A stretch of DNA of 64,000 nt, from the NCBI RefSeq assembly GCF_004116335.1, contig NZ_PDKN01000004.1, positions 62,001 through 126,000 on the forward strand. The letters run 5' to 3'. Positions within the stretch are counted from its first letter, which is position 1; each line of letters starts with the position of its first letter. This document shows, piece after piece, positions 1 through 64,000 of this stretch. The notes under the pieces were generated by a model. It was not told where the DNA came from, searched no databases, and saw nothing but the letters and a program-made list of their open reading frames with translations. The position numbers and the translations under genes are program-made. This DNA comes from Candidatus Marinarcus aquaticus. GTDB lineage: Bacteria; Campylobacterota; Campylobacteria; Campylobacterales; Arcobacteraceae.

Positions 1-2410
1 TCTCAGACTTAATCACCGATGGTCCCTCTTCATAAACAAGCTTTGCAAAAGTACTTAAAGGTTGAAACCCTAACTTGGTTTTGATTTGCAAGTTATTGAG
101 TGTAGTGATATCTTCACGTTGACTCATTTCATATCGCAAACTGATTGGATATCGCTCTAAGCCATCAAACATCGTAGAGACTTGTGTTCCTGCCACACCT
201 AAAGAGATGGTGCTTAACACATCATTTTTGGTAATTCCATACCGTGCCAAGGCTTCTTGCTCTAAAGCAATATCCAAATAATATCCTGAGTTGATTTTAT
301 CACTTGAGACACTCAACGTTTTGTCAAACTTTTTGAGTGTTTGCTCAATTTGCAGTGCTACTTCTTCCAGTTTCTCATGGTCGTTTCCATAAAGCTTAAT
401 TCCCAATGGGGTTCGAATCCCTGTGAGTAACATATCAATTCGTCCTCGAATAGGATAGGTCCATGAGTTAATCAAACCCGCCACTTGAAGTTTTTGGTCC
501 ATCTCTTTCATGAGTTGCTTATAGGTCATGCCCTCACGCCATTGCTCTTCTGGTTTAAACTGAATAATAGTTTCAATCATGGCCAATGGGGCTGGGTCAG
601 TTGCTGTGTCTGCTCGCCCTGCTTTACCAAACACCGTCTGTACTTCTGGAAATGATTTTAAAACTTCATTGGTTTTTTGCGTGAGTTCTTTGGCCAAATC
701 CACACCGATACCATACGGAGTAACAGGCATATACATAAAGGTTTGCTCGTTCATCATGGGCATGAATTCCCAGTTCATGTTTTTATACACCGGATAAGCT
801 GCCATCACCGTCACCGCAAAAACAGCTACCACCGCGTATCGAAATCTCAAGGCAAGCTTGAGTAGAGGCGAATACAACTTCACAAAAAACTTATTCAAAT
901 AGTTTCTATCTTCAGGCACAATACGCCCTTTGATAAAATAAATCATCAAAATTGGTACGAGTGTAATTGAGATAACTGCCCCAGCAATCATGGCAAACGA
1001 CTTCGTAAATGCCAATGGGGAAAAGAGACGTCCCTCTTGACCCGTCAATGCAAAAATAGGTAAAAAAGAGACCACGACTAACACCAGTGCAAAGAAGATA
1101 GGACGCCCTACTTGTTTGGCTGATTGCACGACTATATCCATGCGCTCTTGGGAAGTGAGGTTTTCTTTGTTTTGCAAGTGTTTATGGGCATTTTCAACCA
1201 TGACAATGGTGGCATCCACCATCGCACCAATGGCAATGGCAATCCCTCCTAAACTCATGATGTTTGAACCCAAGTTAAAAAACTTCATCAGTAAAAAGGC
1301 AAACAACACGGTCAATGGCAACGTAATGATGATAATCAACGCACTTCTAAAGTGAAACAGAAACAACCCACTTACAATCATCACAATGATGCTCTCTTCT
1401 ATGAGTGTATGTTTGAGTGTATCAATGGCTTTATCAATCAGAGAACTTCTGTCATAGGTTTCTACTACTTCCACATCAGGCACTTGAAGAGTTTTCAGTT
1501 TCTCTTTTACAGCTTTGATGACTTTATAGGGATTTTCACCATATCGTACAACGATGATTCCCCCAACGGTTTCACCCTCTCCATTTAAATCCGCCATCCC
1601 TCGACGGTTGCTTGAAGTGACATTAACTTGTGCAATGTCTTTTATTTTTAAAGGATTGCTGCCAATGGTTTTGACGGTGATATTCTCAATATCCACCACA
1701 CTTTGTAAATATCCACGGGCAGTGATGATATGCTCAAAGCCATTTTCTAAAAGGAGTCGACCCCCTTTGTCATCGTTGTTTTTTGTTAAGGCTTGTTGCA
1801 CCTCATTGATGCTGACATTGTACTGCACGAGCCTGTCTTGGTTGAGTGTGATTTCATAATTTTTAATGAAGCCACCAATGGATGCAACTTCAGAAACCCC
1901 ATCCACACCTAATAGTGCAAACTTATAGTAATAATCTTGAAGCGTTCGAAGCTCGGCTAGTGTTTTAGTATCTGATTTAAGAGCATACTCATACGCCCAA
2001 CCAACCCCAGTGGCATCTGGTCCAATAGCCACACTCGCACCTTGTGGAAAAGTTCCTTGCAACGTTGAGAGCTGTTCTAAGATACGGTTTCTTGCATCGT
2101 ATAAATCACTGCCATCTTTGAAAATAACATAAATCAATGCATTTTGAAAACTGCTCATGGCTCGAACGGTTTCAATGTTTGGCAGACTCATCAAGTTTGA
2201 AATCAAAGGGTATGAAATCTGTTCTTCAATGGTTTTAGGACTTTGCCCTGGCCATTTGACTTGCACAATCACTTGTGGAGGTGAAAGGTCTGGCAAAGCA
2301 TCAAGGCTGGTGTTTTTAACCGACCATAAAGACGCCACTGCTAAAACGGCACATAAAAACAGAATGATAAATCGGTTTTTTACACTGTATGATATTACTT
2401 TTTCAACCAT
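1..2410 (-). CDS. cusA: CusA/CzcA-type heavy-metal RND efflux pump, 3' end cut by window edge
   Basis: An open frame reads leftward from ATG at 2410 with no stop before base 1, giving about 803 residues of a protein family usually 1020-1050 long. It is the inner-membrane proton-driven pump of a tripartite Cu/Ag-type efflux system. The N-terminus has the RND start (an amphipathic stretch, then TM1). The TM4 motif GGIAIAIGAMVDATIVMVEN carries the proton-relay Asp. The segments TDPAPLAMIETIIQFKP and RIDMLLTGI match CusA, including Met positions of the kind that ligate Cu/Ag. RBS-like AGGA precedes the start, 9 bp after the membrane-fusion gene. Copper/silver rather than Zn/Co is inferred from these Met residues and from the Met/His-rich first gene of the operon. 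Confidence 0.93.
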   Translation of the reverse strand, partial: MVEKVISYSVKNRFIILFLCAVLAVASLWSVKNTSLDALPDLSPPQVIVQVKWPGQSPKTIEEQISYPLISNLMSLPNIETVRAMSSFQNALIYVIFKDGSDLYDARNRILEQLSTLQGTFPQGASVAIGPDATGVGWAYEYALKSDTKTLAELRTLQDYYYKFALLGVDGVSEVASIGGFIKNYEITLNQDRLVQYNVSINEVQQALTKNNDDKGGRLLLENGFEHIITARGYLQSVVDIENITVKTIGSNPLKIKDIAQVNVTSSNRRGMADLNGEGETVGGIIVVRYGENPYKVIKAVKEKLKTLQVPDVEVVETYDRSSLIDKAIDTLKHTLIEESIIVMIVSGLFLFHFRSALIIIITLPLTVLFAFLLMKFFNLGSNIMSLGGIAIAIGAMVDATIVMVENAHKHLQNKENLTSQERMDIVVQSAKQVGRPIFFALVLVVVSFLPIFALTGQEGRLFSPLAFTKSFAMIAGAVISITLVPILMIYFIKGRIVPEDRNYLNKFFVKLYSPLLKLALRFRYAVVAVFAVTVMAAYPVYKNMNWEFMPMMNEQTFMYMPVTPYGIGVDLAKELTQKTNEVLKSFPEVQTVFGKAGRADTATDPAPLAMIETIIQFKPEEQWREGMTYKQLMKEMDQKLQVAGLINSWTYPIRGRIDMLLTGIRTPLGIKLYGNDHEKLEEVALQIEQTLKKFDKTLSVSSDKINSGYYLDIALEQEALARYGITKNDVLSTISLGVAGTQVSTMFDGLERYPISLRYEMSQREDITTLNNLQIKTKLGFQPLSTFAKLVYEEGPSVIKSE

Positions 2411-2419
2411 GATGTTTTC

Positions 2420-3445
2420 CTACCAATCCTCATTATCCCAATCATCACCGCCACTTTTGTATAAAGCATTGGTTAGGGCATCTGAATCAAGTAAAAAAAG
2501 AGCATTGTTGATTACTTTTTCACCCTCTTTTACCCCACTGATAATCTCATATTCACTGCTTGAGATTCGTTTTGCTGTGACCTCTATTGGTTCATACTCT
2601 TGTTGTGATAAAAACAAGAAAACATAGTGTTTTTCCCCTTTGGTAATCACAGCTGTTTTAGGCAATACCAATGCCTCTTTGCTTTGAATCATCACTTGTA
2701 CTTTTCCAAACATATTGGGACGCAGTTGTAAGTCTTGGTTTTGCACCACAAATCGCACGTCCACCGTTTGACTCTTTTCATCCAAATAAGGGTAGACAAA
2801 ATCAACTCTTGTTTTTAACACTTGCTCAACACCATCAATCTTGACTAAAGCTTTCATCCCCTCTTTGAGTGATGCCACATCGTTTTGATAGACTTTAGCA
2901 ATAAACCAAAGTTGGTCAATATTGGCCAATTGTAAAAGCAGTTGCCCTTTTTTAGCAAAGCTTCCTTTATTGATGTTTCGTTTTAAAACCAGTGCATTAA
3001 AAGGCGTATAAAAACTCACCTCATCTAAAGCTTTCGATGACGATTTTATCTTTTGAAGCATCTTAGTATCAATATCTAAAGCAATCAGTTTTTCATAGGC
3101 ACTTGCATAGAGTTTTTCATTGATGCTTTTTACAATGTGTAACTCTTTTTGAATCGTTTGCACTTCATTGGAATCAACAGAGAAAAGTGGCTCTCCTTTT
3201 TTTAAGAGCATATAATCTTTTGAAGCATTTAAGTTCGTAATATATCCATCAAAACGTATCACCACATCTTCAATGGCACTTGTACTTACAGCGGTGTTTC
3301 CATAAAAGGTTTTTTGTTCATGAATATTTTTTTTAACAACCTCAACCACCTCTTTGTTAAAGAGTTGTTTGGCTTCTAAAATTTTTGCACTGCTAGCTTG
3401 TGTCATAAGCACGAACAGTATTATCAAAGTAAGTAGTGTTTTCAT
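2420..3445 (-). CDS. cusB: RND efflux periplasmic adaptor (membrane fusion) subunit, CusB-like
   Basis: A 341-residue periplasmic adaptor that should link the CusA pump to the TolC-like channel. It has an N-terminal signal segment (about residues 1-20), a lipoyl/barrel-sandwich region split by a short helical hairpin (about 60-160), a beta-barrel domain (LWFIAKVYQNDVASLKEGM) and a membrane-proximal domain ending in an acidic tail (DDWDNEDW). An ATG four codons upstream exists, but the start at 3445 forms an ATGA overlap with the upstream stop and has GGAG eight bases before it, so it is preferred. The CusB N-terminal Met triad is not evident, so metal specificity rests on context. Confidence 0.88.
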   Translation of the reverse strand: MKTLLTLIILFVLMTQASSAKILEAKQLFNKEVVEVVKKNIHEQKTFYGNTAVSTSAIEDVVIRFDGYITNLNASKDYMLLKKGEPLFSVDSNEVQTIQKELHIVKSINEKLYASAYEKLIALDIDTKMLQKIKSSSKALDEVSFYTPFNALVLKRNINKGSFAKKGQLLLQLANIDQLWFIAKVYQNDVASLKEGMKALVKIDGVEQVLKTRVDFVYPYLDEKSQTVDVRFVVQNQDLQLRPNMFGKVQVMIQSKEALVLPKTAVITKGEKHYVFLFLSQQEYEPIEVTAKRISSSEYEIISGVKEGEKVINNALFLLDSDALTNALYKSGGDDWDNEDW

Positions 3446-4644
3446 TGATTGCTCCAAGCGTAGCCATAATAGATGGCTTGTGCTAAATTATTGTAATAGT
3501 TTTTTTGTTCATCTAAAACCTCAAACTCAAAGCTGATAAGCTCATTGAGATTTTGTATCACTGCTTGAGGTTTGATTTTTTGTAAAGAGTTATACACCTC
3601 AACGGCCTCTTGCATTTTTTGTTTGGTAGGGATAATGCTTTGTTGTAAAATTTCCAATGCTCGTATACTCATATCAAGTTCATTTTGAATTTGTGCAATA
3701 TTGGTTTGAAAATTTGTTTTCAAATCTTCAAGTTTGCTTCTCTCTTCATACGACTTTGACTTCGCTTGCAAAGCTTTGATATTTTCACTGCCATAAATGG
3801 CCAATGGAATCCCCAAAGAGAAGTTAAAGTAGTCTTCATACTTATCATCTCTTTGAAAATACGCCATATTGAGTTTCACATCGGGAATTTTCTTTTCATA
3901 CTCCAGTGCCTCTTGGTCTAAAAACCGTTTGATTTTAAGCTCTTGAATTTTGATTTTTGGATGACTCAAATAATCAATATTCAAATGCTTTTGAGTGGTT
4001 TCTAATGCCACTTCAAGATGCTCAACTTTTTGCTGTGTTATCTCTTCAAGTTTGAGATACAAGTTTGCAATGATGTTATCCAATCGCTCAATGTTTAAAA
4101 GCGTTTTATGATACAACACTTCCACATTTAAACTCTCTGTTTGCAATGTTTGGTCATTTTCATACAGTGCTGTGGTGAGTGCTTTAAGTTGTTCAATGTT
4201 GTGCAAATAGGTTTTAAAAAGTGCTTTTTTTTTCTCTAAAACCACAATAGAGTATCCCAACTCTATGATTTTAGATTTGAGTTGCAGTTTTTTATCCTCT
4301 AAAACCAAAGCCGTGATGGCTCTGTCTTTTTTGGCGATTTGCTCTTGTATGTCTAAACGACTGCTTAAAGGAACCACTTGCGAAACTCCAATATATTGAG
4401 CTTGCATGGGTTCTAAATCTCTTCGACTGATATCTCCTGATTGCACATCATTTACACCAAATGTTAATGTCGGGTTTTGCCACTTTGTAGAGAGTTTGAT
4501 GTTCTCATCAGCCGTTTTTATTGCTTTTTCTAACCCTTGAATCGTATAGTTTTGTTCAAGACTTTTATCAATAAGCGACTGTATATTTTGGGCAAAACTC
4601 AATTGCGCTGCTAAGAAGATAAGCCAAAGAGATTTTTTAAACAT
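3442..4644 (-). CDS. TolC-family outer membrane efflux protein
   Basis: A 400-residue protein with an N-terminal signal peptide ending near AQN and two long helical coiled-coil repeats, as in TolC/OprM/CusC channels. It forms the outer membrane duct of the tripartite pump encoded with it. There is no lipobox cysteine after the signal, unlike CusC. Its start overlaps the stop of the YtkA-like gene by one base (TGATG) and its stop overlaps the cusB start (ATGA), so the cluster is translationally coupled. Confidence 0.88.
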   Translation of the reverse strand: MFKKSLWLIFLAAQLSFAQNIQSLIDKSLEQNYTIQGLEKAIKTADENIKLSTKWQNPTLTFGVNDVQSGDISRRDLEPMQAQYIGVSQVVPLSSRLDIQEQIAKKDRAITALVLEDKKLQLKSKIIELGYSIVVLEKKKALFKTYLHNIEQLKALTTALYENDQTLQTESLNVEVLYHKTLLNIERLDNIIANLYLKLEEITQQKVEHLEVALETTQKHLNIDYLSHPKIKIQELKIKRFLDQEALEYEKKIPDVKLNMAYFQRDDKYEDYFNFSLGIPLAIYGSENIKALQAKSKSYEERSKLEDLKTNFQTNIAQIQNELDMSIRALEILQQSIIPTKQKMQEAVEVYNSLQKIKPQAVIQNLNELISFEFEVLDEQKNYYNNLAQAIYYGYAWSNQ

Positions 4645-5114
4645 CAGTAGTTTACACTCCCTTTAACCATTTGAACTTTTCCATCGGCTGTTTTAAACTT
4701 GATTTGGTATTGCCATGTTCCGTTCATACTTAAATTCACATCACACTTATATTTACCGTTTTCAAATTTTGCATTACCTTTATGTTCCATATATGGCATA
4801 CCTGGCATCTCTGGCATGAAGAATTTCACTTTCACTTGTGCATCATTGATCATCATTCCTTGGTGTCCAATCATGATGTGCATTTCATTGTTTCCATTGG
4901 TCAATGGTTTCTCACTGCTTAATATTACATTGAACCCTTCTCGTGTCATCATCTCATTGTGATACGCCATTGCATTACCTTGTCCCATGTCATGATTCAT
5001 TTGTGCATGATTCATTTTAGAGTGATCCATGTTATTCATATTATGACTCTCAGCCATCATACTTGTTGCAGCAATAAGTACTGAGGCAACAACAATTGAT
5101 TTTAACTTTTGCAT
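4644..5114 (-). CDS. Met/His-rich periplasmic YtkA/FixH-like protein, first gene of metal efflux operon
   Basis: A 156-residue secreted protein. A signal peptide (about 1-21) is followed by a Met/His/Asn-rich stretch (residues about 24-50, with repeats like MNHAQMNHDM), then a beta-rich YtkA/FixH-like domain containing FFMPEMPGMPYM. Such Met/His runs typically bind Cu(I)/Ag(I). As the first gene of the efflux operon it could be a periplasmic metal carrier, the role CusF plays in enterobacteria, but it is not a CusF homologue. AGGAAG precedes the start. Family assignment is moderate; metal binding is an inference from composition. Confidence 0.72.
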   Translation of the reverse strand: MQKLKSIVVASVLIAATSMMAESHNMNNMDHSKMNHAQMNHDMGQGNAMAYHNEMMTREGFNVILSSEKPLTNGNNEMHIMIGHQGMMINDAQVKVKFFMPEMPGMPYMEHKGNAKFENGKYKCDVNLSMNGTWQYQIKFKTADGKVQMVKGSVNY

Positions 5115-5162
5115 ACTTCTTCCTTTACTTGATTTCAGAAAGTATACGATGTTACGTGTGGA

Positions 5163-5813
5163 TTATATGTGTAGTTTTTGAGGGACAATCAGCAGATTAT
5201 CATAAGAGTGATGTCCATGCTTAAAACCGTACCAAAGGGTTAATGCACAACAAATGGCATCGAGTCTGTCTTCAGTGGTTTTAAGTTGCTTCCCTTTTGC
5301 ATGCGGGATATTCATATCAGGAATATTACAAATATACAGTGAAAGATATTCGGCATATCGTTGCAGTTGCTCTTTTATATATTGAACATCTCTTCCCTTT
5401 TTACGTTTATAAGGCAAGACATGATCTTTTGTAAAGAGTTGTATGATGGTTGCATGAGGATAGACTTCAAAAAGATTCTCTCTTAATGTGTATTCAATAC
5501 TGTTTGCAATTTCTTCGCCTCGTATCTCTTTATACAAACGTTTAAAAAGTGTGCGATTAACGGGGTAGGCTCCCAGTTTGTATTTGGAAAAGTCTTTTAA
5601 GAAGTTTTTCTCTATTTGACGATTACCTTGCTCATTTTCAATAAGCAGTGGTGCATCGATGCCTATTTTATCAGGCTTTTTTTCTTTAATATATTCAACG
5701 ATTTCTTGTGTACTTTGTAAATCAACAACTTCCAACAATTGATTCTCTTCAATGAGTGCTAAAGAGGTAATGTTATTGCTTGACCACGCTAAGTCAATCC
5801 CTAAGTATCTCAT
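5163..5813 (-). CDS. DUF429 family protein (RNase H-like fold)
   Basis: A 216-residue protein starting MRYLGIDLAWS, followed by KIGIDAPLL and FEVYPHA, which are the conserved acidic motifs of DUF429. The family is predicted to be RNase H/resolvase-like nucleases, but its biological role is not established. It overlaps the upstream CCA transferase gene by 4 bp, so the two are probably cotranscribed. The late segment TTEDRLDAICCALTLWYG fits the family C-terminus. Confidence 0.75.
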   Translation of the reverse strand: MRYLGIDLAWSSNNITSLALIEENQLLEVVDLQSTQEIVEYIKEKKPDKIGIDAPLLIENEQGNRQIEKNFLKDFSKYKLGAYPVNRTLFKRLYKEIRGEEIANSIEYTLRENLFEVYPHATIIQLFTKDHVLPYKRKKGRDVQYIKEQLQRYAEYLSLYICNIPDMNIPHAKGKQLKTTEDRLDAICCALTLWYGFKHGHHSYDNLLIVPQKLHI

Positions 5814-7213
5814 AGATAGTGTTTCTTAATCGCTTTTAGAATCTGCTCTTTATCGTTATTGGGATTGTCCAGTTGCAGTTCATATGCAAACTCTAAAATT
5901 TCACTGAACATTTGTGAGGGTTGCATCCCCAGTTGAAGTAAATCTCTTCCCAAGACTAAAGGCTTTTCTGCTTCATTTTTCACGTTGAGTTCTTGTGCCG
6001 TTTCTAAAAGCCACGCTATGGCTTTATCACACTTAGAACTATCTGGAAGTGTTCGTCCTTTACAATCAGCCAAGGCCACTTTACACAACAGCTCAATGTT
6101 GACTTTGCTTGCCAATCGTTTGACGGCTTTAAGTGAGGATTGTTGTAAAAAGAGTTGAAAAGGTGCTAAATGATACTCCACTAAAGGCACAATCGCTTTG
6201 ATGAGTTTTTTGTCATTGGTTAAACGCTCTAAAAATGAAAGCGTAGGAGCTACTCCCTCTTTTTCATGTTTATAAGAGGTGATTTTTCCATTAATGATTT
6301 CCGTTGTCATTGGTTTTCCCAAATCATGACATAAAATTGCCAACATCAATAACAGTTTTTCACTCTCATCGGTGGTTTGGATTTTCACCATCTCATCAAG
6401 GCACATCAGTGTATGCACCCACACATCCCCTTCTGGGTGATATTCTGGTTCTTGCTCACACCCTACAAGAGCTTCAAGTTCTGGAAAATAAGGCAGGATA
6501 TTTAAATCTTTAAGCAGTTCAAAGCCACGTGAGGGTTTTTTTGATTTCAGAAGCAGTTTTTTAAACTCTTCAAAGATACGGTTATTAGAAAGCGCTTCTA
6601 ATTCGCCAGAGTTAACTATAGATTGACATAAAGAAAAGGTTGCTTCATGCAACGTTAAATCAAAACGTGCACAAAACTGTATGGCACGATAGACACGTAA
6701 GGGGTCTTCCACAAAAGTTTCATCTTTAATATGCCGAAGAGTTCCTTTTTTTAAATCCTCTAAACCATTGTGTGGGTCTAAAAATGTTTGAGTAGTATAG
6801 TCAAACCCCATGGCATTCATGGTGAAATCACGGCGTAAGCTTGCGGTTATAAAATCCATGCTGGCATCGCAAGTGACTTCAAATCCCGTATACCCAACTC
6901 CTGTTTTCTCTTCTCGCCTTGGCAACGCAAAGTCAAACTCATCACTGTCCACATGCAGTTTATACACACCAAAACTTTTTCCCACAAACTTTATCTCACC
7001 AAAGCGTGAAAGGGTCTTTTCAATCACAGCTTCATCGCTGCAACCAAAGAGTTCAATATCATAATCTTTAATGGGTTTATCTAAATAGAAGTCTCGAACG
7101 CAACCGCCTACAAGAACAGGAGCAATGCCTTGTTCTTGTAAAGCGTTTAAAATAGGTTCAAGCGTAGAAGGTACGCGTATGAAGTTATTTTTTCTCTTTG
7201 TATACGTGTACAT
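5810..7213 (-). CDS. cca: CCA tRNA nucleotidyltransferase / poly(A) polymerase family with HD domain
   Basis: The nucleotidyltransferase core is clear: LVGGCVRDFYLDKPIKDYD carries the GG and DxD catalytic motifs, followed by RRDFTMNAMG and the downstream RNA-binding helices. A C-terminal HD phosphohydrolase-type domain (about 270-400) contains HDLGKP. Its job is adding or repairing the 3' CCA of tRNAs. The start is uncertain. ATG at 7213 gives 467 residues and overlaps the mscS gene by 29 bp; an ATG at 7252 would add 13 residues and overlap mscS by 68 bp. Neither has a good ribosome site. Confidence 0.88.
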   Translation of the reverse strand: MYTYTKRKNNFIRVPSTLEPILNALQEQGIAPVLVGGCVRDFYLDKPIKDYDIELFGCSDEAVIEKTLSRFGEIKFVGKSFGVYKLHVDSDEFDFALPRREEKTGVGYTGFEVTCDASMDFITASLRRDFTMNAMGFDYTTQTFLDPHNGLEDLKKGTLRHIKDETFVEDPLRVYRAIQFCARFDLTLHEATFSLCQSIVNSGELEALSNNRIFEEFKKLLLKSKKPSRGFELLKDLNILPYFPELEALVGCEQEPEYHPEGDVWVHTLMCLDEMVKIQTTDESEKLLLMLAILCHDLGKPMTTEIINGKITSYKHEKEGVAPTLSFLERLTNDKKLIKAIVPLVEYHLAPFQLFLQQSSLKAVKRLASKVNIELLCKVALADCKGRTLPDSSKCDKAIAWLLETAQELNVKNEAEKPLVLGRDLLQLGMQPSQMFSEILEFAYELQLDNPNNDKEQILKAIKKHYL

Positions 7214-7976
7214 CGGTTTGAGGATAAGGAATAGAGATACCCTCTGCATCAAATGTTGTTTTAATGGTTTCAGTCAGGTTAAACTTTACATCCCAATAAT
7301 CAGGTGTGTTTACCCATGCTCGTACTACAAAGTTCACTGATGAATCGCCCAGTTCACTCACGGCAACGGTGATACCATCATCAAGCAATACTTTTTCATT
7401 GGCATTGATAATTGAAGTTAACACCTCTTTGGCTTTTTTAATGTCATCATCATAACCAATCCCCACAACCAAATCGACTCTTCGTTTTTCATGTGCATTA
7501 ATGTTAACGATGTTTCCACCAGTGATACCTGAGTTGGGTACTAAAATCTTTTGATTATCGGGTGTTGTAAACTCCGTATTAAACAGATGAATCTCTGTTA
7601 CTTTCCCTGTCACACCACCAGCTGTTACCACATCACCTACTTTAAAAGGTTTAAAGAAAATCAGCATTACTCCAGACGCAAAGTTTGACAACGAATCTTT
7701 TAAAGCCAAACCAACCGCTAAACCAGCAGCACCAAGCACAGCTAGGAATGAAGTGGTCTCAACGCCTACTTGCTCTAAGGCTGTAAGAATCACTACTACA
7801 AGCAATAAGTAGTATAAGATATCTTCAAAGAAGTTAATCAACATGTCATCAAGTTTTGGATTTTTATGCATCATTTTTGCAATGAATCCAGTCAACTCTT
7901 TAGCTACCCACTTACCAATAAAAAAAATCAACAGTGCATAGATGATATTCACTGCATATTCAAAAATCATATCCAT
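7185..7976 (-). CDS. mscS: MscS-family small-conductance mechanosensitive channel
   Basis: A 263-residue inner-membrane channel with three N-terminal TM segments. The pore helix TM3 is Gly/Ala-rich (AAGLAVGLALKDSLSNFASG), followed by FKPFKVGD of the beta domain and a cytoplasmic alpha/beta domain ending in IPYPQTDVHVY. All are MscS hallmarks. It gates under membrane tension to release osmolytes. It lies between proS (9 bp upstream) and cca (overlapping). Confidence 0.92.
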   Translation of the reverse strand: MDMIFEYAVNIIYALLIFFIGKWVAKELTGFIAKMMHKNPKLDDMLINFFEDILYYLLLVVVILTALEQVGVETTSFLAVLGAAGLAVGLALKDSLSNFASGVMLIFFKPFKVGDVVTAGGVTGKVTEIHLFNTEFTTPDNQKILVPNSGITGGNIVNINAHEKRRVDLVVGIGYDDDIKKAKEVLTSIINANEKVLLDDGITVAVSELGDSSVNFVVRAWVNTPDYWDVKFNLTETIKTTFDAEGISIPYPQTDVHVYKEKK

Positions 7977-7985
7977 CGCTTATCC

Positions 7986-9710
7986 TTATTGTGCAATTAA
8001 AGTTTGAAGGGTTTCAACCACTTTATCTAAAGCCACCTCTTGTTTCTCTAGCGTTTTTCTCTCCACAATTTCAACAAACCCTTCAGTGAGTTTTTTACCT
8101 ACAACCACAGCGTATGGGAAACCAATGAGTTCAAAGTCACCCATTTTAAAACCAAATCGCTCTTTGGTTCTGTCATCAATAATGGTTGAAATACCTGCTT
8201 TTTTCAATCCTTCATAGATTTCAAGGCCGGCATTAAGTTCATCATCTTTTTTAGCATTTGATACAATCACATCCACTAAAAATGGTGCCGTTGTTTTTGT
8301 CCAAATACACCCTTTTTCATCATGGTTTTGTTCAATCACTGCTGCTACGAGTCGTGATACACCAATTCCGTAACATCCCATGATAAAGGGTTGAGATTTT
8401 CCATTGGCATCTAAAAAGTTTGCCTCCATTGCTTCAGAGTATTTGCTTCCCAATTGGAAGATGTGCCCTGCTTCAATCCCTTTAGTATATCGAAGTTCTC
8501 CACCACAACAGTTACATTTATCCCCCTCTTGTACCGCAACTAAGTCAAAATAGGTTGCATCTTTAAGTGATGAAAGGTCCGTACCTGTTAAGTGGTAGTT
8601 CTCTTCATTGGCTCCACACACCAAACCGTGCTCCCCTTTAATCTCTTCATCAATAACAAATGTGATACCTGCAGGCAGATTAAATGGTCCTACATAACCT
8701 GCACAAAGTCCAGCTTGTGTAATCTCATCTTCACTTGAATCAAGCAATTCTAAAGCATCCACCGAGTTACACGCTTTGGTCTCTTCAAGTTCATCATCTC
8801 CTCGAACAAAAAAGACCACCACTTTTTTCTCTTCTTCATACACGGCAGTTTTAATCACAGCTTTAATCGTTTGCGCTTGTGAGACACTCAAGAAGTTACT
8901 CACTTCTTCAATGGTTTTAAACCCAACGGTTTCCACTCTCTCTTGTTTCACATCGATTTCAGTGTTTTCAAACCAAGGCGTAAAGTGTCGTTTCTTTCTT
9001 TTTGCTGCTTCAATGTTCGCACCATAATCACATGAATCACATACAACAATGGTGTCTTCCCCTGAGTTTGCAAGAACATGAAACTCTTTTGAACCACTTC
9101 CTCCAATGGCACCCGAGTCTGCTTCAACCACTCTGAACTCTAATCCCAATCTCTCATAGACTCTTTTATAGGTTGCTTCCATGAGTTCAAACTCTCGCAC
9201 CAAATCCTCTTGTGTGGCATGAAAAGAGTAAGCATCTTTCATCAAGAACTCTCGTCCTCGCATTAAACCAAATCTTGGTCGTGCTTCATCTCTGAATTTT
9301 GTATAGATTTGATAAAGATTAATAGGCAGGTCTTTGTATGAAGTGATTCTATTTTTTACCATATTTACAACCGCTTCCTCATTGGTAGGACTGAGAACAA
9401 AATCCGCATTTTTTCTGTCTTTAAATCGTAAAAGCTCTGGTCCCATTGTCGTGGCTCGACCTGACTCTTGCCAAAGGCTTAATGGCGTTACAAAACCAAA
9501 CTGTACTTCATTGGCTCCGGCTTCATCCATCTCCTCTTTTACAATCGCTCTGATTTTATCTAAAACAATTTTTCCCAACGGCATAAAGTCATAAATTCCT
9601 GCACCTGTTTGTGCAATAAATCCTGCACGTACTAAAAACTGATGCGATGGAAGCGTTGCATCGTTTGGTGTCTCTTTGGTTGTTGGGATAAACATTTTAC
9701 TGAATTTCAT
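7986..9710 (-). CDS. proS: Prolyl-tRNA synthetase (bacterial type, with editing domain)
   Basis: A 574-residue class II aminoacyl-tRNA synthetase. Motif 1 is near the start, motif 2 is FRDEARPRFGLMRGREF, and motif 3 is near IMGCYGIGVSRL. A YbaK-like editing insertion sits between motifs 2 and 3 (about residues 230-380), followed by the anticodon-binding domain at the C-terminus. It charges tRNA-Pro and hydrolyses mischarged Ala-tRNA-Pro. It sits 10 bp after hemA. Confidence 0.96.
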   Translation of the reverse strand: MKFSKMFIPTTKETPNDATLPSHQFLVRAGFIAQTGAGIYDFMPLGKIVLDKIRAIVKEEMDEAGANEVQFGFVTPLSLWQESGRATTMGPELLRFKDRKNADFVLSPTNEEAVVNMVKNRITSYKDLPINLYQIYTKFRDEARPRFGLMRGREFLMKDAYSFHATQEDLVREFELMEATYKRVYERLGLEFRVVEADSGAIGGSGSKEFHVLANSGEDTIVVCDSCDYGANIEAAKRKKRHFTPWFENTEIDVKQERVETVGFKTIEEVSNFLSVSQAQTIKAVIKTAVYEEEKKVVVFFVRGDDELEETKACNSVDALELLDSSEDEITQAGLCAGYVGPFNLPAGITFVIDEEIKGEHGLVCGANEENYHLTGTDLSSLKDATYFDLVAVQEGDKCNCCGGELRYTKGIEAGHIFQLGSKYSEAMEANFLDANGKSQPFIMGCYGIGVSRLVAAVIEQNHDEKGCIWTKTTAPFLVDVIVSNAKKDDELNAGLEIYEGLKKAGISTIIDDRTKERFGFKMGDFELIGFPYAVVVGKKLTEGFVEIVERKTLEKQEVALDKVVETLQTLIAQ

Positions 9711-9720
9711 TCACATTTTC

Positions 9721-11016
9721 CTAGTTATTAAATTTTATAGCGTGTTCACATTGGTGGAACATATTGGAATCGTTTTGCAGTCCAAATACTGATTGCACGG
9801 CACCTAAAACAACATCACACTCTACATTTTGAGAGATAGTTTTAAGTTGCTTGGTTGGTTCATGCAAGAACTCTGTTAAGACTGTTTCACACAGTTTTCG
9901 AATATTTTCTTCATTGCTTGCATCCACAAAGCCTTTTTTAATGGCATTTTCAACTTTTTTTTGTACCACATCATTGGCTTTTAGATAGAGTTGTTTTACT
10001 ACAGGTTCAATCTCTAAAGATTTTAACCACTCAAAGAACTCCATAGAGAGTTGATTAACAATCAAATAAGCCTGTTTCGCACTCTCAGCTCGCAAACTCA
10101 TGTTTTCATTCACAATATCTTGTAAGTCATCCACCGCAAAGATTTGAAGATGATTGCTTTTAATGTCATCAATATCTCGTGGTACGGCAATATCAAACCA
10201 ATATCGGTTGAAACTGCACTCTTGCACCATGTTTTGTTTGATAATGGGATACGGAGCAGAAGTTGCTGTAATCATCACGGGAATTTCATTTAACAGTTGT
10301 GTTACTTTTTCATACGGTTCAACGCAAATAGGTTTATCAAAGGTATCTGCAAGCAGTTTGGCTTTTTTAATGTTTCGACTGACTAATACCACATCAAATC
10401 CAGAAGAGATAAGGTGTTTAATCGTCAATTCACTCATCTCACCTGCACCAATAACCAGCGCTTTTACATTTTGTGTATCGTGAATAATCTCTTTGGCTTT
10501 AGCCACAGCCGTACTTGCAACTGAAACAGAACCTGTTCCTAAACTGGTCGCAGTTCGAACAGCAGCTGCACATTTAAACGCGTAGGTCATGGCACGCGTA
10601 ATGCCTTGTGAACAGTGTCCTTTTGCAAGGGAAAGTCGATAGGCATCTTTGAGCTGCCCTACAATTTGAGTCTCTCCAATGACCAAAGAGTCCAAGGCAG
10701 AAGCCACTGTAAAGAGGTGATGAATCGCTCCCGTGTTGTCATACATGTCTGCACGGTTAGAAAGCTCCTCATAATCAACCGTAGAGTAGTTTGAAAGTGT
10801 TTTTAAAATCACCTCTTTGGCTTGCTCTATATCATTAACCGTGGTCATAATCTCCACTCGGTTACAGGTTGACAATAAAACTGCTTCACGAATAATAGAG
10901 TTATCTAAAATCGTTTTGAGATAGGCTTCAACCATGTTATCATCAGAAAATGCCAATTTCTCTCTGGTTTGAATGTCGGTATTTTTGTGTGTGAAACTGA
11001 TACTTAAATAGCTCAT
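9721..11016 (-). CDS. hemA: Glutamyl-tRNA reductase
   Basis: A 431-residue enzyme reducing Glu-tRNA to glutamate-1-semialdehyde, the first committed step of C5-pathway tetrapyrrole synthesis. The catalytic Cys is in LLSTCNR (Cys51). The NADPH-binding motif ALVIGAGEMSELT and a helical dimerisation domain follow. It feeds both ordinary heme and the heme d1/siroheme branch encoded 30 kb away. Gene spacing is 3 bp to the polyprenyl synthase upstream and 10 bp to proS downstream. Confidence 0.95.
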   Translation of the reverse strand: MSYLSISFTHKNTDIQTREKLAFSDDNMVEAYLKTILDNSIIREAVLLSTCNRVEIMTTVNDIEQAKEVILKTLSNYSTVDYEELSNRADMYDNTGAIHHLFTVASALDSLVIGETQIVGQLKDAYRLSLAKGHCSQGITRAMTYAFKCAAAVRTATSLGTGSVSVASTAVAKAKEIIHDTQNVKALVIGAGEMSELTIKHLISSGFDVVLVSRNIKKAKLLADTFDKPICVEPYEKVTQLLNEIPVMITATSAPYPIIKQNMVQECSFNRYWFDIAVPRDIDDIKSNHLQIFAVDDLQDIVNENMSLRAESAKQAYLIVNQLSMEFFEWLKSLEIEPVVKQLYLKANDVVQKKVENAIKKGFVDASNEENIRKLCETVLTEFLHEPTKQLKTISQNVECDVVLGAVQSVFGLQNDSNMFHQCEHAIKFNN

Positions 11017-11019
11017 TTA

Positions 11020-11916
11020 TTAAAACTCTCTTTCAATCATCGCTTTCATAATCATAATTAAATCTTCACTGTTTTCATCTTGGAGTGCATCGATGGCTTC
11101 TTGACCTAGCACTTTTGCTTGTTTAATCGCTTCAGCAAGTGCACCAGTTTGAATCATTTGATCTTTAATCCACGTTTGTTGCTCTTGATTTAATGGTACT
11201 TTATACAAATCTTCTAATGTCTGTTTATCTTCAATTCTTTCATGTAACAGCAAGTAAGGAATTGTTACTTTTCCTTCAACAAAGTCAAGCATCGCAGGTT
11301 TTCCTAATGTTTCAGAGTCTTGAGTGATGTCTAAAATATCATCGATCATTTGAAACGCCAGTCCCAGATTTTTTCCATACAGAGCAAATTTTTCTTCATC
11401 TTTTTGTGCCATAATAGCAGCTGCTTTTGCTGCCGCTTCAATCAATGAACCTGTTTTTTTATAAATCATATCGATGTATTTATCATAGTCGCTGTTGAAA
11501 CTTTGGGTTAAATCCACGTCCAACATCTCACCAATACTTAAAAGTGTTACGGCGTTAGAAACTGTGTACGCAACACGTTTGTCCATTTGTGAAAGTTCTG
11601 TAAAGGCTTTAGAATAAAGAATATCTCCAAACATGATGGCCGTTTTATTGTCATGCAAGGCGTTTACTGAAGGGGCGCCTCGTCTGGTATCGGCTTCATC
11701 AATCACATCATCATGAAGAAGTGATGCCGCGTGAATCATCTCAATGATTGCACACAGTTTGATGGTCTCTACATTTACTCCTGCAATTTTTAGAACCAAT
11801 TTACTTCGCAACATTTTTCCTGTTGCCAATAAATCTAAAAGCTCTAAAGACTTTTTGTCATTACACTCTTGAACAAAGAGTCGTATTTGTTGTTTTACAT
11901 CTTCTAACGCTTCCAC
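11020..11916 (-). CDS. Polyprenyl diphosphate synthase (octaprenyl/nonaprenyl type)
   Basis: A 298-residue trans-prenyl transferase with both Asp-rich motifs: the first is DDVID (residues 69-73) followed by RRG, the second is QMIDDILD. Length and motifs fit the IspB-type synthases that make the quinone side chain. The product chain length cannot be read from the sequence with certainty. It is part of the operon DUF2018-polyprenyl synthase-hemA-proS. Confidence 0.88.
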   Translation of the reverse strand: MEALEDVKQQIRLFVQECNDKKSLELLDLLATGKMLRSKLVLKIAGVNVETIKLCAIIEMIHAASLLHDDVIDEADTRRGAPSVNALHDNKTAIMFGDILYSKAFTELSQMDKRVAYTVSNAVTLLSIGEMLDVDLTQSFNSDYDKYIDMIYKKTGSLIEAAAKAAAIMAQKDEEKFALYGKNLGLAFQMIDDILDITQDSETLGKPAMLDFVEGKVTIPYLLLHERIEDKQTLEDLYKVPLNQEQQTWIKDQMIQTGALAEAIKQAKVLGQEAIDALQDENSEDLIMIMKAMIEREF

Positions 11917-11927
11917 TATACTACACC

Positions 11928-12230
11928 TTATGAGTCTAATCTACAGATAATTTCGCCTGCGAACTCCATGTAGAGACCTTTTTTCATCTTCTCTACTTCA
12001 TCTGAATTTTCAAATGCATATTGATACAACATCTTGTCAATGTCAAAATGCTCTCCATGCTCTTTTGAAAGCAAGATTTCCATCACTGCAAATTTTTCAA
12101 TGATTTTATCAATTTCATCTTGCACCACATCCTCACTGGCTTGTTGTACAATGTCAAAGAATTTTGATTTTGGGCTTCCCATAAAGATGTCATCTTCATC
12201 TTCAGTGAACCAATCTTTCATATAACTCAT
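11928..12230 (-). CDS. DUF2018 family protein (HP0242-like)
   Basis: A 100-residue all-helical protein. The N-terminal segment (FTEDEDDIFMGSPKSKFFDI) resembles the E-x-F-x-G-x-P-x-x-K start of Helicobacter HP0242, the structurally known member of DUF2018, which forms an intertwined helical dimer. Function is unknown. The family is largely confined to Campylobacterota, which supports the taxonomic call. It lies in the hisD-DUF2018-polyprenyl synthase-hemA run. Confidence 0.72.
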   Translation of the reverse strand: MSYMKDWFTEDEDDIFMGSPKSKFFDIVQQASEDVVQDEIDKIIEKFAVMEILLSKEHGEHFDIDKMLYQYAFENSDEVEKMKKGLYMEFAGEIICRLDS

Positions 12231-12242
12231 AGTTGTTCCTTC

Positions 12243-13541
12243 TTAGTGTTCGTTACGTAATCGTACACGTACAGACTCTGCGTGCGCTGTTAAACCTTCC
12301 GTATCTGCAAGCAGTGCGCACGCTTCACCCAACTCATCAATGGCTTCTTTTGAGAAGTTAATAATTGAAGATTTCTTCAAGAAGTTCTCCACATTCAATG
12401 GACTATAAAACTTCGCTGTACTTCCTGTAGGCAGTGTATGGTTTGGACCTGCAATATAATCCCCAATAGGTTCAGGTGTATTTTGACCTAAGAAAATAGC
12501 TCCAGCATGTTTGATTTTTGGTAAGAGTTCAAAAGGATTGTGCGTCATCACTTCTAAGTGTTCAGGTGCAATCTCGTTCATCAAATCAATTGCTTCATCC
12601 ATGTTTTGAGCAATGATAATTGCCCCTCTTTCATCAATCGATTTTTTTGCAATTTCACGTCGAGAAAGAGTCTCCAAATAGTTCTCCACCTCTTTACTGG
12701 TATAGTTTGCAATTTCATCACATGTCGTAATCATAATTGAGCTGGCCATCTCATCGTGTTCTGCTTGTGAAAGCAAGTCAATGGCTAAGTAGTGAGGGTT
12801 TGCACTGCCATCACTTAAAATACCAATTTCACTGGGTCCTGCAATCATGTCAATATGTACTTCTCCAAAAACCAACTTCTTCGCAGTTGCCACAAAGATG
12901 TTTCCTGGTCCAGTAATTACATCGACTTTTGGAATAGTTTCAGTACCATATGCCATGGCTGCAACAGCACTTGCTCCTCCTACTTTAAAAGCTTTTGTGA
13001 TTCCACACAGGTGACACGCAGCTAGCAACAGTTCATTGACTTCATTATTAGGAGTGGGAGTGCACACCACAATCTCTTCAACTCCTGCTACAATTGCAGG
13101 AATGGCATTCATCAAAAGTGAGCTTGGATACGCTGCTTTTCCACCTGGGATATATAGCCCCGCTCTGTCAACAGGCGTTACTTTTTGCCCTAAAATCGTT
13201 CCATTTTTTTCAAAATCAACCCATGATTTTGGCAGTTGTTTTTCATGATACGATTTGATTCTGTCATACGCCATATGCAAGGCACTTCTTAATTTATGAT
13301 CAAGCTTATCGTACGCTTTTTTCATATCTGCTGGGTCAATTTGTAACTGCTCGTCGCTTTTCACATCCCATTTGTCAAATTTGGCAATGTGCTCTTTGAT
13401 GGCTTGGTTTTTATTCTCTACAATATCATCAATGATACTCGTAACAATTGATGAAACCTCTTTAATATCTGTTTTTGCTCGTGCTAAGATTTGTTCAAAT
13501 TGTGCTTTAAAATCAGCATCTTTTGTGTTAATAATTTTCAT
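12243..13541 (-). CDS. hisD: Histidinol dehydrogenase
   Basis: A 432-residue enzyme for the last two oxidations of histidine synthesis (L-histidinol to L-histidine; NAD, Zn). Recognisable segments are [46 protein letters not shown] and the substrate/zinc region [12 protein letters not shown] and [12 protein letters not shown]. It is encoded between aroK and the DUF2018 gene. The other his gene in the window, hisG, lies 48 kb away, so his genes are scattered, as in relatives. Confidence 0.96.
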
Positions 13542-13549
13542 CTTGTCCT

Positions 13550-14062
13550 CTATCTTGTCTTTTCAATAATCTCTTGTACAATATCGTCGATCTCTCTGTT
13601 CTCTACGTTTACAACGATATTGGCAACATCTGCATAAATCGGTTGTCGTTCATCAAAGAGTTTTCGTGCCTCTTCAATGTTTTGTAACAGTGGTCTTTTT
13701 TTGAGCTTTTTTTTGGCATTTGGTGCAGCATTAATTCGATTTAAAATCCCATCAAATGTTGATTGTAAGTAGATGATGGTGCCTAAATTTTTAAAATTAG
13801 GACGTTTAAAAAAGCCTCCACCAATTGAGATGATGGTTCCTTGAACATTTTGCTCAATCCAGTTGGCGCACTCTTGCTCTAAACTTCGAAAATGTGCTTC
13901 CCCGTATTGGGCAAATATTTTTTTTATCTTTTGATTTTGTAAACTCTCAATTAAATCATCTGTATCAATAGCAAACATTTTTGACTCTTTTGCCAGTGCT
14001 CGTGCAATGGTGCCTTTTCCAACACCCATAAAACCCATTAGTATAATATTATCTTTTTTCAT
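13550..14062 (-). CDS. aroK: Shikimate kinase
   Basis: A 170-residue P-loop kinase that phosphorylates shikimate in the chorismate pathway. The Walker A is GFMGVGKGT (residues 10-18). DTDDLIE binds Mg and shikimate, GGGFF corresponds to the shikimate-binding GGG, and RPLL is the lid region. The usual GSGKS/T is here GVGKGT, a minor variation. It is 8 bp upstream of hisD, so the two are probably cotranscribed. Confidence 0.92.
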   Translation of the reverse strand: MKKDNIILMGFMGVGKGTIARALAKESKMFAIDTDDLIESLQNQKIKKIFAQYGEAHFRSLEQECANWIEQNVQGTIISIGGGFFKRPNFKNLGTIIYLQSTFDGILNRINAAPNAKKKLKKRPLLQNIEEARKLFDERQPIYADVANIVVNVENREIDDIVQEIIEKTR

Positions 14063-14098
14063 AGTCGTAGATTATATCGAAATAAAAGTAAATTTTAG

Positions 14099-17011
14099 TC
14101 AAAGTGGCAGATGAATCTTAAAATCAGCACCTTCATATTGCTTCTCATTATAGTAGTATTTGGTATTGCCCACCTCAATTTTTCCACCCATATGCGTTAC
14201 AATGATTTGATGTGTCATATACAACCCAATACCTGTGCCATGACTTTTGTGTTTAGTGGTAAAATAGGGTTCAAAAATATGTTCAATGATATTTTTTGCT
14301 ATACCGCCACCGTTATCTTTAATTGAAAGCTCCACCCAGTTATTTTCTCTTTTTTTGACATTGATGAAAATGTACCGTTCAGTCTCTTTATTTTGAAGCA
14401 CATCTTTGGCATTATAAATGATGTTTAACAGTGCTTGTAAAAACTCATTTTCAAAATTATGAATGGTGACGTTGTCTACATTTTCATAAATGAGTTCAAT
14501 TTGATTGCTTTTTAACATCCCTTCAAGCAAATGCATATTTTTTTCTAACAGACTTTTGATACTGAATGTACTTTTCTCTTTATCTTGTTTAAAGAAGTTC
14601 CTAAAGTCATCAATGGTTTGGGAGAGGTGCTGTACGGTATTATTGAGTCGTTCCAGTTCAACAACGGCATCTTCTTGTTTAAATCCACCATACTCCAATT
14701 GCAGTTTGAGTCCTGTTACGGTTGTACTGACAATATTGAGCGGTTGTCGCCATTGATGTGCAATATTTCCAATCATCTCTCCCATGGCTGCGAGTTTATT
14801 TTGTTGAGTCAACAGTTGCTCTTTTTTCTTCACTTCAGAAATATCAACCAAAGCAGAGATTCTCACCTCTCTGTCATTTAATACCACATTGCTTCCTTTG
14901 ACCAACACAGGAAAACTGGTACCATCTTTTCGAAGTGCTTTTGACTCATACACAGAAGTGCTTTGTCTGAATTTTCGTCTGACTTCTTGAAAAGAGTTAG
15001 GATGAGAAAAATGCCGTATATGTAACCCTCTCATCTCATCTTTAGAGTTATAACCCATAATTTTAACGGCGGCATCATTCACATCAATACAAATTTGAGA
15101 ATCAAACACAAACACCGCATCTAAAACACAATCAAAGAGTACTTCCGTACTTTTTAAAGACTTCTCCAGTTGCTGTTTAGTGATATGAAGCTCGTCATTG
15201 GTTTCAGAGAGTTTTTTGGATTGTGATTCGATTTTTTCATTGTATTTCTTCAGCTGCGTATTTCGAATAATGATTAGAATAATCACCGCTAAAAAGAAAA
15301 CAACAATTTGTGTTATCAAGGCATAATCCATTGATTTTTCATATTTAACCGCGACCCATTTATTCAAAATCTCTTGTTGATTCCCCGTATTAATGGTTTC
15401 AATGACTTTATCTAGTAAACTTAAAAGTTTTGGCTGATCATTACGTACACCAATTCCTAACTCCCACTGTTCATCAAATTTTCCTGCAATTTTTAATTCC
15501 CCAATATAATAGTTTTGCAACTCATATCCCACCGTTGCTAAAGTTCCAACAAACCCAAACACTTTTCCTTGCGAAACAAGCTTTAAGCCTTCTCTTACAC
15601 TGGAAACTTCCAACAGTCTATTATCAGGGTATTTTTGTTTCAAAATCTCTGTAAAAGCATAATTTCGAACAATGGCCAAGGTCTCTTTAGCAATTACATC
15701 TTTGACATTAGGAATAAAAAATTGATCATTTCTGGTTGCAACCACCAATGGAAAGGTCAAATATGGTTCTGTAAAATTTAAATATTTTTCGCGACTTTTT
15801 GTCTTCATTGCAAGCGATAAAATATCGCATCTTCTTTGTTTGGCATACTCAATTGATTGTGTCCATGTTTTTGTTGGTATGAGTTTGATGCTCATGCCTA
15901 TTTTAGACTCAATAAGTCTCATATAATCGGATGTCATTCCAATATGTTCACCATTTTCAAGCTTTTCATACGGCATCCAATCAGGGTCAATACACATCGT
16001 AATGACTTTTTTCTCTTCAGCATAGGCTTTCTCTTGGGGTGTAAAAAAGATTGAAGTGTCAATCTCATTGGTACTGACATTGAGTTCAAAAATCAACTTG
16101 TCCAAATCAATTTTTTTGGAAGAGTTCTCACTATTAATGAAATAAAAAATATTTTTCTTTAAAAGCGTTTTATCAATTTCACCCATTTTATAAATTTCTG
16201 GCATGATGAGTTTTTCAACCTCATTGGCTTCAAACAGCAAGGCCTCTTTTGATTTATGTTGCGAATATTTTTTATAGATGATATCAACCATCTCTTCTTT
16301 ATTTTTAAGTGCATATTGCCACCCTTTTTTAGTCGCATCCAAAAACTTTTTGGCTTTAATGGGGTCTTTTTGAATCTCTTCTTGTGTGGCAAATAAGTTT
16401 GAACCTAAACCATTGATTCCATAATTAATGGGATCAATAATGTTATACGGTTTTCCTGCTTTTTGCAGTTCAAACAGTTCATTTGAAATATAAGCACTCA
16501 TAACGTCCACTTTGCCATCAATAAACTCTTTTGAACCAAAATTATGAGGATAGTAAGTGTATTGATCTTGTGTTATACGAAACTTATTTAACAGTGTACC
16601 CAAAACTGAGTTTGTCAATTCATTGTGCGAAGCCATGATGATTTTATTGCGTAAATCATACGGAGTGATAATATCTTGTTGAGCAACAAAAATGAGTGCT
16701 GAACGTTTAAAATAGTTTGCAAGCAGAACCACTGGCATCTGCTCATCCAAATAAGCAAGCAGTGATAGATCATAGAGTGCATAAGTCACTTCGTGAGATT
16801 TTAAATCTTGAATGATGTCTTGATTAGAAAACTCAATAAGTTCAACGTCCAAGCCCATCTCTTTATAAAAGCCTTTCTCTTTGGCGGCGATGAAACCAGC
16901 GAACTCAAATTGATATTTCCAGTTCAGTTGAAGTTTAATTTTTTCTACGTCTTGTGCTGCATAAGCAAAAGTGAAAAGAAATAAGGAAAAAAGAAAGAGC
17001 AATAATCTCAT
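14099..17011 (-). CDS. Sensor histidine kinase with NMT1/THI5-like plus SBP_bac_3 sensor domains
   Basis: A 970-residue membrane kinase. After a signal segment comes an NMT1/THI5-like periplasmic binding domain (about 20-300; KIKLQLNWKYQFEFAGF). A second binding domain of the amino-acid type (SBP_bac_3, about 330-550; MCIDPDWMPYEKLENG) follows. Then come one TM segment (about 555-580), a short coiled coil, a PAS domain (about 610-725), a HisKA-type region with the phospho-acceptor in HQWRQPLN, and an HATPase domain ending near the C-terminus (NIIYNAKDVL, DNGGG, GTGIGLY). It probably detects a small periplasmic ligand. No response regulator is adjacent. A promoter-like TATAAT lies about 35 bp upstream of the ATG. 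Confidence 0.9.
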   Translation of the reverse strand: MRLLLFLFSLFLFTFAYAAQDVEKIKLQLNWKYQFEFAGFIAAKEKGFYKEMGLDVELIEFSNQDIIQDLKSHEVTYALYDLSLLAYLDEQMPVVLLANYFKRSALIFVAQQDIITPYDLRNKIIMASHNELTNSVLGTLLNKFRITQDQYTYYPHNFGSKEFIDGKVDVMSAYISNELFELQKAGKPYNIIDPINYGINGLGSNLFATQEEIQKDPIKAKKFLDATKKGWQYALKNKEEMVDIIYKKYSQHKSKEALLFEANEVEKLIMPEIYKMGEIDKTLLKKNIFYFINSENSSKKIDLDKLIFELNVSTNEIDTSIFFTPQEKAYAEEKKVITMCIDPDWMPYEKLENGEHIGMTSDYMRLIESKIGMSIKLIPTKTWTQSIEYAKQRRCDILSLAMKTKSREKYLNFTEPYLTFPLVVATRNDQFFIPNVKDVIAKETLAIVRNYAFTEILKQKYPDNRLLEVSSVREGLKLVSQGKVFGFVGTLATVGYELQNYYIGELKIAGKFDEQWELGIGVRNDQPKLLSLLDKVIETINTGNQQEILNKWVAVKYEKSMDYALITQIVVFFLAVIILIIIRNTQLKKYNEKIESQSKKLSETNDELHITKQQLEKSLKSTEVLFDCVLDAVFVFDSQICIDVNDAAVKIMGYNSKDEMRGLHIRHFSHPNSFQEVRRKFRQSTSVYESKALRKDGTSFPVLVKGSNVVLNDREVRISALVDISEVKKKEQLLTQQNKLAAMGEMIGNIAHQWRQPLNIVSTTVTGLKLQLEYGGFKQEDAVVELERLNNTVQHLSQTIDDFRNFFKQDKEKSTFSIKSLLEKNMHLLEGMLKSNQIELIYENVDNVTIHNFENEFLQALLNIIYNAKDVLQNKETERYIFINVKKRENNWVELSIKDNGGGIAKNIIEHIFEPYFTTKHKSHGTGIGLYMTHQIIVTHMGGKIEVGNTKYYYNEKQYEGADFKIHLPL

Positions 17012-17069
17012 TTATATCCCACCTTTACCAAGATAGACCATTATAGCGACTTTAAGTTAAAAATATATC

Positions 17070-17963
17070 TTAAAAACTTATTTTTCTTTCATATCGTTCA
17101 CACATAGAAGGGTTTCCTAATACTCCACCTTGATGAATATAAAGAGTGACACTCTGCTCTTTTTTATTTTTTAGATGCTCTTGTAAAGTGAGAAATCCCA
17201 AAGGATCATAAAGTAATTCAAACTCAATATGTGTCTGTTTTTTAAGAGTTTTATAGAGTTCATAAAACTCTGTATAGAGCTTTCCAAAGTGGTATTTTTT
17301 CTTTGGAACTAAAACCGTAGGATACTTTTGTAAGTTGGGTTCAAGATGTCTGAATTGGCTCATTAAATAATTCACATCTCCTACACAAGGGCATGTTAAA
17401 ACTCTAAAAGGCAGATACTTTTGTAAAAAAAGTGCGGTCGTACCTGTACCACTGGGTAACATCACTTCCAGGTTTTCTATCTCTTTATCTTTTGCCCATT
17501 GTATGATTTCTAATGCCAGTTTTTTTATGCCATATTGAGCCTCTTTAACTCGTCCACCCTCTTCTAAAAAAAGCAGCGTTTCATCTGTGGTATCAATGCA
17601 TTGAAGTACATAGTCATGAATAGGCATATCGCCCTTTTTTTCAATGATATTGGCTCCTAAATTCAGTGCCGCTTTATAGTTCCCTACGGGACTGTTTTTT
17701 AAATAAGAAGCAATATGATTGACGTAAAAATCAAGTTGCCATCTTTTTTGTTGTGCTAAAACCGCCAATGAATATAAAGAGTTTGCTTGAGCAGAGCCAT
17801 AGGATACGAGCTTTTTTACTTTAGAAAAATCGTGCTCTAAAAAATATAAAAATTTTCGTGCTTTATTGCCACTGAAATCGTGACTGAGCAAATCATCTCG
17901 TTTGACATAGAGTTCAAAACCATTAAAATTTATTTTTTCTACGGGGGAGTTTATACCATTCAT
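17070..17963 (-). CDS. PLP-dependent ACC deaminase / D-cysteine desulfhydrase family protein
   Basis: A 297-residue fold-type II PLP enzyme. VKRDDLLSHDFSGNKARK holds the PLP lysine (SGNK), and LPSGTGTTALFL is the phosphate-binding glycine-rich loop. The family includes ACC deaminase and D-cysteine desulfhydrase, and the exact substrate cannot be told from sequence. It is divergent from exbB, with only 46 bp between the two starts. Confidence 0.8.
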   Translation of the reverse strand: MNGINSPVEKINFNGFELYVKRDDLLSHDFSGNKARKFLYFLEHDFSKVKKLVSYGSAQANSLYSLAVLAQQKRWQLDFYVNHIASYLKNSPVGNYKAALNLGANIIEKKGDMPIHDYVLQCIDTTDETLLFLEEGGRVKEAQYGIKKLALEIIQWAKDKEIENLEVMLPSGTGTTALFLQKYLPFRVLTCPCVGDVNYLMSQFRHLEPNLQKYPTVLVPKKKYHFGKLYTEFYELYKTLKKQTHIEFELLYDPLGFLTLQEHLKNKKEQSVTLYIHQGGVLGNPSMCERYERKISF

Positions 17964-18009
17964 AACATAGATTATACTACAATAAGCAAAAAATTATTGA
18001 GGATGTTTT

Positions 18010-18483
18010 ATGGATTTGATGGAATATGTTGAAAAAGGTGGAATCATTGTTTATATTCTCATTGCTTTAAATATCGTGGGCTTTACTATTATTATTTGGA
18101 AGTTTTTAACCCTGCCACGAAAAGAGAACATCACTCAAACGATTCTTTCAAAACTGGACTTGACTAAAAATATCAATGCTCAAATTGAGTATGAAATTAA
18201 ACGTTTGGAAATAGGATTAAACTTTATAAAAAACATCGCATCTGTGGCTCCATTGTTGGGATTACTAGGAACGGTTATAGGGGTTTTAAAAGCCTTTGAA
18301 GCCATCAGTGAGAGCGGTTTAGGAAATCCTACGATTTTCTCTACGGGTATCTCTATTGCTCTGATTACAACCATAGCAGGACTTATTGTTGCCATTCCTC
18401 ACCATATTTGTTATAACTACTTCATTGCCCTGTTGGATGAACTTGAAATCAAAGCAAAAAATGAGGCCAATACGCAACTATGA
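18010..18483 (+). CDS. exbB: MotA/TolQ/ExbB proton channel family protein
   Basis: A 157-residue membrane protein with three TM segments: about 12-32; then IASVAPLLGLLGTVIGVLKAF; then STGISIALITTIAGLIVAIP. The conserved TM2-TM3 core is that of ExbB/TolQ. With ExbD it converts the proton gradient into force for TonB (or Tol) across the periplasm. It overlaps exbD by 4 bp (ATGA). It is short for the family but matches small epsilonproteobacterial ExbB proteins. Confidence 0.88.
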   Translation: MDLMEYVEKGGIIVYILIALNIVGFTIIIWKFLTLPRKENITQTILSKLDLTKNINAQIEYEIKRLEIGLNFIKNIASVAPLLGLLGTVIGVLKAFEAISESGLGNPTIFSTGISIALITTIAGLIVAIPHHICYNYFIALLDELEIKAKNEANTQL

Positions 18484-18860
18484 AACGACGTGAAAAGCTC
18501 AACATCGACCTCACCCCCTTAGTGGATGTGGTCTTTATCTTACTCATTTTCTTTATTGTAACTTCGGTATTTAAAAAAGAGGAATTGGCACTGATTTTGG
18601 ATTTACCAAGCTCAGATGCGAAAGAGGCCAAATATGAAGAGAAAAACATCACCATTGAACTTGGTCCTGATAAACTGGCCTACAAAGGAAAAGTGGTGAA
18701 TTTAAATGAACTGAACTTGGCGTTGATGAAGATACGAAATAAACAAGACTCCGTGATATTACGGATTGATAAAAATGTAAAATATCAAAAAGTGGTGGAA
18801 GTGTTGGATGTGTTGCAACGGCATAAACTCAATAATCTTGCTCTCATTACCGATGAATAA
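18480..18860 (+). CDS. exbD: ExbD/TolR family biopolymer transport protein
   Basis: A 126-residue single-TM protein. NIDLTPLVDVVFILLIFF carries the essential TM Asp (Asp16), followed by a periplasmic ExbD/TolR domain. It partners ExbB. No tonB gene follows; the next gene is fba on the other strand after a 312-bp gap. The energised TonB is therefore encoded elsewhere, or the pair works with Tol-Pal. Confidence 0.88.
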   Translation: MKRREKLNIDLTPLVDVVFILLIFFIVTSVFKKEELALILDLPSSDAKEAKYEEKNITIELGPDKLAYKGKVVNLNELNLALMKIRNKQDSVILRIDKNVKYQKVVEVLDVLQRHKLNNLALITDE

Positions 18861-19008
18861 TAATTAAAAACTATCTTTTAAAGTATCTCTGCGTCATATA
18901 AACAATTTTAAAATGCTTCTCTTCCTTGACATACTCTAAAATATGACTTTTTCACCTTTTCACTTTGAATTTAAGAAGCAGATGTTTATAAATCTCAAAA
19001 AATATCCC

Positions 19009-19150
19009 AAATCAATTTAATGAATTCTATTTTGAAAAAGTTCGAGGCATGAGAATTTTTAAAGTTAGGAGCATACTTGTAGTATGTGACTGAATTTGAA
19101 AATATGAATAACGAAGAAATTTAAAAAAAGAGAGTTCAGTAAATTGATTT
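19009..19150. repeat. 142-bp imperfect palindromic intergenic element (MITE/REP-like)
   Basis: The 312-bp gap between the convergent exbD and fba genes contains no credible gene but holds a long dyad. The ends AAATCAATTTAATGAATTCT (19009-19028) and its counterpart at 19131-19150 pair with two mismatches. The exact centre is the hairpin CATACT-tgt-AGTATG (19072-19086). The arms between also pair loosely along the whole length, so the element folds as one interrupted hairpin. It could be a non-autonomous mobile element, a bidirectional terminator, or both. The flanking 18861-19008 shows only AT-rich sequence. Confidence 0.65.
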
Positions 19151-19172
19151 ATTTACCGTAAGGAAAGAACGC

Positions 19173-20240
19173 TTAGTTCTTTCCAATACATTGTAAGTCA
19201 GAGTATGCCGTTTCTAATCTCTTAATCATACTCTCTTGACCTGCTCGTAACCATTTTCTAGGGTCATAGTACCCTTTATTTGGTTTATCATCTCCATCAG
19301 GGTTTCCAATTTGGCCTTGTAAGTACCCTTTGTTTTTCGCTTCATACTCTCGTACTCCATCCCAGAATGCCCATTGAGTATCCGTATCAATGTTCATCTT
19401 AATCACACCATACTCAATCGCTTCTCGAATTTCAGAAAGCTCTGAACCTGATCCACCGTGGAATACAAAGTTCACTGGTTTTGCAGCGCATTGAAGTTTT
19501 TCTTGGATGAATTTTTGTGAGTTATCTAAAATCACCGGTGAGAGTTTCACGTTTCCTGGTTTATAGACCCCATGAACGTTTCCAAAACTGGCTGCAATCG
19601 TAAAGTGAGGACTGATTTGGCTTAACTCTTGGTGAGCATACGCCACTTCACTTGGTTGCGTATACAGAAGTGCATTATCCACATTGGTGTTATCCACACC
19701 ATCCTCTTCTCCACCAGTAATACCCAATTCAATTTCTATCATCATATCAATTTCTGACATGGTTCTAAAATACTCTACACACGTAGCAATGTTCTCTTCA
19801 AGTGACTCTTCACTTAAATCCAACATGTGTGAAGTATAAAGAGGTCGTCCTGTTCTTTGAAAGTGATTTTTACCTGCAACAAGCAGACCATCAATCCAAG
19901 GCAAGAGTTTTCTGGCTGCGTGGTCTGTGTGTAAAATAACGGGGATACCATACGCTTCTGCCATGGTGTGAACATGCATCGCACCACTGATACCACCTAA
20001 AATGGCTGCATCATCACTTTTTAAACCTTTACCTGCAAAAAAACCTGCTCCGCCATTTGAAAACTGAATAATTACAGGTGATTTTGCTCTGTGAGCCGCT
20101 TCTAAAACCGCATTGGCTGAATCTGTTCCTACAACATTTACTGCTGGAATTGCAAATTGATTCTCTTTTGCATATTCAAACAATTTGTGTGCTTCACTCC
20201 CACTTAAAACACCCGGTTTAACAACGTCTAAGACTCCCAC
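19173..20240 (-). CDS. fba: Class II fructose-bisphosphate aldolase
   Basis: A 355-residue zinc aldolase for gluconeogenesis/glycolysis. Segments seen include IPAVNVVGTDSANAVLEAA, the zinc motif VILHTDHAA, NVHGVY, and FVFHGGSGS followed by GVIKMNIDTDTQWA. Length matches the E. coli-type class IIA enzymes. It lies 9 bp after the PEB4-like ppiC gene and is probably cotranscribed with it, as in several relatives. Confidence 0.95.
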   Translation of the reverse strand: MGVLDVVKPGVLSGSEAHKLFEYAKENQFAIPAVNVVGTDSANAVLEAAHRAKSPVIIQFSNGGAGFFAGKGLKSDDAAILGGISGAMHVHTMAEAYGIPVILHTDHAARKLLPWIDGLLVAGKNHFQRTGRPLYTSHMLDLSEESLEENIATCVEYFRTMSEIDMMIEIELGITGGEEDGVDNTNVDNALLYTQPSEVAYAHQELSQISPHFTIAASFGNVHGVYKPGNVKLSPVILDNSQKFIQEKLQCAAKPVNFVFHGGSGSELSEIREAIEYGVIKMNIDTDTQWAFWDGVREYEAKNKGYLQGQIGNPDGDDKPNKGYYDPRKWLRAGQESMIKRLETAYSDLQCIGKN

Positions 20241-20249
20241 TTTTACTCC

Positions 20250-21086
20250 TTACTTGATACTGATATTTGCTTTTTTTCTTAATTCAGAGACCACGTCTTT
20301 GATATTGTTTCTGAATTTCTCTTGGATTAATGCTTGTTTGATTTTTACTTTTACATCATCAAAAGAGAGTTTTTGTGCTGGTGTTTTATCTTCTAAATAG
20401 ATTACGTGATATCCAAATTGTGTTTTCACTGGAGATTTTGTGTACGCCCCTTTTTTCAATGCACTGGCTGCTTTTGAAAACTCAGGTACCATCTGTTTTG
20501 CTGAAAATTCACCTAAAGATCCACCATTTTTACCTGTTGGTCCTGTTGATTTACTTTTTGCTAACTCTGTGAATTTGGCCAATTTGTCTTTTGCACCATT
20601 AAGCTCTTTAATCACTGATTTTGCAGCCGCTTCGTCTTTTAAAAGAATGTGTCGCGCTTTGAGTTTTTCATCTGTTTTGAATTTCTCTTCGTTTTTTGTG
20701 TAATACTCTTTGATCTCTTTGTCTGATACGCTCACTTTTTTAAACTCTTCTTGCATCCAAATCTCTAAAGCCAAATCTTTTTTAATTTTCTCTAATGCCT
20801 CTTTAAAGGTTGCTTCTTTTTCAATGCCACTTGAAAGTGCTTTCTTAGTCAATAATTTTTTTTCAACCAATTGATTGATTACAGTCTCTTGTGTTTTTTC
20901 TGGCAGTGTGTCAAAATCAATTTTAGGGTTTCTTAAAACCACTGAAATATCATCTTTCGTGATATTTTCACCATCAACTGTCGCATATACATCTTTTGCG
21001 AGCAGACTTGTTGTCGTAAGTGCCAGTGTAGTCACCAGACTTAAAACCAATCTTTTTCCATTAAATACTCTGTTATTTGTTTGCAT
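20250..21086 (-). CDS. PEB4-like periplasmic peptidyl-prolyl cis-trans isomerase (parvulin/SurA family)
   Basis: A 278-residue secreted foldase. A signal peptide (about 1-30, ending LLAK) is followed by a SurA-N-like helical chaperone region, a parvulin domain (about 130-235; ARHILLKDE, GGSLGEF, PVKTQFGYHVIYLED) and a C-terminal helix. It corresponds to the PEB4/Cbf2 class of Campylobacterota, periplasmic chaperones for outer membrane proteins. A paralogue is encoded inside the nir cluster at 35720-36535. Confidence 0.88.
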   Translation of the reverse strand: MQTNNRVFNGKRLVLSLVTTLALTTTSLLAKDVYATVDGENITKDDISVVLRNPKIDFDTLPEKTQETVINQLVEKKLLTKKALSSGIEKEATFKEALEKIKKDLALEIWMQEEFKKVSVSDKEIKEYYTKNEEKFKTDEKLKARHILLKDEAAAKSVIKELNGAKDKLAKFTELAKSKSTGPTGKNGGSLGEFSAKQMVPEFSKAASALKKGAYTKSPVKTQFGYHVIYLEDKTPAQKLSFDDVKVKIKQALIQEKFRNNIKDVVSELRKKANISIK

Positions 21087-21262
21087 TATCTGTTTCCTTA
21101 ATGTTTTGTAGGTTTTATTCTATCTTTTTTTTATTAACATAGTGTTAATTGACTGAAAGTAAAAATCGAATTGTACCATATTACTTATAAAGCAACTCCT
21201 TCAAATTTCAACAAATTTTAAAATTTACCTTAAAAACCCTTTAATTTTATCTGATCTTATGC

Positions 21263-21305
21263 TATAATGCCGAAAATTTTAAACTTAACTTAATCTTAAG
21301 CTTAA
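21263..21305 (+). promoter_or_regulatory. Promoter -10 and tandem CTTAA repeats upstream of response regulator
   Basis: TATAAT at 21263-21268 is a good -10 hexamer for the gene starting at 21335. Four CTTAA units follow, at 21284-21288, 21289-21293, 21295-21299 and 21301-21305, so they would lie just downstream of the transcription start. The arrangement suggests direct-repeat binding sites, possibly for autoregulation by the OmpR-family regulator. The rest of the 248-bp gap (21087-21334) is AT-rich with no gene. Confidence 0.5.
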
Positions 21306-21334
21306 AAAACGCGACATAAAAGGGAATTAATTTA

Positions 21335-22021
21335 ATGAGAATTTTAATCATAGAAGACGAAATCACACTAAACAGAACACTTCAAGAGGGTTTAACTGAT
21401 TTTGGTTACCAAGTGGACACAGCAGAGAACTATAAAGACGCAGAATATTTTATTGACATTCGAAATTATGACCTTGTATTAACTGACTGGATGTTACCAG
21501 ATGGTGATGGTATTGAACTTTGTAAAATTGTAAAAAACAGAAGTTCACGAACTGCCGTTGTGATCCTTTCAGCAAGAGATGACAAAGAGAGTGAGATTGA
21601 AGCACTGAAATCTGGAGCAGATGATTATATTAAAAAACCTTTTGATTTTGATATTTTATTAGCAAGAATTGAAGCAAGACTTCGATTTGGTGGAACAAAC
21701 ATCATTGAGATTGATGACCTGTCAATCAACCCTGATGAAGAGAAAATCATGTACGATGGTGAAGAGATTGAATTAAAAGGGAAACCTTTTGAAGTCTTAA
21801 CACACCTTGCACGACACAGAGATCAAATCGTTTCTAAAGAGCAATTACTTGATGCTATCTGGGAAGAACCAGAATTAGTAACTCCAAATGTTATCGAGGT
21901 TGCAATCAACCAAATTCGACAAAAAATGGATAAACCATTAAGTATTTCAACCATTGAAACCATCAGAAGAAGAGGATATAGATTCTGTTACCCTAATACA
22001 GAAGATGAATCTGGTCTGTAA
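21335..22021 (+). CDS. OmpR-family response regulator
   Basis: A 228-residue two-domain regulator. The receiver domain has acidic residues EDE, phospho-acceptor Asp51 (LVLTDWMLPDGDG) and the KKPFDFD switch lysine. The C-terminal winged-helix DNA-binding domain ends in STIETIRRRGYRF. AAGGGAA precedes the ATG. It is paired with the sensor kinase starting 12 bp downstream. The stimulus is unknown; unlike HsrA-type orphan regulators it keeps the phosphorylation Asp. Confidence 0.92.
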   Translation: MRILIIEDEITLNRTLQEGLTDFGYQVDTAENYKDAEYFIDIRNYDLVLTDWMLPDGDGIELCKIVKNRSSRTAVVILSARDDKESEIEALKSGADDYIKKPFDFDILLARIEARLRFGGTNIIEIDDLSINPDEEKIMYDGEEIELKGKPFEVLTHLARHRDQIVSKEQLLDAIWEEPELVTPNVIEVAINQIRQKMDKPLSISTIETIRRRGYRFCYPNTEDESGL

Positions 22022-22033
22022 TTTTCATTCGAA

Positions 22034-23326
22034 ATGAAATACTCAAAAAGCATATATAAGCAGTTTTATCAAAAGCTTATATTTGCGACTTCACTGTTTA
22101 TCATAACACTGTCCTTTATTTTTTATGGATACACCAAAGCAACCATCTACGAAGATATCAAAGATGGTCTGCTTTCAGATGCAAAACTCATCTACAAAGT
22201 GAGTAAAGAATCCAAAATAGAAACCGCCAATTTTAACGTAATTACACTGAGTGATGTCAACGTTGATATTGTTACCATTGATAATGTCAAAGACATCAAA
22301 TACACCAATTTCAAACAAGATGATGACTACTACGTTCAACTCATTTATCCTTTTGATTTATCCACGAATAAATTTATTAAAATCACGCGAAACATCAACT
22401 CTTCTCGAAAGATGCTCAGTAAAATATTTAATAACATTTTATTGCTGAGTTTGGGTGGTTTTATCATGGTTATTTTGTATGCCTTTACCGTTTCAAAAAC
22501 CCTTCTTAAACCAATTTTACAAATCACTGAGAAGCTTTCAAAGATGAATGAAAACTTCTTAACTCACATCGATAAAGAGCGACTGCCTATTGAGTTTCAC
22601 CCTTTAGCAAACTCCATTAATACGTTAACCAATAAAATCCAAAACTTTGTAAAGTTTAAAAAAGAGCTTTTTATTGGGGCTGCGCATGAGCTTAAAACAC
22701 CATTGGCCGTAGTGAAGCTGAAAAATGAAGTGACTCTGATGAAAAAAAGAGAACCAGAGAGATATGAAGAGACGTTGAAAGTGACCATCAAGGAGATTAA
22801 TGACATGAATAAAATGATCTCTTCTATTTTGGACATGGGACGAGCCGAAGGGGCACAATTTGAAAAACCCATTGAGTTGGATATTGTCAACTTCATGCAA
22901 TCAAAAATGAACGACTACAAACTTTTGGCCAATCAAAAAGAGATAGGACTTCACTTTAACAGTAAAGTCAAATCCTTTATTACCATCATTCAACCCACGC
23001 TTTTAACGCATATTTTGCAAAACTTCATTCAAAATGCCATCAAGTTTACACCTAAGGGTAAACATATCCATGTAAAGCTGTATGAAAACGAAGGCACCGC
23101 AGTGGTTGAAGTGATGGATGAAGGGATTGGTATCGATGAAGCCATTGACCTATTTGCTCCTTTTAAACGAGTGGGAGGAGAAGCAGGTGCTGGATTGGGT
23201 CTGTTTTTAGCTAAAAATGCTGCGGATTCATTGGGCGCAAGTATCGATTTGAAAAATCGAAAAGATGGAGTGAAAGGGACAGTTGCTACGCTGTGTTTAG
23301 CGAGCAACCCTACGTGTAAGATTTAA
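22034..23326 (+). CDS. Sensor histidine kinase of the OmpR-type pair
   Basis: A 430-residue membrane kinase. It has two TM segments (about 15-32 and 135-155) flanking a roughly 100-residue periplasmic domain, then a HAMP-like linker. The HisKA domain has its phospho-His in GAAHELKTPLA (near residue 218). The HATPase domain has QNFIQNAIKFT, MDEGIGI and GAGLGLFLAKN. It phosphorylates the upstream regulator. Its 3' end overlaps the convergent CoA-binding gene by 4 bp. Confidence 0.92.
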   Translation: MKYSKSIYKQFYQKLIFATSLFIITLSFIFYGYTKATIYEDIKDGLLSDAKLIYKVSKESKIETANFNVITLSDVNVDIVTIDNVKDIKYTNFKQDDDYYVQLIYPFDLSTNKFIKITRNINSSRKMLSKIFNNILLLSLGGFIMVILYAFTVSKTLLKPILQITEKLSKMNENFLTHIDKERLPIEFHPLANSINTLTNKIQNFVKFKKELFIGAAHELKTPLAVVKLKNEVTLMKKREPERYEETLKVTIKEINDMNKMISSILDMGRAEGAQFEKPIELDIVNFMQSKMNDYKLLANQKEIGLHFNSKVKSFITIIQPTLLTHILQNFIQNAIKFTPKGKHIHVKLYENEGTAVVEVMDEGIGIDEAIDLFAPFKRVGGEAGAGLGLFLAKNAADSLGASIDLKNRKDGVKGTVATLCLASNPTCKI

Positions 23327-23754
23327 CCAAAGATTGCTTTGTGTTCAATCTTGGTGCAGTGGTTTTGTACCACTTTCATTCCCGCATCACACGCTTTTTG
23401 TGCTGCAGCATTGTTGACCAACCCTAACTGTGTCCAAACACAATCAATGTCTCCTCGTTCAATACACGCATCCACTACTTGAGCAATCACTTCGGGCTTT
23501 CTGAAAATATCCACCATATCCACTTTAAAAGGAATATCTTTTAGACTTCTGTAGACTTTCTCTCCTAAGATTTCATCCTCTTTGGGATAAACCGGAACAA
23601 TCGTAAATCCAGCATTTTTAAGATAGCTTGCCACCATATTACTTGCTTTACTTGTATCAGGCGAGCATCCAATAATCGCAATGGTTTTGGTCTTTTCAAA
23701 GATTGCTTTAATCTCATCTTGATTTGAGTTGACTGTTGCAAATTCACATTCCAT
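23323..23754 (-). CDS. CoA-binding domain protein (YccU-like)
   Basis: A 143-residue Rossmann-fold protein of the CoA-binding family. Visible segments are IAIIGCSPDTSKASNMVASYL, VYPKEDEILGEKVYRSL and VWTQLGLVNNAAAQKA. Small stand-alone members like this have no firmly known role. It overlaps the DHH gene start by one base and ends the operon rrf2-DHH-CoA-binding. Confidence 0.82.
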   Translation of the reverse strand: MECEFATVNSNQDEIKAIFEKTKTIAIIGCSPDTSKASNMVASYLKNAGFTIVPVYPKEDEILGEKVYRSLKDIPFKVDMVDIFRKPEVIAQVVDACIERGDIDCVWTQLGLVNNAAAQKACDAGMKVVQNHCTKIEHKAIFG

Positions 23755-24800
23755 TATTCACACCTTTTTAATCGTTCTTGCATAAACTGTTTGACATCGT
23801 CATAATTTATGGTTTCAACAAAGTCTAAAAGCTTTGCACCTGAGGCATTGGGGTGTCCTCCACCCTTGGCCATTTTTTCAGCCAACACTGCCACATTGAC
23901 TTTTCCATCTGCTCGAAAGGAGACATTGCCTCGTTTATTCACATCGATAAAAAAATCATACTCTTTATTGGCTTTTAAAAAGGCATTAGCAGGGATTGAA
24001 ATAGAACCTAAAGTATACGTTAACAAACCTTTATGCCCTTTATACATCACCGTGAGTTCCTCTTTTTTACTCTCTAAAGAGTGCACCAAGTGTTTGGCAC
24101 TGAGATTATCGATGGTATCGACTTCAGTATCGCTTAATGCCAAATAGGCTTTTTTCATAAAGTGAATGGCATCATCGAGTTTAATATGTCCATGCGGTTC
24201 ATCAATAAAACGTGATGCCTCTTTTAACAGTGCAATTCTGTATGCTCTGTTTTCATTGGCAAAAAGCACACTGTTGATCTCTTGGGCACGACTGACCATT
24301 CTCATCAATACTTTTCCAAACTCAAAGTTTTTGCTCTCATGATCCAGCCAAATATCCACTGCATTAATGGCATTCACTAAAGATTCAATCCAGTTTGACT
24401 CTTTAAAAGCATCATACTCTTTCACTAAATAGTCATAGACTATTTTCGTTGCACATCGAGTTGTATCAAGATAGTACCACTCATACTTGTTGGCACACTT
24501 TTCACCCGTAGCATGATGGTCCAAAAGTTGCAGATTTATCTTTGCGCCTGCTTCATTGAGTTCATTGACTGCATTGTGTAAATCTTTTGATTCATTCATT
24601 GTCAGATTTAAATCACTGATTAAAAGTAGAACCTCTTCATCTAAATGCTCTTTGATTTTCGATAAGGTTGTTTCAATACTCAGTTTGACTTCTAAACCAT
24701 AATTGGCATTCAAAAAATATCCCTCTTTGAAAACCTCTTGAGTTAAAAGCTGACACCCATATCCATCTAAATCGGTATGCGAAATATGGAAGAGTCTCAT
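23754..24800 (-). CDS. DHH/DHHA1-family phosphoesterase
   Basis: A 348-residue protein. The N-terminal DHH domain has SHTDLDGYGCQ, ISDLNL and the LLDHH signature. The C-terminal DHHA1 substrate domain has GGGHPNASGAKL. The family includes nanoRNases and cyclic-dinucleotide phosphodiesterases, and this architecture resembles the NrnB-like branch. It overlaps both neighbours by 1-4 bp, so it is cotranscribed with the Rrf2 regulator and the CoA-binding protein. Confidence 0.86.
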   Translation of the reverse strand: MRLFHISHTDLDGYGCQLLTQEVFKEGYFLNANYGLEVKLSIETTLSKIKEHLDEEVLLLISDLNLTMNESKDLHNAVNELNEAGAKINLQLLDHHATGEKCANKYEWYYLDTTRCATKIVYDYLVKEYDAFKESNWIESLVNAINAVDIWLDHESKNFEFGKVLMRMVSRAQEINSVLFANENRAYRIALLKEASRFIDEPHGHIKLDDAIHFMKKAYLALSDTEVDTIDNLSAKHLVHSLESKKEELTVMYKGHKGLLTYTLGSISIPANAFLKANKEYDFFIDVNKRGNVSFRADGKVNVAVLAEKMAKGGGHPNASGAKLLDFVETINYDDVKQFMQERLKRCE

Positions 24801-25198
24801 TCAGCAATATCTTTCAAGGTTAAGTCTTCTAAAAAGAGGTTAATTTTAGCTTGCAAGTTGTTCAACAGTGGCCAAATGGTACAGCAACTTCCCAAATCAG
24901 ATGGGCAAGAGTGTACAGAAGGTGAACACTCAAAAACCGAAGGTATTCGCTCTTCAGCTGCTGTGGTTATTTCTAAAATTGTAATTTCATCATACGGCTT
25001 GTTCAATGAAAACCCACCATTCACACCTTTATAAGATTTTACAATATTATTTTTGGCAAGATTTTGCATGATTTTCGCTAAAAAAGATTTAGAAATATTT
25101 AAATCACGTGAGAGTACATCGACGTTTTTAGGCTCATCACTTTTTGCAATAGAAATCAATGAAAGCAAAGCATATTCACTCTTTTTTGTAAGTAACAT
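24797..25198 (-). CDS. Rrf2-family transcriptional regulator with Fe-S type cysteines
   Basis: A 133-residue winged-helix regulator (MLLTKKSEYALLSLISIAK). The wing GVNGGFSLNKP is typical of IscR/NsrR/CymR proteins. A cysteine cluster (CSPSVHSCPSDLGSCC, C-X6-C-X6-C-C) sits where Fe-S members carry their ligands, but its spacing differs from both IscR and NsrR. It may sense Fe-S status, redox or NO, and it heads its operon. AGGAAATTT precedes the ATG. Confidence 0.85.
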   Translation of the reverse strand: MLLTKKSEYALLSLISIAKSDEPKNVDVLSRDLNISKSFLAKIMQNLAKNNIVKSYKGVNGGFSLNKPYDEITILEITTAAEERIPSVFECSPSVHSCPSDLGSCCTIWPLLNNLQAKINLFLEDLTLKDIAE

Positions 25199-25299
25199 AA
25201 ATTTCCTATTAATAAAATTTGTTCTATTTTACACAAAATAAGATTAAGGTTTGCGAAATTGAAAAAAATAGTTTGATTTGTTTATTGGAAGGGGGATAT

Positions 25300-25322
25300 T
25301 TAAAGGCCAAGTGGCCCTTAAA
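25300..25322 (-). terminator. Possible rpsO terminator hairpin
   Basis: TTAAAGGCCA and TGGCCCTTAA around 25300-25320 form a GC-centred stem with one mismatch, immediately after the rpsO stop on the minus strand. The following T-run is weak, so this is only a candidate. Confidence 0.4.
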
Positions 25323-25595
25323 TTATTTAGCTCTGATACCTAAATCAGCAACTAAACTCGTAAATTTAGCGTAATCTGTTTTTCTAAGATATTTAAGAAG
25401 TCTCTTTCTTTTACCTACCATTTTTAGTAGACCTAATCTTGAAGAGTGATCTTTCTTATTGATTTTTAAATGTTCTGTTAACACTTTAATTTGTTCTGTT
25501 AAAATTGCAATTTGAACCTCAGATGAACCTGTATCTTTGTCATCTCTTCTGTATTTCGCAATAATGTCTGCTTTTACGTCCTGATCTAAAGCCAT
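25323..25595 (-). CDS. rpsO: 30S ribosomal protein S15
   Basis: A 90-residue S15 with the 16S rRNA-binding signature ([37 protein letters not shown]). A longer frame begins 30 bases upstream, but the ATG at 25595 has a near-perfect AGGAGGT seven bases before it and gives the normal family N-terminus (MALDQ), so it is taken as the start. It is a monocistronic gene. Confidence 0.96.
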
Positions 25596-25646
25596 AATGA
25601 CCTCCTGATTGGTATATAATCTCACTCTTTAAAAAAGTGGTCGCGT

Positions 25647-25652
25647 ATTATA
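25647..25652 (-). promoter_or_regulatory. Candidate -10 of the rpsO promoter
   Basis: TATAAT on the minus strand lies about 50 bp upstream of the rpsO start. No strong -35 is seen, as is common in this phylum. Confidence 0.4.
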
Positions 25653-25689
25653 TTAAACCTATTATTAAAACTTCTTTAAGAAAACAAGT

Positions 25690-26730
25690 TTACGCAATAA
25701 AGTCCAACGCAGAGATTACTCCCGCGGTGCCATCCTCTTTAAGATAAATCGAGTTTGATTTGAGGTGTGCCAAACTCTCATTGACCGATTTATCAATCGT
25801 AATATTGGCTTCTGAAGGAGTCAAATACAATGCACCAATTCCCACTTGCCCTAAAGCTAAAAGTTGGTCCTCATTTTCACTTGTTTTTGTCCAAATACGC
25901 AGTTGGTCAAAAATAGAGTCATTTTCATCTATCCAGTTGTTGCCATCCTCATCATACGCTGCTAACTCAGAAAAACCATCATTGGTATTGGGACCAAACA
26001 TCTCATTTCCATTGTCAATCATGCCATTGTCATTTTTATCCAAGACTAAAAAACCATTGCCATCTTTTAACAATGGTATCTCTTCGCAACTTTCATCACT
26101 GTTGATATCAAACATGAAAGTGATCTTCTCATCAATCATATCAAATGCATGACACGATTGATCGTACTGAATCACCAACGGGTCTATAAAACTGATTTCT
26201 TCAAAATGAAGACTCTCTTTATGTCTTTCATAAAACTCTTGTGAAAAAGAGAGTTCCAAATCGACTGTTATCTCTTTGTCAGCTGTTTTAACTGTGGCTT
26301 GAGTTGAGAAATCAATGCTCTGTTTTTTACTATACTCAATGGTTCGCTCGATTTCCACTTTATGATATACGGCTATTTTCAGTGATTTTTGTTGGTTCAC
26401 TGGTGTTTGATTGCATGAACACGCAACAGACTCTTCATTTTTAGGATACATTTTAATGGATTTACCACCCAATAAACGTTGTAAAATAAGCTCCAACATA
26501 ATTTTCATCATCAATTCTCGAGCACTGAGATTTGATTCATTTTGTTGAAGCTCCAGAAGATTGGCAGTCTCATCGACCACTTCAAAAGTCTCTTTATTCT
26601 TATTCTTAGGGTTGTTGTCATAAGCTAACCCCAATACCTCATGTAAAAACGTCATTGCTTGTTCTGAGTGAATTTCCATCTGACTTTGTGTTGAAGTTTG
26701 CATGTTAACTTGTGATGATTCTATTTTCAT
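25690..26730 (-). CDS. Hypothetical protein with EF-hand-like calcium loops
   Basis: About 346 residues, with no signal peptide or TM segment. The C-terminal third has two Asp/Asn-rich loops of EF-hand/dockerin type (DKNDNGMID and DEDGNNWIDENDSIFD), followed by LRIWTK. The N-terminal half is Gln/Ser-rich and contains a short Cys pair (ACSCNQ). An upstream ATG exists, but the ATG at 26730 has AGGAG at good distance and is preferred. Proteins with this C-terminal block occur in many Proteobacteria without known function. Calcium binding is an inference from the loops. Confidence 0.65.
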   Translation of the reverse strand: MKIESSQVNMQTSTQSQMEIHSEQAMTFLHEVLGLAYDNNPKNKNKETFEVVDETANLLELQQNESNLSARELMMKIMLELILQRLLGGKSIKMYPKNEESVACSCNQTPVNQQKSLKIAVYHKVEIERTIEYSKKQSIDFSTQATVKTADKEITVDLELSFSQEFYERHKESLHFEEISFIDPLVIQYDQSCHAFDMIDEKITFMFDINSDESCEEIPLLKDGNGFLVLDKNDNGMIDNGNEMFGPNTNDGFSELAAYDEDGNNWIDENDSIFDQLRIWTKTSENEDQLLALGQVGIGALYLTPSEANITIDKSVNESLAHLKSNSIYLKEDGTAGVISALDFIA

Positions 26731-26859
26731 AACGACTCCTTTCACCTTATCTGTTCTACTATAATAATATAAAAGAAGTCTCAAAAGGAAGAAAAAAAAT
26801 GATAGAAATAATATTTTTTATCAAAAAATAATATTTTTAAGTTAATTTAAAGAAATGAC

Positions 26860-27819
26860 TTAACCACCTGTTTCATAAAATGCACGGCTTGAAGTGTCAT
26901 CCGCACTCCACTTATTTTTCTCTGGTTTATTAGCCAATACCTCTTTTAAAATAGCCACTGCTTTATCAATATCATTGTTTTTTATGGCTTCTTTGATGCT
27001 TTGTGCATCTTCAAAATACAAGCAAGGTATGAGCACTCCACTGGCTGTAAGTCGAACTCGATTACACGTGGCACAAAAATCATCTTTATGTGGTTCAATG
27101 ATACCAAAAACATAACCATCATCCAATATATAATCTTGTGATGGAGAGCTGCCCGTTCGCTCTAACTTTTTAAAGTTATATTTTTGAGCAATAATGGCTT
27201 GTATCTCTTCAGAAGTATATCCTTTAGCGCCACTGTATGCATGTTGATTCTCCATAAACTCAATGAACCGTACGGTATAACCTCTTTGTTTACAAAACTC
27301 TAAAATATCAACTAATTCTGTGTCATTGACTCCACGCATGGGTACACAGTTGATTTTGATTTTAAGTCCTACATCATGAGCTGTTTGTATCCCTTTTAGC
27401 ACCGTACTTAAAACATCTTTTTGTGCTATTTTTGCAGCCACATCGGGTTTAAGTGAATCTAAAGAGATGTTGATACGTTTAAGTCCTGCACTTTTAAGTT
27501 TTTGTGCTGCTTGTGGAAGTAAATACGCATTGCTTGTTAAAGCTAAGTCAATGTCATTTTTATAGTCATAAATCATTTTAATAAAATGTTCAAGCCCTTC
27601 TCTTAAAAGAGGTTCTCCTCCAGTGATTCTGACTTTTTTAATGCCCTCATCTATGGCAACTTGTACAAACTTAAACAGCTCTTCATACGACAGTAAGTTC
27701 TCTTTAGGTACCCAAGAAAAAGGCTTTTCAGGCATACAATACTGGCATCTGAAGTTACATCTTTCGGTAACCGATACCCTTAAATAATCAACCACACGGT
27801 TGTGTCCATCTACTAACAT
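26860..27819 (-). CDS. moaA: GTP 3',8-cyclase (molybdenum cofactor biosynthesis)
   Basis: A 319-residue radical SAM enzyme making the first molybdopterin intermediate from GTP. The N-terminal cluster is in [17 protein letters not shown] follows. The C-terminal cluster region is [19 protein letters not shown], and the protein ends in the GG dipeptide needed for activity. It supplies Moco for NapA, encoded 18 kb away. It is divergent from Crp/Fnr regulator 1. No FNR-type dyad was found in front of it. Confidence 0.95.
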
Positions 27820-27926
27820 CTCTATCCATTTAATTATAAATTTCGTTAGGATAATATAAAATTGCTTAAGAGGAAATCTAAAAAAAATTCTACTTTGACG
27901 AAATAAAGCAGAGTTTGGAGCTAATA

Positions 27927-28586
27927 TTGAATATTTCAGAAACCATCCGTAACATTGACTTTTTTAATAACATCACAGAAGACCAACTTACGGTTTTAAA
28001 AGAGATTTGCAATGTTCAATCATACAGTAAAGACTCTATTTTATACTATGAAAATGAGAATTCAAACTCACTTCTGTTTTTAGTAGAGGGGCTTTTAAAG
28101 ATCTATAAAATTGACAAATATGACAATGAAATCTTTCTTTATCATATCTATAAAAACTCAATGATCTCAGAAATCACCTCATTTGAGCAACATGAAATTT
28201 TCTGTTTTTCAAATGCAGAATTTACAAAAGATTCAAAAATCTTATCGATAAACTTTGAACAGTTCAATGAGCACTTTTTATCTAAAAACATTTTCGTGAA
28301 AGAGTTTATGAACGAATTGTTAAAAAAAACGCACCATTTACAATGTGTGTTGAATCGAGAACTGGTGTTTGATGCCACAGCTAAGGTCGCATTCATGTTG
28401 CATCATGACTTGGAAATGTTCAACTCACTCAAACGACAAGAAGTCTCTTTTTTATTGCACATACAACCAGAGACACTCTCACGAGTCTTAAACCGTTTAA
28501 AAAGAAATAACATCATCGAAATCAGCAGTTCAACAGTGAGTATACTCAACAAAGATGCGCTCACTGCAACCTTTATGGGAGTCTAA
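27927..28586 (+). CDS. Crp/Fnr-family transcriptional regulator 1
   Basis: A 219-residue cAMP-receptor-fold regulator with an N-terminal cyclic-nucleotide-like beta roll ([14 protein letters not shown]) and a C-terminal HTH whose recognition helix reads [13 protein letters not shown]. It keeps the E--SR residues that read TTGA half-sites in FNR. The N-terminal Cys cluster of FNR is absent, so it is not an Fe-S oxygen sensor of FNR type. The start is TTG at 27927, with GGAG six bases upstream; a TTG at 27915 is the alternative. It stands directly before a PilJ-domain sensor and the nor operon. Confidence 0.87.
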
Positions 28587-28587
28587 C

Positions 28588-29589
28588 ATGAAATCACAAC
28601 GTATCAGTACCAAAATCAAAACTTTGGGCGTACTCTTTTTTATTCTTGTTGTGGCACTTATTGTCACTACAATTTATCTCAATCAAAAATCCAAACAAGA
28701 TGCTTTAATCATCAACATTGCAGGTAAAGAGAGAATGCTCTCTCAAAGAATTGCAAAAAATATTTTTTATACATACCATATAAAAAGTACCCAATTTACA
28801 GAATTAGAGAGTGCTGTGGATGAATTTATCTATGGATTAAATTCACTCAAAAATGGAAATCAATTGCTTGAAATTGATTCAGCACCCACACAAGCCATTG
28901 CCAAACAGTTTTACATCATTGATGTGATTTGGAATAACTATCTAAAAAACGTCAATGAGTTTAAACAAAACATGCTACAAAAAAGTTTTCAAAAAGCAGA
29001 ACACAATCTTGAGGTAGTTTATAACACCAACAATGCACTTCTTCAAGAGGTTGATACTTTGGTTTCATTATACACCAATCATGCACAAGGGAAAACCCAA
29101 TACATCATCTATTTTCAGTATGGTGCAGCTTTGGCATTGATAATATTGTTTATCTATGGCTTTTTTAAACTGCGAACCATTGAACTCAATGCAAAAAACT
29201 TTATTCAATCAACAAAACAACTGATTGATTCAGATGATGTGGAAGAGCTCAAACCTCTTCAAATCAATGCTGAAAGCGAAATTGAGGAAGTATCAGATAC
29301 GATCAACTGCTTTATCAATAAAATCAGCTCTGCTATGAATCACTCTGCGCAAGCAATTGAACAATCTAAACAAGCTTCACTGCAACTTGAAGAGATCACC
29401 GATGAATTTGATGAAATTTTAGATTCACTCAAAGACTCTGCAAGTATATCTAAACAGCTTAATATGAGTGAAGATATGGTGATTGAATCCACAGAAGAGT
29501 TGATGAACTCTACGCGAAGACTTGAAGAGCTAAAAGCGCAACTTGATCGTCTTAAAGAGGGGTGTAAAGAGGAACGTAAAAGTTCATAA
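28588..29589 (+). CDS. PilJ-type (NarX-like) sensor-domain membrane protein without output domain
   Basis: A 333-residue protein. TM1 (about 14-34) is followed by a periplasmic PilJ/NarX-type helical domain with the signature IAGKERMLSQRIAKN, then TM2 (about 180-200), a HAMP-like stretch and a C-terminal coiled coil. There is no kinase, MCP or GGDEF module. The P-box-like motif resembles the nitrate/nitrite-binding region of NarX/NarQ. It starts one base after the Crp/Fnr gene stop, with GGGAG as ribosome site, so the two are cotranscribed. Nitrate or nitrite sensing is an inference from this motif and the location. Confidence 0.75.
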   Translation: MKSQRISTKIKTLGVLFFILVVALIVTTIYLNQKSKQDALIINIAGKERMLSQRIAKNIFYTYHIKSTQFTELESAVDEFIYGLNSLKNGNQLLEIDSAPTQAIAKQFYIIDVIWNNYLKNVNEFKQNMLQKSFQKAEHNLEVVYNTNNALLQEVDTLVSLYTNHAQGKTQYIIYFQYGAALALIILFIYGFFKLRTIELNAKNFIQSTKQLIDSDDVEELKPLQINAESEIEEVSDTINCFINKISSAMNHSAQAIEQSKQASLQLEEITDEFDEILDSLKDSASISKQLNMSEDMVIESTEELMNSTRRLEELKAQLDRLKEGCKEERKSS

Positions 29590-29697
29590 GCACTCTTCGA
29601 CTCTTTTTTATCAATATACAACAGCTCTATTTTATACTCTCTTTAAGAATATTAAAAAATACTTAATTTTATATTTTATTTTTAAAACTTAAATTCA

Positions 29698-29739
29698 TTG
29701 ATATACATCAATCACATTTTTTTTGTTTTCCATTAAAAT
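29698..29739 (+). promoter_or_regulatory. FNR-type dyad and -10 of the nor/nir operon promoter
   Basis: TTGATATACATCAA (29698-29711) is a perfect TTGAT-N4-ATCAA dyad. TAAAAT (29734-29739) follows after exactly 22 bp, which puts the dyad centre near -41.5, the class II activator position. A strong GGAGGA ribosome site and the ATG at 29777 lie downstream. The same 22-bp spacing recurs at five other promoters in the window. Confidence 0.82.
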
Positions 29740-29776
29740 TATCTTCAGTTCAGTATAAATTCGGAGGATAGAAAAA

Positions 29777-30103
29777 ATGGATGCACCACTAATTATAAGA
29801 CCTGAGATTGCTCTTGAGAATTTTTTTCCTATTTTTTTGTCATCTGCATTTGTAATTATACTCGGGCTTTTTTACATTGGTATTTTTACTCTTGTAAAAA
29901 TCAATAAGTTAAAAAGCGGCTTTATGCCAGTGGCATACGTTTTTTGGCTTGCACAGACATTTTGTCTATATTACTTGGGAATTCTAATTCGAAGTGAAGC
30001 TTTTACACAATATGTGTTGATGGCCGCAATGTTTGGCTTTTTAGTCATTCCACATTTCATTTACTTTTTATTAGAAAAAACTCATGAAAATGTAGAACAT
30101 TAA
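29777..30103 (+). CDS. Small three-TM membrane protein heading the nor operon
   Basis: A 108-residue hydrophobic protein with three predicted TM segments (about 16-40, 48-70, 76-100) and a short charged C-terminus (EKTHENVEH). No cofactor motif is seen and the family is not recognised. It has its own good ribosome site and is the first gene behind the FNR-type promoter, 15 bp before norC. It could help assemble the NO reductase or respond to NO, but that is only context. Confidence 0.75.
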   Translation: MDAPLIIRPEIALENFFPIFLSSAFVIILGLFYIGIFTLVKINKLKSGFMPVAYVFWLAQTFCLYYLGILIRSEAFTQYVLMAAMFGFLVIPHFIYFLLEKTHENVEH

Positions 30104-30118
30104 ATAAAGGAGGTTGTA

Positions 30119-30778
30119 GTGACTGATAAAAAAGTTTCAGTTTGGGGCAGTAATCGTTTCTGGAAACGTTCTGCTGCATGGGTAACTGGATTTAGTGCTG
30201 CATTGTTGGTATGGCTTACGTTTGATACTATTCCACAAATCACGATGGGAACAGATGCTGATTTACAAAGTGGTATTACCAAAAGAGTACCAGCACCTAC
30301 AGTTATCAACTACAAAATCACTTATGAATTGAGTGATAAAAGAGGTCATGAGGTGCCAGTAATTGGTGAAAAAGAGAAGTTTTTTGGGCGAGATGACTAT
30401 TCTGAAGAAGAAGCCATGGAATTGGTGAACTTAGGGAAGTTAGCATCTCAAGCAAAGAACTGTATGGATTGCCATACACTATTAGGAAACGGTGCGTATT
30501 ATGCCCCTGATTTAACAAAAGCGTGGTTAGATCCAATGTGGGCAGATAATGGTTCATATCAAGCCATGACAGGTCAAGCGACAAAAGAGGATGCCATGGT
30601 AGAGTTTTTAACCAACCCTTCATCATATCCATCTCATGAAAGAATGATGCCAAATTTAGGTATCACTGAACATGAGGCAAAAGGATTGGTAGCATTCTTA
30701 AAACATATGTCTTCAATTGACACCAACGGTTTCCCTAGAAACTTTGGAAAGATAAAAGGAGCTGTAAATGGAAAATAG
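30119..30778 (+). CDS. norC: Nitric oxide reductase subunit C (cytochrome c)
   Basis: A 219-residue membrane-anchored cytochrome c of the cNOR complex. It has an N-terminal TM segment (about 18-38) and a periplasmic domain with one heme c site, CMDCH, followed by LLGNGAYYAPDL; the axial Met lies in the C-terminal part (RMMPNLG). It passes electrons to NorB. The start is GTG at 30119, with AGGAGG seven bases upstream. It overlaps norB by 11 bp. Confidence 0.95.
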   Translation: MTDKKVSVWGSNRFWKRSAAWVTGFSAALLVWLTFDTIPQITMGTDADLQSGITKRVPAPTVINYKITYELSDKRGHEVPVIGEKEKFFGRDDYSEEEAMELVNLGKLASQAKNCMDCHTLLGNGAYYAPDLTKAWLDPMWADNGSYQAMTGQATKEDAMVEFLTNPSSYPSHERMMPNLGITEHEAKGLVAFLKHMSSIDTNGFPRNFGKIKGAVNGK

Positions 30779-32186
30779 TTTAAAGTGGGAATCACAAAAA
30801 CTAGGTACATGGTATTTTACATTTGCTGCAGTAATCTTTGGAGCACAATTGCTTTTCGGTTTAATTGCAGCCATTCAATACCTTTACCCAAGCTTCTTAT
30901 TTGAAGTATTGGATTTTTCTATTGCCAGAATTGTACACATCAATGCCTTAGTTGTTTGGCTACTGTGTGCGATGATTGGTTCAGTGTACTATATCATGCC
31001 TGAAGAGACTGGAATTGAAACCGTCGGTGTGGGTATTGGAAAACTGTTGTTTGGTATTTTAGTTGCTGCTGTTACAGTGGTGGTGCTTGTTTATATTTTA
31101 ATTCAAGTAGGCCCTGCTGATCACTCAACATTATGGTTTATTACACAAGGACGAGAGTATATTGAAGCACCTATGTGGGCAGATATTGGAATCGTTGTAG
31201 TTGTACTTGGATTCTTAGCCAACGTATATTTAACATCCATCAAAGGTGAAAGAACAGGAATCATGACGGTTCTTATGGCAGACTTACTTGCATTAGCAGG
31301 TCTTTATCTTGCAGGTATGTTCTATACGGCAAATATCTCAATGGATCAATACTGGTGGTGGTGGGTTATCCACTTATGGGTAGAAGCTACTTGGGAAGTA
31401 TTTGTTGCTTGTTTAGCAGGTTATGGTTTAATTAAAACCATCGGTGCATCACGACAAATTGTTGAGATGTGGTTATGGATTGAAGTTGCAATGCTTTTTG
31501 GTTCTGGTATTTTAGGTATTGGACACCACTATTTCTGGATTGGTACGCCTGAGTACTGGTGGGAAATTGGTGCACTTTTCTCTGCTTTAGAACCTGTACC
31601 ATTGATTGGTATGTTTGTTCACGTTATTTATGACTGGGGAAAAGAGTCTGGTCATGCCGCAGCAGAAGGACACAAACATGAAATTTCAAACACACCTGCA
31701 TTCAGCTGGTTTGTTGTCAATACCTTTGGTAACTTTTTAGGTGCTGGGGTTTGGGGATTTATGCATACATTGCCACAAATCAACCTCTATACTCATGGTA
31801 CACAATGGCCTGCAGCACACGGTCACTTAGCGTTCTATGGTGCTTATGCAACCATCTTAATTGGTATGTTTTATATGGGAGTTCAAGGTTCAAATAATAT
31901 TAAATATTTACGAGCAACCTTCTCATCTAAAATGGCCATTACGTTAATTACTGGTGGTGTTTTAGGGATGACTGTAGCATTGACAATCTCCGCGTATGTT
32001 CAAACAATGATTGAAAGAGCTCAATGGGGTGCAACTTGGGTTGGTTACTTTGCCGCTCAAGAGAGTACTTGGATGACTCAAAGTTATGGATGGCGTTTAG
32101 CAATGGGTGTAGTCACCTTCATTGGTTTCTTATTCCTTGTTAAAGACCTTTTAAGTATCGGTAAAAATCCGAAACATGTTCGGTAA
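30768..32186 (+). CDS. norB: Nitric oxide reductase subunit B
   Basis: A 472-residue, about 12-TM heme-copper-oxidase-family protein reducing NO to N2O. Heme and FeB ligands appear as VHINALVVWL, HLWVEATWEVF, GIGHHYFWIG and the TM X region HGHLAFYGAY; the Glu-rich segment near ALEPVPLIG is typical of NorB. It lacks the N-terminal quinol-oxidising extension of qNOR, consistent with the separate NorC. AAGGAG precedes the ATG. Confidence 0.96.
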   Translation: MENSLKWESQKLGTWYFTFAAVIFGAQLLFGLIAAIQYLYPSFLFEVLDFSIARIVHINALVVWLLCAMIGSVYYIMPEETGIETVGVGIGKLLFGILVAAVTVVVLVYILIQVGPADHSTLWFITQGREYIEAPMWADIGIVVVVLGFLANVYLTSIKGERTGIMTVLMADLLALAGLYLAGMFYTANISMDQYWWWWVIHLWVEATWEVFVACLAGYGLIKTIGASRQIVEMWLWIEVAMLFGSGILGIGHHYFWIGTPEYWWEIGALFSALEPVPLIGMFVHVIYDWGKESGHAAAEGHKHEISNTPAFSWFVVNTFGNFLGAGVWGFMHTLPQINLYTHGTQWPAAHGHLAFYGAYATILIGMFYMGVQGSNNIKYLRATFSSKMAITLITGGVLGMTVALTISAYVQTMIERAQWGATWVGYFAAQESTWMTQSYGWRLAMGVVTFIGFLFLVKDLLSIGKNPKHVR

Positions 32187-32197
32187 AGGAGCAGACA

Positions 32198-32350
32198 ATG
32201 ATTGAAGCATTTACAGATGTGGTTCCAAGTTTCTTTGGAACACTGAATCAAGGACCAATGACTTTAACCATCTTTCTTCATACAGTAATTATACTTCCAA
32301 TGTTTTGGATTTATGCACAAGAAAAAAGAAGAATGGAAGAAGAGAATTGA
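32198..32350 (+). CDS. 50-residue single-TM protein between norB and nirS
   Basis: A short frame, ATG at 32198 to TGA at 32350, encodes 50 residues: an N-terminal amphipathic part, one TM helix (about 22-40, MTLTIFLHTVIILPMFWIYA) and a charged C-terminus (QEKRRMEEEN). AGGAG lies at good distance before the ATG, and the gene begins 11 bp after norB. Its size and topology recall small accessory subunits of heme-copper enzymes. The family is not recognised and function is unknown. Confidence 0.72.
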   Translation: MIEAFTDVVPSFFGTLNQGPMTLTIFLHTVIILPMFWIYAQEKRRMEEEN

Positions 32351-32364
32351 TGTAACCATACGAC

Positions 32365-32419
32365 ACGTACAGTAGCGGTTGGGGGACTTCTGCTGTACGT
32401 TTGATTATCACTATGATAA
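32365..32419 (+). promoter_or_regulatory. Intercistronic hairpin and short palindrome upstream of nirS
   Basis: ACGTACAG (32365-32372) pairs with CTGTACGT (32393-32400). Three more inner pairs, one of them G-U, give an 11-bp stem with a 14-base loop and only a weak T-run. A second inverted repeat, TTATCA-cta-TGATAA, lies at 32405-32419. This could be a partial terminator, an mRNA processing or stability element, or an operator for a nirS promoter. No 22-bp-spaced FNR-type dyad is seen here. Confidence 0.5.
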
Positions 32420-32445
32420 ACATAATTTTATATAAGGAGAAGAGT

Positions 32446-34095
32446 ATGAAATTATCGAAAATATTAAGTATTGCAACCATTGCTTGCATCGGTTTTGTAA
32501 GTCAAGCAACCGCAGGAGAAATCAAACTTTCTGATGCCGAGATGAAAAAAGCAACACAGGTCTATTTTGATAGATGTGCTGGTTGTCACGGTATGTTAAG
32601 AAAAGGTGCATTAGGTCCATCTTTAGAAGCAAGTAAATCCAAAGAGATGGGTACAGAGACACTTAAATATATCATCAACAATGGTACTCCTGGAGGAATG
32701 CCAGGATGGGGTAAAACTGGTGAGCTTACAGCTGCTGAAACAGAGCTAATGGCAAAATATATTCAAATTAAAGCACCTCAACCACCTGAAAAATCTATGG
32801 CGGATATGAAAAAAACCCACAAAATTTTAGTGCCTGTTAAAGACAGACCAAAATCACCTGAAGCTAAAAACTGGAAAGATTACTTTGCAGTTATCTTAAG
32901 AGATGTAGGTAAAATTGCAATTGTCGATGGTGTAACCAAAGACGTTGTTTCGGTTGTACCTTCTGGGTTCGCAACACACATTACAAGAACAGGTGCATCT
33001 GGACGATACATGTATGTTATTGGTCGAGATGGGAAAGCCTCTATGATTGACTTATGGATGAAAGAACCTAAAAACGTTGCAGAGATTCGTACGTGTAACG
33101 ATGCAAGAGCAATTGATACATCTAAACATCCTGACTATAAAGATAAATATGCGATTGTAGGTTGTTATTGGCCACCATCAATTGTTACTTTGGAAGCAGA
33201 TACATTAGAACCATTAAAAATTGTATCAACTGCAAGTTATACATATGATGAAAATGTATTTACAAGAGAAGCAAGAGTTGCTGCAATTATTGCTTCACAC
33301 GATAAACCTGAATGGGTTGTCAATATTAAAGAGACAGGTCAAGTTTGGTTATACGACTACTCTAATGTTATGAATCCAAAAATTACCATGGTAGAAGCTG
33401 AAAGATTTTTACACGATGGGGGTTGGGATTTATCAAAACGATACTTTATGACAGCAGCCAATGCTAAAAACATCATCTCTGTTATTGATACAAAAGAAGG
33501 AAAACTTGTTGCCAATATTCCTTCTCAAGGGAATAAACCTCACCCAGGTCGAGGGGTCAATGTTGATCATCCTAAATATGGACCAATTTGGGGTTCAGGA
33601 CACATCGGTTCAAATGATATTATCTTTATTGGAACGGATCCAGAAAAACACCCTAAAAATGCATGGAAAGTAGTTAAAAAAATTGCTTTACCTGGTGAAG
33701 GTGGAGGAAACTTATTTGTTAAGGGTCATCCAAACAGTCAATACATCTTTGCAGACAGACCGGTTAATCCAAACCGAGAGCTACAAACACAAATTTATGT
33801 GATTGACAGAGACTCATTAGAAGTAGTTAAAACCATCAAAATTCCTAAAAAATATCTTAAATCAGGAATGACTGAAGATGGTAAAGAAGTTAAAGCAAGA
33901 GGTCCAGTTCACTTTGAATTCAATGCAGATGGTTCAGAAGTATGGACAAGTATCTGGGGGAACAAACTTCAAGCCTCGCCAATCTTAGTATTTGATACAA
34001 AAACATTAAAACTTAAAAATGTAATTGATGACAAACGATTAATTACACCAACAGGTAAATTCAACGTAACAAATACAATGACAGATACATACTGA
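32446..34095 (+). CDS. nirS: Cytochrome cd1 nitrite reductase
   Basis: A 549-residue periplasmic enzyme reducing nitrite to NO. It has a signal peptide (about 1-23), a cytochrome c domain with CAGCH near residue 44, and an eight-bladed d1 propeller with family segments ATHITRTGASGRYMYVIGRD, HDGGWDLSKRYFMTAANAKN and PHPGRG. These carry the proximal His and the two distal active-site His. The frame is open further upstream, but the ATG at 32446 with AGGAG seven bases before it starts the signal peptide. A strong hairpin follows the gene. Confidence 0.97.
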   Translation: MKLSKILSIATIACIGFVSQATAGEIKLSDAEMKKATQVYFDRCAGCHGMLRKGALGPSLEASKSKEMGTETLKYIINNGTPGGMPGWGKTGELTAAETELMAKYIQIKAPQPPEKSMADMKKTHKILVPVKDRPKSPEAKNWKDYFAVILRDVGKIAIVDGVTKDVVSVVPSGFATHITRTGASGRYMYVIGRDGKASMIDLWMKEPKNVAEIRTCNDARAIDTSKHPDYKDKYAIVGCYWPPSIVTLEADTLEPLKIVSTASYTYDENVFTREARVAAIIASHDKPEWVVNIKETGQVWLYDYSNVMNPKITMVEAERFLHDGGWDLSKRYFMTAANAKNIISVIDTKEGKLVANIPSQGNKPHPGRGVNVDHPKYGPIWGSGHIGSNDIIFIGTDPEKHPKNAWKVVKKIALPGEGGGNLFVKGHPNSQYIFADRPVNPNRELQTQIYVIDRDSLEVVKTIKIPKKYLKSGMTEDGKEVKARGPVHFEFNADGSEVWTSIWGNKLQASPILVFDTKTLKLKNVIDDKRLITPTGKFNVTNTMTDTY

Positions 34096-34104
34096 TTTTT
34101 ATAC

Positions 34105-34133
34105 TGCCAAACCTTCGGGTTTGGCACTCTTTT
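34105..34133 (+). terminator. UUCG-tetraloop hairpin after nirS
   Basis: TGCCAAACC (34105-34113), loop TTCG, GGTTTGGCA (34118-34126) form a perfect 9-bp stem closed by C(UUCG)G, followed by CTCTTTT. It lies in the 50-bp gap between nirS and the nirN-like gene. It probably ends most nirS transcripts and stabilises their 3' end, with read-through supplying the heme d1 genes. Confidence 0.82.
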
Positions 34134-34145
34134 ACAGGAGCTTTT

Positions 34146-35723
34146 ATGCAACTTTTATTCACTTTTATATCACTGATAACTCTTTTTTTATGTAATGCCT
34201 TTGCATTAGATTCAGCAGCAGGCCATATGGTTGAAGCATTGCCTAAAAAAGAAGTTGGCAAAATACTGTATAACCAATATTGCGCTTCATGTCACCACAC
34301 ACAACGTATTGGACGAGAGGGGCCACCGCTTTTACCCAAATTTTTACGAAAATATCAAGAAAAAGATTTGGCACAAAAAATCAAAAATGGTTTTCCACAA
34401 ACACTCATGCCCAAGTTTGACTTTTTAAATCCATATGAACTCTTACAATTAGCGCGTTATATCAAATCTCCCATTGATACCCATATCGCATGGAATGCGT
34501 CCAATATGAGAGACTCCATCGTCTCATTTAATGATCCGTTGTCTCCATTAGCAATAAAAAACAAAGAGCAAATTCTTCCAGTAGTAGAGCGTGATGGCAA
34601 TAAAGTTTGGGTCATGGAAGATACAAGAATACTCTCAAAATTTCATTTAGATAATGTCCATGGTGGCATCAAATACACCATGGATGCCAACAACATCTAT
34701 GTCCCCACACGTGATGGTTTTGTACAACGTTACTCTTTAAAAACCGGTCAGCGAATGAATAAAGTACGTGCCTGTATCAACTTAAGAAATATCTCTTTAA
34801 GTCGTGATGGTTCTCATATTTTTGCAACGTGTTTGTTACCTGAACAGATGGTGGTTTTAGATGCAAAGAGTATGTTGCCTAAAAAAATTCAAAAACTTGA
34901 AGGAAAAATCTCTGCTTTGTATGAGTTCTATTCCAAAGACAAAGCCATATTCACTTTTAGAAACAAACCACTGCTTGCAATGGTGGACACTAAAACATTT
35001 GATATTACTTACAAAAAAATCAAAGAGCCCATTGAAGACTTTTTTATTGACCCATTTGAGGATTTTCTTATTGGTACCGCACGACGAGGCAACATCTTAA
35101 GCGTGTATGATTTAAATAAAAATGAATATGTTTTTGAACATGAAATGAAAGGGATGCCTCACCTCTTTTCTGCAACCTATTGGTACAATAATGGGGATTT
35201 CTATTTTGCAACACCGCATATCAAAAAACCTTATGTCACGGTTTGGAAAATGTATGATTGGACATTTATTAAAAAAGTCGATATACAAGGGGATGGTTTT
35301 TTTGTAAAAACCCACCCTTATACCCCTTATCTTTGGGCCGACAATGGCAGCGATAAATTAGTACTGATTGATAAAAATGACTTTTCTACTAAAACCATTA
35401 CCCCCAGAAAAAACCAACAATATATTCACACAGAATACAGTGGTGATGGGAAATATGCGTATTTGAGCATCTATGAAAGAGAGGGTGCTATTGTGATTTT
35501 GGACACCCAATCTTTAAAAGAATTGACTGCATATAAAGCCAACATGCCTGTAGGAAAATACAACTTTATCAATAAAAACAGAGTATTTTATCCTCGTTTA
35601 TTTGGAATGGATATCTTTAAACAACGCTGCAACAATACCCTACCTTGTCAACCAGAAAATCTCTCAAAATATGAGAAAAAAAGTCTGTTTGATTATCTTA
35701 AAAGTATGAAGGAAGGATCATGA
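34146..35723 (+). CDS. nirN: NirN-like protein: cytochrome c plus heme d1 propeller domain
   Basis: A 525-residue periplasmic protein with a signal peptide (about 1-21), an N-terminal cytochrome c domain (CASCH near residue 46), and a C-terminal eight-bladed propeller related to NirS/NirF (RDGNKVWVMED, DNVHGGIKYTMD, PTRDGFVQRYSL). NirN is the dihydro-heme d1 dehydrogenase that introduces the last double bond and hands heme d1 to NirS. It is clearly not a second NirS: propeller motifs are divergent and the active-site HDGG segment is missing. It overlaps the downstream ppiC gene by 4 bp. Confidence 0.82.
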   Translation: MQLLFTFISLITLFLCNAFALDSAAGHMVEALPKKEVGKILYNQYCASCHHTQRIGREGPPLLPKFLRKYQEKDLAQKIKNGFPQTLMPKFDFLNPYELLQLARYIKSPIDTHIAWNASNMRDSIVSFNDPLSPLAIKNKEQILPVVERDGNKVWVMEDTRILSKFHLDNVHGGIKYTMDANNIYVPTRDGFVQRYSLKTGQRMNKVRACINLRNISLSRDGSHIFATCLLPEQMVVLDAKSMLPKKIQKLEGKISALYEFYSKDKAIFTFRNKPLLAMVDTKTFDITYKKIKEPIEDFFIDPFEDFLIGTARRGNILSVYDLNKNEYVFEHEMKGMPHLFSATYWYNNGDFYFATPHIKKPYVTVWKMYDWTFIKKVDIQGDGFFVKTHPYTPYLWADNGSDKLVLIDKNDFSTKTITPRKNQQYIHTEYSGDGKYAYLSIYEREGAIVILDTQSLKELTAYKANMPVGKYNFINKNRVFYPRLFGMDIFKQRCNNTLPCQPENLSKYEKKSLFDYLKSMKEGS

Positions 35724-36535
35724 AAAATACTCTGTTATATTTGATTATTTTTACAGTTTATCTCAATGCAACCACTTTTGCTGTTGTCAACAATGAAAAA
35801 GTGACCATAGAGGACATCAATGCCATCATCAAATCACACGAGGATATCCCTGCTTTTTCAGCATTGAGTCCAAGAGAAAAAGAGCTTGTAATTGACCAAG
35901 CCATTGAGCAAAAACTCATTATACAGCATGCAAGAAAAACAAATATTCCACAACAAAAAGATTTTATAGACTCTTTAGAAGTGATTAAAAATCAACTTAT
36001 AAAAGAGTTTTGGTTCAAACAACAATTTCAAAACATCTCAGTGACCAAACAAGAGGTTCAAACATATTATAACGAACATCAAGCAAACTACAAACAAGAG
36101 TTTATGCTCAAAGCACGTCATATTATTGTCAAAAGTGAACAAAAAGCGCAACAGCTCATCAAAGAGTTGCAAAGTACACAAAAAGATGTTCAAAAACTCT
36201 TTATCGAATTAGCACAAAAACACTCTATTGGTCCAAGTGCTTCTAAAGGGGGTGATTTGGGTTGGTTTAAAAAAGGACAAATGCTGGATACTTTTTGGAA
36301 TAAAGCGAAACACCTCAAAGAAAAAAGCTTTACATTAACTCCGTTACAGACGCAATACGGATATCATATTATCTACTTGGATGCCAAACAACAAGATAAA
36401 ACACTCACACTAAAAGAGATTTATAGCACCATAGAACAAGAGGTTCAATTGCAAAAATTTCAACATTTGATCTCACAACAAATTCAACGTTTAAAAAAAG
36501 AGGCACATATTGAAGTGCAATATGATAATTTCTGA
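35720..36535 (+). CDS. Periplasmic PpiC/parvulin foldase embedded in the nir cluster
   Basis: A 271-residue secreted protein: signal peptide (about 1-17), helical SurA-like N-terminus and a parvulin domain (about 125-225; LKARHIIVKSE, GGDLGWFKKGQ, TPLQTQYGYHIIYLDA). It is a paralogue of the PEB4-like protein at 20250-21086, with the same architecture. It is translationally coupled to nirN (ATGA). A dedicated folding role for NirS, NirN or the small cytochrome in the periplasm is likely from position but unproven. Confidence 0.85.
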   Translation: MKNTLLYLIIFTVYLNATTFAVVNNEKVTIEDINAIIKSHEDIPAFSALSPREKELVIDQAIEQKLIIQHARKTNIPQQKDFIDSLEVIKNQLIKEFWFKQQFQNISVTKQEVQTYYNEHQANYKQEFMLKARHIIVKSEQKAQQLIKELQSTQKDVQKLFIELAQKHSIGPSASKGGDLGWFKKGQMLDTFWNKAKHLKEKSFTLTPLQTQYGYHIIYLDAKQQDKTLTLKEIYSTIEQEVQLQKFQHLISQQIQRLKKEAHIEVQYDNF

Positions 36536-36592
36536 TTTGAATCAAGAATATTCACTTTTCATTACGTTACACTTTTTCAAGAGGGGTTACCA

Positions 36593-36895
36593 ATGTATAA
36601 AAATTTTCTGATCCTTTTACTGTTTTTACACACGTCACTTTTAGCCAATGAGGGTGAAACGCTTTTTAAAACCTATTGTTGGGGGTGTCATCACCAAACT
36701 TCTATGGCATTTGGTCCCTCTTTTCAACAAATTGCAAACACACGTAACAGTGGAGAAATCATTGCACAAATTGTAGATCCAACCAACACAGCAATCACTT
36801 TGGGATATGAGCGCAGTGCCATGCCTGCATTTAACAGACTCACTTCAGAGCAACTGCAAGCACTCACCTCATATATTCAAAGTTTCAAGGACTAA
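36593..36895 (+). CDS. nirC: Small periplasmic cytochrome c (NirC/NirM-like)
   Basis: A 100-residue monoheme class I cytochrome c with a signal peptide (about 1-18), heme site CWGCH (near residue 29) and probable axial Met in SAMPAFNRLT. Its place between nirN-ppiC and nirJ matches NirC/NirM-type electron carriers that donate electrons to NirS or act in heme d1 maturation. Which of the two cannot be told. It ends 2 bp before nirJ. Confidence 0.82.
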   Translation: MYKNFLILLLFLHTSLLANEGETLFKTYCWGCHHQTSMAFGPSFQQIANTRNSGEIIAQIVDPTNTAITLGYERSAMPAFNRLTSEQLQALTSYIQSFKD

Positions 36896-36897
36896 AA

Positions 36898-38037
36898 ATG
36901 TTTCGACTTTCAAACTTAATCAAAACGACACTCGAAGAGAGTCCCAGTCGAACACTCAATGGTTCTATTATCATCTGGAATATGACCAATCGATGCAATC
37001 TTCTTTGTCATCATTGCTACAGTAAAGCCGATGCCAATGAGAAGGAGACACTCCATTTTGAACAGATAAAACAGACCATTCCTAAACTGAAAAAAGCCGG
37101 AATCAACTTTGTCATCTTCAGTGGGGGAGAACCACTTTTAAGAAAAGATATTTTTGATATTGCCCAATTGATGAAAGAGAATGATATTATCACATATCTC
37201 TCAACCAACGGGTTGTATATTACACCTAAAAATGTTCAACACATCATCGATACTTTTAATTACATTGGTATATCCATTGATGGAATTAAAGAAGTACATG
37301 ACTTTTTCAGAGCGCAAATAGGCTCTTATGAGAAAGCCATACAAGCCATAAAACTGATACAAACCTATGGGGGAAATGCAGGGATACGTTTTACCTTAAC
37401 CAAAGAGACACAAAGCAGTTTTTATGCAATGTTTGACTTGGTTGAAAAACTCAATGTCAATAAGTTCTATATCTCACACTTGGTCTACTCAGGAAGAGGC
37501 GAAGAAAACCTCAATATAGATATTTCAAAAGAGCGCCGACGAGAGTATGTTGAGTTCATTATTCAAAAAGCATTTGAGTATTATAAACAAGGAAAAAACA
37601 TTGACCTTGTTACAGGTAACATGGAGATGGATGCCATCATGTTATTGAAATATTTTGAGCAACACTATCCTGAACATACAAAGACACTTTATAAAAAACT
37701 CACCCAATGGGGAGGCAACAGTGCGGGTAACCGATTGGGAAATATGGACTGGTTGGGCAATGTAAAACCCGACCCTTTTTTCCCTTTTACCGTGGGAAAC
37801 TATTTAGAAAATGATTTTGAAAATATATGGAGCAACACCCAACAACCTTTATTGAAACGATTAAGAGAATACCCTCGACAAATTGAAGGAAGATGCAATG
37901 ACTGCAACTATCTTGAAATCTGCAATGGAGGTTCAAGAAGTCGTGCGTTTGCCATTTCAGGAGATTTATGGAGGGAAGATCCCTCTTGTTATTTAAGTGA
38001 ATCAGAGATAAGGAGAAGAGATAATGAAACCATTTAA
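36898..38037 (+). CDS. nirJ: Heme d1 biosynthesis radical SAM protein NirJ
   Basis: A 379-residue radical SAM enzyme. The N-terminal cluster motif is CNLLCHHCYS, followed by FSGGEPLLR. The C-terminal SPASM-like cysteines are in RCNDCNYLEICNGG and the later PSCY. NirJ removes the propionate groups of the didecarboxysiroheme ring to install the d1 oxo groups. It overlaps nirF by 14 bp. AAGGA precedes the ATG. Confidence 0.93.
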   Translation: MFRLSNLIKTTLEESPSRTLNGSIIIWNMTNRCNLLCHHCYSKADANEKETLHFEQIKQTIPKLKKAGINFVIFSGGEPLLRKDIFDIAQLMKENDIITYLSTNGLYITPKNVQHIIDTFNYIGISIDGIKEVHDFFRAQIGSYEKAIQAIKLIQTYGGNAGIRFTLTKETQSSFYAMFDLVEKLNVNKFYISHLVYSGRGEENLNIDISKERRREYVEFIIQKAFEYYKQGKNIDLVTGNMEMDAIMLLKYFEQHYPEHTKTLYKKLTQWGGNSAGNRLGNMDWLGNVKPDPFFPFTVGNYLENDFENIWSNTQQPLLKRLREYPRQIEGRCNDCNYLEICNGGSRSRAFAISGDLWREDPSCYLSESEIRRRDNETI

Positions 38038-39124
38038 AAGAGTTCTGTTGCTTATAAGCATGTTATTGACCTGTTTACAAGCTGAAAAGCTTTTTGTCGT
38101 ACAAAGAGAGGACTCCTCCCTTGCTGTCATTAACAATAACAAAGTAACACATACGGTCTCTCATATGAGAAATATGAACCACGGTATCGTAAAGTTTTAT
38201 AACAAAGATGCATATGTCATTTCAAGAGATGGCTATGTGATTCGTTTTAATCCTCAAACATATGAGGTCATCAATGAGTATAAAACCAGTAAAAGTGCCA
38301 TTGGTTTTGTCATCAATGAACATTATGTAGCAGTTGCTAATTATGATGATCAAAGTGTGGATATCTTGACACGTGATTTACAACCCATAAAAAAAATAAA
38401 AACAGGTTCAAGAAATGTAGGGATTAAAATCTATAAAGATTTTTTAATCTTCTCACAAATGGACAAAGACACCATTTCAGTATATGAAGACCAAACTCAT
38501 GGTACCAAAACCCCTCTTTTTACTCTGTATAAAGAGTTTCATGATGTGGGAGAACTTCCTTTTGATGCGATGATTCAAGATGAAAAGTACATTGCTGGAT
38601 TTTTCAAATCTCAGTATTTTGGTGTGGTCGATTTAAAAACCATGCGTTACAAAAAAATTGATATTTTTTTAAATAAAGAGCGTCAACGCGTACTAAAAGT
38701 ACCCCACTTTGGATTTTGGAGTTTAAGTCATAAACAGATTTTTATCCCCGCAGTGGGAGATAATAAAGTCCTTGTCTATGACAACGAATTTAACTTTATG
38801 AACAATATAACAACCAAAGGGTTACCGGTTTTCACCAGTTTAAGTCCCACTAAAGAGTATTTGGCCGTCACGTTTTCAGGTAAGGATTTTCCAACCATAC
38901 AGATCATTGATACGAAAACTCTGAAAATTATTCATACATTTGAATTTGATGGGAAAGTGCTGCATGTGCGTTGGTCAAATACCAAAAATGAACTTTATGT
39001 CTCGGTCAATGACAGCAACAAAGTAGCTGTTATCAATACCAAAAAATGGAGTGTTGAGCACAATATAACACAGGTAAAAAAGCCCTCTGGCATCTTTATC
39101 TATGAGGAGAAAAACAATGAGTAA
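38024..39124 (+). CDS. nirF: Heme d1 biosynthesis protein NirF
   Basis: A 366-residue periplasmic propeller protein related to the NirS d1 domain but without a cytochrome c domain. A signal peptide (about 1-20) is followed by the conserved HMRNMNHGIVKF and AYVISRDGYVIRFN segments, the latter with the family His. NirF acts late in heme d1 synthesis after NirJ. No lipobox Cys is seen, unlike some NirF lipoproteins. GGAGAAGAG precedes the ATG. Confidence 0.9.
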   Translation: MKPFKRVLLLISMLLTCLQAEKLFVVQREDSSLAVINNNKVTHTVSHMRNMNHGIVKFYNKDAYVISRDGYVIRFNPQTYEVINEYKTSKSAIGFVINEHYVAVANYDDQSVDILTRDLQPIKKIKTGSRNVGIKIYKDFLIFSQMDKDTISVYEDQTHGTKTPLFTLYKEFHDVGELPFDAMIQDEKYIAGFFKSQYFGVVDLKTMRYKKIDIFLNKERQRVLKVPHFGFWSLSHKQIFIPAVGDNKVLVYDNEFNFMNNITTKGLPVFTSLSPTKEYLAVTFSGKDFPTIQIIDTKTLKIIHTFEFDGKVLHVRWSNTKNELYVSVNDSNKVAVINTKKWSVEHNITQVKKPSGIFIYEEKNNE

Positions 39125-39851
39125 AGTCTATTTAACTGGGGCGGGTCCAGGAGACATTGAATTGATGACGATGAAAGCTGCACGAGTCATTAAAGAAGCG
39201 GATATTATCATCTATGACCGTTTGGCCAATCCTGAAATTCTCAAAATGGCCAAAGAGGGTGTTGTTTTGACGTATGTAGGTAAACAAGATGGAAAACACT
39301 CTGTCCCTCAAGATCAAATCAATGAAATTATTTACCAATCGGCTTTAAAGTATGAAACCGTTGTGCGTTTAAAAGGGGGAGATCCTTTTGTATTTGGTCG
39401 AGGAGGTGAAGAGGCACTCTACTTAAAACAAAGAGATGTCACCTATGAAATAATCCCCGGTATCACCTCAAGTATCAGTGTGCCCGCTTATGCAGGTATC
39501 CCTGTAACTCATCGCGGTATCACTACCTCGTTTAGAGTCGTAACGGGGCATGAGACACCCAATAAAAAGATTTCCCAATTGGAGTGGCAAACGTTTTTAA
39601 ATGATGAGACCATCATCTTTTTGATGGGGTATCACAATATTGATCTTATTAGCACGAAACTCTTGGAACTTGGGAAACGCAAAGATTACCCCTGTGCCGT
39701 CATTTCACAAGGAACTACCTCTGAACAAAAAGTGGTCGTAGGTACGTTGGAAAATATTGCCCAAAAATCTAAAGGATTACCAACGCCTGCCCTGATTGTA
39801 ATTGGCGAAGTGGTCAACTTAAAAGAACAAATTGAGTGGTTTCAAATCTAA
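39117..39851 (+). CDS. nirE: Uroporphyrinogen-III C-methyltransferase (SUMT)
   Basis: A 244-residue SAM-dependent methylase converting uroporphyrinogen III to precorrin-2, the entry to siroheme and heme d1. YLTGAGPGD at the N-terminus and GGDPFVFGRGGEE are CobA/NirE signatures. The ATG at 39117 has GAGGAG eight bases upstream and overlaps nirF by 8 bp; a start 15 bases earlier is less likely. CysG-type dehydrogenase activity is encoded separately at 41148-41735. Called nirE for its place in the nir operon; cobA is equally valid. Confidence 0.92.
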   Translation: MSKVYLTGAGPGDIELMTMKAARVIKEADIIIYDRLANPEILKMAKEGVVLTYVGKQDGKHSVPQDQINEIIYQSALKYETVVRLKGGDPFVFGRGGEEALYLKQRDVTYEIIPGITSSISVPAYAGIPVTHRGITTSFRVVTGHETPNKKISQLEWQTFLNDETIIFLMGYHNIDLISTKLLELGKRKDYPCAVISQGTTSEQKVVVGTLENIAQKSKGLPTPALIVIGEVVNLKEQIEWFQI

Positions 39852-39858
39852 ACCACTC
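39834..39858. terminator. Convergent hairpin between nirE and Crp/Fnr regulator 2
   Basis: GAGTGGTTT (39834-39842) pairs perfectly with AAACCACTC (39850-39858) around a 7-base loop overlapping the nirE stop codon. It lies between convergent genes, so it may end transcription from both sides. Confidence 0.55.
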
Positions 39859-39863
39859 AAACA

Positions 39864-40496
39864 CTACATAAAAAACTGTTTCAGACGCTCTTTATTGACG
39901 GTCTGTTTTCCCATATCTACAATACCTTCGTCTTTAAAGGTACGCAATATTCTTGAAAGTGTCTCAGGAGAGATATTTAAAATCTCTGCGGTGGAGACAT
40001 TTTTAGTACTAAAAAACTCTTCGGTGCGATCATGAATATACTTTGCTAAGCGTTCTTGAGAATCTAAAACCACATGCAAAGAGACCAGATTTTCTAAATT
40101 CTTAATCTTTTTTATAAGGGATCCTTGTATCTTAAAAGCCAAACTGGGATTATCATAAATGACATCTTTGAGTGAAGCAAAATCGATTTTAATCACCTCA
40201 ACATCGGTGAAGGCTTGAGCTGTTGCAGGGTATGGCATATTTTCAAAATTGGCCACCTCTGCAATGAGTTCATTAGAGTGAAAATATTTTAAAATAATCT
40301 CTTTATCATTAGAAGTCACTTTATATAACTTAATAATACCGCTTTGTAGCAGAAATAACTCTTTGGAATCATCACCCTCATAAAAAACAATGCTCTCCTT
40401 TGGATAAGAGACTTTACGTGTAAACTTCTCAATTTCACTGAGTGTTTCATCACATAAATCTTCAAACAAAAAGAACTCTTTAAGATAACCCGTCAT
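39864..40496 (-). CDS. Crp/Fnr-family transcriptional regulator 2
   Basis: A 210-residue Crp/Fnr protein with a beta-roll sensor domain (FLLQSGIIKLYKV) and HTH with recognition helix SPETLSRILRTFK (E--SR type). There is no Fe-S Cys cluster, as in DNR/NnrR-type NO-responsive regulators. It is closely similar along its length to regulator 3 (44233-44865), sharing NELIAE, YPATA, AFTDVEVIKIDF and SLIKKIKNLE. It has its own FNR-type dyad promoter, suggesting auto- or cross-regulation. Confidence 0.88.
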   Translation of the reverse strand: MTGYLKEFFLFEDLCDETLSEIEKFTRKVSYPKESIVFYEGDDSKELFLLQSGIIKLYKVTSNDKEIILKYFHSNELIAEVANFENMPYPATAQAFTDVEVIKIDFASLKDVIYDNPSLAFKIQGSLIKKIKNLENLVSLHVVLDSQERLAKYIHDRTEEFFSTKNVSTAEILNISPETLSRILRTFKDEGIVDMGKQTVNKERLKQFFM

Positions 40497-40534
40497 AGTG
40501 CACCTCGTTTAAGATTTTTTTAATCTGGAGATTC

Positions 40535-40576
40535 ATTGTACAATTTTGTAAGGTTGCTTTTCTTAACCTTAATCAA
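40535..40576 (-). promoter_or_regulatory. FNR-type dyad and -10 of the Crp/Fnr regulator 2 promoter
   Basis: On the minus strand TTGATTAAGGTTAA (40576-40563) is followed after 22 bp by TACAAT (40540-40535). The second half-site GTTAA deviates from ATCAA at two bases. The 290-bp gap 40497-40786 otherwise holds only a weak 61-codon frame. Confidence 0.68.
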
Positions 40577-40786
40577 GATTTTTTACTCTGCGATTATGAA
40601 AAGAAGCAATGGCATTGCGTGTATAAACTAACATAAAGATATTGATGGTCTGAATAGGAAAAGATAAAGAAGCAGAACAATTGATGCCCTGCTTTAAAAG
40701 TTTTTTCTGATGCAAAAATCGTTTTTCAATACACAACCCAGCGAGAAAAAACAAAGTAATAAAGAATTACTCTGTATTAATCAAAT

Positions 40787-41167
40787 CTAAATTTCAAAAA
40801 AACGTTTAACCCACTCTTTTTCTGATGCTGAAAGCGATATGGTTTTAAGCACTTTTTTCTCTTTATTGAGAATATAGAGTTGATTTTGTTTGATCTGCAA
40901 ATACTCTTTCCCCCACTGTTTATCCAAGCTGTCCATAAACTTCAAAGCTTCAGAAGCTGGCGGTTTCTCTTTTTCACCTGTGAGTTTATCAATAACAGTA
41001 AAACCACCCAATCTGCGCTCTACTTGATAAGGCAGATAGGGTTTAATCAGTGCATACACACGTTCATTTTTTGCTTCAGGAAGTGCCTCTTTAAAAGAGA
41101 CATACCCAATAATAAAAAAGATGGCCAAAAAGCCTAAAAATAGTAAATTAGTCTGTTTTTTCTTCAT
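40787..41167 (-). CDS. Membrane-anchored hypothetical protein downstream of precorrin-2 dehydrogenase
   Basis: A 126-residue protein with one N-terminal TM segment (about 8-26) and a soluble, probably periplasmic domain (GGFTVIDKLTGEK, DKQWGKEYLQIKQNQLYIL). No known family is recognised. It overlaps the precorrin-2 dehydrogenase gene by 20 bp, so both are expressed from the FNR-type promoter at 41762-41803. A link to nitrite respiration or heme d1 supply is inferred only from this. Confidence 0.75.
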   Translation of the reverse strand: MKKKQTNLLFLGFLAIFFIIGYVSFKEALPEAKNERVYALIKPYLPYQVERRLGGFTVIDKLTGEKEKPPASEALKFMDSLDKQWGKEYLQIKQNQLYILNKEKKVLKTISLSASEKEWVKRFFEI

Positions 41168-41735
41168 GTTTCTTTCCCCAAGTTTGAATATATTCTTGTG
41201 CTTTTTTATCTAAAAATTGCATTCTCTCTTTACCTTTTGGCATCGTTTTTCGATAATGCTTCATCTGCTCTAAAAACGTTCCAATAGAGTCAGGAATTAA
41301 TTGGCTAAGAAAAATTCTCAACTGTTTTGCCATAGCAGGAGAAGCCCCACTTGTAGATACAGCAATGGTTAAATCATCTCTTTTAATATAAGAAGGAAAG
41401 ATAAAATCACAATATTTCTGCAAATCAACACAGTTGCATAAAATATTTTTCCCACGGGTTTGTTTAAATATCTCTTCTTGTAAATCAAAATCATCGACTG
41501 CTGCAATAACAATATCAAACCCTTCAATATCTCGTTCTTCATATTTTTTTTCTTCATAAGAGAGTTGATGTGTTTGTATAATACTTTGTGTTTCTTCATT
41601 GAATCGTGTGGCAATCACTTTAATCTCAGACGTAAAATCAAGTAATTTTTCTAACTTCTCCAAAGCGATATTTCCGCCTCCAATGAGAAGAATCTTTTTA
41701 TCATCAAATCGAATAAATGCAGGGAAATATGCCAT
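41148..41735 (-). CDS. Precorrin-2 dehydrogenase / siroheme synthase N-terminal domain protein
   Basis: A roughly 195-residue CysG-N/Met8p-like protein. The NAD-binding motif ILLIGGGNIALEKLEKLL is near the start and the catalytic region STSGASPAMAKQLR follows. It oxidises precorrin-2 to sirohydrochlorin and probably also inserts iron, completing siroheme for NirDL. The longest frame would begin with TTG at 41762, but that codon lies within the promoter -10. The ATG at 41735, with AAAGGA upstream, is preferred. Confidence 0.88.
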   Translation of the reverse strand: MAYFPAFIRFDDKKILLIGGGNIALEKLEKLLDFTSEIKVIATRFNEETQSIIQTHQLSYEEKKYEERDIEGFDIVIAAVDDFDLQEEIFKQTRGKNILCNCVDLQKYCDFIFPSYIKRDDLTIAVSTSGASPAMAKQLRIFLSQLIPDSIGTFLEQMKHYRKTMPKGKERMQFLDKKAQEYIQTWGKKHEEKTD

Positions 41736-41761
41736 ACCCATCCTTTTTTTAAATAAAGACA

Positions 41762-41803
41762 ATTCTAACCAAATGCGTATAAAGAGTTCTTAATTCAAAT
41801 CAA
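41762..41803 (-). promoter_or_regulatory. FNR-type dyad and -10 of the precorrin-2 dehydrogenase promoter
   Basis: On the minus strand TTGATTTGAATTAA (41803-41790) is followed after 22 bp by TAGAAT (41767-41762). The dyad has one mismatch to TTGAT-N4-ATCAA. Confidence 0.75.
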
Positions 41804-41832
41804 TAAACCCCACAGTTTAAAGCTCAAGCTTA

Positions 41833-42663
41833 TTATATATTAAATGTCTCTTTGACTTTTTGCTCAAACGCTTTATCATCCAGCTGCTTTTTTAAAGGCA
41901 CAAAAATTTCTGATTCTGCACCTACTTGAACAGCAATATCACTCTGTTCATCTTCAATAATCTTTAATACTGCTTGAGCAATAGCCACGGGCGATGGACC
42001 TTCATTGATGGCATTTGCAACAATCGTAGCAAAGTGTGAAACCAGCTCTTGATAAGCTGAGTCTAAAGAAGTGGTTTGATCATTGACCTTCAATCCTTTA
42101 TTCACAAAATTTGTTTTAAAAAGCCCTGCTAAAACAGAGTGTACACGAATATTATATGATGCCACCTCAAATCGTAAAGAGTCTGTAATCCCTTCTACAG
42201 CATGCTTACTCGCATTATAGTGACTTAAAAGAGGTAATCCCATTTTCCCTAAAAAAGAGGAGATATTAATAATCACACCTTTTTTAGCTTTTCGCATATG
42301 TGGCAACACTGCACGGGTCATCTTGATCAAACCAAATACATTCACATCAAACTGCTGGTACATCTCTTCATCTGTACCATCTTCTAAGGTTGACAAAAGA
42401 CCGAATCCTGCATTATTGACTAAAACATCAATTCTCTTTTCATTTTGCATAATGGTATTCACAGCTGCTTCAATACTTTGAGTTTGAGTCACATCCACAT
42501 GAATGATATTAATTGTAACCTTGTGCTTCTCAATAATTTCTTCTAAATCTTGACTCACTTTTCGTGCACCCGCATAGACAATATACCCTTTTTGTGCTAA
42601 TAACAGTGCCGTTTGCAACCCCATACCCGAAGTTGCGCCTGTAATTAAAACAACTTTTTTCAT
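41833..42663 (-). CDS. Short-chain dehydrogenase/reductase
   Basis: A 276-residue classical SDR: TGATSGMGLQTALLLA cofactor motif, VNNAGFGLLST, and the catalytic Ser-Tyr-Lys with YNASK. The substrate is unknown. The ATG at 42663 has AGGAG six bases before it and begins the usual KKVVLITGATSG; an ATG 66 bases upstream lies inside the promoter dyad. Expression from an FNR-type promoter, shared divergently with nirDL, is unusual for such an enzyme. Confidence 0.88.
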   Translation of the reverse strand: MKKVVLITGATSGMGLQTALLLAQKGYIVYAGARKVSQDLEEIIEKHKVTINIIHVDVTQTQSIEAAVNTIMQNEKRIDVLVNNAGFGLLSTLEDGTDEEMYQQFDVNVFGLIKMTRAVLPHMRKAKKGVIINISSFLGKMGLPLLSHYNASKHAVEGITDSLRFEVASYNIRVHSVLAGLFKTNFVNKGLKVNDQTTSLDSAYQELVSHFATIVANAINEGPSPVAIAQAVLKIIEDEQSDIAVQVGAESEIFVPLKKQLDDKAFEQKVKETFNI

Positions 42664-42687
42664 ATTGACTCCTTTATCATTTAGACA

Positions 42688-42729
42688 ATCATAGTATGAA
42701 GTCAACTTCAAATCATTAATATATATCAA
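42688..42729 (-). promoter_or_regulatory. FNR-type dyad and -10 of the SDR promoter
   Basis: On the minus strand TTGATATATATTAA (42729-42716) is followed after 22 bp by TATGAT (42693-42688). It stands back to back with the nirDL promoter 20 bp away. Confidence 0.72.
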
Positions 42730-42749
42730 GGTACTTTTGACTTTAAAAA

Positions 42750-42791
42750 TTGTTTTAAATCAAGGATTAATATTTTTCTTCAAGTTATAAT
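42750..42791 (+). promoter_or_regulatory. FNR-type dyad and -10 of the nirDL promoter
   Basis: TTGTTTTAAATCAA (42750-42763), one mismatch from TTGAT-N4-ATCAA, is followed after 22 bp by a perfect TATAAT (42786-42791). The ATG of nirDL is at 42819 with GAGGAAGGA before it. Confidence 0.82.
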
Positions 42792-42818
42792 TTTGGAATC
42801 CCATTATGAGGAAGGATA

Positions 42819-43838
42819 ATGACAAGCATAAGCAGTAATCACTTGAAAAATGAAATTCTTTTTAGAATTCAAAAGAATTTTCCACTCGTAGCACAACCAT
42901 TTGATGCCATTGCCAAAGAGTTACATACTACAGAAGCTTTTGTTCTAAGCACTCTCCAAAAAGCTAAAAACGATAAGATTATACGACAAACTTCCGCCAT
43001 TTTTGACACAACAAGACTCGGTTATACTTCATCACTGGTTGCTTTTGAAATTGATCCAATGCAAATCGATCAAGCCATAGAGATATTGAACTCTCACCCA
43101 GGTATTTCTCATAATTATGAAAGAAATCACCAATTCAATATCTGGTTTACCATTGCCGTTGCTCCAGACTCATTATTGGGATTAAACAAAACCATTGAAC
43201 TTTTAGCTCAATTGACACATACAAAAAACCATATTATATTGCCCACACTAAAACTCTATAAAATAGCGGTTAAACTCAATACCACTCACCGTAAAGAGAC
43301 CAAAGAGAAGATTAAAGCAAAAAAATTTAAAGCGTTGACACTCACAGAAGAGCATTTTCGTCTCATTAAACTTTTGCAACACAATATTGAATTTGTATCA
43401 GAACCTTTTGCACATATTACTCAATATTTAAACATCAGTTATCTCCAACTCTTTGAGATGATTGAAGAACTTCAAGAAGCAGGGGTCATGCGACGATATG
43501 CTTCCATTTTAAACCATCGAAAAGCAGGTTTTAATGCCAACGCTATGGTGGTTTGGGACATCAATGAAGAGCAAGCCGAAGAGATTGGTAAAGAGGTTGC
43601 CAGTTTTAGCTCCGTAAGTCATTGCTACTTACGTCCTAAATATGACAATTGGCAATACAATCTCTTTTCTATGATTCATGGGAAAAGCCACGAAGAGACG
43701 CAAAGTGTCATCGACCAAATAAAAAAGCGCATTACCCATAATGGTTATATGCCCTTATACTCTTCACGAGAGTTTAAAAAAGTGCGCATTTGCTACTTCA
43801 GCGACGATTTTATGCAGTGGGAACTCAACCATATCTAA
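42819..43838 (+). CDS. nirDL: Fused NirDL-type siroheme decarboxylase (Lrp/AsnC-like)
   Basis: A 339-residue protein made of two AsnC/Lrp-like halves. Each has an HTH-like N-terminus and an AsnC-type domain; the key segments are SHNYERNHQFNIWFT in the first half and SHCYLRPKYDNWQYNLFSMIHG in the second. This is the hallmark of NirD/L/G/H and AhbA/B siroheme decarboxylases, which act as enzymes rather than regulators. It turns siroheme into 12,18-didecarboxysiroheme for NirJ. Here one fused chain seems to supply both subunits, as in organisms with NirDL. Confidence 0.9.
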   Translation: MTSISSNHLKNEILFRIQKNFPLVAQPFDAIAKELHTTEAFVLSTLQKAKNDKIIRQTSAIFDTTRLGYTSSLVAFEIDPMQIDQAIEILNSHPGISHNYERNHQFNIWFTIAVAPDSLLGLNKTIELLAQLTHTKNHIILPTLKLYKIAVKLNTTHRKETKEKIKAKKFKALTLTEEHFRLIKLLQHNIEFVSEPFAHITQYLNISYLQLFEMIEELQEAGVMRRYASILNHRKAGFNANAMVVWDINEEQAEEIGKEVASFSSVSHCYLRPKYDNWQYNLFSMIHGKSHEETQSVIDQIKKRITHNGYMPLYSSREFKKVRICYFSDDFMQWELNHI

Positions 43839-43849
43839 AGGAACATATC

Positions 43850-44236
43850 ATGAAACTATTTTTTGAACTCGAAGCCGCTTATATTGTAATCGGTATTTTT
43901 ATTTTAGCTGTAACGGCTTTTGTCACGACTCGTCCATTTGTAGGCCGAAATGCTTTTAAGATTGGTTTTCCAGGAGTTTTTCTTATTTTAACATTTTTTA
44001 TCATTGCACACTATGTTGTCACCACCAATCGAATGAATGACGTAGAAACACGCTTTATAGACCATAAACCGGTCATTTGTGAAAATCGCGTGCAACGTAA
44101 AGTCAATCCTTCTGTGATTATCAGTCAAGCACAAGGGTGGAGTTTAAACGAGCACATCTTTACCAACCCTCAATACAACAGAGGGTTTCATACTGCTCGC
44201 TGTTTAGAGCTGTTTAATGAGGAGTATCCCGATTAA
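43850..44236 (+). CDS. Hypothetical two-TM membrane protein downstream of nirDL
   Basis: A 128-residue protein with TM segments at about 10-30 and 38-58, then a soluble C-terminal domain with two Cys (Cys77 and Cys118) that could pair if periplasmic. AAGGAA precedes the ATG at 43850, 12 bp after nirDL, so it is in the same FNR-type transcript. No family is recognised. It is a candidate denitrification accessory protein. It overlaps the convergent regulator 3 gene by 4 bp. Confidence 0.75.
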   Translation: MKLFFELEAAYIVIGIFILAVTAFVTTRPFVGRNAFKIGFPGVFLILTFFIIAHYVVTTNRMNDVETRFIDHKPVICENRVQRKVNPSVIISQAQGWSLNEHIFTNPQYNRGFHTARCLELFNEEYPD

Positions 44237-44865
44237 AGAAAATAGCCGGACAAACCTTCGGTATCAATTCTCTTCTTTTGTGGATCTATGAGTCCTTCAT
44301 CTTTGAACACTTTCAATGTTCGAGAGAGGGTCTCAGGTGTGATGTTCAGCATCTGTGCAATATGAATATTTTTTGTTTTAAAAAACTGGTTTTTATGATC
44401 ACAGATATATTTAGCCACTTTCTCCTTGGTATCCAGTACCATGTTTGTAGCAATGATTCCTTCCAGATTTTTAATCTTTTTTATCAATGAAATTTGCATA
44501 TTAAAACACAACTCTGCATTTGAAAGCATCACCTCTTTTAATTTCTTGAAATCAATTTTAATCACTTCTACATCTGTAAAAGCTTCTGCTGTTGCAGGGT
44601 ATGGTATACCTTGAAAACTGGCTGCTTCTGCAATAAGTTCATTGTCTTGAAAATATTTTAAAACTAACTCTTTCCCATTGGAAGCCGTTTTATAAAGTTT
44701 GACTATTCCTTTATTTAAAATATATAAAGAGTTGCTCTCATCTCCTTCATAAAAAAGGATGTACTCTTTATTATATTTTGTTTTTATACTGAATTGTGCA
44801 ATTTCTTTGACCACACTCTCATCTAAATCTGCAAACAGAAAAATCGATTTTAAATCTTCAAACAT
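44233..44865 (-). CDS. Crp/Fnr-family transcriptional regulator 3
   Basis: A 210-residue Crp/Fnr protein, a close paralogue of regulator 2, with recognition helix TPETLSRTLKVFK (E--SR) and no FNR-type Cys cluster. The two differ mainly in the sensor-domain loops and C-terminus. It lies 11 bp after the TrpD2-like gene and so is probably cotranscribed with it, divergent from napA. No 22-bp-spaced dyad was found for this unit. Confidence 0.88.
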   Translation of the reverse strand: MFEDLKSIFLFADLDESVVKEIAQFSIKTKYNKEYILFYEGDESNSLYILNKGIVKLYKTASNGKELVLKYFQDNELIAEAASFQGIPYPATAEAFTDVEVIKIDFKKLKEVMLSNAELCFNMQISLIKKIKNLEGIIATNMVLDTKEKVAKYICDHKNQFFKTKNIHIAQMLNITPETLSRTLKVFKDEGLIDPQKKRIDTEGLSGYFL

Positions 44866-44876
44866 CTCTCTCCTTT

Positions 44877-45791
44877 TTATAAAACAGCGTAAGCTTCTTC
44901 AATGGTATTATAACGTTGTGCGGTGACAAGCAAAATCGCAGCATTCAAACGGGCTAAATCCATCAGCACTTCACTTGGATTTTCTAAAAGTTTGAGATTC
45001 TCTTCTAAGGAGATTTTTTCATACTCATTATTGTACTGTATATTAAACTCTTTGAGACTCACACTCTTTTCAGTGATTTCACCCTCATTCATATACCAAT
45101 ATTTAAAGTCAGCAAACACTTCTGGATTTCCTTCGCTTCCTTTAATAACCCACATGTTTTGGTAGTTTTCACCAAAGAGTTTGAAATATTTCTGTACATA
45201 GGGTTTATGAAACGCTGATGTAATAGCATAGTTTGATTGTGCTGGGTTTAACAGTTTTTCAACGGTATTAAACACAGACCGCATAAAGAGTTTTTTACGT
45301 AAAACAGTCAATTGTGAAAGCTCTCTAAAATAATCAACTCGATCATAAAATCTAACCACAGATGAAAGCGTTGCACTTTGTGCCACTTCTTTGAGTGTTA
45401 ATCCATGTTTTGCTGGTTGTTCCAAATCCCCTGATACGACCAAGAAAAAAGGCTCAATAGTTGTATTTTTTGCAAAAAATGCTTCTAAAACTTGTGCCGT
45501 TAAAGGGAATAAAAAGGGTTGGTCTGTTTTTCCGTCATACGAAAACCCCAGCTCTACACTTTGAGGTAATTTATCTCTTTTGATATATTTATCAAAAGAT
45601 TTCAATGTGCCTTTAAGTTCATCATCACTCTCTAACTTCACACGAAGACACATTAAAAAAGCGGCCGCTTGTTCACTCTCACATTTTTGTTCTAAAATTT
45701 GTTGTATCGCTTCTTGTATCTCTTCATATGTTAAATCTCTGTTTGACTTTGGGCCCGTTGCTACGGCTTTAATGTATTTGAAAAAACTCAT
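44877..45791 (-). CDS. TrpD2/YbiB-like glycosyl transferase family 3 fold protein
   Basis: A 304-residue protein with the N-terminal helical bundle of the anthranilate phosphoribosyltransferase family (LTYEEIQEAIQQILEQ, EQAAAFLMCLRVK) and a related core, but the PRPP-binding glycine-rich loop of TrpD is not evident. This matches TrpD2/YbiB proteins, which bind nucleic acid rather than making tryptophan. Its position upstream of a Crp/Fnr gene and divergent from nap hints at a role in nitrate metabolism or its regulation. Confidence 0.72.
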   Translation of the reverse strand: MSFFKYIKAVATGPKSNRDLTYEEIQEAIQQILEQKCESEQAAAFLMCLRVKLESDDELKGTLKSFDKYIKRDKLPQSVELGFSYDGKTDQPFLFPLTAQVLEAFFAKNTTIEPFFLVVSGDLEQPAKHGLTLKEVAQSATLSSVVRFYDRVDYFRELSQLTVLRKKLFMRSVFNTVEKLLNPAQSNYAITSAFHKPYVQKYFKLFGENYQNMWVIKGSEGNPEVFADFKYWYMNEGEITEKSVSLKEFNIQYNNEYEKISLEENLKLLENPSEVLMDLARLNAAILLVTAQRYNTIEEAYAVL

Positions 45792-45946
45792 TTTTTCTCC
45801 ATTTGTAATTGTATAATATATGTATATAAGTCTTATTAATAAAAAAATTTTATGGTAACTTAAATTGCTCTTTCTTATATTATCATAAGTTGGTTGTAAA
45901 GTTCTCTAAATAAGAGTGATTTTATCTTATTTAAAACTTATAAAAT

Positions 45947-45988
45947 TTGACTACGGTCAAACTTTATGTATTTACAAAGTGTTACAAT
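45947..45988 (+). promoter_or_regulatory. FNR-type dyad and -10 of the nap operon promoter
   Basis: TTGACTACGGTCAA (45947-45960) is a perfect palindrome of the Crp/Fnr class. It uses TTGAC/GTCAA half-sites instead of TTGAT/ATCAA. TACAAT (45983-45988) follows after 22 bp. A strong AAAGGAG ribosome site and the ATG at 46022 lie downstream. The remaining 230-bp gap to the TrpD2-like gene is AT-rich, with a TATAAT-like stretch near 45811-45818. Confidence 0.82.
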
Positions 45989-46021
45989 GAATTTGTTAAA
46001 AAAAATTTTAAAGGAGACAAC

Positions 46022-48832
46022 ATGGCGCTTTCAAGAAGAGAATTCTTAAAAAGTTCAGCAGCAGCAAGTGCAGCCGCCGCAGTGGGAATGAGTGTACCCT
46101 CAAACCTATCTGCAGCAGCAAACCAAGCTGAAGCTGGTTGGAGATGGGATAAAGCAGCGTGTAGATTTTGTGGTACAGGCTGTGGAATCATGATGGCAAC
46201 AAAAAATGGAAAAATTGTTGCAGTAAAAGGGGATCCCGCTGCTCCAGTAAACAGAGGGTTAAACTGTATTAAAGGGTACTTTAATGCAAAAATTATGTAC
46301 GGGGCCGACCGTCTAAAAACACCTCTTTTACGTGTTAATGATAAAGGAGAGTTTGACAAAAACGGAAAGTTTGCACCGGTTTCTTGGAAGCGAGCATTTG
46401 ATGAAATGGAAGTGCACATCAAAAAAGCACTTAAAGCTTCAGGACCTGAAGGTGTGGGTGTTTTTGCTTCTGGACAATATACTGTCATGGAAGGGTATGC
46501 AGCACAAAAAATGATGAAAGCAGGTTTCAGAAGTAATGCCATTGACCCTAATGCCAGACACTGTATGGCCTCAGCGGTGGTTGGTTTTTATCAAACCTTT
46601 GGTATTGATGAACCAAGTGGATGTTATGATGACATTGAACTAACAGATACGGTTGTCACTTGGGGTTCCAATATGGCAGAGATGCACCCTATTTTGTGGT
46701 CAAGAGTTACCGATAGAAAACTTTCAGACCCAGACAAGGTAAAAGTCATCAACTTATCAACTTATACTCACAGAACATCTGATTTAGCGGATATAGAGAT
46801 TATTTTTACACCAAATACGGATCTTGCATTGTGGAACTACATTGCACGAGAGATTGTATACAACCACCCTGAAGCCATTGATTGGGATTTCGTTAAAGAA
46901 CACATTGTCTTTGCAGCCAGTCCAGTAAACATGGGATATGGTTTGAGACGAAGTGATGAGAAATCAATCAAAGAGGGTAAATACACCGCAAAAGAGATGG
47001 AGATTGTCTCTAAAGAGATGGAAAAAATCATTTCTGAAACAGAAGCACCTGCTTTAGCACCTTACGGATATAAAGCCGGTGATAAAATGGTGAATAAACC
47101 TGCAGGATTAAAACACTGGGAAATCTCATTTGAAGAGTATAAAAAATTCTTGGAGCCATACACGTTAGACTATGTTGCAAAAATCTCTAAAGGGAATCCA
47201 GATGAAGACATCAATGAGTTTAAGAAAAAACTTCAAACATTAGCCAACCTCTATATTGAGAAAAACCGAAAAGTGGTCTCATTTTGGACCATGGGTATGA
47301 ACCAACACACCAGAGGTACTTGGGTGAATACTTTAGCGTATAACGTTCACTTTCTATTGAACAAACAAGCCAAACCTGGTTCAGGTGCGTTCAGTTTAAC
47401 GGGTCAACCAAGTGCTTGTGGTACAGCAAGAGAAGTAGGAACTTTTGCTCACCGATTACCTGCAGATATGATGGTAGCTAACCCAAAACACCGAAGTGTC
47501 ACTGAAAAAGTGTGGCAAGTTCCTCAAGGAACACTCAACCCTAAAGGGCATCAACACATCATGAAAATTCACAGAGACCTTGAAGATGGTACGATGAAAT
47601 TTGCATGGGTCAATGTGTGTAACCCATATCAAGACACTGCAAGTGCCAGCCACTGGCTAAAAGCTGCTCGTCAAATGGACAACTTCATCGTAACTTCAGA
47701 TGGATATCCAGGTATTTCAGCCAAAGTATCCGATTTGATTTTACCAAGTGCCATGATTTATGAAAAATGGGGAGCATACGGGAATGCTGAAAGAAGAACA
47801 CAACACTGGCGACAACAAGTTTTACCAGTAGGGGATGCGATGTCAGACACATGGCAATGGGTTGAACTTTCAAAACGATTTACCGTAAAAGATGTATGGG
47901 GAGAGCAACAACTCTTAAGCAGTGGTGGAAAAGTAAAACTTCCTGATGTTGTCGCAGAAGCTAAGAAAATGGGATACAACGAAGATACAACAATGTATGA
48001 AATTCTGTTTGCCAATGAAAATGCGAAATCATACAAACTCGATGAAAATGACCCAATTCAAAAAGGGTACGATAACTCTGAAGGGTATGGAGATGCAAGA
48101 AATGTCGTGGGAAGTGATGGAAAAGTATTTGATGGATATGGATTCTTTATTCAAAAATATCTGTTCGAAGAGTATGCTTCATTTGGTCGAGGACATGCAC
48201 ACGACTTAGCAGATTTTGATACTTACCATAAAGTAAGAGGACTTAAATGGCCCGTAGTAGATGGTAAAGAGACTCAATGGCGATTTAACACCAAATATGA
48301 TCCATATGCAAAAAAAGCAAATCCGAACAGTGACTTTGCATTCTATGGAAAATTAGCCAAAGCATTGCCACAAGGTGACCTGCTTGGAATCAAAGATAAA
48401 ACGAAAAAAGCATTGACTAACAAAGCAAAAATCTTTGCACGACCATACATGGATCCACCAGAAATGCCAGATACAGAGTATCCAGTTTGGTTAAGTACTG
48501 GTCGGGTTTTAGAGCACTGGCACAGTGGAACCATGACAATGAGAGTTCCTGAACTTTATAGAGCAGTACCTGAAGCATTGTGTTACATGCACCCTGAAGA
48601 TGCAAAAAAATATGATGTAAAACAAGGTGGATTGTGTTGGGTTGAATCACGACGTGGAAAAATCAAAGCACGTGTTGAAACACGAGGAAGAAACCGACCA
48701 TCAAGAGGATTGGTATTTGTACCTTGGTTCGATGAGAAAGTATTCATCAACAAAGTATGTTTGGATGCAACGTGTCCACAATCAAAACAGACAGACTTTA
48801 AAAAGTGTGCGGTAAAAATTTACAAAGCATAA
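46022..48832 (+). CDS. napA: Periplasmic nitrate reductase catalytic subunit NapA
   Basis: A 936-residue Mo-bisMGD enzyme. It has a Tat signal (SRREFLK, then an Ala-rich h-region), a 4Fe-4S site starting [11 protein letters not shown], and RHCMASAV with the Cys that ligates Mo. The C-terminal part has WHSGTMT and FVPWFDEK, typical of NapA. It reduces nitrate to nitrite in the periplasm. The frame is open to 45947, but that would start inside the regulatory dyad; the ATG at 46022 has AAAGGAG and begins the Tat signal. Length matches the roughly 930-residue epsilonproteobacterial NapA. Confidence 0.97.
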
Positions 48833-48856
48833 TAGTCTGTTAGAAAAGGTTCAAAA

Positions 48857-49639
48857 ATGTTAAGTGAAAGAAGAAAGTTTATCTTAGGCAGTGCACGAAC
48901 CATTGGTTTAGTAGCATTGGGTGGATTGGTTTGGAGTGCGTATGTGGATGAAGTTACGGCTTCGAAACTCACCCTTCGACCACCTGGGGCACTTGCAGAA
49001 GAGGATTTTTTAAAAACCTGTATTAAATGTGGTATGTGCGTAGAAGCCTGTCCTTTTGATACGCTTCACTTAGCCAAACCAGGGGACAACAAACCTTTGG
49101 GGACACCATTTTTTGAACCACGTAAAACACCATGTTATATGTGTCCAGATATTCCATGTGTACCTGTATGCCCAAGTGGAGCATTAAATGAAGCCAGTGT
49201 AACAAGCAATGCACAACTTGATATTAACAAAGCTCAAATGGGTGTAGCCGTTGTGGATACAAAAAACTGTATTGCATATTGGGGAATTCAATGTGATGCC
49301 TGTTATCGAGCATGTCCATTGTTAGACCAAGCGATTTATTTAGAGTATTCACAAAATGAAAGAACAGGGAAGCATGCGTTTTTAAAACCCATTGTTAACA
49401 GCGATATTTGCACGGGATGTGGACTTTGTGAACACGCCTGTGTTACTAAAAAAGCAGCCATCTTTGTATTACCAAGAGAGGTTGCTTTAGGACAAGTAGG
49501 AGATCACTACATCAAAGGATGGGATCAAAAGGATGATGCACGTGTTAAAAATGCACACAGCCAAACCACAACCACAGAACTCAGCAAAGAGAAAGCAGTG
49601 GATTCATTAAATGATATGCAAGGACTGTTCGATGAATAG
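48857..49639 (+). CDS. napG: Ferredoxin-type protein NapG
   Basis: A 260-residue periplasmic 4x[4Fe-4S] protein. An N-terminal twin-arginine-like signal (SERRKFILGSA) is followed by four cysteine clusters, starting CIKCGMCVEACPF, CYMCPDIPCVPVCP, CDACYRACP and CTGCGLCEHACV. With NapH it carries electrons from menaquinol to NapB/NapA. It overlaps napH by 8 bp. Confidence 0.95.
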   Translation: MLSERRKFILGSARTIGLVALGGLVWSAYVDEVTASKLTLRPPGALAEEDFLKTCIKCGMCVEACPFDTLHLAKPGDNKPLGTPFFEPRKTPCYMCPDIPCVPVCPSGALNEASVTSNAQLDINKAQMGVAVVDTKNCIAYWGIQCDACYRACPLLDQAIYLEYSQNERTGKHAFLKPIVNSDICTGCGLCEHACVTKKAAIFVLPREVALGQVGDHYIKGWDQKDDARVKNAHSQTTTTELSKEKAVDSLNDMQGLFDE

Positions 49640-50447
49640 TATTTATAAACACAGATTCCTGATATTACGACGAATCGTTCAAATTTCATTGTTGCTTCTG
49701 TATGTGGGTGGCAACATTTGGGGATGGAGTATTCTACAAGGAAACCTCAGCACCTCATTGGTGTTTGGAGCCATTCCATTAAGTGACCCTTTTGCAGCGC
49801 TTCAAATGTTCAGTGCAGGGGCACTCATTACAAGCAATATTTTAGTGGGTGCTTTAATTATCACACTCTTTTATGCCCTCGTTGGAGGAAGAGTCTTTTG
49901 TTCTTGGGTTTGTCCTGTTAATATGATTACCGATGCAGCCAATTATCTGCGACGTAAATTGGGCTTTAATGCCATTCAGAAAAAACAACCAGCCAGTCGA
50001 GCCATTCGATACTATGTGCTGGGGTTAAGTCTGATTCTTTCGTATGTGTTAGGAGTAACAGCTTTTGAGTTTGTTTCACCTATTTCAATAACACACCGTG
50101 GGATTATCTTTGGATTAGGGTTGGCTTGGGCAGCAATGTTAGTACTGTTCTTGTTTGACCTGTTTATATTAAAACATGGGTGGTGTGGATACCTTTGTCC
50201 ACTTGGTGGATTTTACTCTGTGATTGGAAAATACAGTCTTATAAGAGTAAAACATGATGAGCAAAAATGTACAGTTTGTATGAAATGTAAAGATGTCTGT
50301 CCAGAGCAACAAGTTCTTTGGATGGTAGGGAAAGAGACTCAACCGGTATTAAGCGGTGAGTGTACAAACTGTGGTCGATGTGTAGAAGTATGTGACGATG
50401 ATGCTTTAAATTTTTCTATAAGAACTCAAGTAGGAGAAACAAAATGA
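49632..50447 (+). CDS. napH: Quinol dehydrogenase membrane component NapH
   Basis: A 271-residue membrane protein with four TM segments. Two CxxxCP motifs face the cytoplasm (CSWVCPVN, CGYLCPLG), and two C-terminal 4Fe-4S sites are CTVCMKCKDVCP and CTNCGRCVEVC. It oxidises menaquinol with NapG. The ATG at 49632 with AAGGA upstream is preferred over a frame starting seven codons earlier. It overlaps napB by 4 bp. Confidence 0.95.
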   Translation: MNSIYKHRFLILRRIVQISLLLLYVGGNIWGWSILQGNLSTSLVFGAIPLSDPFAALQMFSAGALITSNILVGALIITLFYALVGGRVFCSWVCPVNMITDAANYLRRKLGFNAIQKKQPASRAIRYYVLGLSLILSYVLGVTAFEFVSPISITHRGIIFGLGLAWAAMLVLFLFDLFILKHGWCGYLCPLGGFYSVIGKYSLIRVKHDEQKCTVCMKCKDVCPEQQVLWMVGKETQPVLSGECTNCGRCVEVCDDDALNFSIRTQVGETK

Positions 50448-51076
50448 AATTAGTTAGTAAATTTGCTTTAGGTTTAATCGTGGCTTCATCTTTTATGTTC
50501 GTAGGTTGCTACGACAATGCAAGCCCGGGTCAAAATGAAGTTGCCAAACCTGTGATAGATGACACAGAAATTGGTTTACGAAAAACCGACTTGTTCAGTG
50601 AACAACAAGTCAAACCAGACGAAACACAATACAGTGAAAGTATGGCAGGAAGTGGTCATAAGTTTAAACGGGCATTCCAAGATGCACCACCAATGATTCC
50701 ACATAGTGTTGAAGGGATGTTACCTGTACAAATCAATAACAACCAGTGTGTCAGCTGTCATGCCCCTGAAGTGGCAAGCAGTTTAGGAGCATTGCCTTAC
50801 CCTGAATCACACATGATTGATTTTCGACCTAAACATAAATTTGATGGTCAAAAATTTGAGAAATCAATTGATAATATGAAAAACGAAGTCTCAATTAAAA
50901 AAATCAGTCAACTTTCAGGATCACGATTTAACTGTACGTTATGTCATGCTCCACAAAGTACAGGGGAGTTGGTACACAACAATTTTGACCCAGATTTTAC
51001 AACCAAAGATGGGGCAGAAAAATCTCATTGGACAGGTACTAACCTAACAGATGGTCTGGATACCGTAAAAGAGTAG
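50444..51076 (+). CDS. napB: Diheme cytochrome c subunit NapB
   Basis: A 210-residue periplasmic diheme cytochrome that delivers electrons to NapA. It has two heme c sites, CVSCH and CTLCH, with the distal His residues in IPHSVEG and SHMIDFRPKH. The signal peptide ends in FVGCYDN, a plausible lipobox, so the protein may be lipid-anchored; NapB is normally soluble. It sits between napH and napF with tight spacing. Confidence 0.95.
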   Translation: MKLVSKFALGLIVASSFMFVGCYDNASPGQNEVAKPVIDDTEIGLRKTDLFSEQQVKPDETQYSESMAGSGHKFKRAFQDAPPMIPHSVEGMLPVQINNNQCVSCHAPEVASSLGALPYPESHMIDFRPKHKFDGQKFEKSIDNMKNEVSIKKISQLSGSRFNCTLCHAPQSTGELVHNNFDPDFTTKDGAEKSHWTGTNLTDGLDTVKE

Positions 51077-51079
51077 ATT

Positions 51080-51568
51080 ATGAAAAGAAGAGAACTTTTA
51101 GGTTCTCTTTTTTCTGATAAAGAGAGAAGAGAAGACATAATCATACGCCCACCTTACTATAAAGATATCTATTCTTTTGACAAACACTGTCATGAATGCA
51201 ATGGCATTTGCAGCACTGTTTGTCAAGAGAATATTATTGTTATTACTGAAAACAAAACTCCCATTTTAAACTTTTCAAAAAGTGGTTGTACTTATTGTGA
51301 TGAGTGTGCAAAGGCGTGTCCAAGTGATGTCTTAAATACAGAGTATAAACAAAAAATAGCACTTGAATTTGAGATTGATATGTTACAATGTTTAAGTTGG
51401 AACAACACTTTGTGTTTTTCATGTAAAGAGCCTTGTTTGGACAATGCCATAGAATTTTTAGGGATGTTTCGTCCCTCAATTATTGACGACAAATGCACCG
51501 CTTGCGGGTTTTGTGTAAGCCGTTGTCCTACCAATGCCATCAACTATAAAAAGGAGCGTGACCAGTGA
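51080..51568 (+). CDS. napF: NapF-type ferredoxin protein
   Basis: A 162-residue cytoplasmic iron-sulfur protein with an RRELLG start and cysteine clusters CHECNGICSTVC, CTYCDECAKACP, a variant CFSCKEPC and CTACGFCVSRCP. NapF is thought to help insert Fe-S or Mo centres into NapA before export. It overlaps napL by 4 bp. Confidence 0.92.
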   Translation: MKRRELLGSLFSDKERREDIIIRPPYYKDIYSFDKHCHECNGICSTVCQENIIVITENKTPILNFSKSGCTYCDECAKACPSDVLNTEYKQKIALEFEIDMLQCLSWNNTLCFSCKEPCLDNAIEFLGMFRPSIIDDKCTACGFCVSRCPTNAINYKKERDQ

Positions 51569-52509
51569 AACTGCTTTTATTAATTGTTATATTGAGTTCA
51601 TCCCTTTTTTCTATGTCTACACTGCAACCAACCTACTCGTTACAAGCCAGTGGTGATGTGCAAGATATGAGCTACCATGTCCCTTATTTATACACTGCTA
51701 CGAGTAATGGAACTGTGGATGTGTTTAATGTGCAAACACAAAAGAAATCACTCACCATACAAATACCTGCCATAAAAGATTTTATGGGGGATGAAGTGAG
51801 TGCAAAAGTGTACAGCGTTGACGTTTTAAACAACACGCTTTTAATTGTCTCTCAAGGAGAGAAAGGGTATCGCAACTTGTGGTTGTATACCCAAGGAACA
51901 TTAGAGAAAAAAATAGATATTGCACAACACTTTTTTATTAAAGAGGCACGTTTTATTGATGAACAACATGCCCTATTGGCACTTTTAAGCAATGAGTTGG
52001 TGTTGTATGATTTAAATAAAAACAGTGTGATTAAAATAGAGCAAGTCAGCCCTTCCTCTTTTTCAGACTTCACACTCAGTGAAGATAAACAGATGATTAT
52101 CACCACTGATGAAAGTGGTGTTGTGCGTGCTTTAGAGACACGAACATTAAAAGAGATTAAAAAGTACAAAGCGTTTAATTTAGATAAAATTTTTCAACTC
52201 GATTTTAAACATAAAACGCTTCTGACTGCGGGACAAGACAGAAAGAGTGTGCTTTACATCAATAACCAAACACACGAGTTTGATTTTGATTTTTTAATTT
52301 ACAGTTGTGCTTTAAATGAAAATGCCTCTTTAGCTGCCATTGCCTATAATGAAAACAATGATGTGGTGATAATAGATACATCCACACAAAATAAAAAGTA
52401 CCGTTTAATTCAAAACAAAGCGGTCATCACAAAGATTCTTTTTACACAACATAAAGAACTCTTTGTGGCCAGTGAGAGTAAAAAAATTAACTTTTGGAGG
52501 TTACCATGA
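51565..52509 (+). CDS. napL: NapL-type periplasmic beta-propeller protein
   Basis: A 314-residue secreted protein (signal peptide about 1-17) with repeating WD-like strands (YTATSNGTVDVFNVQ, TTDESGVVRALETRTL, VASESKKINFWRL). This position between napF and napD is that of NapL in the Campylobacterota nap operons. Its exact function is not settled. Its stop overlaps the napD start (ATGA). Confidence 0.85.
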   Translation: MKLLLLIVILSSSLFSMSTLQPTYSLQASGDVQDMSYHVPYLYTATSNGTVDVFNVQTQKKSLTIQIPAIKDFMGDEVSAKVYSVDVLNNTLLIVSQGEKGYRNLWLYTQGTLEKKIDIAQHFFIKEARFIDEQHALLALLSNELVLYDLNKNSVIKIEQVSPSSFSDFTLSEDKQMIITTDESGVVRALETRTLKEIKKYKAFNLDKIFQLDFKHKTLLTAGQDRKSVLYINNQTHEFDFDFLIYSCALNENASLAAIAYNENNDVVIIDTSTQNKKYRLIQNKAVITKILFTQHKELFVASESKKINFWRLP

Positions 52510-52889
52510 ATATTTCAAGTATCGTTGTGCAAACAACACCACAGTATTTAGAAGAAGTTGTCGAGAACATTAAAACATGTGAAGTGTGTGATTATCACAT
52601 GCACGATGAAAAAGGGCGTATTATTATCACCATTGAAGGCAATGGAGTCAAAGAGGAGTTGGAAAAGCTTCGAGTCATTGAAGCCATCCCTCACGTCGTT
52701 GCAGCAGATATGCAAATGGCGTACAGTGAAGATGAGTTGGAAGAGCATATGGAAGTCTTAAACAATGCACACGCTGTACCTAAAATTTTAAATGATGACA
52801 CCACAGATCCATCAAAAATAGTATATAATGGAGATCTGAAAAAGAAAGATTTAGAAGGATTTGCAAAACAGTTTGACGAGGTAAAATAA
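52506..52889 (+). CDS. napD: NapA signal-peptide chaperone NapD
   Basis: A 127-residue protein whose N-terminal 85 residues form the NapD ferredoxin-like fold (ISSIVVQTTPQYLEEVVENI, KGRIIITIEG, MQMAYSEDE). NapD binds the Tat signal of NapA and holds back export until the cofactor is loaded. It has a C-terminal extension of about 40 residues. The ATG at 52506 with GGAGG is preferred over a start four codons earlier. Confidence 0.9.
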   Translation: MNISSIVVQTTPQYLEEVVENIKTCEVCDYHMHDEKGRIIITIEGNGVKEELEKLRVIEAIPHVVAADMQMAYSEDELEEHMEVLNNAHAVPKILNDDTTDPSKIVYNGDLKKKDLEGFAKQFDEVK

Positions 52890-53332
52890 TGCAATACAAT
52901 AACAGTGAATTCTTAATTGAAACCAGCGTACCTGAAAGTGAATTAATTGTTTCTCGTACCAATTTAAAAGGTGAAATCACCTATGCCAATGAAGCTTTCG
53001 CTGATATCAGTGGCTACAGTGTGGATGAACTTATAGGAAAGCCTCATAACATTGTACGACATCCTGATATGCCCAAAGCGGTTTTTAAAGAGATGTGGCA
53101 AACCATCAAAGAGTATAAAAAATGGACGGGATTCATTAAAAATATGCGTAAAGATGGAGGTTTTTATTGGGTACATGCCGAAGTATCTGGGATATTTAAA
53201 GACCACATCCTTACAGAGTACAAATCCATACGCACCCCTATGACGTATGAACAAAAGCTTGAAGCTCAAACAAAATACGATGCCATGAAAGAAGCTCCGG
53301 GAGAACTCAAACGAAAAGTGATTTACGAATGA
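52889..53332 (+). CDS. Single-domain PAS protein, CetB/Aer-PAS-like
   Basis: A 147-residue cytoplasmic protein consisting of one Aer-type PAS domain (TNLKGEITYANEAFADISGY, RHPDMPKAVFKEMW, GGFYWVHAEVSGI). In Campylobacter such a PAS protein (CetB) binds FAD and works with a membrane partner in energy taxis. No CetA-like partner is adjacent. Its start overlaps the napD stop by one base, so it belongs to the nap transcript and may report nitrate-respiration redox state. Confidence 0.8.
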   Translation: MQYNNSEFLIETSVPESELIVSRTNLKGEITYANEAFADISGYSVDELIGKPHNIVRHPDMPKAVFKEMWQTIKEYKKWTGFIKNMRKDGGFYWVHAEVSGIFKDHILTEYKSIRTPMTYEQKLEAQTKYDAMKEAPGELKRKVIYE

Positions 53333-53709
53333 TATTACGGACTTTTTTCATTGTCAGCCTCTTTATGTACACACTGTATGCGTACTCCAGCAAAGCAATC
53401 AATGCTTATGCTGTTGCTGTTTATGATGCCAATATGAATGAAGAGAATATTCAAGGAGTTCGTAAAACAAAAAAAGACTACAATGGTCTTACTTACACTA
53501 AAATCTATGCGTTTGGGGATTTTTTTCATATGCAACCTCATGCACAAATAGGTTCATCCTTAGGGATATTGGTTCGTAAACGACCCATTGTCAAAAATGG
53601 TTTACACATTGGTTATGAGATGATTTTTAAACACCTTACTGTACGAAGTGGTTATTTGGAAGTCTATATTGGCAACGAGTTATTTGATAGAAGTTTGTAT
53701 GTCAAGTAG
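53329..53709 (+). CDS. Secreted hypothetical protein at the end of the nap operon
   Basis: A 126-residue protein with a signal peptide (about 1-18) and a small beta-rich periplasmic domain (AYAVAVYDANMNEENIQGV, SSLGILVRKRPIVKNG). No Cys or heme site remains in the mature protein. The family is not recognised. It overlaps the PAS gene by 4 bp and is the last gene before a terminator-like hairpin. Confidence 0.72.
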   Translation: MILRTFFIVSLFMYTLYAYSSKAINAYAVAVYDANMNEENIQGVRKTKKDYNGLTYTKIYAFGDFFHMQPHAQIGSSLGILVRKRPIVKNGLHIGYEMIFKHLTVRSGYLEVYIGNELFDRSLYVK

Positions 53710-53722
53710 GTTGCCCTACTTG
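53703..53722. terminator. Bidirectional hairpin between nap operon and serS
   Basis: CAAGTAGG (53703-53710), loop TTGC, CCTACTTG (53715-53722) form a perfect 8-bp stem between convergent units, followed by ATTTGATT on the plus strand. Confidence 0.65.
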
Positions 53723-53728
53723 ATTTGA

Positions 53729-54973
53729 TTAAAGATACTTTTTAAGTACATCTGGAATGGCAATGCTTCCATCTTCTTGTTGGTAGTTCTCCATAATGGC
53801 AACCAACGTTCGCCCTACTGCTAAACTTGAACCGTTTAACGTATGTGCTAAGATGTTTTTCTTCCCCTCTTTGTATCTGATTTTTGCTCGTCGTGCTTGG
53901 AAGTCTCGTGTATTTGAAATTGAAGAGATCTCTCTGAATTTATTTTGACCTGGAAGCCACACTTCTAAGTCAATCGTTACTGCGGCACTGAAACCCAAAT
54001 CTCCTGTACACAGTTGCACTTTTTGATGGCAAAGACCTAAAGAAGTCAATAAATCACTGGCACAAGAAACCATCTTTTCAAACACGGCTTCACTTTGCTC
54101 TTGAGACGTGATGGCCACCATCTCAACTTTATCAAACTGGTGTTGTCTGATTAATCCTCGTGTGTCTCGTCCAGCACTTCCTGCCTCTTTTCTAAAGCAT
54201 GGGGTGTATGAAGTAAGAAGCAGTGGTAACTCTTCACTTGGAATAATCTCATCGTTGTAAAGGTTGGTTAACTGCACTTCTGCTGTTGGAATCAGGTATA
54301 AATCTTCACCTTCTATTTTAAACAAGTCCTCTTCAAATTTAGGCAATTGCCCTGTCCCTTGAAGTGTGTTTGCGTTTGCCATAAATGGCACATACCACTC
54401 ATTGAACCCTCTCTCACGGTTAAAATCCAACATATAATTAATCAATGCGCGCTCTAAACGTGCCGCTTGTCCACTCATGGCAACAAATCGTGATTTAGAG
54501 AGCTTTACCCCTCGAACAAAGTCAAGTGACCCATTGGCTTCACCTAAATCCCAGTGCTCTTTGGGTTCAAAAGCAAAGTTTGGTTTTTCACCCACAACTT
54601 CAAGCACCACGTTCTCTTCTTCATCTTTTCCATCAGGTACATTATCATCAGGTAAGTTTGGCACACCAAGAGCAATGGCTTCAAGCTTCTCTTCTAAAAC
54701 TCGCACTTCCTCTTCTAAGGCTTGCTTTTGGTTTTTAAGCTCATTGATATTGGCTTGCAGTGGGGCAATATCTAAGCCCTCTTTTTTGTATCGACCAAAC
54801 TCTTTAGAGAGTTGATTTTGCTGTGCAGTGACCTCTTCCATTGTTTGTCGTTTGGCTTTAGCTTCTTGCGCTAAAGATTTCAGTGACTCCAATAAAGCAG
54901 CATCCACTCCTTTACGTGTTAGCTTTGCAGCAACTGTGTCGTAATCTCTTTGTAGTAATTTTATATCAACCAT
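53729..54973 (-). CDS. serS: Seryl-tRNA synthetase
   Basis: A 414-residue class II synthetase with an N-terminal tRNA-binding coiled coil (about 30-105) and a catalytic core with [32 protein letters not shown] (motif 2) and [19 protein letters not shown] (motif 3). The upstream small gene overlaps its start by 8 bp. Confidence 0.96.
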
Positions 54974-55172
54974 TCATTTCCACTTTTATTATCATATTTC
55001 CATCTTCATAAACGCTACGAAAATGGTGTTTTGTACAAAAATTCTCATTCATAAAGTTGCATTTTTCATTGGCTTTTTCCAATGCTTCATCAATAGTTTC
55101 AAACTCTTCGATCGCTTTTAAGTCTGACTCTTGGAAGCATTTACACTCTTTTTCAATCTTTACAAAAGGCAT
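54966..55172 (-). CDS. Small cysteine-containing hypothetical protein
   Basis: A 68-residue protein with Cys10 and Cys12 (ECKCF), a later [10 protein letters not shown] pair and HH next to it, suggesting a small metal-binding or ribbon fold. It overlaps the serS start by 8 bp. No family is recognised, and the ribosome site is weak. Confidence 0.6.
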
Positions 55173-55286
55173 ACAATCTCGCTTAATTTTTTCGCAATTA
55201 TATCAAAGATAAGCCTAAATGTGCCTTTTTTATTCTTTTCTAATTGAAAATAGAATAAAGTAAACTATTCACATAGGGGAACCACT

Positions 55287-56558
55287 ATGAAATCATTTTT
55301 TAAAATATACTTGCCCATTATCACCGTCATATTTTTGGCTTTTTATATCACTTCACAATTTATCGAACCCGCACCCAAAAAAGAGATCACCATTGCTGCA
55401 GGCAGTAAAGATGGCACTTATTACCAAACCGCTTTAGCATACAAAAAACTCTTAGAAAAAGAAAAAGTGAAGGTCACACTGCTTGAAACCAAAGGTTCCA
55501 TTGACAACATACAACTCATACAACAAGGCAAAGCCGATATTGGTTTTATACAAAATGGTGTTTTAAAACCTGCCCAACTAAACAGCGTAGAATCCCTTGC
55601 AAGCATCTATTATGAACCTCTGTGGATATTTTATAAAAATGAAGGCTTTGAGATTGAGTATGTCATTCAACTCATCTCCAAAAAAATAGCCGTGGGTGGA
55701 CTTGGCAGTGGGACACGCGATTTGGCCTTGACTATTTTAAACGATAATGGAATTAACAATGAAAATTCAAGCTTACTTGAACTCAATTCCACTTTAGCCA
55801 AACAACAACTGCTTGAAGGCAAAATTGATGCAATGTTGGTGGTCATTTCCCCAAAATCTGCACTGGTACAATCCTTACTTGAAGACCCAAACATCAATGT
55901 CTTAAGCATCAAAAGAGCGCGAGCGTACAGTCGAAAATATACCTTTTTAACCCCTTTGACGCTTTATGAAGGAACGATGGATTTATACAAAAATCTGCCA
56001 TCTGATGACACCAGTCTGCTTGCGACCACAGCCAATCTTATCGTTCGAAAAGAGATGCCCGAAGAGTTGGTGCGTCTGTTTTTAAAAAAAGTCAAACAGA
56101 CCCACCAAGAGAAAACACTCTTTGCGCAAGAGGGAGAGTTTCCGAACCTTTTAAACATGCAAGCACCTATCAATAAAGAGGCTGAAAAATATATGAAAAA
56201 TGGAGACAGTTGGTTGGAGAGTATTTTCCCTTATTGGATTGCTTCGAATATTGACCGTCTAAAAATCCTACTCATTCCTCTTTTAACATTGATGTTTCCA
56301 CTGTTTAAAGGCATCATGCCTCTTTATACATGGACCATGCGTTCCAAAATCTATAAATGGTATGATGATTTAAACGATATTGATAAAGCACTTCCAAGCT
56401 ACAACCAAGAACAATTGCACGAAAAGCTGATTACACTTCAAAACCTACAAGAAGAGATCAGTAAACAAACCAAAGTTCCCTTAGCCTTTATGGGAGAGTA
56501 CTACAACTTACTGCTTCACTTAGAGATGATCACCAATAAGATAAAAGCACGTCTTTAA
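55287..56558 (+). CDS. TAXI-family TRAP-type solute-binding protein with C-terminal membrane segment
   Basis: A 423-residue protein. It has an N-terminal TM/signal anchor (about 8-24) and a TAXI domain (about 35-290) with ITIAAGSKDGTYYQTALAY and IAVGGLGSGTRDLALTILND. A second TM segment (about 325-345) and a cytoplasmic helical tail follow. TAXI proteins usually feed TRAP permeases, but no dctM/dctQ gene is near, and the tail is unlike a free binding protein. Sensing or scaffolding is an alternative role. Confidence 0.82.
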   Translation: MKSFFKIYLPIITVIFLAFYITSQFIEPAPKKEITIAAGSKDGTYYQTALAYKKLLEKEKVKVTLLETKGSIDNIQLIQQGKADIGFIQNGVLKPAQLNSVESLASIYYEPLWIFYKNEGFEIEYVIQLISKKIAVGGLGSGTRDLALTILNDNGINNENSSLLELNSTLAKQQLLEGKIDAMLVVISPKSALVQSLLEDPNINVLSIKRARAYSRKYTFLTPLTLYEGTMDLYKNLPSDDTSLLATTANLIVRKEMPEELVRLFLKKVKQTHQEKTLFAQEGEFPNLLNMQAPINKEAEKYMKNGDSWLESIFPYWIASNIDRLKILLIPLLTLMFPLFKGIMPLYTWTMRSKIYKWYDDLNDIDKALPSYNQEQLHEKLITLQNLQEEISKQTKVPLAFMGEYYNLLLHLEMITNKIKARL

Positions 56559-56630
56559 AGCCCAAACTAAGGCTTTGCTTATCTTTAACTAATTTCGATA
56601 TAATACTCAAAAAATTTTGAGGAATGTATT

Positions 56631-57596
56631 TTGAGAATTTTATCAGGTATTCAACCATCTGGAACGATTCACATTGGTAATTATTTTGGAATGATTAAAA
56701 AAATGATTGAATCACAAGATGACGGAGAGTTGTTTGCATTTATTGCTTCATATCACGCCATGACTTCATTGAAAGATAAAGAAGCATTAGAAAACAACAT
56801 CATGGAAGCGGCTATTAACTTTTTAGCATTGGGAATGGACCCAGAGAAATCAACATTTTGGGTACAACACGATGTCAAAGAGGTATTAGAGCTTTATTGG
56901 ATCCTCTCAAATCACACCTCTATGGGACTTCTTGAACGAGCCCACTCATACAAAGATAAAACAGCTAAAGGCATTCAAGCCAATCATGGCTTGTTTTCAT
57001 ACCCTGTATTGATGGCTGCAGACATTTTACTCTATGATTCAAATATTGTGCCTGTTGGGAAAGATCAAATCCAGCACGTCGAGATGACACGAGACATTGC
57101 CACCAGCTTTAACAATGTCTATGGTGAAATTTTTACCATGCCAGAAGCCAAAGTGGATGAAGTGTTGCAAACCGTACCTGGTACCGATGGCGCAAAAATG
57201 TCCAAATCCTATGGAAACACCATTGATATGTTTGGAACAGCTAAAAAAGTGAAAAAGCAGGTCATGGGGATTGTAACAGACTCTACGCCACTTGAAGAAG
57301 CCAAAGATTATATCTCGTGTAATGTCTATAAACTGTGTGAACTCTTTATGAATCAAGATGAATTAACCCAAATGCAAAAAAGATATGCCACACCGGGCGA
57401 AGGGTATGGTCACTTTAAACTCGCACTGTTAGATAAAATCAATGATCACTTCAGTCCTTATAGTGAAAAAAGAGAGTACTACTTAAATCACAAAGATGAA
57501 GTACGAGAGATTTTAGCTCACGGTGCAAACAAAGCACGTAAAATTGCGCAAGCAAAAATGGAGCAAATCCGAGAAGTAGTCGGCTTAAATTATTAA
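56631..57596 (+). CDS. trpS: Tryptophanyl-tRNA synthetase
   Basis: A 321-residue class I synthetase. The N-terminal ILSGIQPSGTIHIGNYFG holds the HIGN variant of HIGH, MAADILLYDSNIVPVGKDQ is the Trp pocket region, and KMSKSYGN is the KMSKS loop. The start is TTG at 56631, with GAGG eight bases upstream and no in-frame ATG that keeps the motif. Confidence 0.96.
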   Translation: MRILSGIQPSGTIHIGNYFGMIKKMIESQDDGELFAFIASYHAMTSLKDKEALENNIMEAAINFLALGMDPEKSTFWVQHDVKEVLELYWILSNHTSMGLLERAHSYKDKTAKGIQANHGLFSYPVLMAADILLYDSNIVPVGKDQIQHVEMTRDIATSFNNVYGEIFTMPEAKVDEVLQTVPGTDGAKMSKSYGNTIDMFGTAKKVKKQVMGIVTDSTPLEEAKDYISCNVYKLCELFMNQDELTQMQKRYATPGEGYGHFKLALLDKINDHFSPYSEKREYYLNHKDEVREILAHGANKARKIAQAKMEQIREVVGLNY

Positions 57597-57599
57597 GCC

Positions 57600-59546
57600 T
57601 TACTCCTCTTCAGATTTTATCTCATCTTTGCCATCAAACTCTTTTTTGTTGGCATGATAAACAATCAGTTTTGCCATCTCATCGGTTGACATTGCAATCT
57701 CTTTGGTTCCTGATGCAATGGCTGCATTCTCTTGCGTTTGAAGATCAAGTTGTGAAACTGCTGAATTGATTTGTTCAATTCCTGATAACTGCTCTTTACT
57801 TGAATTCTCCACATCTTTAATCAACTCAATGGTGTGAGAGATACGTTCATTCAAGTGTTTATATCCATCAATCATCTCTTCAGCTATATTTTTACCTTGA
57901 TTGGCTTTATTGGTTGCATTTTCAACCATGTTTTTTATCTCTTTAGCGGCTTCTGCACTTCGTGAAGCCAAGTTTCTCACCTCTTGTGCAACCACAGCAA
58001 AGCCTTTACCTGCTTCACCTGCAGTGGCTGCTTCAACGGCTGCATTCAGAGATAGGATATTGGTTTGAAATGCGATTTGGTCAATCACTGTAATGGCTTC
58101 ATTAATTGCTATAACTTGTTCATCTATGTTTTCCATTGCCGTTGTGGTTTCATTTGCCAGTCGTGCACCACTGTTTGCAGAGCTTGTGACTTCATTTGCT
58201 AAGTTTGCCATTTCTGCAATATTTTGTGTATTGCTTCTGATATTGGCTGTCATTTGCTCCAGTGCTGCTGCTGTTTCTTCTAAACTTGATGCCGCCTCAT
58301 TGGCACTTTCATTGAGATTATCCACGTTGCTTAACAAGGATGCGGAACTTTTTTCTAAAGCCAATCCATTCTTTTTATCGTGGATGAGCATTTGAGTCGT
58401 TGACTCGCCCAAATTGTTCACGCTTTGCGCCAATTTTAAAAGATGCTTTTGAAGACCAACGATATTGACTTTAGGTCGATAATCATATTTCGTATATTTT
58501 TCTAAAACCACCAATACATTGTCAATATTCTCTTCAAGGTTTTGTGCCATATTGTTTAACACGGATTGCAGTTTAACAAGTGAGGGGTTACTTACTTGCA
58601 CATTCAATCGTTGTGATAAATCTCCTTCTTGAAATTTACCCAGTACGTCAATAGTGGTGTTAATCAATTTGGCATCTTCATCTAAATTTTTTTGAACCAA
58701 TACAATATTTTCATTCACTGCTGCGGCCATTCGACCTAACTCATCTTGAGTTGATAACTGAATGGGTTTCACACTGTCGGATGTTTTATTAAGATATTTA
58801 AAGAAGCCTTTTAAGCCTGTTTGGAATTCAAAAATAGGGTCAATGATAACGCGTTTAACCAATGGAAGCACCATCAGTGTGGTCACAATAATCAACACTG
58901 CTGTTGAGATAAATGCAATGAGTAAAGACTCATTGATTTGGCTGTTAATTTCATCCTTAATCAAATTCATCTGTTTTTCAATGTTGTCCACATAAATACC
59001 CGTAACCAATACCCAGTTTAATTCGGGAATATAAACAGACGATGCAATTTTAGGAATAATTAAATCACTATTTGGTCGCTTATAGTAGTATTTTACATAC
59101 TTCTCTTCTTGCGCATTTTTAATCAAATCTTGTCGAAATGCATACCCTTTGATATCGGGTTGGTTGATGTCCGTTTTTTGATCATTTAACTGAGGTTTGG
59201 TTCCATGAAAACCAAAATAAAAACCATCTGATTTCTCTTCATATGCAAAAAAGTATCCACTTTTATCTTTTAAATATCGCAGACCACTTAACAATCGAAT
59301 CACTTCTGCTTTTGCAGCCTCTTTATTGGTATTGTTTTTAAGGGTGGTTTCTATAAGAGATTGAGCAACAATCAACTCATTTCGAATCAAAGACTGTTTT
59401 TCTTGAATGATTGCATTTTCAAATTCAACAAGTGTATTACTCAACATTGAACTGGTTTTTACATAACTTAGAATAGACATAATACCTATCCCACAAAAAA
59501 GTGGAATAACGGTTAACAATAACATTTTCGTCTTTAGTGACTTCAT
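57600..59546 (-). CDS. Methyl-accepting chemotaxis protein with Cache sensor
   Basis: A 648-residue chemoreceptor. TM1 (about 8-28), a periplasmic single-Cache-type domain (about 35-195; [21 protein letters not shown]), TM2 (about 203-225) and a HAMP-like linker precede the cytoplasmic MCP signalling domain, with the hairpin tip [20 protein letters not shown]. The ligand is unknown. It is convergent with trpS, with 3 bp between stops. Confidence 0.93.
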
Positions 59547-59650
59547 TCTCTCTCCTCATACAAAGGGGAAATTTTAACGGATTAATGTCACATTCTTTAT
59601 CATTTAAAAAGTTATTTTTGAAATTTTTTTTACATAATTTAGCCCGATTA

Positions 59651-59670
59651 TAAGTTATTGTAATAACTTA
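59651..59670. promoter_or_regulatory. Perfect 20-bp palindrome upstream of the chemoreceptor gene
   Basis: TAAGTTATT-gt-AATAACTTA is a perfect 9-2-9 dyad in the 264-bp gap 59547-59810, about 105 bp before the mcp start. It may be an operator or a small hairpin. No -10 with fixed spacing could be assigned. Confidence 0.45.
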
Positions 59671-59767
59671 AAAATAAGAGATATATCCACTTTTACTATG
59701 ACCAAAGCGTTTAAAAAATTCTTTGTATAAAAAAAAGAGACAAATTAGTCAATTTTTTTTTACTTAT

Positions 59768-59799
59768 TAAAAAAACGGTGTATAAGAAGTACACACCGT
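59768..59799 (-). terminator. Rho-independent terminator of the FmdE-like operon
   Basis: On the minus strand ACGGTGT (59799-59793) pairs with ACACCGT (59781-59775) around an 11-base loop, followed by a run of seven T. This is a clear terminator just after the FmdE-like gene. Confidence 0.85.
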
Positions 59800-59810
59800 A
59801 TCGTTAAATG

Positions 59811-60410
59811 CTACGATTCAAAAACTTCAATGACCTCATCCACTCTTTGAGAAATCATTTCTACTCTTTTTTGCCACAGTTCACCAAATCTTTTTTCTTC
59901 AACTTTGGTGGCTTGATGTGCAATGCATTTTTGCATTAATTCAGACATGCTTTCGTGAGGCAATACTTTAGAGGGCACGTACATTACCTCCACACTTTTA
60001 TTGGTATCACGTCTTGTAAATCGAGCCATTGAAGAGATATTGGCATTAAATGACATCAAATGTCGTCGGTCATAATGACCCGCAATACCTTTAAAACCGT
60101 TGAGTTGCGTAGCACCAGTGATGTGTTGAATAACATTGGCTATAACGCCTGCAACACCTTCATTAGCATCCTCTTTAAAAGCAACTTTAATTTCACCTCG
60201 TTTAGGGATTTCATTATTATAGAGTCTTTTAAGTGCTTGTTGTGTCATCAAATAAGCACCCAATACAGTCGGACAAGAGTGCCCTGCACTTTTAACAATA
60301 TCTAAATAAGAAAACTCGATGATGCCCTCTTCAAAGGCACCTAAAAACTCTGATAAAGCATCTTGAAGGGTGATGGTGGGTATCTCATCATAAAATGAGG
60401 GGTAGTTCAT
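59811..60410 (-). CDS. FmdE-family protein
   Basis: A 199-residue protein with AGHSCPTVLGAYLMTQQAL, the conserved start of the FmdE domain found near formylmethanofuran dehydrogenase genes and in many bacteria without them. Its function is unknown. It lies 11 bp after the methyltransferase gene and ends at a strong terminator. Confidence 0.65.
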   Translation of the reverse strand: MNYPSFYDEIPTITLQDALSEFLGAFEEGIIEFSYLDIVKSAGHSCPTVLGAYLMTQQALKRLYNNEIPKRGEIKVAFKEDANEGVAGVIANVIQHITGATQLNGFKGIAGHYDRRHLMSFNANISSMARFTRRDTNKSVEVMYVPSKVLPHESMSELMQKCIAHQATKVEEKRFGELWQKRVEMISQRVDEVIEVFES

Positions 60411-60421
60411 AAAAACTCCTT

Positions 60422-61117
60422 TTAGGATTTTTTACAAACAAATATTAATTTATCACTCTCCTCATAGCCATGCAAGTTAAAATTGACAACCGACTCCACT
60501 GCAAAACCGACACTTTCAAGCAGTGTTTTAAGCTCTTTAGTGGTGTGATAATACTGTTCTATAAAATCTTGCTCTTTTGAATAAAGTCCACTTTTTTGCA
60601 AAGAGAAAAGCGTAATATCTGTTCGTAATATGTTCTGTTCAAAAAGGGCATCAATGGCAATAAATTTATCATCCAAATTGATGTTCAAACTGCCTTGAGC
60701 GACTTCTTGAAATCCAAAAAGAGAGTTTACATCAAAAACGAATGTTCCGCCTTGATTCAAAACAAGATAGCTTTGTTCAAAAAATATTTTGAGATGTTGT
60801 TTCGGGATATAATTGATCACATCGAAAATAGCTGTGGCACAATCAAAAGTTTGAGAAACTTCTTCCAAAGAAAGGCACTGTGCAGCTAGTCCTTTGGCTT
60901 GACAAACTTTGATTTGTTCACTGCTTAAGTCAATCCCAAAGGCTTTTACACCGTTTGTTTGTAGGTGTTGTAAAAATGCCCCTTGACCACAACCAATGTC
61001 AATCACACTTTGAGGTTGTCGTTCATACAAAAGCCCTAAGAAGGCTTTATGAAGCTGTCGTACTTCCTCTTCAAAGTCTAAGTACGATTCAACTTTGGCG
61101 TAGAGATTCAGACCCAT
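60422..61117 (-). CDS. Class I SAM-dependent methyltransferase
   Basis: A 231-residue Rossmann methyltransferase. Motif I is VIDIGCGQGAFLQHL, the acidic loop is FGIDLSSEQI, and a later FDVNSLF segment follows. The substrate cannot be predicted. It overlaps the hisG stop by one base, within the coaX-hisG-methyltransferase-FmdE operon. Confidence 0.85.
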   Translation of the reverse strand: MGLNLYAKVESYLDFEEEVRQLHKAFLGLLYERQPQSVIDIGCGQGAFLQHLQTNGVKAFGIDLSSEQIKVCQAKGLAAQCLSLEEVSQTFDCATAIFDVINYIPKQHLKIFFEQSYLVLNQGGTFVFDVNSLFGFQEVAQGSLNINLDDKFIAIDALFEQNILRTDITLFSLQKSGLYSKEQDFIEQYYHTTKELKTLLESVGFAVESVVNFNLHGYEESDKLIFVCKKS

Positions 61118-61725
61118 TAGAGTGTGGCTTCTATTTTTTCTCTTAGGTCTAAAATGGTATCTTTTTTAGAATAAAAAGAGTTTTTATTAGAAATAAGATA
61201 CACCGAACTCTCCATAATGGTTGGTCCCACTTCCAGTCCATTTTGTTTCATGGTGGTACCTGTTTCAACAATATCCACGATACAATCACTTAACCCCACC
61301 AATGGTGCAAGTTCAATTGAACCATAGAGTTTAATCACTTCCACGGCCATCGCTTTTTGTTCAAAATATTTTTTTGCAATCTTCTCATGTTTGGTTGCGA
61401 CTTTGATTTGACTCTTAGTCCAATCCAGCTCTTCTCCCGCTTTTAGACCTATGGCCACTTTACATTGTCCCAATTGTAAATCTAAAAGTTTAATCAAGTC
61501 GTACTCTTTCTCTTCTAAAACATCAAGCCCAACCACACCTAAATCTGCTGCACCATACATCACATATGTTGGCACGTCTTGGTTTCGTACATTTAAAAAA
61601 GTAAATCCTGCTTTTTTTAAAATCAGTTTTCTGTCTTCAAAGATAAACTTTTCACCAAATGCTTTCTCAAACTTCTCTAACGTTTGTTCAGCAATTCTTC
61701 CTTTAGGCAATGCAACTGTTAGCAT
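61117..61725 (-). CDS. hisG: ATP phosphoribosyltransferase, short form
   Basis: A 202-residue HisG of the short (HisG_S) type, lacking the C-terminal regulatory domain. Segments seen are MLTVALPKGRIAEQTL, YVMYGAADLGVVG and DIVETGTTMKQNGL. Short HisG usually needs HisZ for activity; no hisZ is in the window. It catalyses the first step of histidine synthesis. Confidence 0.94.
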   Translation of the reverse strand: MLTVALPKGRIAEQTLEKFEKAFGEKFIFEDRKLILKKAGFTFLNVRNQDVPTYVMYGAADLGVVGLDVLEEKEYDLIKLLDLQLGQCKVAIGLKAGEELDWTKSQIKVATKHEKIAKKYFEQKAMAVEVIKLYGSIELAPLVGLSDCIVDIVETGTTMKQNGLEVGPTIMESSVYLISNKNSFYSKKDTILDLREKIEATL

Positions 61726-62329
61726 CTATAATCCCTTTCATGTTCTCAAATATTAACTCATTTTTGCACGTACTGTTTTGTATGTATTCATGTAAAAGTG
61801 AAGCATCTCCACCCGTTAACACGACAGTTTGATTGTGAGCGATTTCTTGTATAGGTAACACGATCGCTTTTAAAATTGAGTAAGAAATAGCGTCTTTTGT
61901 ATTTTGTGGTATTTTATCGAAGTTTTGCTTTAGAGCCAAATCAAAATCAAGTTTGGGGGAGATTTGGGCGTAGGTCTCTTTCAGTTTTCGAATACCAGGC
62001 AAGATAAATCCCCCTTGATGTGTTCCCTCTTTCATCACATCAACCGTAATGGCACTGCCTGCATCTACAATCACACCATCACGTAAGCCTAAACAAGCCA
62101 CTTTTCTGTCAATGCCCATGCCCACATATTGCGTTTCAAACTTTACATAATGCTCTAAATTTATGGCATTGGGATAACGGCTTAAAAGTTTTGCGGTAGC
62201 TTTATCGTTCACACTGATAAAACAGATGGTTTCATTTAAGCTGGGAAGCTCTTCGTGTAAAAAAAACTTTCGCTCTTTTTCATTGATATAAAAATGGAAT
62301 GTGCTGTTTCCAATATCACATAAAATCAT
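61703..62329 (-). CDS. coaX: Type III pantothenate kinase
   Basis: A roughly 208-residue ASKHA-fold kinase for CoA synthesis. MILCDIGNSTFHFY is the phosphate-binding start, VGMGIDRKVACLGL and VIVDAGSAITVDV carry catalytic and K-binding residues, and VVLTGGDA follows. An upstream ATG at 62368 would add 13 atypical residues, so 62329 is chosen. It overlaps hisG by 23 bp. Confidence 0.9.
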   Translation of the reverse strand: MILCDIGNSTFHFYINEKERKFFLHEELPSLNETICFISVNDKATAKLLSRYPNAINLEHYVKFETQYVGMGIDRKVACLGLRDGVIVDAGSAITVDVMKEGTHQGGFILPGIRKLKETYAQISPKLDFDLALKQNFDKIPQNTKDAISYSILKAIVLPIQEIAHNQTVVLTGGDASLLHEYIQNSTCKNELIFENMKGIIDANSCIA

Positions 62330-62505
62330 TATTGACTGCTTCTTTAGAATAGTTTGGAGATAGTTCAATATCTCTTTTGCTGTTAATTATAACTGATTTG
62401 TTTTAATGTTTGCCTTGTATGGTTCATTGTATTTTTTAAATAAATTAACAGAAAATTAACAGCTCTTTTCTAATATCACTTAAATTTTTAAAGAAGGAAG
62501 TATTT

Positions 62506-64000
62506 GTGAAGAAGAAGAGGATTATTTTATGTTTATCTTTATGTGCAAGTTTACTCTTAGCCCAAGAGAAAACTGCTGAAAGTAAAGAGACGACTGTTTT
62601 AGAAAAAATACAAGTTGTCTCTATTGTGGAATCTGAAAATCCATTAAAAGTAATAGCGGATCCTAAAAACCCGATTCAACCTATTCCTGCGAGTGATGGG
62701 GCGGATTTTTTGAAAAATATACCCGGTTTTTCTGTTAAAAGAAAAGGTGGAACAGATGGTGATCCAATATTAAGAGGAATGTCTGGTTCTAAACTTGGAA
62801 TATTTTCTGACGGTCAAGAGATATATGGGGGATGTGGAGGGAGAATGGATCCACCTACAGCATATATTTTCCCTGAGACTTATGACAGTGTCGTTATTAC
62901 CAAAGGTCCTCAAACGGTATTGGTAGGTTCTGGGTTTTCTGCTGGGGTAGTTGAATTTAAAAAAAATCCCAAATATTATCCGACTCCCGATTATGATATA
63001 TACTCTTCTTTTAAACAAGGAAGTTTTGGGAGAAGTGATCAATTTATTGATTTTAGTGGCGGAGAACCGTTAGGATATGTTCAATTAATAGGAACACGTT
63101 CACATTCAAATGATTATAAAGATGGTAACGGGGATGTTGTAGATTCAGAATACACAAGATGGAATACAAGCCTTACTTTAGGATATACCCCTTCAGATGA
63201 TACTACATTTGAAATCTCAGGTTCAAAAGGTGACGGTGAAGCCAAATATGCGGATAGAACGATGGATGCATCGAAGTTACTCAGAGAGAATGTTGCACTC
63301 AAATTCATAAAATATAATTTAACAAACAATGTAGAAAAAGTTGAAATGCAAGTTTATAGAAACTATGTTGACCATATCATGGACAATTATACATTAAGAG
63401 ACCCTTCTATCAGTGCGATGACAGGGAAAAAAGCATATACCGCTATGAATCCCGATAGAATCACTGTTGGAGGAAATCTCAAAGTTACGACTGCCATCCC
63501 TTCTCTTTTATTAACCAATATATCAGGTGTTGATTTTAAAAAAGATGAACACAGAGCAAGAAGTGCTATGATGAAAACATCTGCTTCTTTAGCAGACAGT
63601 GCCATGTTTTCTGCATCAAGACAAACTGATTTTGACTTTTCACAAATGGGCTTTTTTAATGAGTCCACCATTGATATCAATGAAGATAATAGAATCATTG
63701 CTGGAATCAGACTGGACAAACATGAAGTAACAGATAAAAGAACAAAATTGGGAATGCTGATTTATAATAATCCCAATTATAATCAAACAGAAAAAGATAC
63801 TTTAACAAGTGGATTTATAAGATATGAAAAAGATATTCCAGAGTATGGATTGAATACCTATATTGGATTTGGACATGCAGAACGATTTGCTGATTATTGG
63901 GAAAGAACAAAATATAACCTTGAAGGCATCACCAATGCAAACAAAACAGATCCAAACGCCATCACTTCACAAGATACGCCTGAACCAGAAAAAACAAATC
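62506..64000 (+). CDS. TonB-dependent copper receptor (OprC/NosA type), 3' end cut by window edge
   Basis: About 498 residues are visible of an outer-membrane receptor expected near 650-700 residues. It begins with GTG at 62506, with AAGGAAG upstream, then a signal peptide (about 1-20, ending LLAQ). The plug domain carries GCGGRMDPPTAYIFPETYD, the signature of the TonB-copper subfamily (OprC, NosA), followed by ITKGPQTV and beta-barrel strands. The copper assignment rests on that motif. Such a receptor would suit supply of copper to a nitrous oxide reductase, but no nos gene is in the window. Transport needs ExbBD/TonB. Confidence 0.9.
   Translation, partial: MKKKRIILCLSLCASLLLAQEKTAESKETTVLEKIQVVSIVESENPLKVIADPKNPIQPIPASDGADFLKNIPGFSVKRKGGTDGDPILRGMSGSKLGIFSDGQEIYGGCGGRMDPPTAYIFPETYDSVVITKGPQTVLVGSGFSAGVVEFKKNPKYYPTPDYDIYSSFKQGSFGRSDQFIDFSGGEPLGYVQLIGTRSHSNDYKDGNGDVVDSEYTRWNTSLTLGYTPSDDTTFEISGSKGDGEAKYADRTMDASKLLRENVALKFIKYNLTNNVEKVEMQVYRNYVDHIMDNYTLRDPSISAMTGKKAYTAMNPDRITVGGNLKVTTAIPSLLLTNISGVDFKKDEHRARSAMMKTSASLADSAMFSASRQTDFDFSQMGFFNESTIDINEDNRIIAGIRLDKHEVTDKRTKLGMLIYNNPNYNQTEKDTLTSGFIRYEKDIPEYGLNTYIGFGHAERFADYWERTKYNLEGITNANKTDPNAITSQDTPEPEKTN

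Follow-up and report, generated by a model that had tools for sequence, protein, structure and literature searches.

PEB4 of Campylobacter jejuni is an active PPIase and a holdase, according to the accessible part of PMC5368265. The PpiC-type parvulin encoded in the nir cluster of the window (the whole stretch of 64,000 nucleotides of Candidatus Marinarcus aquaticus DNA analyzed here) is similar to PEB4/CBF2 (C. jejuni Cj0596, Helicobacter pylori HP0175) in its predicted fold over nearly the full length and in a single parvulin domain, placed between N- and C-terminal helical parts and carrying the same conserved PPIase residues. However, nir PpiC belongs to a separate clade (support 100/99) marked by W193 and D221, and its gene forms part of a nir cluster, in contrast to the PEB4 gene of the window, which is located elsewhere.

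Parvulin genes have also been associated with the nar operons of denitrifying bacteria. According to the accessible sections of the respective papers, ppiC was present in 52.3% of the narGHI operons of denitrifying Proteobacteria, with Epsilonproteobacteria excluded (PMC4464133), the link between a parvulin and the nar operon was examined in Methylophaga (PMC4689864), and ppiC is also listed in a figure legend (PMC6446978). For a parvulin gene beside narGHI in Pseudomonas stutzeri RCH2, fitness was -0.3 in control growth under denitrifying conditions and -2.6 when chromate was present (PMC5554334, accessible part). These values suggest that a comparable parvulin gene can be mild in its effect. 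Likened by gene context, the ppiC of narGHI operons and that of the nir cluster are both parvulin genes in a respiratory operon for a nitrogen oxide. However, the partner of the former is the membrane-bound nitrate reductase, whereas that of the latter, in Arcobacteraceae, is the block for the haem d1 nitrite reductase.

NifM, which is cytoplasmic, is the dedicated parvulin of nitrogenase maturation and resembles nir PpiC as a PpiC-type protein tied to one metalloenzyme. The gene of UetB, a peptidylprolyl isomerase of the Gallionella Uet multihaem cytochrome pathway, is grouped with genes for c-type cytochromes (accessible part of PMC10734462), similar to nir ppiC; however, the pathway is different, and the likeness is one of gene context, not of sequence or isomerase type.

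The haem d1/nir operon of Pseudomonas aeruginosa shares nirS, nirC, nirF, nirJ, nirE, and nirN with the window, whereas the accessible sections of PMC3694632 and PMC7137109 name no parvulin gene for this operon. The accessible part of the former, a 2013 paper, describes transient interactions among NirS, NirN, and NirF during NirS maturation in P. aeruginosa and states that nothing was then known about haem d1 insertion. The periplasmic folding of apo-NirS and its loading with both haems, c and d1, are only partly understood, and a foldase linked to nirS in one bacterial family is a concrete additional candidate component. Among the matches listed, in a search that covered few subscription journals, no title or visible abstract described a parvulin or prolyl isomerase in a nir cluster. 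The new element is a respiratory-operon parvulin with a new partner, in one family in the present samples; its known precedent is in the nar operons.

The features of the window discussed below are as follows.

30119..32186, + strand: genes 5' of nirS, probably norC and norB (named from their position)
32446..34095, + strand: nirS, encoding a cytochrome cd1 nitrite reductase of the classical type (549 aa when read from the ATG at 32446; the ORF as listed begins at 32401)
34105..34126, + strand: stem-loop of 9 pairs in the nirS-nirN spacer, with a terminator-like pattern
34146..35723, + strand: nirN, cytochrome c domain and d1-type propeller (family models)
35720..35723, + strand: ATGA shared by the nirN stop and the ppiC start (gap of -4 nt)
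35720..36535, + strand: nir-linked PpiC parvulin gene, ppiC (271 codons, intact frame; PF00639 match)
36593..36895, + strand: nirC, small c-type cytochrome (family models and position)
36898..38037, + strand: nirJ, radical SAM protein (family models)
38024..39124, + strand: nirF, propeller protein (family models and position)
39102..39851, + strand: nirE, uroporphyrinogen-III C-methyltransferase (family models)
42819..43838, + strand: fused siroheme decarboxylase of the NirDL/AhbAB type (family models)
20250..21086, - strand: housekeeping parvulin of the PEB4 type, used as the paralogue for comparison (placed among the PEB4s in the tree)

The gene order is thus norC-norB-nirS-nirN-ppiC-nirC-nirJ-nirF-nirE. 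The best PDB match of NirS was a cytochrome cd1 nitrite reductase (E 2.2e-177), and nirJ scored 401 bits with the NirJ model, which is below the equivalog cut-off of 515. The initial annotation had placed a PpiC gene in the nir operon, and this was confirmed by the intact 271-codon ORF, its PF00639 score of 61.5 bits, nirN before it, and nirC-nirJ-nirF after it. Its neighbors are nirN and nirC, and no narGHI linkage of ppiC was found in the window. Three parvulins were detected in the genome with PF00639: the nir-linked protein, the PEB4-like protein, and a short one on another contig. Translational coupling to nirN had also been claimed. The close spacing was upheld, with -4 to +14 nt between the two genes in all 11 genomes in which they are adjacent, an arrangement that is more than chance. 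However, the 4-nt ATGA overlap occurs in the window only, and the other ten genomes have a spacing of -1 nt (two genomes) or 8-14 nt (eight genomes).

Stem-loops of -13 kcal/mol or lower were present, by folding energy alone, in 20 of 24 short nirS-nirN spacers, and the called nirN start leaves only a 24-nt spacer in the other four. The first-listed plus-strand terminator-like pattern in 29500-40600 of the window is that at 34105-34126, and none was found on this strand of the region between the nirN start and nirJ. Because the stem-loop lies between nirS and nirN, full co-transcription of ppiC with nirS is not assured. Since ppiC is located beyond it, among accessory genes, its product may be made in smaller amounts than NirS. 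A promoter-like match at 34078-34105 and two weaker matches inside ppiC were given no weight as transcription signals of ppiC itself; the region contains fewer such matches (23) than its shuffled versions (38.8).

Nir PpiC consists of a hydrophobic N-terminus, which is signal-peptide-like as judged by eye, a helical chaperone lobe, a PPIase domain at approximately residues 128-226, and a long C-terminal helix at 231-261. PF00639 (cut-off 21.7) matched a single stretch, 138-221, and Rotamase_2 and Rotamase_3 also scored above their cut-offs. The AlphaFold2 model had a pLDDT of 92.5 and pTM of 0.69. Its closest solved structure was C. jejuni PEB4 (3rfw; Z 20.4, rmsd 7.0, 250 residues aligned, TM-score 0.52), and H. 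pylori HP0175 was also among the nearest (5ez1; Z 20.2). The high rmsd to 3rfw suggests that the parts of nir PpiC are placed differently in the model. The predicted structure has the PEB4 fold, with a chaperone lobe built from both ends and a PPIase domain. In the alignment of nir-type and PEB4 sequences, H134, F192, and H216 were conserved in 47 of 47 rows and M188 in 45; these are presumably the PPIase active-site residues. W193, which adjoins F192, was present in all 14 clade members and in none of the 33 PEB4 rows, and D221 in all 14 and in two of the 33, respectively. Where the short parvulin of the genome has a Cys, both nir PpiC and the window's PEB4 have Gly.

Other identities were rejected for this protein. 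The NifM model TIGR02933 gave 59.2 bits against a cut-off of 168.2. SurA has two parvulin domains, whereas nir PpiC has a single Rotamase stretch, and the SurA model gave 35 bits against a cut-off of 394. As to SalC (Cj1289), there was no solved Cj1289 chain among the 25 sequence matches, an absence that is not proof.

We defined classical NirS as a PF02239 score above 380 bits, which applied to 23 of the 397 genomes in the class sample. Eight of the 11 Arcobacteraceae genomes among these have ppiC between nirN and nirC, whereas it was absent from all 12 classical nir clusters outside this family and from all 52 clusters with a divergent NirS-like cd1 protein, which include one (G364:C11) with a NirS of intermediate score. 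We then covered 104 Arcobacteraceae genomes, of which 14 had a match to nir PpiC of at least 184 bits, with the next match at 175.4. Of the 15 genomes with full-length classical NirS, 13 contained the nir-type parvulin, compared with one of the 88 without; this one genome, G413, has a nirN-like gene. Genome G409 (87% complete) was set apart from both groups; it contains nor genes and has no nir-type match, and its nirS is cut at a contig end just before the ppiC site. Fisher's p, which ignores kinship, was 1.2e-13 with G409 among the NirS-less genomes and 6.2e-13 with G409 as a NirS genome without ppiC. Within genus g2, the gene was found in seven of seven genomes with NirS and in none of 23 without, plus G409. 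Eleven of the 14 nir-type genes, from four genera, are located between nirN (or its remnant) and nirC. The survey of Campylobacterota nir clusters that the initial annotation had proposed thus revealed that the linkage is not peculiar to this genome: nirN-ppiC-nirC recurs in 11 Arcobacteraceae genomes.

The wider survey covered the best 80 of 584 named NirS loci (Aquificota, Chloroflexota, Planctomycetota, Pseudomonadota, others, and some Campylobacterota). A parvulin ORF was present in four, all of them Arcobacteraceae already counted, and in none of the remaining 76, 56 of which have at least 5 kb 3' of nirS. In a whole-genome search of 28 genomes, nothing outside Campylobacterota scored above 148 bits, whereas the nir type scored at least 405 and a member from g7 scored 268. 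These surveys agree with the earlier statement that ppiC is not a standard part of described nir clusters. The nir-linked ppiC is confined to Arcobacteraceae in these samples, and the combination of a conserved position and co-occurrence with nirS, which marks an accessory gene, was found within this family only. The view of ppiC as a general part of nir clusters was rejected from its absence in the 12 classical clusters outside the family and the 52 divergent clusters.

One of the 52 divergent clusters (L058) has a Cj1289/SalC-like gene after nirF on the opposite strand, a type that is not reliably detectable elsewhere by PEB4-based models. Beside another cd1-like gene (L029) is a parvulin of 93 aa.

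Nir PpiC had also been described as a paralogue of the PEB4-like protein at 20250-21086. The two are homologous (160 bits against each other); however, the nir parvulins and three proteins from genus g7 constitute a clade of their own, separate from all 33 PEB4 rows (100/99, unrooted tree), such that nir PpiC does not group with the PEB4 orthologues. With an outgroup, the nir clade was placed beside the PEB4s of other families, not those of Arcobacteraceae (96/95), with three long-branched outgroup rows in the same group, and the AU test did not reject a grouping with the Arcobacteraceae PEB4s (p 0.06). In view of the separate clade, a recent duplication of the local PEB4 is not supported as a simple picture. 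The nir parvulin may have arisen by an old duplication or by transfer.

Two genomes (G241 and G390) retain nirS-nirN-nirC-nirJ-nirF-nirE without ppiC and are nested beside the ppiC-bearing G303 in a tree of six nir/nor proteins (quick method, SH-aLRT only). Since their nirN-nirC spacers (320 and 303 nt) align with the 322-nt ppiC-nirC spacer of G303 and no ppiC remnant was found in either (best tblastn E ~1), the gene appears to have been lost without a trace. The simplest account is a single gain in the classical nir cluster of the family, with a single clean loss. In genus g7, the clade gene moved away from nirS, to judge from its present positions: it lies 3 kb after nirN in G413 and on another contig in G380, in both cases with a 4-nt overlap with a gene for a cytochrome that has five CXXCH motifs, and has no adjacent pentahaem cytochrome gene in G414. 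Relatives of this pentahaem cytochrome directly follow the divergent nirS in 17 of the 52 divergent clusters. As they are also found elsewhere, their tie to nir is suggestive only.

Between the window and G203 (UBA4036) of the same genus, identity was 41% for PpiC, 61% for NirC, 76% for PEB4, 78% for NirN, and 86% for NirS, and PpiC was the least conserved cluster gene in five comparisons with the window (40-43% identity). In other pairs, it was level with nirC or better (76% vs. 75% in L004-L007; 65% vs. 60% for nirC and 58% for nirF in L023-L025). The dN/dS of ppiC was 0.11-0.27 in six pairs and that of nirS was 0.08-0.13 in the same pairs, with the ppiC value being higher in all six. These values indicate that ppiC is under purifying selection, which is less strict than that on nirS.

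On balance, we consider nir PpiC to be, with modest confidence, an accessory foldase that serves the Nir cytochromes in the periplasm, above all NirS, and whose gene entered the nir cluster in an ancestor of Arcobacteraceae. A parvulin made with NirS, NirN, and NirF most likely assists their folding or keeps them open for the attachment of haem c and the loading of haem d1. Gene order, spacing, and the stem-loop suggest that PpiC would be made with NirN and, via read-through past the stem-loop, in lower amounts than NirS. After export, it would bind newly secreted apo-NirS, and perhaps NirN, NirC, and NirF, and would keep these clients folding-competent and accelerate their prolyl isomerisation as they receive haem c and haem d1. 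It would then leave, and the two natural losses suggest that the housekeeping PEB4 can substitute where it is absent.

The gene is dispensable and its role accessory because it was naturally lost in two genomes with intact nirS-nirN. In two Aliarcobacter metagenome-assembled genomes (G402 and G403), ppiC is intact and nirN is cut to 110 and 126 residues, corresponding to the cytochrome c domain. The NirN propeller is therefore disfavored as the sole client, with the caution that both genomes are MAGs, and the truncations point to NirS or cytochrome domains, rather than the NirN propeller, as the putative clients. The proposal in the initial annotation of a dedicated foldase for periplasmic propellers is retained in part: linkage, co-occurrence with NirS, selection, and the predicted fold agree with it, whereas the NirN propeller does not appear to be the sole client and the gene is dispensable. 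An accessory foldase for Nir cytochromes also has points against it: the other surveyed lineages do without a nir-type parvulin, PpiC diverges faster than NirS and NirN, and the co-occurrence with NirS could reflect the inheritance of one gene block. The two losses, the relocated gene in g7, the stem-loop that separates nirS from nirN-ppiC, and the near lack of a fitness cost for the RCH2 parvulin in control growth also count against it.

The nir location may instead reflect co-expression only, with PpiC acting as a general periplasmic chaperone under denitrification control on envelope clients such as outer-membrane or NO-damaged proteins. We regard this as unlikely. In its favor, nir PpiC has the fold of PEB4, for which a role in delivering outer-membrane proteins has been proposed (PMC5368265, accessible part). 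Parvulin genes also occur in narGHI operons, for which co-regulation is one offered explanation (PMC4464133, accessible sections), and in P. stutzeri RCH2 the parvulin linked to nar is important under chromate rather than in control growth (PMC5554334, accessible part). However, nir-type ppiC tracks classical NirS, not denitrification, being absent from all 52 divergent clusters, most of which have nor and haem d1 genes, and its place within the cytochrome block is maintained in 11 genomes. Fast divergence (41% identity within the genus) and one clean loss would also suit a parvulin that ended up in the nir operon and was retained merely as harmless. A passenger of this type is very unlikely given the dN/dS values of 0.11-0.27, the conserved active-site residues, and the fact that 13 of the 15 genomes with full-length classical NirS retain the gene, which is nearly absent elsewhere in Arcobacteraceae.

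Because clade members in genus g7 adjoin a pentahaem cytochrome c, c-type cytochromes, not propellers, may be the common factor. We tentatively propose, as a possibility that we rate rather low, a specialized foldase for the c-type apocytochromes of nitrite respiration that tracks classical nirS in Arcobacteraceae and pairs with the NirS/NirN/NirC block or with the g7 pentahaem cytochrome. Its strict form, in which the clients are c-type cytochromes awaiting haem (NirS, NirN, NirC, and the g7 pentahaem protein) and neither propellers nor haem d1 loading are involved, appears doubtful. The 4-nt overlap with a five-CXXCH gene in two g7 genomes, the cytochrome c domain as the residual part of nirN in two MAGs, and the pentahaem relatives directly after the divergent nirS in 17 of 52 clusters are consistent with it, as is the UetB peptidylprolyl isomerase in the multihaem cytochrome pathway of Gallionella (PMC10734462, accessible part). 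However, the pairing occurs in only two of three g7 genomes, with G414 lacking it, and none of the 17 divergent clusters that contain a pentahaem gene carries a parvulin of this type. If true, a foldase for apocytochromes would add a dedicated periplasmic chaperone step, of which no description was found in the literature searched, to cytochrome cd1 assembly. The two natural losses of ppiC and the two nirN truncations are ready-made comparisons.

A pentahaem cytochrome c gene (~370 aa) was located directly 3' of nirS in 17 of the 52 clusters encoding a divergent NirS-like cd1 protein, and directly after nirS in none of the 22 classical NirS clusters, a count that leaves out the window. The loci with this pair are as follows:
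L030, L031, L032, L034, L045, L046, L049, L054, L057: divergent nirS followed by the pentahaem cytochrome c gene
L063, L069, L072-L074, L077-L079: the same arrangement, further loci

The relationship of the divergent cd1 protein to NirN and NirS was assessed against solved structures in a single example, L033:9136-10767; similar loci occur in many Campylobacterota nir clusters. This protein scored 159 bits with 6rtd, an entry titled 'Cytochrome c' that we take to be NirN, slightly above the 140 bits obtained with NirS. A second gene labelled nirN was not found in the divergent-cd1 clusters of L033 and similar loci. At another divergent cluster, a 278-aa Cj1289/SalC-like gene for a SurA-type chaperone (L058:7716-8552) was present 3' of nirF on the opposite strand.

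In classical clusters, 20 of the 24 short nirS-nirN spacers contained a stem-loop at -13 kcal/mol or lower, as counted without a shuffled control. Two Aliarcobacter MAGs retained only the cytochrome c domain of nirN, flanked by nirS and an intact copy of ppiC, the nir-linked parvulin gene. The features concerned are:
window 34105-34126, and L007, L010, L023 and others: nirS-nirN stem-loop
L084:1773-2105: nirN remnant, 110 aa, Aliarcobacter MAG
L085:4585-4965: nirN remnant, 126 aa, Aliarcobacter MAG

Additional genes were noted in the nir loci of g7, a related Arcobacteraceae genus. An acetolactate-decarboxylase-like ORF (PF03306, 242 aa; L090:12704-13432) separates nirS from nirN, and the two ORFs after nirN in the same locus (417 and 176 aa) are similar in size to a pair in L087. 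The latter pair (L087:11188-12940) consists of a gene for an Eco57I-type methylase and an ORF of 172 aa with no Pfam match, and it separates nirN from the pentahaem-ppiC pair.

A 61-aa hydrophobic micro-protein (L019:9794-9976) is encoded antisense within the nir cluster in some genomes. Using tblastn (E <= 0.01), relatives were detected in 38 loci including L019 itself (L019, L022, L025, L046, L047, L062, L064 and others), most of them near Campylobacterota nor/nir genes, and none in the window. Two small window ORFs without a Pfam match, 29777-30103 (108 aa) and 43850-44236 (128 aa), recur in many Campylobacterota clusters, adjoining norC and adjoining nirDL or nor, respectively. At window 19173-21086, the housekeeping PEB4-like parvulin gene and a class II fructose-bisphosphate aldolase-like gene, named by eye, are 9 nt apart.
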